Shown: piece after piece, positions 1-29,757 of the stretch
Numbering within the stretch: position 1 is the stretch's first letter
How the letters are laid out: each line of letters opens with the position of its first letter
Source: a virus
IMG/VR virus record: IMGVR_UViG_3300046007_014047
Coordinates: 1-29,757 of that record
Reading direction: 5' to 3' (one strand)
DNA: 29,757 bases
Made by a program: the position numbers and the translations under genes
The notes under the pieces: model-generated
What the model was told of the DNA's origin: nothing
What the model saw: only the letters and a program-made list of their open reading frames with translations
Databases searched by the model: none

Positions 1-353
1 ATAACACCACCATTTATTAAATTTAACCCATCCCACCCCCCCCAATATCTCCCCTTAATTTGAGTGCTTAAAAATAATTCATCTAGATTTCCTAAACATA
101 TTGTATCAATATCAACCCATAATACATTACAACTATAATTAAGATTTTTTATTCGAATCATTTTGTCAAAATACATATCTGCTGTATTTTCTATATATTC
201 ATCAACATAATCTATTATAAATTGAGTATTTGGATTAAATTTTTTATAGCTATCAATGCAATATTTTAATAACTTTAACCTATTTTCTTTATTAATATCA
301 TTTCCATCATAAGATTTTAAATTATTATAAAAAACAGTATAAATACAATTCAT
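1..353 (-). CDS. Glycosyltransferase-like protein, partial (runs off the left edge)
   Basis: This reading frame starts with ATG at 353 and stays open to the window edge, giving the first 117 residues of a longer protein. Residues 78-90 read LWVDIDTICLGNL. This is the hydrophobic strand plus DxD signature (D81, D83) that binds the metal and nucleotide-sugar in GT-A fold glycosyltransferases such as the GT8/GT32 groups. It is followed by an NGGV element (114-117) that those families also carry after the DxD. The start lies 3 bases after the stop of the upstream methyltransferase gene, so the two are probably co-transcribed. A role in decorating virion or host glycans is inference. The acceptor cannot be told, and the C-terminal half is outside the window. 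Confidence 0.72.
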   Translation of the reverse strand, partial: MNCIYTVFYNNLKSYDGNDINKENRLKLLKYCIDSYKKFNPNTQFIIDYVDEYIENTADMYFDKMIRIKNLNYSCNVLWVDIDTICLGNLDELFLSTQIKGRYWGGWDGLNLINGGV

Positions 354-356
354 ATT

Positions 357-998
357 TTAATTATTTTCTAACCAACTATCTAATTGATTTTCTTCTATTA
401 TATTTAAATCTCTAATTCTATTTTTTTGAAATATTCTATATTCAAAATATGGATTATCAAAAGGAATTAGACTTTGACTCCCTTTTTTTATTAATCCTAT
501 CCCTTCATCTGTTGCTAGAGTGCACATGCTTAAATCTGAGCGGGTAGATTTGAGTTTGTATATAGTCTTCCAAACAGTACCATTCCAATGATGATTTCCC
601 CCCCAATAATCTTCAATTAATTTAGTATAATTATCCCCACTAAAAAATGGGTCGCAATCATGTAATACTATAACACCATTATTGTTTAAATGGTTAAGTG
701 AATTTAAAATATCTTTCTCTACTTGGTATGATAAATGCAATCCATCTATAAAAATTAAATCCCATTTATAATCTGGTGGTAGGTCTAGTATATTATTTTC
801 TAGTCTAGTGAAAAAATCGTCTGAAGTGAAAGGATACTTTACAGGATTATTTGGATTTTCATACCCAGGGTCAACTCCGTCTTTATTGGGGCAAATAATA
901 TGGTCAAAGCAATCTTGTGTCCATCTAACTCCAATTTCTAAATATTTGGTAAAATTATACTTTTTTATTATATAATTTATTATTTCTGCTCTCCACAT
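357..998 (-). CDS. Class I SAM-dependent methyltransferase (Methyltransf_24 type)
   Basis: This 213-residue protein has the Rossmann methyltransferase pattern. YLEIGVR (19-25) is the SAM-binding motif I, and GVDP (41-44) supplies the acidic end of strand 2. WDLIFIDGLH (79-88) is motif II/III, and VIVLHDCDP (109-117) is the typical strand-5 motif of the Methyltransf_24 family, often found near glycan-synthesis genes. The glycine-rich loop is atypical (EIGVRWTQ rather than EIGxxxG), but the other motifs are strong. It directly precedes a partial glycosyltransferase gene with a 3-base gap, so a joint role in making or capping a sugar structure is a reasonable inference. The substrate is unknown. 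Confidence 0.75.
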   Translation of the reverse strand: MWRAEIINYIIKKYNFTKYLEIGVRWTQDCFDHIICPNKDGVDPGYENPNNPVKYPFTSDDFFTRLENNILDLPPDYKWDLIFIDGLHLSYQVEKDILNSLNHLNNNGVIVLHDCDPFFSGDNYTKLIEDYWGGNHHWNGTVWKTIYKLKSTRSDLSMCTLATDEGIGLIKKGSQSLIPFDNPYFEYRIFQKNRIRDLNIIEENQLDSWLENN

Positions 999-1003
999 AT
1001 TTT

Positions 1004-1201
1004 TTAATTTATTTGTTTATATTCAATTGTTTGTACTTCTCGACAGAAATATAACATACCATCTTTTCTAAACGTATGGGTGCATAACCAAAGATCCTTT
1101 AATTCATTAACCATTTCACTAGGTAATGTTTTTGGTTCTTTTATTGTTCGGTATAATTGATAGTAATTATTGTTTGCTTCTATCAGTTGTCCTAGATTCA
1201 T
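1004..1201 (-). CDS. Small hypothetical protein overlapping the thioesterase end
   Basis: I do not recognise this protein. The frame is open from 1249, but I prefer the internal ATG at 1201, giving 65 residues. The sequence just upstream is A-rich (AAACGAAAATTTA), as is usual for Bacteroidota starts, and it reduces the overlap with the upstream thioesterase gene from 83 to 35 bases. The product is polar, with an N-terminal Asn/Tyr-rich stretch and a motif WLCTHTFRKDGMLYFCRE near the end. The two cysteines in that motif could form a small metal site, which is speculation. It ends 5 bases before the methyltransferase start and is likely co-transcribed with it. Confidence 0.5.
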   Translation of the reverse strand: MNLGQLIEANNNYYQLYRTIKEPKTLPSEMVNELKDLWLCTHTFRKDGMLYFCREVQTIEYKQIN

Positions 1202-1580
1202 TAAATTTTCGTTTAACTTGTTCTGAGATTGGTATAGGTCCGCCTTCATCGTCTATTCTAACAAATGTCATAGATGTAGTCAATATAACAACTTCTTCTT
1301 CGGTAAACACATTATAGGAACGAACTTCAACTTCAAATGTTGCTGATGTATTTCCTATTTTAGCTAGTTTACTATAAATTTTAAGTAATGAACCCTCTTT
1401 AGCTGGTTTTTTGAAAATACATTTATCAATGGATATAGTCACCATGTTTTTGGAATGACATGTTTCCATTGCATAGGCGGCTACAGCTGCATCTACCCAA
1501 GATAATAATTTGCCCCCAAATAGATTTCCATGGAAACCTAAATCCATTTTTTTAATCGGATGTGTAGCTAATAGTTTCAT
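1167..1580 (-). CDS. Hotdog-fold acyl-CoA thioesterase (YciA/ACOT-like)
   Basis: This 137-residue protein matches the small hotdog thioesterases that cleave acyl-CoA to free acid and CoA. The segment GNLFGGKLLSWVD (residues 18-30) corresponds to the family's N-x-x-G-x-x-F-G-G-x-x-L-x-x-x-D core, with N19 and D30 in the usual active-site positions. VTISIDKCIFKKPAKEGS is the expected next strand pair. The length is normal for the single-domain YciA group. Its start follows directly after the stop of the 84-residue gene. A phage role could be remodelling of host lipids or CoA pools; this is inference. The C-terminal 20 residues are polar and diverge from the family. Confidence 0.82.
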   Translation of the reverse strand: MKLLATHPIKKMDLGFHGNLFGGKLLSWVDAAVAAYAMETCHSKNMVTISIDKCIFKKPAKEGSLLKIYSKLAKIGNTSATFEVEVRSYNVFTEEEVVILTTSMTFVRIDDEGGPIPISEQVKRKFNESRTTDRSKQ

Positions 1581-1835
1581 TTAAATTGTATAATCTCCGT
1601 ATATCGAGTATTTTTTCGGTTCAGGATCGGGTTCTGTTGAAGTTTGAAGAGCGTATATTTTATTATTCAGCGGTTCAAGTCTATAAGCTAACGGCTTTAC
1701 AGTTACTTTTTCAAAATAAGCATTTAATACTTCGGTAATAGAAGGATAAATTTTTTCTTCTCCTATTAATGACCATCTATCCCCTGGGGGGATTCTATTG
1801 GCTATTAGAGTTCTATTTTCTGTTTCAATCGGCAT
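1581..1835 (-). CDS. Hypothetical protein, 84 aa
   Basis: I do not recognise this family. It is an 84-residue soluble protein without membrane segments. It has a Pro/Gly-containing N-terminal part with IPPGDRWSLIGEEKIYPSI, followed by a mixed charged stretch and a tail rich in Pro, Glu and Tyr. It overlaps the upstream 73-residue gene by 31 bases and abuts the thioesterase start, so it sits inside a run of co-transcribed small genes. The tight packing and lack of frame breaks support a real gene. Confidence 0.6.
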   Translation of the reverse strand: MPIETENRTLIANRIPPGDRWSLIGEEKIYPSITEVLNAYFEKVTVKPLAYRLEPLNNKIYALQTSTEPDPEPKKYSIYGDYTI

Positions 1836-2026
1836 GACCTAATTTGTGTTTTGAGGATTTCCAATAAGTCTAAATAGGGAAAGTTAGTTGTTATATCTTT
1901 TTTTCTAAGACCTGTTACTTTAACATGTAAAGTATCGTTATTTGGTAAATAACAAAAATCTTTTATTAAATATTCTGTGTTGTTTATAGTAACTGCTTTT
2001 CCTATTAGACTTATTGTATCTCTCAT
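1805..2026 (-). CDS. Hypothetical protein, 73 aa
   Basis: This is an unrecognised 73-residue protein. Its first half alternates hydrophobic and polar residues (MRDTISLIGKAVTINNTEYLI), suggesting a small beta-barrel or sheet. Its end is basic (RSCRLKQKIEL). It starts 21 bases after groEL and overlaps the next gene by 31 bases. It is probably expressed from the chaperonin transcript, but no function can be inferred. Confidence 0.6.
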   Translation of the reverse strand: MRDTISLIGKAVTINNTEYLIKDFCYLPNNDTLHVKVTGLRKKDITTNFPYLDLLEILKTQIRSCRLKQKIEL

Positions 2027-2047
2027 ATTATGTTTTTGGTATATATA

Positions 2048-3679
2048 TTAGTAGAGTCCTTCTAAGTTACCAAAGTCCTTATTTTCCTTATCTTTTTCTT
2101 CAGGTTGTGGAACAACTACTACTTCTGTAAGTAAAATTGTACCAGCTACTGAAGCTGCATTTTCAAGAGCAGTACGGGTTACTTTAGCGGGATCGATAAT
2201 ACCTGCTTCTTTCATATTGACAATTTGTTCGGTTTTGATATTCATACCTAACCAAGTTTCATTTTCATTATGCCCAACGTCTGATGTTTTGTTTTTAAAG
2301 TAGAAAATATCTTGATCGCTATAACCTGCATTTTTAAGGATAATTTCAAATGGTTTACCGCATGCTTCATATACAATTTTAGACCCAATTGAATCAGTTT
2401 CTAAAACCTCACGAGCATGAAGTAAAGCAGCACCACCACCAGGTACAATCCCCTCTTCAATAGCTGCTTTTGTAGCATTAAGAGCATCATCTACCCTGTC
2501 TTTTTTTTCTTTTAGTTCTGCTTCTGTGTTTCCTCCAACGTGGATAATTGCTACTCCTCCGACCAATTTCGCCAGCCTTTCTTGGAGTTTTTCACGTTCG
2601 TAGGGCGATTGGGCTTTATCAATTTGGTATTGTAATTCCTCAATTCTTCCATTAATTTTTTCTTCTGAGCCTTTGCCATCGACTATTGTTGTATTTTCTT
2701 TGTTTATTGTTACTATTCGAGCTTCACCAAACCAATCCCAGCTGAATTTGTCTAGTTTCATGCCCTTATCGGGGCTAAATACTTGGCCTCCTGTTAAAGT
2801 TGCTAAGTCTTCTAAAATAAGTTTTCTTCTTTCTCCAAAATCAGGAGCTTTAACGGCACAAACTTTAATTGTTCCTCTCATTTTATTTACAATAAGAGTT
2901 GCTAATGCTTCTCCTTCAATATCTTCTGCAACAATTAATAATGATTTATTTTGAGCAGATACTGCTTCTAAAATAGGCAGTAATTCTTTTACTTGTGTAA
3001 ATTTCTTATCAGCAATCAAAACTAAAGTATCATTTAATACACAAGACATATTATTATTATCTGTGACAAAATAAGGTGATTTATAACCTCTATCAAATTG
3101 CATTCCTTCTACAGTTTCAAGGAATGTTTCACCAGTTTTAGATTCCTCAATAAACACAACACCTTCACGACCTACTTTTTCCATTGCAGTAGCAATTAGC
3201 TCTCCTACTTCAGGGTCATTATTTGATGAAATAGTTGCTACTTGTCTAAGTTGTTCTTCGGATGATATTTCTTCCGAAATATTAGTGCGAAGATTTTCAA
3301 CAACTTTTTTTACAGCAGTATCTATGCCTCTTTTAATTTCAACAGCATTGGCCCCATTGTTAAGGTGTTTTAGACCAGCATTTACCATCTCTTGGGTTAA
3401 TAGGGTAGCAGTTGTAGTGCCATCTCCTGCCGCATCTGCTGTTTTAATAGAAGCTTGTTTAACCAATTCTACTCCCAATGATTCTATAGGATCGGCTATT
3501 GAGATAGATTTTGCCACAGTTACCCCGTCTTTCGTGGAAAATACAGCATGACCATCTGTGTATAATACGTTTCGGCCATTTGGTCCTAATGTTGCAGTAA
3601 CTGCATCAGATAATGTATTAATACCTTTAGCTACTTTTTTTCTGGCCTCGGGCCCAAATTCAATTATTTTATTTTTCAT
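2048..3679 (-). CDS. groL: Chaperonin GroEL (Hsp60)
   Basis: This is a full-length group I chaperonin subunit of 543 residues (E. coli GroEL has 548). It would form the ATP-driven double ring that encloses unfolded proteins. The N-terminal block TLGPNGRNV (30-38) and GDGTTTAT (85-92) bind ATP. D86 and the Asp of DDALNATKAA (the usual D398 region) are the catalytic acids, and VPGGGAALLHA follows as expected. The usual C-terminal Gly-Gly-Met tail is absent and the protein ends in a charged segment. It lies one base after groES, the normal bacterial gene order. A phage copy probably folds virion or replication proteins, as host GroEL does for capsids of several phages; this is inference. Confidence 0.97.
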   Translation of the reverse strand: MKNKIIEFGPEARKKVAKGINTLSDAVTATLGPNGRNVLYTDGHAVFSTKDGVTVAKSISIADPIESLGVELVKQASIKTADAAGDGTTTATLLTQEMVNAGLKHLNNGANAVEIKRGIDTAVKKVVENLRTNISEEISSEEQLRQVATISSNNDPEVGELIATAMEKVGREGVVFIEESKTGETFLETVEGMQFDRGYKSPYFVTDNNNMSCVLNDTLVLIADKKFTQVKELLPILEAVSAQNKSLLIVAEDIEGEALATLIVNKMRGTIKVCAVKAPDFGERRKLILEDLATLTGGQVFSPDKGMKLDKFSWDWFGEARIVTINKENTTIVDGKGSEEKINGRIEELQYQIDKAQSPYEREKLQERLAKLVGGVAIIHVGGNTEAELKEKKDRVDDALNATKAAIEEGIVPGGGAALLHAREVLETDSIGSKIVYEACGKPFEIILKNAGYSDQDIFYFKNKTSDVGHNENETWLGMNIKTEQIVNMKEAGIIDPAKVTRTALENAASVAGTILLTEVVVVPQPEEKDKENKDFGNLEGLY

Positions 3680-3680
3680 A

Positions 3681-3974
3681 TTATTCTTTAGTTAGTTTTC
3701 CAAGTACTTGATTTTCAGGTCCAATCCAATATTCTTCTCCTTGATATTCTAATTTACTAAAACCCATAGTAGGAAGTATTATAATATCTCCTTCTTTAAG
3801 TTGGGTTTCAATCCATGTTCCTGTAACTGAGTAGTAGCCAGCTCCAACTGATATTACTTGGGCTAGTTTGTTTTTTTCATTGCCTAAATCAGGGACAATA
3901 ATATTGCCATATGTTTGTTCTTCAATTTCATATGGTTTTACAATGATTGCATTATATAGAGCTTCTAATTTCAT
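3681..3974 (-). CDS. groS: Co-chaperonin GroES (Hsp10)
   Basis: This 97-residue protein has the normal GroES length and topology. The N-terminal strand ALYNAIIVKPYE is followed by a mobile-loop region with EEQTYGNIIVPD (17-28). Then come QVISVGAG and the acidic KEGDIIILP strand, ending with a QVLGKL strand typical of the family's C-terminus. It would cap the phage GroEL ring. The mobile loop IIVPD resembles the canonical GI(V/I)LP contact, so pairing with either phage or host GroEL is plausible. Its start overlaps the upstream 97-residue gene by 4 bases (ATGA), and groEL follows after one base, so the three genes are translationally linked. Confidence 0.93.
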   Translation of the reverse strand: MKLEALYNAIIVKPYEIEEQTYGNIIVPDLGNEKNKLAQVISVGAGYYSVTGTWIETQLKEGDIIILPTMGFSKLEYQGEEYWIGPENQVLGKLTKE

Positions 3975-4264
3975 GGTTCTATTAGGGTTTTAAATTCTAT
4001 TTTTATTTTATTCCATTCGTTAATATATTCTTTAATACTACTAAAACTTTCTTTTTTTTCTGCTTTTAATTGGGCAATAACTTTTAAACAGCTTCCAAAA
4101 TCAATATAATGTCCTACTGATTTCTGGTATTGCTTGTCACTTTCAGATGAATTAACTGATTCAAATAGAGTATAGCAATATGGATCCTTACTAATATAGA
4201 AAGGCTCAATTAAAGGGTCACTAATAATAGTGATAGAATCGGTTTTGGTTTTTCTTTTTTCCAT
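3971..4264 (-). CDS. Hypothetical protein upstream of groES, 97 aa
   Basis: I cannot name this family with confidence. The 97-residue soluble protein has a beta-rich first half (SITIISDPLIEPFYISKD) and then VGHYIDFGSCLKVIAQLKA, followed by a Lys/Glu-rich helix. The layout of strands, then G-x-Y-x-x-x-x-x-x-L-x-x-I, then a helix recurs in short phage proteins of unknown function; this is a loose resemblance only. Its stop overlaps the groES start by four bases, so it is in the chaperonin operon. One arm of the hsp20-flanking inverted repeat lies 20 bases upstream of its ATG. Confidence 0.68.
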   Translation of the reverse strand: MEKRKTKTDSITIISDPLIEPFYISKDPYCYTLFESVNSSESDKQYQKSVGHYIDFGSCLKVIAQLKAEKKESFSSIKEYINEWNKIKIEFKTLIEP

Positions 4265-4284
4265 AACTTTTTAATTTTTAAAAA

Positions 4285-4298
4285 CAACTTAAGGGCGC
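4285..4298. repeat. Left arm of 14-bp perfect inverted repeat enclosing hsp20
   Basis: The plus strand reads CAACTTAAGGGCGC here, and its exact reverse complement lies at 4784-4797. The two arms are 485 bases apart and enclose the entire hsp20 gene. The GGGCGC part stands out against the AT-rich intergenic DNA. The flanking bases do not pair, so the repeat is exactly 14 bp. Confidence 0.85.
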
Positions 4299-4304
4299 GG
4301 GTGA

Positions 4305-4724
4305 TTATTTAATTTTTAAAACTTTTGGTTTAGCTTCTTCAGCAAATGGGATTCGAATTGCTAGTAATCCACTTTCCATTATTGCTTCTGCTTTAGATAA
4401 ATCAAATTTAGAAGCGATTTTATAACCTAGATTAAATGAACGTCTAGCTATACCTTTATGAATATAACTGCGTTCAGCATATTCTCCAGTTTCCTTATTA
4501 TAAGAAATTTTAAGAATATCCCCTTCGATATTTAATTCAATATCTTCTTTAGAAAGACCAGTACATGCTACCTCAAAGTGAAGCCCGTGTTTGGTTTCAA
4601 AAATATCTACAGGGTGGGTGATCTTGGCGTTTGCCGCCGGTTGGAAGTCTAATTCAGACTTGAAAAAATCTCTAAATAAGAGATCAAATGGTGAGGTATT
4701 CCTCTCGAAAAATAGTGTACTCAT
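4305..4724 (-). CDS. Small heat shock protein Hsp20 (alpha-crystallin domain)
   Basis: This 139-residue holdase-type chaperone carries an alpha-crystallin domain at about residues 38-128. HPVDIFETKHGLHFEVACTG is the entry strand, SKEDIELNIEGDILKI is the central sheet, and a RRSFNLGYKI strand follows. The family signature A-x-x-x-x-G-L-L is seen as AIMESGLLAIRIP, and the C-terminal KVLKIK supplies the I/V-x-I/V oligomer contact. Such proteins hold unfolding clients in an ATP-independent way. The length is normal. The gene stands alone between the clamp and the groES operon, with its own leader containing a promoter-like motif and a cUUCGg hairpin. It is enclosed by a 14-bp inverted repeat. Confidence 0.93.
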   Translation of the reverse strand: MSTLFFERNTSPFDLLFRDFFKSELDFQPAANAKITHPVDIFETKHGLHFEVACTGLSKEDIELNIEGDILKISYNKETGEYAERSYIHKGIARRSFNLGYKIASKFDLSKAEAIMESGLLAIRIPFAEEAKPKVLKIK

Positions 4725-4741
4725 ATCACATTAAATTTTGT

Positions 4742-4758
4742 GCTGTCCGAAGATCAGC
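4742..4758 (-). promoter_or_regulatory. cUUCGg tetraloop hairpin in hsp20 leader
   Basis: On the coding strand the hsp20 leader contains GCTGATCTTCGGACAGC. It can fold as a GCTG/CAGC stem, one bulged A, then TC/GA closing on a UUCG tetraloop. The C(UUCG)G loop is exceptionally stable and is known from T4 intercistronic hairpins. It lies about 17 bases upstream of the hsp20 ATG. It could affect mRNA stability or heat-dependent translation; no U-tract follows, so it is not a classical terminator. Confidence 0.55.
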
Positions 4759-4783
4759 GGGTTAAACATTAATTTTATTTGTA

Positions 4784-4797
4784 GCGCCCTTAAGTTG
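4784..4797. repeat. Right arm of 14-bp perfect inverted repeat enclosing hsp20
   Basis: The plus strand reads GCGCCCTTAAGTTG, the exact reverse complement of 4285-4298. It lies in the hsp20 leader, between the promoter-like motif at 4807-4837 and the start codon. In an mRNA covering hsp20 the two arms could pair across the whole gene. Confidence 0.85.
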
Positions 4798-4806
4798 CTC
4801 ATATTA

Positions 4807-4837
4807 TAAATATACGAAATTATTTTTCTTTTGCCAC
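4807..4837 (-). promoter_or_regulatory. Promoter-like element ahead of hsp20
   Basis: The coding strand has TTTCG directly before TATATTTA, with GTG 20 bases upstream of the TATATTTA. This resembles the Bacteroidota housekeeping promoter (TTG, about 20 bases, TAnnTTTG), with imperfect -33 and last -7 bases. The 16-base string TTTCGTATATTTATAA at 4804-4819 recurs exactly at 27177-27192. Confidence 0.45.
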
Positions 4838-5560
4838 GAGATAGTAAACACTCTTTAAATTTTCTTTATAAAATTCTAATTTCATTAGCCCTTCTAGTGT
4901 AATGTGGATTTTTCCACTATCTGCATCTTTATTGTTATTTAATATTTCTTTTAATAAATGGGAATTATAATACATTTTGAATATTTTGCTTGAATCTTCA
5001 AATTTTGCTTGAGGTACAAAATATGAGGTTTTATTTCCATATTCTATATTACCACCAAACTCAAATTGTATTTGATCATCATCTGCAACTCCCATATATG
5101 ATTTAACCGCTACAGTATCGCTTTCAGATAATGCTGTTTTGGCTTTAATTAGTGCTTGTATTGATTCTGGTTCAAGGTTAGCTTGAATCCCAAATTGAAT
5201 TTCTCCTGTTATTTCTCCTGCTTTAGGAATAATCATTAAATCTGCTAAAGCATAATCTATATTAAATTGGTTATCTGAAATTATTAGTTGGGTGGGGATG
5301 TTGCGTTGTTTTTTATATTCTAGTTTTATAGTATGGCCTAAAATAGCTATTAATTTATTAAGTTTAGAAGTATCATTAATTGCTATTGTAGAGTCTTCAA
5401 GCTCAATGCCATCATATTCTATTTTTCCTATCATTTCACGGGTAGGAGATGCAAAATTAATAGTAAGATGATTATCTTGAATAGTCCATTTTACGGCTTC
5501 ATTTAGACCTCCTAAATAATATTTAGAAATAATTGATACTAGATTAGATTTTGTTATCAT
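4820..5560 (-). CDS. DNA polymerase sliding clamp (T4 gp45-like)
   Basis: This 246-residue protein fits the T4-type clamp subunit, slightly longer than T4 gp45 (228 residues). Three subunits form a ring that tethers the polymerase to DNA. The evidence is the position directly before and overlapping the polymerase gene by one base, and the two-domain rhythm of alternating strands. Family-like segments include WTIQDNHLTINFASP, IGKIEYDGIELEDSTIAI with DTSKLNKLIAIL, and the second-half LLKEILNNN with LEFYKENLKSVYYLVAKE. There is no sharp catalytic motif to check, so the call depends on fold-like pattern and context. In T4 the clamp also activates late transcription; whether that applies here is unknown. 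Confidence 0.78.
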   Translation of the reverse strand: MITKSNLVSIISKYYLGGLNEAVKWTIQDNHLTINFASPTREMIGKIEYDGIELEDSTIAINDTSKLNKLIAILGHTIKLEYKKQRNIPTQLIISDNQFNIDYALADLMIIPKAGEITGEIQFGIQANLEPESIQALIKAKTALSESDTVAVKSYMGVADDDQIQFEFGGNIEYGNKTSYFVPQAKFEDSSKIFKMYYNSHLLKEILNNNKDADSGKIHITLEGLMKLEFYKENLKSVYYLVAKEK

Positions 5561-8289
5561 TAGAATGTAAAAAATTTATTAATGTTGTTATTGAATATAG
5601 GTTTACCCCATTTTATGTCCTCGTAAATTGTTTCTATTTTATTTTTTAATACCGAATCAAAAATCATATCTCTATCTAGGTATTCTTCTACTATGCTTAA
5701 TATTTCGGGAGCATCTTCATAACCATTTAATGCTAAGACGTCCACATGATACGGATTAGGTTTTAGATAGGCAAGGTATATTTTATCTCCCATTTGAAAA
5801 GTTGGATATTTTTTATCAAGTTTATTATGTCTTAAAATATCATTTGTAAAAACAGCAGCCTTTGTATTAATAGGACATTTAAGTGCTAATTTAGAAAATA
5901 TTTCACCATTTGAAGGAGCAGACGCAATGTACTCTTTCATTTTCTTTAGTCCTGTAGGTTTTAATAATTTCTTCCAATCTGTAGATGAAATTGAATTTCT
6001 AAATTCAAGTAAATAATTATCTATATCTTGTTTTTCAGCACCGAATAATATCTTTTTAATTAGATCTTCACCGAAGTTTCTAAAGAATGGAGGAAAATTA
6101 GATTTCATAATATCTAATCCTTTCATATCTAATTCGTCTACTGTTACTCCCTCTTTATTTACAACCCACATCGCATATCTCCTTTTGCCTGACCAATATG
6201 CTCGTTTTACAATTACTTCTTGTTTGAGTTCAAAAAAGTGTTTTTTATTTATATTAAATACTTTTTTAGATATATCGTCTAGATTTTGGTTTGCTTTAAC
6301 TTGCAATTGTTGTGATATTGCTATTAGTTTATCTATTTTGTCTTTTTCTTCTGTTAAATTAGGATATTTTTTATCTAATAGATCTTTAATTTCAATATAC
6401 ATTGAGTCTGTATCAGAAGCAATTACATATTCTTCACGATCTGATTCGATTGCTTTGGCTAATAGGTTATTTACATAAATAATACTCTCCTTGGTTAATC
6501 GCTGTCCACTGTTTGTAATAGCAGCAGAACATATCTTATGACCATCTGTATAACGCCAGCCATTTATAGCATATGTTCCATATAGTGCATTTTGAAGAAT
6601 TTTAAAAGCCATTTGATACAAATCATATAATTTATAGTTATCCCATTCTTCATTTTTGCCAGCTGCTTTTTTCAAAGCACGATAATGTTCTCTTTGTTTA
6701 AACCAATCTTCTAATACTTCACAAGATATACTTTTAATATCATTTCTAAAAAATGCTCCACTTGCTGATATAGACCAGTTGTTTTTTTCAATAAAATGAA
6801 TTAAATCTTTGACTTTAACAATAGCAGACTTAAGTTGGTAGTTGTTTTTATCTAGTTTTTCAATAGTCAATTGTTCTTCAGGATCTTTTTCTTTAAGCTT
6901 TTCTAATGAATTATATTGCTCATAGTTATCTTTAGTTACAATTCTACCTACTAATGTTTCCACTCCTAAATTCAATGATTTAATAATAGAAGGGTATAGT
7001 GAAGTATAATCTAAATCTGTTACATAAGAATATAAACCAGGAGTAGGATCAAGCAAATAACCTCCAGCATACGATTCGCTTTTTCTAACTGTTTTTAAAC
7101 TTCTTTCTTTAACTATATCAGATTTAGTTTTTACTAATACTGTTTTTGTTTCATGATTTATATTAACAATAACCCCTTCGATTGTAGGAGTACCTCGTTG
7201 ATGTACAACTTCATCTCCAATAATTAGTTCTTTAATGTAACTATTTACAGTAGTTGGTTTATTAGGAGATATTATATTTTTGCGTTTTAAATATGTTAAT
7301 ATAGCACCTTCATTTAACACTGTGTTGTAATATACACTTTCATATGGTACGTGACACAAATGACATATAAGAATAGTTAATTGTATAAACTGGAGTTTAT
7401 TTTCTAGGGCTTCTATGATTTCAACGTCTCGAAGATTATAATCGATAAATTTATTAATATCTTCTTTGAATAAAGTATCTAATGTTCCATTGTATTCTAT
7501 TTTACCCAATTTGGCATATTTTAAGCCAATGTCTCCTAGTTTATATGATGCTTCTTCTTTAGGAATATATTTTTTAATTAACATCATGTAATCTAAACTA
7601 TTAACACCTCCTAGTGTAATAGGGGAATATGAATTATAAATATATTCTTTTATTTTTCGAATAGGAGATAAGAATAATACTAAATCTTCTCCTAAGATTT
7701 GTTTAATTCGGTAATATAAATAAGGTATATCAAAAAAATCGCTATTGTATCCTACAACAATAGTGGGATCTAATTGAACCCACTTTTCTAAAAATGAACC
7801 TAATAATGCTTGCTCATTTTCACATGGTATTATATAACGATTATTTTCAGTGGCTGGGTTGAGTGTTTTATGCTCATCTAAAATATAACAATATTGATCT
7901 TTAGTATTGACATCAATTAAAGCTATAGATGTTATTTTAGCAGGAGCACTTCTAATATATTGGGGCGTTAATGCTCCTAGCATTTCAATCTCAATATCAA
8001 GATAAACTGTATTGTGGGATGAAGGTGGAGAGTCTTCTTTATAATAGTAGTCTCGTAATATTGCTAATTCTCGTTGTATGTCTTTTTCTAGTAATGATGG
8101 GTCTTTCCAGTCATACCTTCCGTTTACTGGAGAGCAAGGTTCTCCAAATAATGTTTTAAATTCTCCATCCGGATCTTTTTTATAAACAGTAGGATAATAT
8201 TTAAAGGATAGCCATCCCTTCTTATCGTCCCTTAAGTAGCAAGTACCCTTATCTTCCGGGTCGAAAGAGTAATAAATTGATTGATACAT
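5560..8289 (-). CDS. Replicative DNA polymerase, family B (T4 gp43-like)
   Basis: This 909-residue enzyme has all motifs of a proofreading family B polymerase. The 3'-5' exonuclease has Exo I DIE (D98, E100), Exo II YNSDFFDIPYL (D187) and Exo III YNLRDVE (Y284, D288). The polymerase has motif A DLDYTSLYPSI (around 425-435), motif B KILQNALYG (563-571) and motif C SDTDSMY (D626, D628). An extra beta-rich segment at about residues 362-405 lies between the exonuclease region and the YAGGY palm entry. The size is close to T4 gp43. The gene overlaps the clamp by one base, giving a polymerase-clamp pair. A homing endonuclease gene sits immediately upstream. Confidence 0.96.
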   Translation of the reverse strand: MYQSIYYSFDPEDKGTCYLRDDKKGWLSFKYYPTVYKKDPDGEFKTLFGEPCSPVNGRYDWKDPSLLEKDIQRELAILRDYYYKEDSPPSSHNTVYLDIEIEMLGALTPQYIRSAPAKITSIALIDVNTKDQYCYILDEHKTLNPATENNRYIIPCENEQALLGSFLEKWVQLDPTIVVGYNSDFFDIPYLYYRIKQILGEDLVLFLSPIRKIKEYIYNSYSPITLGGVNSLDYMMLIKKYIPKEEASYKLGDIGLKYAKLGKIEYNGTLDTLFKEDINKFIDYNLRDVEIIEALENKLQFIQLTILICHLCHVPYESVYYNTVLNEGAILTYLKRKNIISPNKPTTVNSYIKELIIGDEVVHQRGTPTIEGVIVNINHETKTVLVKTKSDIVKERSLKTVRKSESYAGGYLLDPTPGLYSYVTDLDYTSLYPSIIKSLNLGVETLVGRIVTKDNYEQYNSLEKLKEKDPEEQLTIEKLDKNNYQLKSAIVKVKDLIHFIEKNNWSISASGAFFRNDIKSISCEVLEDWFKQREHYRALKKAAGKNEEWDNYKLYDLYQMAFKILQNALYGTYAINGWRYTDGHKICSAAITNSGQRLTKESIIYVNNLLAKAIESDREEYVIASDTDSMYIEIKDLLDKKYPNLTEEKDKIDKLIAISQQLQVKANQNLDDISKKVFNINKKHFFELKQEVIVKRAYWSGKRRYAMWVVNKEGVTVDELDMKGLDIMKSNFPPFFRNFGEDLIKKILFGAEKQDIDNYLLEFRNSISSTDWKKLLKPTGLKKMKEYIASAPSNGEIFSKLALKCPINTKAAVFTNDILRHNKLDKKYPTFQMGDKIYLAYLKPNPYHVDVLALNGYEDAPEILSIVEEYLDRDMIFDSVLKNKIETIYEDIKWGKPIFNNNINKFFTF

Positions 8290-8334
8290 TAGATATAACT
8301 ATTTTTTATAATTTTCTTAGAGGTAAGATAATAA

Positions 8335-9252
8335 TTAATTTTTATACTCCCAAATAAATCCATAAGCTGTTTTTAATTTTCCTTGACAACATTTAGTTAT
8401 ATTTGGGTTTTTAGATCTATTATTGAATACAATATTACAGGCATCAGTAATAGAAGAAAATTCTTTTATAAAATTCCCATTTATATCATATTGAAGAATT
8501 GGTTTTGCTTTGGAATCATGCTTTTTTCCTTTTAATTTTTCACTAATAGTTTTCCCAAACCCTTCAGGTTTTGGTTTTTTATTTTTTATATTAGATTTTC
8601 CTTTTAATTTATTAATTCTTTTCTCAACATGTTCGGGGGATTGTTTATATCCAGTTAGAGATTGGCTAATTTTTTTATTTCGAGATTTTGGGTGCTTTTT
8701 GGGTTTTCCTACAACTGATTCAAAGAAAGCTTTAGTTTTAGGATAGAAATAGTTTTCTTTATTTTTTTTAGGGACTCTTAATTTTTCTTTTTGTTCTTCG
8801 TTTAATAGTCCTCTTTTAATTCCTTTTAAGGGACTTGATTTTTCTAATTTACTTTCTCTCATTTTCAATTTAGTTTTTTCATTGTGAGATTTACCCAAAT
8901 TTTTTTCTAACATTGAAATCTTCATTTTTTCTCCAAAACTCGATGGTCTAACTCTTCCTTTTAATGCTCTAGATATTTTATCTTTAGAATCTTGAGAATA
9001 AAAATCAGCTCCTCCACCTCCACTATTTTTATTCATTATTTCAAATCCCCATTGTCTAAATTGTTCTATCCAATAGGATTCAAGTGGTTTCCATTCTTTT
9101 CTATCTAAAGAATCTACTTGGTCTATGTAAGTATATTTAATGTCCTCTCCATATGTTTTTTTATGGGATAAATATCGGCAAGATTTTGTTTTTCCAATAT
9201 AAACTTTGTTAGAATTACCATAACAATTTTCTACTAAATAAATTTTTGTCAT
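8335..9252 (-). CDS. GIY-YIG homing endonuclease with NUMOD3 and NUMOD1 modules
   Basis: This 305-residue protein is a free-standing mobile endonuclease. A degenerate GIY-YIG nuclease core comes first (KIYLVEN at 3-9, KVYIGKT at 17-23, a Glu in the LESYWIEQF helix near 58). Lys/Ser-rich NUMOD3-type DNA-binding repeats follow, of the form G-K-x-x-S-x-E-x-x-x-K-x, at about 85-240. The tail is a NUMOD1 helix-turn-helix (PILQYDINGNFIKEFSSI to KTAYGFIWEYKN). It sits in the short intergenic region between the mazG-like gene and the polymerase. Such enzymes cut related DNA lacking the gene and spread by repair. The target is probably close by, perhaps in the polymerase gene; this is inference. Confidence 0.88.
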   Translation of the reverse strand: MTKIYLVENCYGNSNKVYIGKTKSCRYLSHKKTYGEDIKYTYIDQVDSLDRKEWKPLESYWIEQFRQWGFEIMNKNSGGGGADFYSQDSKDKISRALKGRVRPSSFGEKMKISMLEKNLGKSHNEKTKLKMRESKLEKSSPLKGIKRGLLNEEQKEKLRVPKKNKENYFYPKTKAFFESVVGKPKKHPKSRNKKISQSLTGYKQSPEHVEKRINKLKGKSNIKNKKPKPEGFGKTISEKLKGKKHDSKAKPILQYDINGNFIKEFSSITDACNIVFNNRSKNPNITKCCQGKLKTAYGFIWEYKN

Positions 9253-9295
9253 AATACTTTACTATCTTGTTATCGATAATAAATATTAGAAAAAT

Positions 9296-9802
9296 TTATT
9301 TTTTACATAAATTTATTTCGTTTTCAGTAAAGAATTGTCTAAGATTTGGTTTTTCATAAAAGCAACTTTTCATCACTTTTCTGTCGTAGCTACGATATAC
9401 CACATACTTGTCACCAACTCGTTCGTAATGGCACTCTGTACCTTGTTCTTGGGAGCGCACTTTAACAGTCTCTTGTGCTTCTGCTTCAGTACTGCAAGCC
9501 TTTGATAAATTGGACGCCTGTACTTCCAAATATGCGGGCCAAATTTTATCCTTAAGACCATGAAGGCAAACTCCATTCCCAAGGGATACGTAAGCAATAT
9601 CACACAGCGCGTCCAAAATCTCAACGATATCTCCTTTTTCACATGCCTGTTTATATTCCTCAAGTTCTTCCAGAACAAAGTTGTATACAAACTCCCATTC
9701 TTTTCTGTCAGGTATTGTGGGCACATAGTTATTAGGTTTATTCATTAAAGCGTTAAACTCTTCAACTTCGCTTACAAATGGTACGTAATTGTTGTCTTTC
9801 AT
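9296..9802 (-). CDS. MazG-like nucleotide pyrophosphohydrolase
   Basis: The N-terminal ~100 residues carry the all-alpha NTP pyrophosphohydrolase pattern of phage MazG/HisE-like proteins. EELEEYKQACEKGD is followed by EILDALCDIAYVSLG, giving the E-x-x-E ... D-x-x-D metal-binding arrangement. The rest (about 115-168) is a short mixed domain with tyrosine-rich strands (HYERVGDKYVVYRSYD), unassigned. Enzymes of this type hydrolyse (d)NTPs to monophosphates; phage copies are thought to adjust nucleotide or alarmone pools. Two adjacent sequence lines in this gene (9421-9540) are about 47% GC, against roughly 20-35% in nearby genes. The gene is bracketed by a homing endonuclease and a NUMOD1 relic, which points to recent import. 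Promoter at 9820-9850. Confidence 0.82.
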   Translation of the reverse strand: MKDNNYVPFVSEVEEFNALMNKPNNYVPTIPDRKEWEFVYNFVLEELEEYKQACEKGDIVEILDALCDIAYVSLGNGVCLHGLKDKIWPAYLEVQASNLSKACSTEAEAQETVKVRSQEQGTECHYERVGDKYVVYRSYDRKVMKSCFYEKPNLRQFFTENEINLCKK

Positions 9803-9819
9803 AAATATTAAATTGTACT

Positions 9820-9850
9820 TAAATATAATAACTATTTTTTATATTTCCAA
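9820..9850 (-). promoter_or_regulatory. Promoter-like element ahead of mazG-like gene
   Basis: The coding strand has TTG, exactly 20 bases, then TATATTTA, ending 17 bases before the mazG ATG. This matches the Bacteroidota form TTG-N17-23-TAnnTTTG at all but the last position. Its -33 part lies within the WKYKK codons of the upstream NUMOD1 relic. Confidence 0.55.
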
Positions 9851-9962
9851 ATAAAACCACCAGCAGTTTTTTGAACTTCTCTACAACAAGCAGATATGCT
9901 ATCTCCTCTTATTCCTGTTATTCTTGAAGCTTCAGCTATGCTTATAAAAGTATTGATTACAT
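9832..9962 (-). pseudogene. Relic of a NUMOD1 homing-endonuclease C-terminus
   Basis: No complete gene fits between folE and mazG, but one frame reads NTFISIAEASRIT, then SISACC, then KTAGGFIWKYKK and a stop at 9832-9834. This is the C-terminal half of a NUMOD1 module. It closely parallels the tail of the intact GIY-YIG endonuclease 1.5 kb away (KTAYGFIWEYKN). There is no in-frame ATG, and the frame is closed by a stop within the folE 3' end, so only about 45 codons survive. It is best read as the remains of a homing endonuclease once inserted behind folE. Its distal end now carries a promoter-like element. Confidence 0.8.
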
Positions 9963-10598
9963 TTATAGATCTTTTCCATTTTTAGCGATTGCGTGTAAAA
10001 ATTCTTCACGAATTAGATTTCCTGGTTCCATAAAAACACCACTAAATTTGTTTGTTGTCATAACACTAGTAGGATGTTTAATTCCTCTATTCGAGCAACA
10101 CATATGTTTAGAAGCAACACTAACAGCTACTGATTCACATTCTAATTTTTCTGAAAGGAAACTATGGATTTGTTGAGTTAATGATTCTTGCATTTGTGGG
10201 CGACGAGAATAAAAATCAACTATACGATTTAACTTGCTAAGTCCAACTACGCTTTTCCCAGGAACATAAGCTACAGATGCATAACCAGTAAATGGTAAAT
10301 TATGATGTGCGCACATTGATACTACTGGAATTCCGGTTTGGATGACAACCCCATCATAATTTTCTTCATTAGGAAATACAGTCATAGAAGGTTCTTCTGA
10401 TATAGAGCCAATAATTAGGTCTTTTAACCAGGCCTTTGCAACCCTTGTTGGGGTATCGATTGTTTGAGGGTCGGCTTTATAATCAAACCCCATTGCATTC
10501 AAAAATTGACCATAATAAATAGAAGCATTGTTGATCATTTCTTCTATTTCTTTTGGTGTTCTTGGTTTGTTTTCATTTGCTTTTTTAATATACATCAT
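9963..10598 (-). CDS. folE: GTP cyclohydrolase I
   Basis: This 211-residue enzyme opens the GTP ring to give dihydroneopterin triphosphate, the first step toward folate and toward 7-deazaguanines. Zinc ligands are visible in MCAHHNLPF (C96, H98/H99) and HMCCSNRG (C167/C168). The substrate loop and helix GLSKLNRIVDFYSRRPQMQESLT (119-141) is canonical. The usual MCMMMRG motif is MCCSNRG here, a noticeable variant. The length and domain order are normal for the catalytic family. The gene is separated from the que/dpdA operon by the fibre genes but supplies the precursor for QueD. A second start codon adjoins the first (MM). A promoter-like element lies at 10619-10649. Confidence 0.95.
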   Translation of the reverse strand: MMYIKKANENKPRTPKEIEEMINNASIYYGQFLNAMGFDYKADPQTIDTPTRVAKAWLKDLIIGSISEEPSMTVFPNEENYDGVVIQTGIPVVSMCAHHNLPFTGYASVAYVPGKSVVGLSKLNRIVDFYSRRPQMQESLTQQIHSFLSEKLECESVAVSVASKHMCCSNRGIKHPTSVMTTNKFSGVFMEPGNLIREEFLHAIAKNGKDL

Positions 10599-10618
10599 GG
10601 TTTATAACTTATTTTGAT

Positions 10619-10649
10619 TTAATATAATAACCTTTATTTGAAAATCCAA
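10619..10649 (-). promoter_or_regulatory. Promoter-like element ahead of folE
   Basis: The coding strand has TTG, exactly 20 bases, then TATATTAA, about 20 bases before the folE ATG. The -7 half matches TAnnTTTG at six of eight positions. The spacing is the same as at the three other TTG-N20 sites at 9820-9850, 21774-21804 and 22427-22457. Confidence 0.4.
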
Positions 10650-10651
10650 AT

Positions 10652-13600
10652 TTAATTTAAATCTATATTTATAATATATTGCCCAGAAGTATAATTTGAA
10701 TTGTAAGGGCTTTCCCATTGTAGTTGATCCATATTATTGTTTAATATCCGAAAATTTGCTGGGTCAGTGCTAATAAAGCTGGATTTAATGTTTTGTATAT
10801 CAACATATCCATTAAGAGCGGATTGGCCCAATCCAATATTAAAAGCTCCGGGACCCATAACAGTAATAGACCCTGTATGGAAAGCAAAGGATCCTGTGAC
10901 TTTTGGTAAAACAAGGTCATTCATATACCTAGCTCCGTCTCTTAATACAAACCGTGCCAGTGATCCTGTATATGTGTTAGCGTTTAAAGACCATTGGGCC
11001 ACATCGTGTCTATATTCAAATGAATAGTTAAATGAAGCAGTAGAATTATTGCTTATATAAAACATAGTTCCTAGTAGGGCATTTCTCCATTCTGTGTTTA
11101 CTCTATAAACTCTAAAAAAGGTTTCATTAGGATTTTTGGTTATATAACTGTAATCATTGTATGTCAAATCATATCCCCATTTCATATAATTCTTAAAATG
11201 TGGAGTTATAGAATGTTGAGTTACATTTCTAGAAGGAGATATAAAACCTTCATTTCTAAAACGGGTTAATCTATTAGCAAAATTGCCATTTTTTGGGGTC
11301 ATTATATTATAATGCCAATATGGGATATATCTATAATTTTCAATAATATAATCATCCATATATTCTACCATATTATCAGCAAAATCTACTATATAATAAT
11401 AGCCATTTCCTTGATGTATATCACCTATAAACCCAGCATATTGACCTCCATTATTATAGTTTCTTTTGAATTGGGCTATAAGAGCAGTTAGAAATACAGT
11501 AGTAGAATAAAATCCATAAAATGATGGTATTAATCTAGTAGAACCAGCACCATGAGTAAAATTATAGTTATTATAGTAATTCATTATTATACTATACGCT
11601 GCGTTTTCAGTCCAAACACAATTTAAATAATAATTTCCACAATGATAAGCAGCTGTATATTGGTTAGGAAAATATATTCTCCACCCTCTTCCATTCCATC
11701 CACTCCAGTAGCTATCTCGGCTTAAAATAGTCCCCCCACTAAATGAAAAATATCCGGTAAATGAAGTACCTTGAGTAAAGCAATTATAGTAGCTTACTCC
11801 ATCGTATATATCAGAATCCCATAGGTTATAATTTCTAGGGCCAAAGGCGGATTGATCATAATTACTATTAAGATTTATAGGATATTGAGCAGACATATGT
11901 TCATATGCCGTATTTTTTATAATATATTTTCTACCATTACTAACTCCTGTAAAAGTATTCCACCTTCCTGTCCGCCATGTATTTGTTCCCCAAGCCCCAG
12001 ATAAAGTAATTTTTTTATTAAGCTTAATAAGACGTTCTCCTCCTTTTAAAAAAGGACCATGGACAAAAGGCCTATCTAATGTAATTGTTTTATTTTGAGA
12101 ATCTACTGCTGTTATTGTGTAATAATCTTTTAAATCTGTATTATAACTACTAGAAGGTATGGTTCCATTAAGTAGATTAGTATAAAAATCAGCTTCTTGT
12201 ATATACCCGACATAAGGTCCATTATACATAATCATTACTTCATCTCCCACAGAATAATCGGAAACACTACTTAATTCTAATTTAAATCCATCACTAAAGT
12301 TCCAGACACCAATATTCATCCACCTATTTTCTGCTTGGGTAGTAGAGTTACCAGTAGTATTTCCTACTTTTGTAAATCTAATATATTGAGCAGTTTGAGC
12401 ACTAGATAATTCAAATATTCTAATCGAGTCTCCAGTTCCTCTTCGCCTGTTATCTAATGATGTGGTTGAAAATGCTTCACTGCCTGTTCTAAGAGTAACA
12501 TTAGTCCAGCTACTGAGATCATTGCTGGTTTGGATTCTTAAACCTTGTCCTGTTGCCCAATATTGGTTATAGGTGCTAAATCTTTCTGTAAGAGAGACAT
12601 GAGTAAAGGTTTGTTGGGAAGTTAAATCTAATATCATACTTCCTGTTACATTATTACCAAAATTATAAGTATTAACATCATAATTTGTAGTTCCACTTAA
12701 CAATGAATAAAAGCCAGAATTTGTGTTTCTTGTATTAGTTGTTATATCATTGGTAGCATTATATATATAAGGAAAAATACTATTATTTTGTACGTCTGAT
12801 GCTCCTCGGTAGCCATAGGCTAGATTAAAATTTCCTAAAGGATTATTAATACTAGCTGCTTGTTTTATAATCCGGTCTCCTACTTTATGAGCAAATTCGG
12901 CTCCTGTTTCATATACCATGTCGTTGGCATTTCCAACATAATTAGCACTTAAAGTAAGCAATTGGGCAGTGGCATATATTTTATATTGAAGACAAGTAAA
13001 AGAATTTTGATTATTACAATATACCCCCACACGGCCATAATATCCTCCAGACCTCATGTATGATTCATTTACTAAATTATCATCTATGTATCCTTTTATA
13101 ATACCTCTTCTACAATCTAAAGTATATTTTTTTAACCCATTGGATGCTATTCCTGCTCTAGATAGTAAAATAGTGCTATCATTTGACACTAAACGTTGCA
13201 ATAATCTGTAACGAGAATTATCAGCATCTACTTCAAAATATGTTCTAGCAAATGAATCATATCCATAATCTCCATCTACAATAGGATCAGCATGTATTAC
13301 AACTCCTAGAGCTCCTCCATCCGAAGTGCCACTTGTTACATTTCTAAAGTTAGATATCCATGCTTCAACTTTAACTTCTTGACGCATTATGTCTTTTACA
13401 AATAATTGTCTATATGAAGTACTTCCTGTTTGAATTAAAGCATATGCAGATGCGGATACTGGGCTAGGTGATATCCGAAAGTCTGCAAAGAATGAAGATC
13501 GAGTAATATTAGTTTCCCATTCACTTAAATTAGTGGTTCCTGTTTTAAAATCATAATCTTTTAATAAATGATCATAATCTGAAACAGCAGTAATAGTATA

Positions 13601-14617
13601 CACATTATTATTAGCTACTATTTTGTCTCCTACTTGAAATTGTGTAGTATCTACTACAATTTGATTAGCAGATGGAATTGCCAATACAGGACCCCGTATG
13701 CCATTGATGCGAGCTAAATATAGGTCATTTCCTGATATGCCTGTTACAGTAAATACTTCGTCCATAGAGCCGCTAGGGACTGACTCTGCTACCCTAAACC
13801 CGTCATCTATTCTATAAAGATTAAAGTTTGGATCTTTAAAAATAATAGTATCATTAACTCCAAATCCTGTAGAACTAGCAGCTGACACTTTTCCGTCTCC
13901 TATAGAAACGGCGGTTGTTATTGTTGTATTAGTTCTATTTTCATCTCCCTCAAATATAATTTGAGATAATTGAAAATTCTCTCCAAATATTCTAGATGTA
14001 GTTCCTGAGCTGGCATTAGTATTATTAAGACCCCATATCACACTACCTGATCCTGAAATATGAAATGTACCATCTCTAACAGCTAATGATTGGGAGATGG
14101 TTAGGGACCCAGAATTGTATATTTTTAAATATCCCCCATTTTCTATTATTATATCTCCTCCTATTGTAGTGTTACTGCTAGTGATTTCAATTATAGGGCT
14201 AAAATGAACAAAGGCTCCATTGGGTATAGTACCCCCAAAAATACTAGTAATAGGAGATCCACCTGAGCCGGTCCAAGGTGTAGTGCTTATTGAGGTTGTC
14301 CAAGGAAAATAAGTTGTATCTACACTACATCCAGTAAATGTAGTAGCAGTAGTACCTGTATAATTTATTTTAAGTTTTTGACTTCTATCAGTTACTGTAA
14401 AAAAACTTCCATTTGCTGGAAAGCCACTTGTGCTGCTTACTGTAATAGTCTGGGTGCCTGCCCAATAATTAATAGCTGATTGGTTTATAGTAGTACGAAG
14501 GCCTCTGATTAATATAGAGTCGGCTCCATATATAGGAACAACTCCTCCTTGCCATGCTGTAGTGTCATTCCAATTTTTGGCTCCTATAAAGTTAGTAACA
14601 GAGGTTATAGTAGCCAT
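10652..14617 (-). CDS. Large virion tail-fibre/adhesin-like protein, mosaic
   Basis: This 1321-residue protein is rich in Ser, Thr, Asn, Gly and Tyr and has no signal peptide, as expected for a phage fibre or baseplate-associated adhesin. The N-terminus (about 12-50) has WNDTTAWQGGVVP and GADSILIRG, like the start of a G8/beta-helix domain. Residues ~350-550 look like a concanavalin-type jelly roll (FARTYFEVDADNSRYRLLQR, CRRGIIKGYIDDNLV). Residues ~650-775 resemble an F5/8 type C (discoidin) domain (GLRIQTSNDLSSWTNV, AQYIRFTKVG). The Tyr/Asn-rich region at ~880-1150 suggests a beta-helix. Its start overlaps the upstream gene by one base. Binding of host surface glycan is inference from these domain types. 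Confidence 0.75.
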   Translation of the reverse strand: MATITSVTNFIGAKNWNDTTAWQGGVVPIYGADSILIRGLRTTINQSAINYWAGTQTITVSSTSGFPANGSFFTVTDRSQKLKINYTGTTATTFTGCSVDTTYFPWTTSISTTPWTGSGGSPITSIFGGTIPNGAFVHFSPIIEITSSNTTIGGDIIIENGGYLKIYNSGSLTISQSLAVRDGTFHISGSGSVIWGLNNTNASSGTTSRIFGENFQLSQIIFEGDENRTNTTITTAVSIGDGKVSAASSTGFGVNDTIIFKDPNFNLYRIDDGFRVAESVPSGSMDEVFTVTGISGNDLYLARINGIRGPVLAIPSANQIVVDTTQFQVGDKIVANNNVYTITAVSDYDHLLKDYDFKTGTTNLSEWETNITRSSFFADFRISPSPVSASAYALIQTGSTSYRQLFVKDIMRQEVKVEAWISNFRNVTSGTSDGGALGVVIHADPIVDGDYGYDSFARTYFEVDADNSRYRLLQRLVSNDSTILLSRAGIASNGLKKYTLDCRRGIIKGYIDDNLVNESYMRSGGYYGRVGVYCNNQNSFTCLQYKIYATAQLLTLSANYVGNANDMVYETGAEFAHKVGDRIIKQAASINNPLGNFNLAYGYRGASDVQNNSIFPYIYNATNDITTNTRNTNSGFYSLLSGTTNYDVNTYNFGNNVTGSMILDLTSQQTFTHVSLTERFSTYNQYWATGQGLRIQTSNDLSSWTNVTLRTGSEAFSTTSLDNRRRGTGDSIRIFELSSAQTAQYIRFTKVGNTTGNSTTQAENRWMNIGVWNFSDGFKLELSSVSDYSVGDEVMIMYNGPYVGYIQEADFYTNLLNGTIPSSSYNTDLKDYYTITAVDSQNKTITLDRPFVHGPFLKGGERLIKLNKKITLSGAWGTNTWRTGRWNTFTGVSNGRKYIIKNTAYEHMSAQYPINLNSNYDQSAFGPRNYNLWDSDIYDGVSYYNCFTQGTSFTGYFSFSGGTILSRDSYWSGWNGRGWRIYFPNQYTAAYHCGNYYLNCVWTENAAYSIIMNYYNNYNFTHGAGSTRLIPSFYGFYSTTVFLTALIAQFKRNYNNGGQYAGFIGDIHQGNGYYYIVDFADNMVEYMDDYIIENYRYIPYWHYNIMTPKNGNFANRLTRFRNEGFISPSRNVTQHSITPHFKNYMKWGYDLTYNDYSYITKNPNETFFRVYRVNTEWRNALLGTMFYISNNSTASFNYSFEYRHDVAQWSLNANTYTGSLARFVLRDGARYMNDLVLPKVTGSFAFHTGSITVMGPGAFNIGLGQSALNGYVDIQNIKSSFISTDPANFRILNNNMDQLQWESPYNSNYTSGQYIINIDLN

Positions 14618-14880
14618 TAGCTGAGTTTATTTTTTAAGTCTGTTAAGACTGATATGGCTTTTTTTAGATTATTTATATATTGTTCATCTTTAACAATAGA
14701 AGCCTCAGCTACAGTTAATTGGCTTTCTATTAATTTTAATCTAGGGTCTATATCATCTTTTATATTTAGTACTGATGTGTAATCAATCTTAACTTGATTA
14801 TCTACATAAATATAATTAAAGTATTGAGTTATTAGATAATCTAAGAATAATCTATCACCAACTAAATTTACTACTTCCAT
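14617..14880 (-). CDS. Small coiled-coil protein between fibre genes, 87 aa
   Basis: This is an unrecognised 87-residue protein. Its first half is hydrophobic and aromatic (FLDYLITQYFNYIYVDNQVKI). Its second half (about 45-87) is a predicted helix with heptad-like spacing (LKLIESQLTVAEASIVK, INNLKKAISVLTDLKNKL). It overlaps the 1321-residue fibre gene by one base and lies between two virion-type genes, so it may be a fibre assembly factor or a short structural linker; this is inference. The upstream bases AAAGGAT form one of the few Shine-Dalgarno-like sites in the window. Confidence 0.65.
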   Translation of the reverse strand: MEVVNLVGDRLFLDYLITQYFNYIYVDNQVKIDYTSVLNIKDDIDPRLKLIESQLTVAEASIVKDEQYINNLKKAISVLTDLKNKLS

Positions 14881-14912
14881 AATCCTTTATTTTATTATAA
14901 ATATTCAGAAAC

Positions 14913-16529
14913 TTAAAGCCCGAAACGAGATTTAAATGCGTTGTAGTTTTGTTGGATTTCGGTTGCGGATAATGCTCGATTATACATCCTTACAATAGAT
15001 AATTTACCCTTAAACATTTCTGAACTAGAGTCAAGTCCTAAATATATGGGATAAGTATTAGTAGTTATCCCACCTGCTGAAGTGCTGACTTGTTGTGCAT
15101 TTAGATACCCAAATGAAGTTAAGCCCAAGACAGCAGTTACATGATACCATTGGTTTCCTGTATAGTCTGTAAATAAGTTTGCTGCTGAATTAAATGAACT
15201 TGGTCTTTCGATGTGCAAATATCTAAAAGTTCCATTATTCGTTTGATTTATAGAAATTGCCGGAGTTTGATTACTTTGTGTAGATCCCCTACTGAAAATT
15301 GCCATCCATTGCGAATCACCAAGAGTTTTAGTTTCCAGTGTGAATATTAATTCAACGGTTGCAGAAGTTCCTATAGCTTCTAAAGTAGCACTATTGTTAA
15401 TTATCATCCCCCCATTTAGTCCCGTAGCTGTAGCCAGGAAGTTAAAATATCCTTGAGAGTTCCAAACCGGATTTGCAGCATTTCCATTTAAAATAGCATT
15501 ATTGCTGTTTCCACTCATATCAAACCAAGTATTGCCTGAGCCCGGATATGATATTATATTTCCTGCGTCTAGTGCAAGAATTAATCCATTAGTGACAATA
15601 TTTCCTTGATAGTAATTTTGATTAATTTCATCTTGTGATAGGGATTTTTGATATACAGAAATATTTTGTATATTACTACTCCCAGCTAAAGTGCTAGTAT
15701 AAACATTTATGTTAGTAGGATTTACACCAGCAGAATAAAAGGAAGATGTTGCAGAATTTTCAGATATTAAAACTGTATTTAAATAAATCTTTCGCGTAAG
15801 TATGCTGCTTGTGGGATTTATTTCAATAATACAATTTACATTATTAAATTTAGCAACAGATTGATTTACAGAAGCAGATATAGTATTATAATTATTTAGT
15901 GAAGAAGTAATAGAATTTAATGCTCCTTTGTTTTTAAAATTAAAAGAAACAGTTATATTATTACTAGTTTGACTTAAATAATTTACTTTTACATTAGATC
16001 CTGGGGAAGGGAGTGAAATGCTATTGCTTGTGTATGAGCTGCTGTATATGGATCCTATATAACCATATCCTCCAATATCATACCATTTATTACCTGTGGT
16101 AGGATAACTTGCTAGAAAACTTGAATTTAATAATAAACCTAATTTATCAGTAACTATTGTAGGATATCTAAAATTAGTCATTAAATACTTACCACTTTCT
16201 GCTACCCATTGCAATGCAGATCCTGTATCAGTGAATTTAGGTAATCCTATTCTATCCGGAAGCCTATTTATAGAAGAAGTTATATCTGCAGAAGATGTTC
16301 CTACTATATAAAATAATGGACCACCAGGATAAGTAGAATAATTTTGAGTATATGCACTGGTTACAAATACATAAAAATTATCCCCAGGATCAATAGCACT
16401 GCGCCATAAAAGATTTCCGGTGTTACGGTTTATAGAAGAGCTAAGAGCATATTCTAAACCATTAAGTTTTAAGGATCCTAAAGTTTGAGAACCAGTATTA
16501 AATGCAATTGCAGTTGTTGGTGCGGGCAT
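14913..16529 (-). CDS. Virion protein with two LamG-like domains
   Basis: This 538-residue protein contains two tandem concanavalin A/LamG-like jelly rolls after a ~125-residue N-terminal part. Both open with the same pattern: SYPTTGNKWYDIGG (141-154) and SYPGSGNTWFDMSG (327-340). Both close with the same helix-like motif: SLSQDEINQNYY and ALSATEIQQNYN. The second copy has the full family look, including NQWYHVTAVLG and GKLSIVRMYNR. Such domains bind glycans and are common in phage receptor-binding proteins of Bacteroidota. It lies in the fibre gene block, just after the phosphoribosyltransferase gene. The N-terminal segment with VFVTSAYTQNYS and TDTGSALQWVAESG is unassigned and may attach to the virion. 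Confidence 0.8.
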   Translation of the reverse strand: MPAPTTAIAFNTGSQTLGSLKLNGLEYALSSSINRNTGNLLWRSAIDPGDNFYVFVTSAYTQNYSTYPGGPLFYIVGTSSADITSSINRLPDRIGLPKFTDTGSALQWVAESGKYLMTNFRYPTIVTDKLGLLLNSSFLASYPTTGNKWYDIGGYGYIGSIYSSSYTSNSISLPSPGSNVKVNYLSQTSNNITVSFNFKNKGALNSITSSLNNYNTISASVNQSVAKFNNVNCIIEINPTSSILTRKIYLNTVLISENSATSSFYSAGVNPTNINVYTSTLAGSSNIQNISVYQKSLSQDEINQNYYQGNIVTNGLILALDAGNIISYPGSGNTWFDMSGNSNNAILNGNAANPVWNSQGYFNFLATATGLNGGMIINNSATLEAIGTSATVELIFTLETKTLGDSQWMAIFSRGSTQSNQTPAISINQTNNGTFRYLHIERPSSFNSAANLFTDYTGNQWYHVTAVLGLTSFGYLNAQQVSTSAGGITTNTYPIYLGLDSSSEMFKGKLSIVRMYNRALSATEIQQNYNAFKSRFGL

Positions 16530-16549
16530 GCATATAAATACTAAAAATT

Positions 16550-17056
16550 TTAATCAACTTCGATATGAGTTCCTTTTACTTCAGGCAAGTTTCTATATAA
16601 ACCTTTTTCTCCATCCATACCATATCCATACAACCATGCTTCATCTTTAATCAAATGTCCAAATATCAAACCTTCAGGAGTATCAGATGAATAACGTTTA
16701 AATAAAGTAACAGGAGTAATTGATTTGGGTTTATCTAATTTAATTTTTTTAATTATAAAATCCATAGTATTCCCTGAGTCATATATGTCATCTATAATAA
16801 AGACATTTTTATCGGCTAATGAAAGCTCAGGGTATTTTGTAATACGTAAATCTCCTTGAGTAACTCCCTCATAAGATTTTACTCGGATAAAGTCAATATA
16901 ACAGGATTTTATTTGTTTGGCTAAATCAGAAAAAAACATGAAAGCCCCATTCAATACACATATTAATACAGGGGGTTCTTCTGATAAAGAATTAATTTTA
17001 TCTGCTATATCTTTGACTATATCTTGAATTTCTTTTTCAGTATATAGTGTTGGCAT
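16550..17056 (-). CDS. hpt: Hypoxanthine-type purine phosphoribosyltransferase
   Basis: This 168-residue protein has the type I phosphoribosyltransferase fold. The PRPP-binding loop is VFIIDDIYDSGNT (85-97), with the adjacent acidic pair. LICVLNGAFMFFSDLA (31-46) is the PPi loop typical of HPRT, and RVKSYEG (58-64) is the flexible-loop Ser-Tyr motif. The enzyme would salvage hypoxanthine or guanine to IMP or GMP with PRPP. It sits at the end of the que/dpdA operon, 9 bases after a small acidic gene. Supply of guanine nucleotide to FolE, or recycling of guanine displaced by DpdA base exchange, would make sense here. That link is inference. Confidence 0.88.
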   Translation of the reverse strand: MPTLYTEKEIQDIVKDIADKINSLSEEPPVLICVLNGAFMFFSDLAKQIKSCYIDFIRVKSYEGVTQGDLRITKYPELSLADKNVFIIDDIYDSGNTMDFIIKKIKLDKPKSITPVTLFKRYSSDTPEGLIFGHLIKDEAWLYGYGMDGEKGLYRNLPEVKGTHIEVD

Positions 17057-17065
17057 ATTTAATTT

Positions 17066-17242
17066 TTAATCTTCATTACTATCATCAAAAGTATCATCGA
17101 TATCTTCCCAATCTTCCCAATCATCGTCATCTTCAGATTCTTCAAGATCTTCAAATTTTTCGTTTTCCCATTCTTCAAAGGTTAGTTCTGAGTTTGGGTT
17201 TTCTGTAAGGAATTGTTCGTATTGTTCTTCTAGTGTTGTCAT
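17066..17242 (-). CDS. Highly acidic small protein, 58 aa
   Basis: This short gene fills the gap between the FkbM methyltransferase and the phosphoribosyltransferase, starting 3 bases after the methyltransferase stop. The 58-residue product begins MTTLEEQYEQFLTENPNSE and continues into an FEEWENEKFEDL helix. It ends in a run dominated by Asp, Glu and Trp (DDDDWEDWEDIDDTFDD). Nearly half of the residues are Asp or Glu. Phages use acidic mini-proteins as DNA mimics or binding partners of host enzymes, but nothing specific is recognised here. It keeps intact frame and spacing in the operon, which supports translation. Confidence 0.7.
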   Translation of the reverse strand: MTTLEEQYEQFLTENPNSELTFEEWENEKFEDLEESEDDDDWEDWEDIDDTFDDSNED

Positions 17243-17245
17243 GGT

Positions 17246-17935
17246 TTATGCTTTTATTATAAATATATAAATTATTATTTCTGTATAGTTTTCTAAAAAA
17301 TTATCATCCCATATATTAGATGATATATCATTTCCTTCTATGCTAGTGGCTATGTATTCTAGATTTTTCAAATATAGATCTCTAAATTGTTTAAATTTAG
17401 CTTTTAAATCATAAGATCCTAAATGCCATTCTCCTACTATTTGCTTAGTATTTTTTCTTATCCAATCAAAATTTTCCTCATTGAATACTAAATATTCTCC
17501 TCCTTCACAATCTGTTTTTAAAAAATCAATTTTCTCTATATCATATTGTTCTATAAGAGATTTAAAAGTTATAGTTTCAACTTCTTCTTCTAAAGCACTC
17601 CATTTTAAATTTATGATCTCATCATCTTTACCCCCTAAAGCTTTTTGTACTATCGTTACAGGTAAACCTTCAGAATTTTCTATTAAAAGAGATTGATAAT
17701 ATGTAAATGGCTCAACTGCTATTACTTTAGAAGGATTTTTCTTTTTTATAGAATAAAGAAAAGGACCAATACTAGCTCCTAAGTCTAAAACAATATCTCC
17801 CTTTTTAACCTCAAAAAATTTTTCATATTGCCCCCATTCTTCAAATTCTTTTTTTAACCAATACTTAAACATAGGATCTCCAGTTTCTGGGTTAGCTATG
17901 TCTCCAAAATTGAAATATTCTAAGGAAATAGGCAT
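17246..17935 (-). CDS. FkbM-family SAM-dependent methyltransferase
   Basis: This 229-residue protein shows the FkbM layout. Motif I is VLDLGASIGPFL (49-60). Motif II is VIAVEP (71-76), with the acidic SAM ribose ligand. FLKTDCEGGEYLVF (138-151) is the strand 4/5 signature, with D142 and E144. FkbM enzymes usually O-methylate sugars or other small hydroxylated groups. The gene overlaps queE by one base (ATGCCTAT start inside the queE stop region), so it is translated as part of the 7-deazaguanine operon. It may methylate the modified base or an attached group, or act on an unrelated glycan; the sequence cannot decide. The last codons contain TATATTTATAA, a motif that recurs at gene boundaries. 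Confidence 0.85.
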   Translation of the reverse strand: MPISLEYFNFGDIANPETGDPMFKYWLKKEFEEWGQYEKFFEVKKGDIVLDLGASIGPFLYSIKKKNPSKVIAVEPFTYYQSLLIENSEGLPVTIVQKALGGKDDEIINLKWSALEEEVETITFKSLIEQYDIEKIDFLKTDCEGGEYLVFNEENFDWIRKNTKQIVGEWHLGSYDLKAKFKQFRDLYLKNLEYIATSIEGNDISSNIWDDNFLENYTEIIIYIFIIKA

Positions 17936-18717
17936 TAGACTTCTCTTTTAGTATCAAAAGCAATTATATGTTCACGTCCTGTAAAGTTATAATAGTTTTT
18001 AGTGCACCAATCTATAACCATAGGATATACTCTAATTAGTTCTTCTCTATTATCACCCGGAGGCATTATCCAAATTTTATGTTTTGGTACTTCAAGTTCA
18101 TCTAAAAAGGCTTTAATTTCATCCCATGTAGTTGGATCTTCAACTGGATTAGCGACTACTTTCATGTGGTAGTCGGTGTGGTATTCTATTGATTTTTTAA
18201 TAGCATCTTTATTAAGCCTGTAGCGATTGTGGGTATCAATTAATTTTTGAGTTACAATACTCCCAAGAGGTGTAGTAGTACCAACTACAGGTACACTATT
18301 ACTAAACTTAGGACTAAAAGAAATAAGATTAATAGGATAATCTGTTTCTAAATAATGCGATCCTTCAGTTTCAATTGTAATGGTGATTTGTCTTTCATTA
18401 GCAAAATGTGTTAGCTCGTTTACTAAAGCGGGGTGCATTGTTGGTGATCCTCCTGTTAACATCATTTCCTTGATTTCAGGATGATTATCATAGATATCAA
18501 TTATGTCTTGAAAAGTATATTTACCTTTTTCTGGGTGGATTGAGGTGTACCAAGAGTCGCACCACCCTCCGCTGTTGAAGAAACAGCGATGCGTACAACC
18601 CGTAGTACGAATTGCCATTGTTGGGTATCCTGCTCTACTACCTTCACTTTGAATGCATGGATATAATTCAACAATAGGTAATACTTTATTATAATCTTCT
18701 ATTCTCCCTAAACTCAT
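17935..18717 (-). CDS. queE: 7-carboxy-7-deazaguanine synthase QueE (radical SAM), variant cluster
   Basis: QueE converts 6-carboxytetrahydropterin to 7-carboxy-7-deazaguanine. The family opening IVELYPCIQSEGSRAGYPT is clear. It is followed by the radical SAM cysteines in TTGCTHRCFFNSGGWCDSW. The spacing is C-x3-C-x7-C, not the usual C-x3-C-x2-C, so five residues are inserted between the second and third cysteine. MMLTGGSPTMHP is the SAM-binding GGE-type motif, and TIETEGSHY and KVVANP are further family segments. I place the start at 18717 (MSLGRIEDY), which removes a 22-base overlap with queD that the longer frame from 18750 would need. It overlaps the FkbM gene by one base. Confidence 0.9.
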   Translation of the reverse strand: MSLGRIEDYNKVLPIVELYPCIQSEGSRAGYPTMAIRTTGCTHRCFFNSGGWCDSWYTSIHPEKGKYTFQDIIDIYDNHPEIKEMMLTGGSPTMHPALVNELTHFANERQITITIETEGSHYLETDYPINLISFSPKFSNSVPVVGTTTPLGSIVTQKLIDTHNRYRLNKDAIKKSIEYHTDYHMKVVANPVEDPTTWDEIKAFLDELEVPKHKIWIMPPGDNREELIRVYPMVIDWCTKNYYNFTGREHIIAFDTKREV

Positions 18718-18728
18718 AATATCTAATT

Positions 18729-19259
18729 TTATGTATGTGATGTAACCCAAACTGGAGCAGGTGGTAATACTTTTGGGGCTACTAGTGTCTCAACTGATTC
18801 TTCATATGAAGCGGAATTGCGTTCGTTTTCGTATACTTCTACTTTAACTACTTTAACTCGGTTTTTAGTTTCAGCTAATACAAATGTATTTATTTTACCA
18901 AAAATATATTTAGCAAATTGTTCTGCTCCTACTGCGGGCAATATACGTAATTGTATAATACCATCAGTGTTCATTTTTTGGAATTGATACAAGTGGGGAT
19001 CGTTATCCGCAATAATAGTGGTGTGGTCAAACATACTTTCCATCCATGCTTTTGGACTTAAGCCATCTATTCTGCTTTTGGCTCGCTTCATACCTCCAAA
19101 ATCCCATACCCAGTTACGCTCATCTAGTTCACCTTCAAACCATATTCTAAAACTAAGTGCATACCCATGTAAATATTTGCAATGAGTATCTTCTGCTTTC
19201 CATTGACGGAATACACAACTGAATCCATCAAATAATTTTGTTGATTGAAATTTAGCCAT
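18729..19259 (-). CDS. queD: 6-carboxytetrahydropterin synthase QueD, divergent
   Basis: This 176-residue protein belongs to the QueD/PTPS family, which turns dihydroneopterin triphosphate into 6-carboxytetrahydropterin. Recognisable parts are GFSCVFRQW, HCKYLHGYALSF, the VWDFGGMKRAKS strand-helix, MFDHTTIIADNDPH and VGAEQFAKYIF, with VKVEVYENERNSASY near the end. In the common form zinc is held by a His in the first segment and by both His of HGH. Here the first position is Phe and the second motif is HGY, so two of three ligands are replaced; an extra His and Cys lie just before (THCKYLHGY). It overlaps the thioredoxin gene by 8 bases. The C-terminal 20 residues are Pro/Val-rich. Confidence 0.85.
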   Translation of the reverse strand: MAKFQSTKLFDGFSCVFRQWKAEDTHCKYLHGYALSFRIWFEGELDERNWVWDFGGMKRAKSRIDGLSPKAWMESMFDHTTIIADNDPHLYQFQKMNTDGIIQLRILPAVGAEQFAKYIFGKINTFVLAETKNRVKVVKVEVYENERNSASYEESVETLVAPKVLPPAPVWVTSHT

Positions 19260-19500
19260 TATAAAAATTTATTACTTGTTCAACATTTCTTACACCCGTA
19301 AAACGTCTAATTTCTTGTCCGTTTTCTACTAAAATTACAGTAGGGATACTTTTAACATTATACTTTGTTGTTACGTCTGCCGTATAATCAATATCTAATT
19401 TATTGACTGGAATGCCTTGTGCTTTGATAGCATCCATAACGGGACCGAATTGTTGGCATGGTTGACACCAGCCTGATGTAAAATACCATAATTGTTTCAT
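19252..19500 (-). CDS. Thioredoxin-like protein
   Basis: This 82-residue protein is a small thioredoxin. It begins directly with the active-site strand, and the redox motif is WCQPC (11-15) instead of the common WCGPC. The cis-proline loop KSIPTVILV and the final FTGVRNVEQVINF helix are present. It lacks the first strand and helix of E. coli-type thioredoxins (about 108 residues). Likely partners are the phage ribonucleotide reductase, which ends in a CVSC redox pair, or QueE/QueD operon enzymes. It lies in the que operon with overlaps of 4 and 8 bases to its neighbours. Confidence 0.9.
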   Translation of the reverse strand: MKQLWYFTSGWCQPCQQFGPVMDAIKAQGIPVNKLDIDYTADVTTKYNVKSIPTVILVENGQEIRRFTGVRNVEQVINFYNG

Positions 19501-19694
19501 AAAATTTCTTCTTGTTTAATTAGTTCACATTTGTTTTCTCTTAATATATATGCAGTTGATTCCTCTTTTAATGGTTTAGCATTATTCCAGTTATAATCCC
19601 ATTTAAATTTTCCATGAGACATACCGGAAAATACTAAACCATTTTGGTCCATCACAACATAATGTTGTACAAAGGGGGTGGGTTTTCTACGCAT
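19497..19694 (-). CDS. Hypothetical protein in que operon, 65 aa
   Basis: I do not recognise this protein. It is 65 residues, basic at the N-terminus (MRRKPTPF), with a beta-type segment VQHYVVMDQNGLVFSGMS. Then come an aromatic stretch FKWDYNWNNAKPL and a polar tail. The form suggests a small sheet domain that might act as an accessory subunit. It overlaps queC by one base and the thioredoxin gene by four bases, so it is an integral member of the operon. Confidence 0.65.
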   Translation of the reverse strand: MRRKPTPFVQHYVVMDQNGLVFSGMSHGKFKWDYNWNNAKPLKEESTAYILRENKCELIKQEEIL

Positions 19695-20596
19695 TATCCT
19701 TCTCGTTCATAAATTAATTGTTCAACATGCTTCTTAGCTACTTCCCAAGATACGGGACCGGTTTCATCAGCATAATTTATAGGATCTTTACGTCTTAATC
19801 TAAGAAAAGCTTCAATACGTTCTACGGAAGATGCTGATTTATAGTCTGAAAACCACTCATAGTGTGGACCACCCGGTGCCATTCCCATAAAGTGTAAGGT
19901 TGGTTTATATGAAGTATTTGTACGTTTATATACTTCATCAAAATCTAGCATAAGATCTTTACATAAGTCTTCTCCATCTTTTAAAATAGTATATTTATTC
20001 CCTTGTAAATATGGAGTAAAATACTTAACCAAATGCGAATCCCAATTACCTTTTCTAAAAGCATCATAGTCTGCATCTCTAAATTCTTCTCTACAGTCAG
20101 GGTAAATAAAGTGGTCACCACTATGTACTCCTAAAGCAATATCACATTCTTGGTTTCGCTGAGTAGCAATAGATAGAGCAATAGCTTGGATAATTGAGCT
20201 AAAGATTTTATTGCGGTTGGGCACAACAGTTGATTTCATGTTTTCCTCAGCATAATGGCCTTCAGGTACCTCAGTACCTCCATAAACAAGTGTAGAATTA
20301 AGTAAACCACTTAAACCATTTAGTTCAATAACATGATAATTTACTAATGAATATGTTTCTTCAAATCCATTAGGAGCATGATCATGGTGAAATATACGGC
20401 AGGGGTTTGCATTGATATAATCTACCAATGATTGTGCACGTTCAAGTTCAACTCGATGTTTTTGGCCATAATCAAAACTTACAGCCACAACATTTTTGTA
20501 TTCTTTCAAACAGCGTAAAAGTAAGGTGCTGCTGTCCATCCCACCACTTAGTGAGACTACAACATTGTCTTTGGGAAAAGGAATTTCTAGTTGCAT
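19694..20596 (-). CDS. queC: preQ0 synthase QueC (PP-loop ATPase), no zinc cysteines
   Basis: QueC uses ATP and ammonia to turn 7-carboxy-7-deazaguanine into preQ0 by way of the amide. The PP-loop SGGMDSS (17-23) is intact, followed by SFDYGQKHRVEL and the STVVPNRNKIFSSI substrate segment, then ALGVHSGDHFIYPDCR. The usual C-terminal zinc site with clustered cysteines is missing: no Cys occurs after CKDLMLDF. In its place are TNTSYKPTLHFMG and SASSVERIEAFLRL. At 300 residues it is longer than typical QueC (about 220-240). Either a zinc-free structural variant or a changed reaction, for example stopping at the amide, is possible. It follows dpdA by one base. Confidence 0.9.
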   Translation of the reverse strand: MQLEIPFPKDNVVVSLSGGMDSSTLLLRCLKEYKNVVAVSFDYGQKHRVELERAQSLVDYINANPCRIFHHDHAPNGFEETYSLVNYHVIELNGLSGLLNSTLVYGGTEVPEGHYAEENMKSTVVPNRNKIFSSIIQAIALSIATQRNQECDIALGVHSGDHFIYPDCREEFRDADYDAFRKGNWDSHLVKYFTPYLQGNKYTILKDGEDLCKDLMLDFDEVYKRTNTSYKPTLHFMGMAPGGPHYEWFSDYKSASSVERIEAFLRLRRKDPINYADETGPVSWEVAKKHVEQLIYEREG

Positions 20597-20597
20597 A

Positions 20598-21383
20598 TTA
20601 TAAATTGTTTATATCTCTAAATCTAATAACATTGTAATACATTAAATCTACGTCAATATCTTCAAGATTCCAAGTTTGAGTTACATTAAGGTTAAGTTTT
20701 GGTTTTGGATGTTGTCCATCAGTGTACCTGGTTCCTTCTAAAGCAGCCATAATTGGATTTGATGTGTCAATAGATTCAATAAAGGGATAATCTTCATAGA
20801 ATTTAAATTCAAAAGGCATAGCTGTGCCAAGCAAATGTACGCGGTCTTTTTTCGTAATAATTTTGTTTTTATACAATGAACTAATCACCCACAGACGTCC
20901 TATTGCCTTACCAAAATCACTGTTTATATGCGGGACTATATCATTGTAATAACTAGCACCGTATGAAAATGCTATTTTTTTATAACCTAAATCTTTATAT
21001 GTTTGATAACTAATTAATGCATCTTCATAACTTTTTCCTTGAACCACTGCAACTTTAGTTATTTCTTTAGGAAGTTTAATATTTGACCATTCTCTGGCTT
21101 TAACTACAGATTGTGTTTTATTTTCCCACACATCGGGTACTATAAATTCATTTGGTCTTAATTCATTTATCCAATGTAATAAACGAGATTCATTATATGC
21201 ACGGCCAAGTTCATGTAATGAATTGTCCATTATAATATATTGTCCCTCTTCTTTACATCTGTAAAAAAATTCTCGATATTGCTCGTTTTGATCTAGCAAG
21301 TGGGGAAGACAATACTGGTAGTCATTGAATTTAAGGCTATGCTCAAGTAAGCAGATAGGTACTTCGTGTGATACTTTTATCAT
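20598..21383 (-). CDS. dpdA: DpdA-like DNA 7-deazaguanine transglycosylase
   Basis: This 261-residue protein looks like the phage DpdA group, TIM-barrel relatives of tRNA-guanine transglycosylase that exchange guanine in DNA for a 7-deazaguanine. Supporting segments are IIMDNSLHELG (50-60), EFIVPDVW (79-86), VAVVQG (111-116), the VHLLGT strand (182-187) and SIDTSNP (204-210). In these, D53, D84 and D206 are candidates for base recognition and the nucleophile. The family call rests on this motif order plus the fixed context: queC, queD and queE follow in one operon and folE is nearby. The gene overlaps the upstream 125-residue gene by 4 bases and ends one base before queC. Confidence 0.78.
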   Translation of the reverse strand: MIKVSHEVPICLLEHSLKFNDYQYCLPHLLDQNEQYREFFYRCKEEGQYIIMDNSLHELGRAYNESRLLHWINELRPNEFIVPDVWENKTQSVVKAREWSNIKLPKEITKVAVVQGKSYEDALISYQTYKDLGYKKIAFSYGASYYNDIVPHINSDFGKAIGRLWVISSLYKNKIITKKDRVHLLGTAMPFEFKFYEDYPFIESIDTSNPIMAALEGTRYTDGQHPKPKLNLNVTQTWNLEDIDVDLMYYNVIRFRDINNL

Positions 21384-21757
21384 TTTAGTATTTGTTTTAG
21401 GATATTAATTTCATTTTCAAATAATTCTGTTTCCATTTTACTTCTAGTTTTTTCAATAGTACGTTCAACTAAAGCTATAAGTTCATTTGATAAATAAGAA
21501 CCAATAGTAAATTCAAATGAGTAAGTATGATTAGTAAGTTTTACAAAATTATTTTGTAATATAAGAGTATATTTTTTATCCTCAGTTTGTAAATAATATC
21601 GCCCTGATGGAGTCATTAGATAATGTGTTTTTGGGTTTGATAAGAGCCTAATAACTACTCGTTTAGTAAGATATTCTCTTTCGGTTAAAGGAGGATTGTT
21701 TTTGACTTTATTTTTTAACCAAATAGATAATTTTTTAAATTTGTATTTAATGTTCAT
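21380..21757 (-). CDS. Hypothetical protein, first gene of dpdA/que operon, 125 aa
   Basis: I do not recognise this 125-residue protein. It starts with a basic, amphipathic helix (KYKFKKLSIWLKNKVK) and has a central beta segment (HYLMTPSGRYYLQTEDKKYTLILQN). It ends in a long charged helix (IALVERTIEKTRSKMETELFEN). It overlaps dpdA by four bases and is the first gene after the promoter-like element at 21774-21804. A DNA-binding or accessory role for the transglycosylase is conceivable but unsupported. Confidence 0.65.
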   Translation of the reverse strand: MNIKYKFKKLSIWLKNKVKNNPPLTEREYLTKRVVIRLLSNPKTHYLMTPSGRYYLQTEDKKYTLILQNNFVKLTNHTYSFEFTIGSYLSNELIALVERTIEKTRSKMETELFENEINILKQILK

Positions 21758-21773
21758 AACTTTTATTTATAAT

Positions 21774-21804
21774 TAAATGTACGAATAATTTTTTAAATAT
21801 CCAA
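21774..21804 (-). promoter_or_regulatory. Promoter-like element for the dpdA/que operon
   Basis: The coding strand has TTG, exactly 20 bases, then TACATTTA, preceded directly by TTCG. It fits the Bacteroidota promoter form and lies in the gap between the AT-hook protein gene and the first operon gene. About 16 bases separate the element from the ATG at 21757. Confidence 0.6.
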
Positions 21805-22410
21805 CCCAAATAAAGTATTCTTTTTAGGACGACCTCTTTTGCGTTTTACTTGTGAGTCTATTGTTGGTTTGGGTTTTTGGACTTTAACTTGGATTTTATT
21901 TTGAATACGCATTCTTTTACGGCTTTCACAAGGTGAAAAAGGATGAGTTATACGTAAGTAGTTATAAAATGATCTTATATCTCCTTCCCAATTTGTAAGT
22001 TTATCATATAATTCATCTTTAGTAAGATTAAAAGCAGTAGTAAACGCTTCTTCAAATTCTTCTAAGCGTTTATTTTCTTCTTTATTAAAATCTTCTATAA
22101 GTTTTTTATATCTAACAAAATCTAATTGAGTTTTATCGTATTGGTCTTTATAAGTGTCTTTTTTTAAATCAAGTTTTTCTTTAGCATTTATAACTACTAA
22201 TTGTGCTTGCCAAAAAAATGATGGAAAATCAAAATCTCCATTTTCAACGCGATCAATAAGTGGGGCCCGTTTGCCTAAAGGTGTAGTTTTTTCAGCGTGG
22301 GTTCTCCACCACATAAATTTATTATAATTTATTTTTTGATATTTAGATAGATGTTGTTCAACAACAGATTTAGGATGAATGATAAATGAATCTAAATAAC
22401 AAGTAGACAT
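21793..22410 (-). CDS. Hypothetical protein with C-terminal AT-hook
   Basis: This 205-residue protein is of unknown function. The first part has CYLDSFIIHPKSVVEQHL and an FMWWRTHAEKTTPLGKRAP segment. The middle (about 75-140) is a charged, coiled-coil-like region (KTQLDFVRYKKLIEDFN, ENKRLEEFEEAF). The last 20 residues contain KRKRGRPKK (about 189-197), a textbook AT-hook that binds the minor groove of AT-rich DNA. The middle also has WEGDIRSFYNYLRITHPFSP. It has its own near-perfect promoter (22427-22457) and stands just before the DNA-modification operon, so a DNA-bound accessory or regulatory role is plausible inference. Confidence 0.72.
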   Translation of the reverse strand: MSTCYLDSFIIHPKSVVEQHLSKYQKINYNKFMWWRTHAEKTTPLGKRAPLIDRVENGDFDFPSFFWQAQLVVINAKEKLDLKKDTYKDQYDKTQLDFVRYKKLIEDFNKEENKRLEEFEEAFTTAFNLTKDELYDKLTNWEGDIRSFYNYLRITHPFSPCESRKRMRIQNKIQVKVQKPKPTIDSQVKRKRGRPKKNTLFGLDI

Positions 22411-22426
22411 AAACCTTAATTTTATG

Positions 22427-22457
22427 CAAATATACGAATAAAGATTTACAAAGCCAA
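22427..22457 (-). promoter_or_regulatory. Bacteroidota-type promoter ahead of AT-hook gene
   Basis: The coding strand has TTTG, then exactly 20 bases after TTG, then TATATTTG, preceded by TTCG. This is a full match to the Bacteroidota consensus TTG-N17-23-TAnnTTTG. It ends 16 bases before the ATG at 22410 and lies between two genes. Confidence 0.65.
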
Positions 22458-22464
22458 ATTTTTT

Positions 22465-23562
22465 TTAAAAATAAGTTATGGTATCATCATTATCTTTTTT
22501 AGAAGATAATTTTTTCCTAATCTTTTTTATTTCTTCACTAACTTTATCTTTTTTCCATTGCTGATCAGGAGTAGATCGAGTTTCCATTAATTTATAATCG
22601 TTGCTTTGATTAATACCTTCTATAGAATCTAAAGCTTGATTTATTTCTTCAAAATCATATGGTTTTTCGTCTTTTAAGCCATCATTAAGGGTAGCATCCC
22701 AATCTTTTATTTCATTTTCTAAAGTATCATAAGCATCAACCACCTTTCTCATATCCTCTACTTTTTCTTCTATAGGATATTCATTTTTAGAACGTAATTG
22801 TGCGAATGCAAAATTAGCTGCTACTACAAGTGAAATTGCTAATGGGTCAAATACAAATATTATAATTAATAACAACCAATTTACAATTCTATCCATTGAA
22901 ACCCCCAATAAATTAGATAAATACTTTAAAGGACCTAATTCACTTGCGGATTCACTAAATGTTTTAGTTTCTAATATTTTGTTTTCTAAAGCAAATATAG
23001 AATCATTTACTATGTCTAACTTGGTTGTTAATTTTTCTTCGGTTTTATTTGCTGATTCTATTTGTTTTATATTAGCATTATTTGATTTAACTATTAGATT
23101 GCCTTTCTTATCTGTAAATTGAGTTACTGAGCCTTTAGATAAAGTGCCTTTTAAATCAGCTAATGATTGTTTTTCCTTAATTATGTTGTCTCGGGTTTGC
23201 TCGTATAGTTTCTTTTTAGTTTCTAGAGCAGTTATTTGTTGTGTTATTATTCCCTCTTTATTAGCAGTGGACTGATATGCATTTGAAAGATACCCGTATA
23301 TTCCCATTGATGTAATTAAAACTAATACAACAGCAGCAGTTACTAGGTATGTTCTTAAAGCTTTGTTGATCGAGCCCCAATATTGATAGAGTAAAGAAGC
23401 AATAACTAATTTAGCTACTTCAAGTGAAGAAGCCATTATTATTACTTGCAAACTTGCCCCAGCAAATAATTTACTTAAACCACTAATTGAGTAAAATGCG
23501 GCTGATGCCGAAACTGATAGCGCTGAAAATGCTATTAGGAATGGGAATATTTTTTGTTTCAT
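22465..23562 (-). CDS. Phage membrane protein with central coiled coil, 365 aa
   Basis: This 365-residue inner-membrane protein has about three N-terminal membrane segments (FLIAFSALSVSASAAFYSI; a segment around LQVIIMASSLEVAKLVIASLL; YLVTAAVVLVLITSMGIYGYL). A coiled-coil region with extra-membrane polar loops follows (about 100-205), then a hydrophobic pair near 225-255 (IVNWLLLIIIFVFDPLAISLVV). The Asp/Glu/Lys-rich tail is cytoplasmic. The segment GVSMDRIVNWLLLIIIFVFD is reminiscent of a membrane protein found in many marine myoviruses, whose function I do not know. It directly follows the nuclease gene of the lysis region with a 2-base gap. A role in host membrane takeover or lysis control is open. 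Confidence 0.7.
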   Translation of the reverse strand: MKQKIFPFLIAFSALSVSASAAFYSISGLSKLFAGASLQVIIMASSLEVAKLVIASLLYQYWGSINKALRTYLVTAAVVLVLITSMGIYGYLSNAYQSTANKEGIITQQITALETKKKLYEQTRDNIIKEKQSLADLKGTLSKGSVTQFTDKKGNLIVKSNNANIKQIESANKTEEKLTTKLDIVNDSIFALENKILETKTFSESASELGPLKYLSNLLGVSMDRIVNWLLLIIIFVFDPLAISLVVAANFAFAQLRSKNEYPIEEKVEDMRKVVDAYDTLENEIKDWDATLNDGLKDEKPYDFEEINQALDSIEGINQSNDYKLMETRSTPDQQWKKDKVSEEIKKIRKKLSSKKDNDDTITYF

Positions 23563-23564
23563 AA

Positions 23565-24158
23565 CTATTCACAATTAACTTTGAACTTTTTTAAATCGGT
23601 ACAATGAGGGACGGTGTTGTTAAAATAATAACACTCATTTATTTTAAGTTTTTGTGATTTGATTGTTTTATAAAAACCGCTTGGTATAGTAGCACCCCCT
23701 GATACTTTTTTAAGGGGTGGGTTAAAATCTACTCTAATGTAAATTTCAATATCATCTGCTTTTTGTCTTAATTGTCTTTCGTATTCTTCAAGTTCTTTCC
23801 AAACCCCTCTATTTAATGACTTATGTTGTAAAGCAGAATTTAAATAAGTAAAGGTTTGTTTAAGTAATTCAGTATTGCAACCAAAAGCAGCTGCTGGGGC
23901 CATATGTCCTTTATCCCAATCATTAGCTACATAGTCTTCATTATCCGAAGTATATATGGTTTTTTCTTTATAAAAATCTAATCCTTTACGAGATATATTA
24001 TTTTCAGCACAAGTAACTTTATATTTAACCCATTTAGGTTGTTCAAGTATTTCAGAATATACTAATGTGAAAACTTTATTTTGTACATATACACTATCTC
24101 GTTTTTGTGCAAACGAAAATAGGGGTAAGAGTAATAGTACTAATATTAGTTTTTTCAT
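23565..24158 (-). CDS. Secreted DNA/RNA non-specific endonuclease (NUC1, beta-beta-alpha-Me)
   Basis: This 197-residue protein begins with a signal peptide (MKKLILVLLLLPLFSFAQ, cleavage after FAQ as common in flavobacteria). It carries the NUC1 signature WDKGHMAPAAAF (81-92), with catalytic H85. TYLNSALQHKSLNRGVWKEL (104-123) holds the metal-binding Asn of the LN-x-G-x-W motif. These enzymes cleave DNA and RNA without sequence preference in the periplasm or outside. In the lysis cassette it may degrade host nucleic acid released at lysis, reduce viscosity, or destroy incoming competing phage DNA; this is inference. It overlaps the holin gene by four bases. Confidence 0.9.
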   Translation of the reverse strand: MKKLILVLLLLPLFSFAQKRDSVYVQNKVFTLVYSEILEQPKWVKYKVTCAENNISRKGLDFYKEKTIYTSDNEDYVANDWDKGHMAPAAAFGCNTELLKQTFTYLNSALQHKSLNRGVWKELEEYERQLRQKADDIEIYIRVDFNPPLKKVSGGATIPSGFYKTIKSQKLKINECYYFNNTVPHCTDLKKFKVNCE

Positions 24159-24592
24159 TCTTGTCTTTTACCTTTATGATTATCTATTTTATCTAGAATT
24201 TCATTTAGTAAGCCCACTTTGATGTATCCTGCCATTGAGGCATTTTTAAGTGCGCTTACTAGTTGAAATATCATAAAAGGTACAATAACTACTTCACTAA
24301 GCCAAGCTGTTCCATTAAAACCTTTTTCCACCATTAAAACAGCGGATAATATCATTATCCAAACAAAAGTATTTCTTAATACACTTAGTGCTTTATGTGT
24401 TTTGAATCCTTCTCTTTTAGTACCTGCTATGATGCCAAATATACCATCTAAAAACATTACACCAACTACAGCAGTATATTGGTCTTGATTATTCATATAT
24501 AGCTGTAAGAAATAGCTACATATAAAAGCACAAACTGCCGATAAAGAGGTAATAGACAAAATTATAGGATCAGCTAAAGCAGTATGTTTCAT
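24155..24592 (-). CDS. Holin, phage_holin_4-like
   Basis: This 145-residue protein has three or four membrane segments: LSITSLSAVCAFICSYFL, AVVGVMFLDGIFGIIAG, NTFVWIMILSAVLMV and EVVIVPFMIFQLVSAL. The segment with D-G-I-F-G-I-I-A-G-T-K, then S-L-R-N-T-F/L-W, resembles the holin family 4 found in Bacteroidota and Firmicutes phages. The polar C-terminus (LDKIDNHKGKRQE) is typical for holins facing the cytoplasm. It overlaps the endolysin gene by one base and the nuclease gene by four bases. It would release the endolysin or collapse the membrane at lysis. Confidence 0.8.
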   Translation of the reverse strand: MKHTALADPIILSITSLSAVCAFICSYFLQLYMNNQDQYTAVVGVMFLDGIFGIIAGTKREGFKTHKALSVLRNTFVWIMILSAVLMVEKGFNGTAWLSEVVIVPFMIFQLVSALKNASMAGYIKVGLLNEILDKIDNHKGKRQE

Positions 24593-25191
24593 TATTTTAG
24601 TAACGTATAGTATTCTTTAAAGTGTTTGATGCGATCGGGCAACCCAATTGTACCACCATTAACTCTTTTAGTAATAGCTGTTACACTAGCATCGTCTGCA
24701 CCTTTATCAGCTAATGTGTTTAAACCATTGCTTGACCAAAACCATGCAGCGGATAATAGAGGATATTTTGTTGCTACTAGATCTGGATTAGTAGTTATGT
24801 CTTCATTAATTGCTTTTCCAAAGGCTACATAGTTGTTCTTGCCTGTTAATTGGATATAACCTCTACCTCTAAATTTATACCCGTCACCTGATGCTTCGTC
24901 TCCATTTCCCATTCTGCTGCCATATACTAAGTTAGCAATTTTTTCAGGCTTTCTTTCATATTGGAGGGCTTTAGTTTCAGTTGGGAAATATTTTTTAAAG
25001 ATACCCAACAAACCTTTTGCACCATAATTTAAATTTTCTTGAACAGCTTTAAAGCCTGCACTTTCGTGTCCACATTGTGCTAAAAAGTGAGATAATCTAA
25101 GGGCGGTGTCAATTTTAAAAGTTGACATTACAGAAGGAATTTGAGCAATAACTGCGTCGGGTACGTGTCCTTTAAGTTTATTTATATCCAT
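24592..25191 (-). CDS. Endolysin, glycoside hydrolase family 19
   Basis: This 199-residue enzyme is a GH19 chitinase-like lysozyme that would cut the peptidoglycan glycan strands. CGHESAGF (40-47) has the catalytic acid E43, and QENLNYGA (51-58) holds the second Glu. GDGYKFRGRGYIQLTGKNNY (102-121) is the hallmark substrate-cleft motif, and ITKRVNGG completes it. There is no signal peptide, so export relies on the adjacent holin. The length is usual for single-domain phage GH19 endolysins. It starts one base after the previous gene's stop and overlaps the holin gene by one base. Confidence 0.94.
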   Translation of the reverse strand: MDINKLKGHVPDAVIAQIPSVMSTFKIDTALRLSHFLAQCGHESAGFKAVQENLNYGAKGLLGIFKKYFPTETKALQYERKPEKIANLVYGSRMGNGDEASGDGYKFRGRGYIQLTGKNNYVAFGKAINEDITTNPDLVATKYPLLSAAWFWSSNGLNTLADKGADDASVTAITKRVNGGTIGLPDRIKHFKEYYTLLK

Positions 25192-25192
25192 T

Positions 25193-25450
25193 TTATTCTT
25201 CAGTTTTAGTTTCTTCTATTTTAGTTTCAGGAGCTTCTTCTACCTTAGTTTCGGAGGCCTCTTCTACTTTAGTTTCGGGAGCTTCTTCTACTTTGATTTC
25301 AGAAGTTTCAACTTCTTTTTTTAAATTATCAAATTTTTCGTCTAATTTAGTTACCTCAGTTTTTGCAGTTTCTAATACATCAGCAACTTTTTCATCTAAC
25401 TTTGTATTTGCAAAAAGGTATTTTAGTATTGCTTTAAAAATTTCTTTCAT
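25193..25450 (-). CDS. Acidic repeat protein in lysis region, 85 aa
   Basis: This 85-residue protein has an amphipathic N-terminal helix (MKEIFKAILKYLFANTK), a charged coiled-coil-like section (about 18-48), and a tail built from about 3.5 copies of an 8-residue unit K-(V/I)-E-E-A-(P/S)-E-T. The tail is likely unfolded and strongly acidic. It lies between the spanin-like genes and the endolysin gene, one base before the latter. The function is unknown; a membrane-attached spacer or lysis regulator is speculative. Confidence 0.7.
   Translation of the reverse strand: MKEIFKAILKYLFANTKLDEKVADVLETAKTEVTKLDEKFDNLKKEVETSEIKVEEAPETKVEEASETKVEEAPETKIEETKTEE
25200..25305. repeat. Tandem 24-bp repeat encoding KVEEAPET units
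   Basis: About 3.5 imperfect copies of a 24-base unit, in phase with the reading frame, encode the tail of the 85-residue protein. The outer copies have drifted (KIEETKTEE at the end), while the central ones are near-identical. Slippage or recombination could change the copy number without breaking the frame. Confidence 0.75.
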
Positions 25451-25465
25451 GGAGTTTTTATTTTG

Positions 25466-25861
25466 TTATAAATATAAAAGGAATATTAAGAATGCACTAA
25501 CCCAACTACCTATCATAATTTTATTCAATTTTGAATTTTTTTTCATTTCTTCAATTTTTTCTCTCTGGTATGTTGCTGTTTCAGATGCAAGTATGCTGTC
25601 TAATAAGATATTCATTTTCATAGATTCCTTTAAAGTTGAATCATATTTTAATACATGATTAACTAGTAAAATATTTTTATTAGATAATGAATCTATTGTA
25701 AATTTATTTTTTCTAAAAACATTATTAATATCATCCCCTTGTTTTTTTGTCATTACAACAACAGTATCGTTACCTTCAATCCTCTGATAAGGGTACGATT
25801 GGCTCAAGCTGAAAAGGGGAAGGAGTAATAGTATCGCGTTTAATAATAGCTTGTGTTTCAT
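25466..25861 (-). CDS. Secreted, C-terminally anchored protein (spanin-like)
   Basis: This 131-residue protein has an N-terminal signal sequence (KLLLNAILLLLPLFSLSQS). A polar, helix-prone middle (about 45-110) follows, then one C-terminal membrane segment (NKIMIGSWVSAFLIFLLYL). That layout would span the periplasm, as u-spanins do when both membranes are disrupted at lysis. There is no lipobox cysteine, so an outer-membrane lipid anchor is not supported. Its start lies 86 bases inside the end of the upstream coiled-coil gene in another frame, as in overlapping Rz/Rz1 spanin pairs. The family is not recognised by sequence. The assignment is structural inference. Confidence 0.65.
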   Translation of the reverse strand: MKHKLLLNAILLLLPLFSLSQSYPYQRIEGNDTVVVMTKKQGDDINNVFRKNKFTIDSLSNKNILLVNHVLKYDSTLKESMKMNILLDSILASETATYQREKIEEMKKNSKLNKIMIGSWVSAFLIFLLYL

Positions 25862-26141
25862 GTAATACTGTGGTTAGTTGCTCTTTTTCTTCAATTAATT
25901 GTTGTTTTTCTTCTTCTAGAGTCTCTATACTTTCTTTCATACCTGTAACTTCTGTAGTAGCAACTTCATCTATTTTTTTAGCTAAAAAATTTACTTTTTT
26001 TAATCTCTCTTGAGATTTTTTAAGCAATTCATTTAATTCTTTTTCTTTTGGGTCTATAGGTTTAGGATTATCAGCTAATGCTATAGTTAACCCTATAATT
26101 CCTACAAGAGCGATGATCGTATAATAATTATTTGCCTTCAT
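25776..26141 (-). CDS. Membrane-anchored coiled-coil protein (i-spanin-like)
   Basis: This 121-residue protein has one N-terminal membrane segment (YYTIIALVGIIGLTIALA, about 6-23). A long charged coiled coil follows (about 33-102, with EEEKQQLIEEKEQLTTVL), then a Pro-rich end (TPSPFQLEPIVP). This is the architecture of Rz-type inner-membrane spanins. The next gene begins inside its last 86 bases. It overlaps the upstream 87-residue gene by 14 bases. I cannot assign a sequence family. Confidence 0.65.
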   Translation of the reverse strand: MKANNYYTIIALVGIIGLTIALADNPKPIDPKEKELNELLKKSQERLKKVNFLAKKIDEVATTEVTGMKESIETLEEEKQQLIEEKEQLTTVLHETQAIIKRDTITPSPFQLEPIVPLSED

Positions 26142-26391
26142 TTCTTAAAATTTGTAGCATTTCTACTTTAGATACCATATAACCTAATGTAGAATCACTT
26201 TTACGAACATGTTCTGTTAACTGGTCTACTTTTTGATTTAGCATAACTACTTCTTCGTCGCATTTTGAAACTTGACCGGAATAATTCATTTTTATATCTA
26301 TGTAAAGATATCCAATAGCAACTATTACTATAAATAATAATCCTTTTACAGGATCCTTACTAAATTGTTCAAAAGTTATTGGAGTTTTCAT
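26128..26391 (-). CDS. Small membrane-anchored coiled-coil protein, 87 aa
   Basis: An N-terminal cytoplasmic part (MKTPITFEQFSKDPVKG) precedes one membrane segment (LLFIVIVAIGYLYIDI, about 18-33). A short coiled coil (VVMLNQKVDQLTEHVRKSDS) and a polar end follow. The form again resembles small i-spanin or lysis accessory proteins. It overlaps both neighbours (4 and 14 bases). No family is recognised. Confidence 0.62.
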   Translation of the reverse strand: MKTPITFEQFSKDPVKGLLFIVIVAIGYLYIDIKMNYSGQVSKCDEEVVMLNQKVDQLTEHVRKSDSTLGYMVSKVEMLQILRNEGK

Positions 26392-26639
26392 TCTTCAGTT
26401 TTTTGACAATTACAATCGTTTTTCTTAAAAATTTTATCTGCAGAGGCTAGTCCTAAAGATCCGAATGAAAGAGCAGCAACAGCATTAATTAATGAATCTG
26501 CAGGGGCAATATTAGAATCAGTAAATTGGTTGTGATACATTGTAAAACACAACATCAAGCCTGATATGATACCAACAAATTGTTTTGAGGAGAATTTCCC
26601 TTTTTCGTCTTGAAAAATTTGGGAAAAGAATTTTTTCAT
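26388..26639 (-). CDS. Small two-segment membrane protein (holin-like), 83 aa
   Basis: This 83-residue protein has two membrane segments. One is FVGIISGLMLCFTMYH (about 22-37) and the other is LINAVAALSFGSLGLASA (about 50-67). A basic N-terminus (MKKFFSQIFQDEKGKFSSK) and a short charged Cys-containing tail (CNCQKTEE) flank them. The topology is that of class II holins. It is the first gene of the lysis region after the terminator at 26723-26757. A second holin-type gene lies downstream, so one may act as holin and the other as antiholin; this is inference. Confidence 0.65.
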   Translation of the reverse strand: MKKFFSQIFQDEKGKFSSKQFVGIISGLMLCFTMYHNQFTDSNIAPADSLINAVAALSFGSLGLASADKIFKKNDCNCQKTEE

Positions 26640-26722
26640 GTTTTATAGTTTTAAATGAAACATAAGTAACCATTAAAAACTATTTACCACACAACTGTCT
26701 ATCGATACATATTGCAAGATTG

Positions 26723-26757
26723 AAAAAAAAAGCTTGGTTTCCCAAGCTTCTTTTAAG
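26723..26757 (-). terminator. Rho-independent terminator
   Basis: On the coding strand an 8-bp perfect stem AAGCTTGG/CCAAGCTT closes on a GAAA loop and is followed by a run of eight T. It lies 19 bases past the stop of the 124-residue gene, so it ends the nrd transcript before the lysis region. The A-run on one side and T-rich DNA on the other mean it could also work in the opposite direction. Confidence 0.88.
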
Positions 26758-26775
26758 ATAAAATTGTAATTTGAC

Positions 26776-27150
26776 TTATGATTTAGGTTCAAGTGTAAGC
26801 ATTCCCCAAGTTGTGAAATCAACTTTATTTTTTACCATATCATATAAATCTGCTAAAGTTTCAAACCCAGGCATTTTTCTCCATTTTTCAGCAGGTATCC
26901 TACCCCATCCCCATTTGTTTCGAAGATAATAACCCTGGCGAACTTCGTTATATATTAGTTCTCCATTTACTTCTAACTCTGCATACCAATCTCTAGTTAA
27001 ATCATCATATTTTATTGTAGCTATTTCGTCTCCTGATTTTAGGGTGAATTTTTTTCCACCTCGCTCTTCGCTAAATCCATCACTGGATGGATTATTTATC
27101 ATACCTTCAATTTCTTCTCTAATAATTTGTCTTAACTGCGATATTTTCAT
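26776..27150 (-). CDS. Hypothetical protein with LRQIIREEI N-terminus, 124 aa
   Basis: This 124-residue protein starts with MKISQLRQIIREEIEGM, a short amphipathic helix type that recurs at the start of unrelated small proteins in large marine phages; this is from memory and its role is unknown. The rest forms a compact beta-type domain (KFTLKSGDEIATIKYDD, WYAELEVNGELIYNE) with a tryptophan-rich stretch (NKWGWGRIPAEKWRKMPG). It is the last gene before a strong terminator and is preceded by a promoter-like element at 27180-27210. Confidence 0.68.
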   Translation of the reverse strand: MKISQLRQIIREEIEGMINNPSSDGFSEERGGKKFTLKSGDEIATIKYDDLTRDWYAELEVNGELIYNEVRQGYYLRNKWGWGRIPAEKWRKMPGFETLADLYDMVKNKVDFTTWGMLTLEPKS

Positions 27151-27179
27151 ATTAGTTTAATTTTAATTTTTGTTTGTTA

Positions 27180-27210
27180 TAAATATACGAAAAAAGAGAA
27201 AAATTACCTA
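27180..27210 (-). promoter_or_regulatory. Promoter-like element ahead of the 124-aa gene
   Basis: The coding strand has TTTCG directly before TATATTTA, with TAG 20 bases upstream where TTG would be expected. The 16-base string at 27177-27192 is identical to the one in the hsp20 leader (4804-4819). It lies between the nrdA stop and the next start. Confidence 0.42.
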
Positions 27211-28932
27211 ACTTTCACAAGAGACACAATCAGAAAATCTCTGAAGGTTATCGCCTCGTAATACACTTTCTGTTCTCAGATAATAGAGTGTTTTAATACC
27301 AAGTTTCCAAGCTTCCTTATGAACCATACTAATGTCTTTAGGTGAATCATTAGGATCAAAACATAAATTTAACGATATAGCTTGGTCAACATATTCTTGT
27401 CTAATAGCATTTTGTTTTACTATCTCAAGTTGGTTAATTTCCTTAAATGTTAAGAATATTTCCTTTTCTTCAGGCGACAATATATAATCTGGTAGTCCTA
27501 AGATTGAACCTTGATCTTTAAGTATTTGATCCCATACACTATCAATATTATATCCTTTTTTCTTTAATAGATTTTCAAGAATTTTATTGCGTTTAATAAA
27601 TACTCCCTTTGCTGTTTTAAGATTATACACATTAGCAGGGATAGGTTCAATTGAAGGTGATACCCCACCTGAAATATGAGCATTAGAAATTGTTGGTGCG
27701 ATTGCTAAATGGTGGGTATGTCTTAAACCTGTACCTTTACACCATTCAGGTTCGCCATAAGCTTTAGCTTGATCGCGAGATGCTTTTAAGGCTCCTTCTT
27801 GTATAAATCTAGATATAATACGAGTTAGTGAGCTTGCTTGAATACCTACAAATGGTAATTCTTTTGATTGAAGTAAAGTATGCCATCCTAAAACACCAAT
27901 ACCAATTGCTCTACCCTTAGTAGCAGAACGGATTGTATTTTCCATAAACCTCATATTCTTACCTCTATCAATAAATTCTTGGAGTACACCCTCTAAAAAC
28001 CAGCAGGTTAATTCAGGTAATGTCATTCCATTTTCAAACTTATAGTCTTTCCATTCGTCCCAACGAGCTAAGTTTAGTGAAGATAGACAACATATAAAGG
28101 AATGGAGCTCATCACTATATAAGGCAATTTCACTACAAATATTTGTAAATTCTACCTTAAGATTATTATTTTTATATGCTTCAGGATTAGCATTATTAAT
28201 ATTATCCTCAAACATAATATATGGTTCACCGGTTTCTAAACGTGATTTTAGAATTTCACCCCATAAACGCAATGCTTTTGGGTCTCTATTTTCTACACGA
28301 TGCATAAAACTATCATCAATAACAACACACTGATGCAAATTTAAGCATTGTCTGTTTACATCACCTTTTGGGCGACGAATACCCAAAAATTCTTCAATAT
28401 CGGGATGATTAATAGATAAATTAACAGAAGCAGCACCTCTACGAACTGAGCCTTGGTTTGTAGCTAAAATTGTTGAATCGTATATTTTAGCCCAAGGTAC
28501 AACACCCTCACTTACACCATTGTCTTTAATTGATTTACCTCTGCCTCTAATACGAGACATTCCTATACCTACACCTCCACCTTGTGAAGTTAAACGCATT
28601 AATTCCGAATTAGCATCAGCAATGCCCTCAATAGAATCACCTACATTAATTCCAAAACACGAGATTGGCATCCCGCGTTCAGTCCCTAAGTTAGAAAGTA
28701 CAGGAGATGCTAGACATAGCCAATTTTTAACTATTGCTTCGTAAAAATATGGTTGTAAATCTTTACGCTTTAGTCTGCGAGCTGCTGCTTTACTAACTCG
28801 TCTAAATGCATCAAATACATCTTCATCAGGTAATAAATAACCTTTTGATATCATGCTGATAGCAATATCGTCCATATATTCAGGGTAATTTTTACCTCTA
28901 ACCCAGTTTGTTGTGTCTACTTGTATGCTCAT
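27208..28932 (-). CDS. nrdA: Ribonucleotide reductase class I large subunit NrdA, no ATP cone
   Basis: This 574-residue subunit makes deoxynucleotides for phage DNA synthesis. SCFGINVGDS (91-100) has the first redox cysteine (C92). TNICSEIAL (263-271) contains the catalytic N264, C266 and E268. CCLSSLNL (281-288) gives the second redox cysteine, and GGVSPSIEPIPANVYN is the family's P-S-x-E-P-x-P-A motif. YYLRTES near the end holds the radical-transfer tyrosines, and the C-terminal CVSC pair is the thioredoxin target. The E. coli enzyme has 761 residues and an N-terminal ATP cone. Here the sequence starts about 130 residues later, so the cone and the usual dATP inhibition site are absent. Confidence 0.95.
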   Translation of the reverse strand: MSIQVDTTNWVRGKNYPEYMDDIAISMISKGYLLPDEDVFDAFRRVSKAAARRLKRKDLQPYFYEAIVKNWLCLASPVLSNLGTERGMPISCFGINVGDSIEGIADANSELMRLTSQGGGVGIGMSRIRGRGKSIKDNGVSEGVVPWAKIYDSTILATNQGSVRRGAASVNLSINHPDIEEFLGIRRPKGDVNRQCLNLHQCVVIDDSFMHRVENRDPKALRLWGEILKSRLETGEPYIMFEDNINNANPEAYKNNNLKVEFTNICSEIALYSDELHSFICCLSSLNLARWDEWKDYKFENGMTLPELTCWFLEGVLQEFIDRGKNMRFMENTIRSATKGRAIGIGVLGWHTLLQSKELPFVGIQASSLTRIISRFIQEGALKASRDQAKAYGEPEWCKGTGLRHTHHLAIAPTISNAHISGGVSPSIEPIPANVYNLKTAKGVFIKRNKILENLLKKKGYNIDSVWDQILKDQGSILGLPDYILSPEEKEIFLTFKEINQLEIVKQNAIRQEYVDQAISLNLCFDPNDSPKDISMVHKEAWKLGIKTLYYLRTESVLRGDNLQRFSDCVSCES

Positions 28933-29648
28933 AATTCTATATCTTTAACTTTTTCTATTGCTTGTGGTGGGATGTTATTTAATGTATAGTATCCATATTT
29001 AAAATTAGGATCATAATATAATCTTAAATAATCTCCCGGAACCATATTTGTATTTATTTTTAATAAAACCCAATCTTTTATTCCTTCAGATTGATAAAAC
29101 TTTGGGGCTAAATTGGATGTATTTTTTTCATCTTTTCCTAAATATACTCTTTCAGGATGATAAGCTTTTTTAGATCTAGATTTAGGTATTAATCCTATTT
29201 TTTGAATTTTGTCCCAACTTCTTAAAGGAGCAACATGGTATAAAAATGAAGGAATTTTATTTACTTTTTGATCAAATTTTGCTTCACATTCTAAATAGAT
29301 TGAATATACTTTTTTATTTTGAAAAGCATTTTTAACTATTTTTTCATTGTATTTATCTTTTATTTCAATACCATCACCATATATTTCAATATATGAGATA
29401 AACCAACCTAAATTATTAAGTAAAGGTATTAATTTTTCAAAATATTCAGGTTGTATCCCCTCTTTTATTTTTAAAATTTCTATAGTAAAATCCTTATCTC
29501 CTTTATCATATTGGAAAATCCAATTAGGAAATTGTTTTTTAAGAATATAAACTGCTTCTCCTATTGGGGTTGTTTTAATTAATCCCTCTTGAATATTTAA
29601 GTCATATTCTTCTTTATATACTTCTAATAAAATTTTTAATAATTTCAT
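28929..29648 (-). CDS. Putative ADP-ribosyltransferase-fold protein between nrdB and nrdA
   Basis: This 239-residue protein has a C-terminal part (about 135-235) that resembles phage proteins of the ART/KptA-like fold. FLYHVAPLRSWDKIQKIGL opens it with the H-x-x-x-x-x-x-x-I-x-x-x-G-L pattern for NAD binding, followed by PKSRSKKAYHPERVYLG, a WVLLKINTN strand, and a final LRLYYDPNFKYGYYTLNN with IPPQAI. The N-terminal half (KLLKILLEVYKEEYDLNI, then a beta region) is unassigned. It overlaps nrdA by four bases and follows nrdB by 11 bases, so it is embedded in the reductase operon. Whether it modifies host proteins or RNA, or is inactive, cannot be seen. Confidence 0.55.
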   Translation of the reverse strand: MKLLKILLEVYKEEYDLNIQEGLIKTTPIGEAVYILKKQFPNWIFQYDKGDKDFTIEILKIKEGIQPEYFEKLIPLLNNLGWFISYIEIYGDGIEIKDKYNEKIVKNAFQNKKVYSIYLECEAKFDQKVNKIPSFLYHVAPLRSWDKIQKIGLIPKSRSKKAYHPERVYLGKDEKNTSNLAPKFYQSEGIKDWVLLKINTNMVPGDYLRLYYDPNFKYGYYTLNNIPPQAIEKVKDIEL

Positions 29649-29659
29649 AATTTTTTATT

Positions 29660-29757
29660 TTATAAATCGTCCCAATCTGCAGTTGATTTAGCGTATGAGG
29701 TTACACGCCCCGCAAAGAAATCTTGATGTGTTTTGCCTGATGTTAAATGCCCAAACT
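29660..29757 (-). CDS. nrdB: Ribonucleotide reductase small subunit NrdB, C-terminal end (partial)
   Basis: Only the last 31 codons are inside the window. The frame reads QDFFAGRVTSYAKSTADWDDL before the stop at 29660-29662. The F-F-x-x-R-V-T-x-Y pattern near the C-terminus is characteristic of class I small subunits, and the acidic, aromatic final residues would bind the large subunit. The position upstream of nrdA supports the call. The body with iron and tyrosyl radical sites lies outside. Confidence 0.8.
   Translation of the reverse strand, partial: FGHLTSGKTHQDFFAGRVTSYAKSTADWDDL

Follow-up and report, generated by a model that had tools for sequence, protein, structure and literature searches.

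The locus described here raises two questions: which base a phage would place in its DNA with this set of 7-deazaguanine genes, and whether the phosphoribosyltransferase and the methyltransferase encoded among them take part in doing so. DNA 7-deazaguanine replacement is a known restriction-evasion strategy. The window, which is the whole stretch of DNA that was analysed, is a 29.8-kb fragment of a metagenomic virus, and most records of its clade (clade A) are also fragments. We consider it likely that the run is a phage operon for the post-replicative swap of DNA guanine to a 7-deazaguanine, with a guanine loop served by the phosphoribosyltransferase (HPT) and with the FkbM methyltransferase outside the pathway. 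FolE, QueD, QueE and QueC would convert GTP through CDG and ADG to preQ0, and a small DpdA-type transglycosylase would swap G in the DNA for the 7-deazaguanine base. The exchange would free guanine, which HPT would convert with PRPP to GMP, and return of the GMP via GTP to FolE would close the loop. The modified DNA would most likely resist host restriction, giving the phage protection. What is established here is the presence of the genes, the fold of the transglycosylase and the conserved gene order, together with the fact that QueF, formyltransferase, GATase and ArcS are absent from the window and the records of its clade.

Organisation of the locus

The features are as follows, all on the minus strand.

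16550-21757, minus: whole run, with a 125-aa ORF at the dpdA end; predicted 7-deazaguanine operon
21380-21757, minus: 125-aa protein overlapping the dpdA start, in close relatives only
20598-21383, minus: DpdA-like DNA guanine transglycosylase, 261 aa (structure model, motifs, homologues)
19694-20596, minus: QueC variant, 300 aa (PF06508, motifs, structure model)
19497-19694, minus: 65-aa protein, function unassigned, lying between QueC and thioredoxin and conserved there in several relatives
19252-19500, minus: thioredoxin-like protein, 82 aa (PF00085, 3.5e-15)
18729-19259, minus: QueD variant (PF01242, phrog_2389)
17935-18717, minus: QueE radical SAM protein (phrog_2076); the ORF finder also permits a TTG start at 18750
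17246-17935, minus: FkbM-family methyltransferase, 229 aa (PF05050, TIGR01444), accessory cargo in the QueE-HPT slot
17066-17242, minus: acidic 58-aa protein, otherwise seen only in L021 and L044, the two nearest relatives
16550-17056, minus: HGPRT-type phosphoribosyltransferase, HPT (PF00156), proposed guanine salvage enzyme
9963-10598, minus: FolE (GTP cyclohydrolase I), first pathway step, Zn ligands kept

The ORFs, their order and their strand match the description in the earlier note, which had called the run a 7-deazaguanine DNA-modification operon, and profile matches confirm the families. The genes that it named are all present, but it omitted the 65-aa protein. The folE gene, which it placed nearby, is present but lies about 6 kb downstream, with three genes between, two of them large and tail-like. 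The one-base overlap of FkbM and QueE is genuine and falls at position 17935 (TAATG). At its other end, QueE more likely starts at the ATG at 18717 than at the listed TTG, judging from homologues, and therefore follows QueD after a short gap. Almost every locus in the clade of the window has the thioredoxin gene at the same position.

The preQ0 pathway and the identity of the base

The preQ0 gene set of FolE, QueD, QueE and QueC is complete in the window. Profile matches were obtained for QueC (PF06508, E=4.5e-34), QueD (PF01242, 1e-16; phrog_2389, 1.4e-41) and QueE (phrog_2076, 1.3e-48). The three cysteines of QueE are spaced CX3CX7C, the radical SAM criterion being CX3CX2C or CX14CX2C. The structure model of QueC aligns with B. 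subtilis QueC (3bl5) with a Z-score of 18.1. Like canonical QueC cluster 1 (PF06508), it retains all of the published catalytic motifs (SGGxDS, YxQxHxxE, VPxRN, YPDC and an essential Tyr beside the first zinc cysteine; PMC13329287), here as SGGMDS, YGQKHxxE, VPNRN, YPDC and a Tyr following the first zinc cysteine position. Unlike cluster 1, its C(x)8CxxCxxC zinc motif is replaced by TSYKP...SDYKSASSVER, in which Ser or Asp stands in place of all four cysteines. In QueD, for which the canonical criterion is the zinc histidines FxxxH ... HxH and a catalytic Cys, two of the three zinc histidines are lost (HGH to HGY, and the first to Phe) and the catalytic Cys is retained; among the 57 QueD ORFs in the loci that were fetched, 53 have HGY. 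A literature search on zinc loss in QueC and QueD returned nothing relevant in the library that it covered, and this apparent loss, as predicted from the sequences, is one for which we found no earlier description. Zinc has been described as required for QueC (PMC13329287). As QueC and QueD both lack the canonical zinc ligands, the gene names suggest more certainty about the product than there is.

The likeliest base would be dPreQ0, or dADG. The earlier note had seen no QueF or amidotransferase, and this held for the window and, on a wider search, for its clade. Only the immuto-type clade yielded QueF and formyltransferase, and neither was detected in the window or the records of its clade, the 170-kb relative G015 included. 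The sole weak QueF match in the window is FolE itself, a T-fold relative. Amidotransferase (GATase_6) and ArcS domains were likewise absent from the window and its clade (mostly fragments, again with G015 included), as were the dG+ markers Gat-QueC, ArcS and QueF-L from the window and the clade A records, most of which are fragments. G015, whose DpdA is 62% identical to that of the window, is not certified as complete, and later modifying enzymes could lie outside the window.

A zinc-less QueC might also halt at the amide, so that dADG would be inserted. QueC acts through an ADG intermediate (PMC13329287) and 43 QueC ORFs in the loci that were fetched carry the Ser-type motif where the zinc cysteines would be, both of which favour this explanation. 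We judge it unlikely, and the zinc-less QueC is disfavoured as the cause of dADG, on two grounds. Campylobacter phage CP220, in which as in CPt10 the guanines are reported to be 100% replaced by dADG (PMC8306585), retains all four QueC cysteines, and in Flavobacterium phage immuto and the records G016, G020 and G023 a zinc-less QueC is the only QueC detected and is paired with QueF, which uses preQ0.

A phosphoribosyltransferase beside FolE

The HPT product matches PF00156 (1.7e-21), and its best solved relatives are 6-oxopurine phosphoribosyltransferases (HGXPRT 4qri, 1.9e-23). The match to the TIGR01203 equivalog is full-length and scores 112 bits against a cut-off of 150. The HGPRT motifs are intact, both the PRPP motif (IDDIYDSGNTM) and the C-terminal motif (GYGMD...RNL); guanine is the predicted substrate. 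In the two variant-QueC clades, all 44 loci have a phosphoribosyltransferase between QueE and FolE, although these loci are partly redundant, L046-L051 being near copies; none of the 15 loci of the sister clade has one. The gene lies 54-206 bp upstream of FolE in 43 of the 44, the spacing being 54-57 bp in the closest relatives. Loci L070-L073 and L075 carry a divergent XGPRT-type enzyme instead of HPT, and in immuto and its nearest kin the enzyme at this place is of the XGPRT/GPT type, distinct from HPT. The occurrence of a different enzyme type at this site speaks for selection on purine-base salvage and against linkage through shared descent.

The suggestion of the earlier note that the enzyme recycles displaced guanine is thus supported as probable by the fixed synteny beside FolE, the intact motifs and the XGPRT-type substitute in immuto. 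A literature search on guanine salvage in 7-deazaguanine phages found nothing relevant in the library that it covered. HPT might instead make ribonucleotides of preQ0 or ADG, or serve a general purine salvage unrelated to the modification, and one phosphoribosyltransferase-type gene (L036) found away from the que genes makes a general role conceivable. This is improbable given the fixed site and the replacement enzyme in the immuto clade. HPT matches are also rare among phages, with only 17 in 50,697 records, none of which we take to be a recognised 7-deazaguanine phage. In addition, HGPRT catalysis uses the purine N7 via a conserved Asp, and 7-deazaguanines are without N7. Recycling of displaced guanine is therefore preferred as the probable role of HPT.

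A DpdA-like transglycosylase

The 261-aa protein has no named sequence family; it falls in phrog_19058, of unassigned function, and its match to Pfam DUF6610 is under the cut-off. Structure prediction against DpdA had been set beforehand as a check, and it returned the DpdA/TGT fold, not a non-transglycosylase TIM barrel. The best solved match of the AF2 model (pLDDT 94.7) is the DNA preQ0 insertase DpdA (7ui4), with a Z-score of 17.6 over 231 residues, followed by many TGT structures at Z of about 17, and the top Foldseek matches are all TGT. Residues D53-N54-S55, V113/Q115, HLLG183-186 and D206-T-S are invariant in 28 sequences and would, by motif, include the counterparts of TGT D102 and D280. 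Homologues occur in Flavobacterium phage immuto (35% identity), where the protein is annotated DpdA, and in the Campylobacter phages CP220 and CPt10 (31% to the CP220 protein, over 99%). Cui and co-workers (NAR, in 2023) reportedly define DpdA3, together with the enzymes DpdL, DpdM and DpdN of phages.

As the Z-scores to tRNA-guanine transglycosylases are within error of the DpdA match, the shared fold would also suit an enzyme that acts on tRNA in a queuosine or archaeosine-like pathway. This is very unlikely, because the protein is short, has no PUA domain and lacks both the CXCXXC zinc site and the C-terminal zinc subdomain of tRNA TGTs (no cysteine follows residue 43), and its homologues bear the DpdA annotation and are found in phages whose DNA guanine is fully replaced. 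The target would accordingly be DNA.

The FkbM methyltransferase

The FkbM family assignment is supported by PF05050 (1.5e-12) and by TIGR01444, above its cut-off. From its overlap with queE, the earlier note had proposed a methylated or otherwise non-standard base, which the relatives do not support. No relative examined has FkbM at the locus, not even L044, in which QueC, thioredoxin and QueD share 98-99% identity with those of the window. The QueE-HPT slot is a general cargo site; other relatives hold ThyA, MGS-like, SET, 4HBT thioesterase, sulfotransferase or aminotransferase genes there. Since such cargo frequently abuts QueE, the one-base overlap is uninformative on function. Pattern scans, which reach close relatives only, recovered no related FkbM locus from viral or genome collections, and the best phage relative sits in a tail-fibre/glycosyltransferase region. 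Methylated dPreQ1 reportedly exists in other phages, according to Cui and co-workers. A role for FkbM in methylating preQ0, ADG or the base once inserted is nevertheless highly improbable and was rejected on synteny, for although FkbM is a true family member in the same direction as QueE, its slot is filled by unrelated cargo in relatives, the FkbM genes of G015 lie roughly 10-18 kb from the locus, and preQ0 without QueF has no amine to methylate. FkbM is probably a passenger outside the base pathway, with a likelier role elsewhere, such as on a surface glycan.

Comparison with known systems

Among the closest known systems is the locus of Immutovirus (NC_055915), immuto having been isolated on Flavobacterium LMO8. 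It shares QueC, QueD and QueE (64%, 68% and 66%, respectively) of the same zinc-less types, the more distant DpdA, a phosphoribosyltransferase between QueE and FolE, and MazG and GroES/GroEL. It differs in that QueF and formyltransferase adjoin dpdA, the phosphoribosyltransferase is of the XGPRT/GPT type, QueC is encoded elsewhere in the genome and a PF05050 search of the record finds no FkbM. The Campylobacter Firehammervirus phages CP220 and CPt10 share the DpdA homologue, but their dpdA and queC genes are far apart, QueC is canonical in its cysteines and no phosphoribosyltransferase was detected. Phage dPreQ0/dG+ systems with DpdA or DpdA2, such as the Rosebush-type mycobacteriophages (Hutinet 2019, PMC6884629), also have FolE, QueD, QueE, QueC and a transglycosylase in one run, but with another transglycosylase subgroup, canonical QueC and QueD metal ligands and no HPT. 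As a tentative and rather doubtful proposal, phages resembling immuto would run a 7-deazaguanine pathway whose QueD, QueC and transglycosylase all do without the customary zinc sites and which is joined to guanine salvage feeding FolE; a closed zinc-sparing loop of this sort could sustain near-complete guanine replacement.

Implications

Base chemistry should not be read from one adjacent methyltransferase gene. The conserved QueC without zinc ligands offers a direct test of the role of the metal, and of zinc-free preQ0 synthesis. If the proposed role of HPT is true, a guanine phosphoribosyltransferase tied to DpdA would answer what becomes of the guanine expelled during phage genome rewriting, and its presence would mark out phages in which replacement is heavy.

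Operon layout and relatives

The run of touching genes described in the earlier note is borne out by ORF order and family matches. Transcription on the minus strand proceeds through a 125-aa protein, a 261-aa protein, QueC, a 65-aa protein, thioredoxin, QueD, QueE, an FkbM-family methyltransferase, an acidic 58-aa protein and a phosphoribosyltransferase (HPT). QueE probably starts at ATG 18717, since QueE of the relatives begins there.

21380-21757, minus strand, 125-aa protein
20598-21383, minus strand, 261-aa DpdA-like protein
9963-10598, FolE

Scans with DpdA and QueE provided 76 related viral loci (L002-L040 and L044-L080), and the DpdA tree resolves three groups: A (the window, 14 rows, 98/99), B1 (immuto-type, 100/99) and B2 (L023-L037 type, 84/90). 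The clade A gene order is DpdA, QueC, thioredoxin, QueD, QueE, variable cargo, HPT, FolE, MazG-like, PolB, clamp, Hsp20, GroES and GroEL. Throughout clade A, a thioredoxin gene (window 19252-19500) is embedded in the que operon, and a second thioredoxin-like gene is found between QueE and HPT in some relatives (thioredoxin loci L010 9022-9267, L059 4876-5157 and L060 9241-9516).

The window, a complete 29,757-base IMG/VR record, very probably covers only part of a larger phage genome. Its HPT and FolE are separated by proteins of 1321, 87 and 538 aa (10652-16529), the last of them virion-like and the large ones tail-like; because HPT and FolE are just 54-57 bp apart in the close relatives L021 and L044, these genes look like an insertion splitting a conserved pair. 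A homing-endonuclease-like gene (phrog_314, 8335-9252) adjoins the family B DNA polymerase. Small proteins that otherwise differ (window 26776-27150, L044 3051-3614, L002 5762-6037, L011 2874-3410) carry a common tag resembling MKxxxLRQIIREEI at the N-terminus; it could act as a signal for targeting or processing.

The DpdA-like transglycosylase

Sequence profiles give the 261-aa protein no name (phrog_19058; DUF6610 weak, below cut-off). An alignment of 28 relatives contains invariant D53-N54-S55, V113/Q115, H183-L-L-G and D206-T-S, which are read as TGT motifs; the TGT zinc cysteines are missing. The AlphaFold2 model (pLDDT 94.7) has a transglycosylase fold and not the alternative of another TIM barrel: Foldseek returned exclusively TGTs as top matches, and the best VIA match was the DNA preQ0 insertase DpdA (7ui4; Z 17.6, 231 residues at 3.2 A), on a par with TGTs. 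Phage relatives occur in Flavobacterium immuto (35%, annotated as DpdA), Campylobacter CP220/CPt10 (31%) and Cellulophaga phiST (22%).

Metal sites of the preQ0 enzymes

The window QueC retains SGGMDS, YGQKHxxE, VPNRN, YPDC and the Tyr following the first zinc cysteine; Y35, R99, Y131 and Y189 have been shown to be essential in E. coli QueC (PMC13329287). None of the four zinc cysteines is present, the region reading TSYKP...SDYKSASSVER, and the best match of the model is still B. subtilis QueC (Z 18.1). The same zinc-less motif is found in 43 of the 56 QueC ORFs of the fetched loci and forms a single clade in the QueC tree (100/99), while the 11 four-cysteine ORFs are all B2 or close kin. In Rhizobium phage RHEph04 (L111 3168-4004), too, QueC is without the zinc cysteine motif; it falls on a different branch of the tree, though long branches leave its position uncertain.

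The window QueD retains its catalytic Cys, whereas HGY replaces HGH and a Phe stands for the first zinc His. HGY is present in 53/57 QueD ORFs of the fetched loci and in immuto, phiST, Mendera and RHEph04, unlike the QueD of Rosebush-type phages, Dp-1 and VpKK5, which keeps HGH. The QueE cysteines are spaced CX3CX7C; another QueE type (about 30% identical, CX3CX12C) occupies the same operon position in L007 (6198-7112), L009 (13534-14379) and L015 (15500-16384). FolE retains its zinc ligands.

The predicted base

The absence of QueF and an amidotransferase, noted earlier for the window, holds on a wider search: neither QueF, formyltransferase, GATase_6 nor ArcS was found in clade A records, including the 170-kb relative G015. 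QueF and formyltransferase co-occur in the same eleven immuto-type records. Because these four are absent from clade A, dPreQ0 is the default prediction for the inserted base, and further modification steps could come from host enzymes. The alternative, dADG, has a precedent in CP220, which like CPt10 reportedly carries dADG in place of all dG (PMC8306585), and a zinc-less QueC might go no further than the amide. Against such an early stop, CP220 QueC has its cysteines, and B1 phages combine a zinc-less QueC, their sole detected QueC, with a preQ0-using QueF.

A methylated base made by FkbM, proposed earlier from its overlap with queE, is unsupported, as no other clade A locus carries FkbM between QueE and HPT. 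Another gene occupies its place in L044 (QueC 98%, thioredoxin 99% and QueD 99% identical to the window), and in L021 no large gene fills it. Other relatives carry thymidylate synthase, MGS-like, SET, 4HBT thioesterase, sulfotransferase, DegT aminotransferase or another methyltransferase in this slot, and many of these genes likewise closely abut QueE, so the overlap is a property of the slot. The FkbM-family genes of G015 lie roughly 10-18 kb from HPT, and the best phage relative of FkbM (42%) is in a cyanophage tail-fibre/mannosyltransferase region. FkbM is therefore treated as cargo on these comparisons. Two proteins encoded in window 357-1580, one of the Methyltransf_24 family and one thioesterase-like, have relatives that fill the slot in L012 (methyltransferase) and L010, L013, L014 and L020 (thioesterase), which would fit movement of cargo from slot to slot.

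Proposed guanine recycling

The better-supported part of the earlier note is its brief suggestion that HPT recycles guanine. In all 44 clade A and B1 loci that have both QueE and FolE, a phosphoribosyltransferase sits between the two, a count that takes in near-identical contigs; this holds for 0/15 B2 loci. It lies 54-206 bp from FolE in 43 loci but anywhere from 13 to 7,115 bp from QueE, so HPT travels with FolE. Its PRPP and purine motifs are intact, and among solved structures HG(X)PRTs are its closest relatives. The enzyme holding this position in immuto, L070-L073 and L075 is shorter and looks like xanthine-guanine/GPT-type enzymes ('DWIVYPWE').

L041 (immuto locus) 6843-7238, phosphoribosyltransferase between QueE and FolE, XGPRT/GPT-like, not HGPRT-like

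Since two different purine-base phosphoribosyltransferases occupy the same place, the comparison suggests that this activity is under selection here. Because DpdA-type exchange sets guanine free, the natural reading is that HPT may salvage it to GMP and then GTP, again for FolE. HGPRT requires the purine N7, which preQ0 does not have, and this would keep HPT off the preQ0 product. HPT gave 17 hits among 50,697 phage records, mostly in unannotated or bacterial-like sequence, and our literature search found no paper linking a guanine salvage phosphoribosyltransferase with 7-deazaguanine phages. As read here from the sequence and models of a fragmentary metagenomic genome, the system is of a known kind, with an unusual enzyme set.
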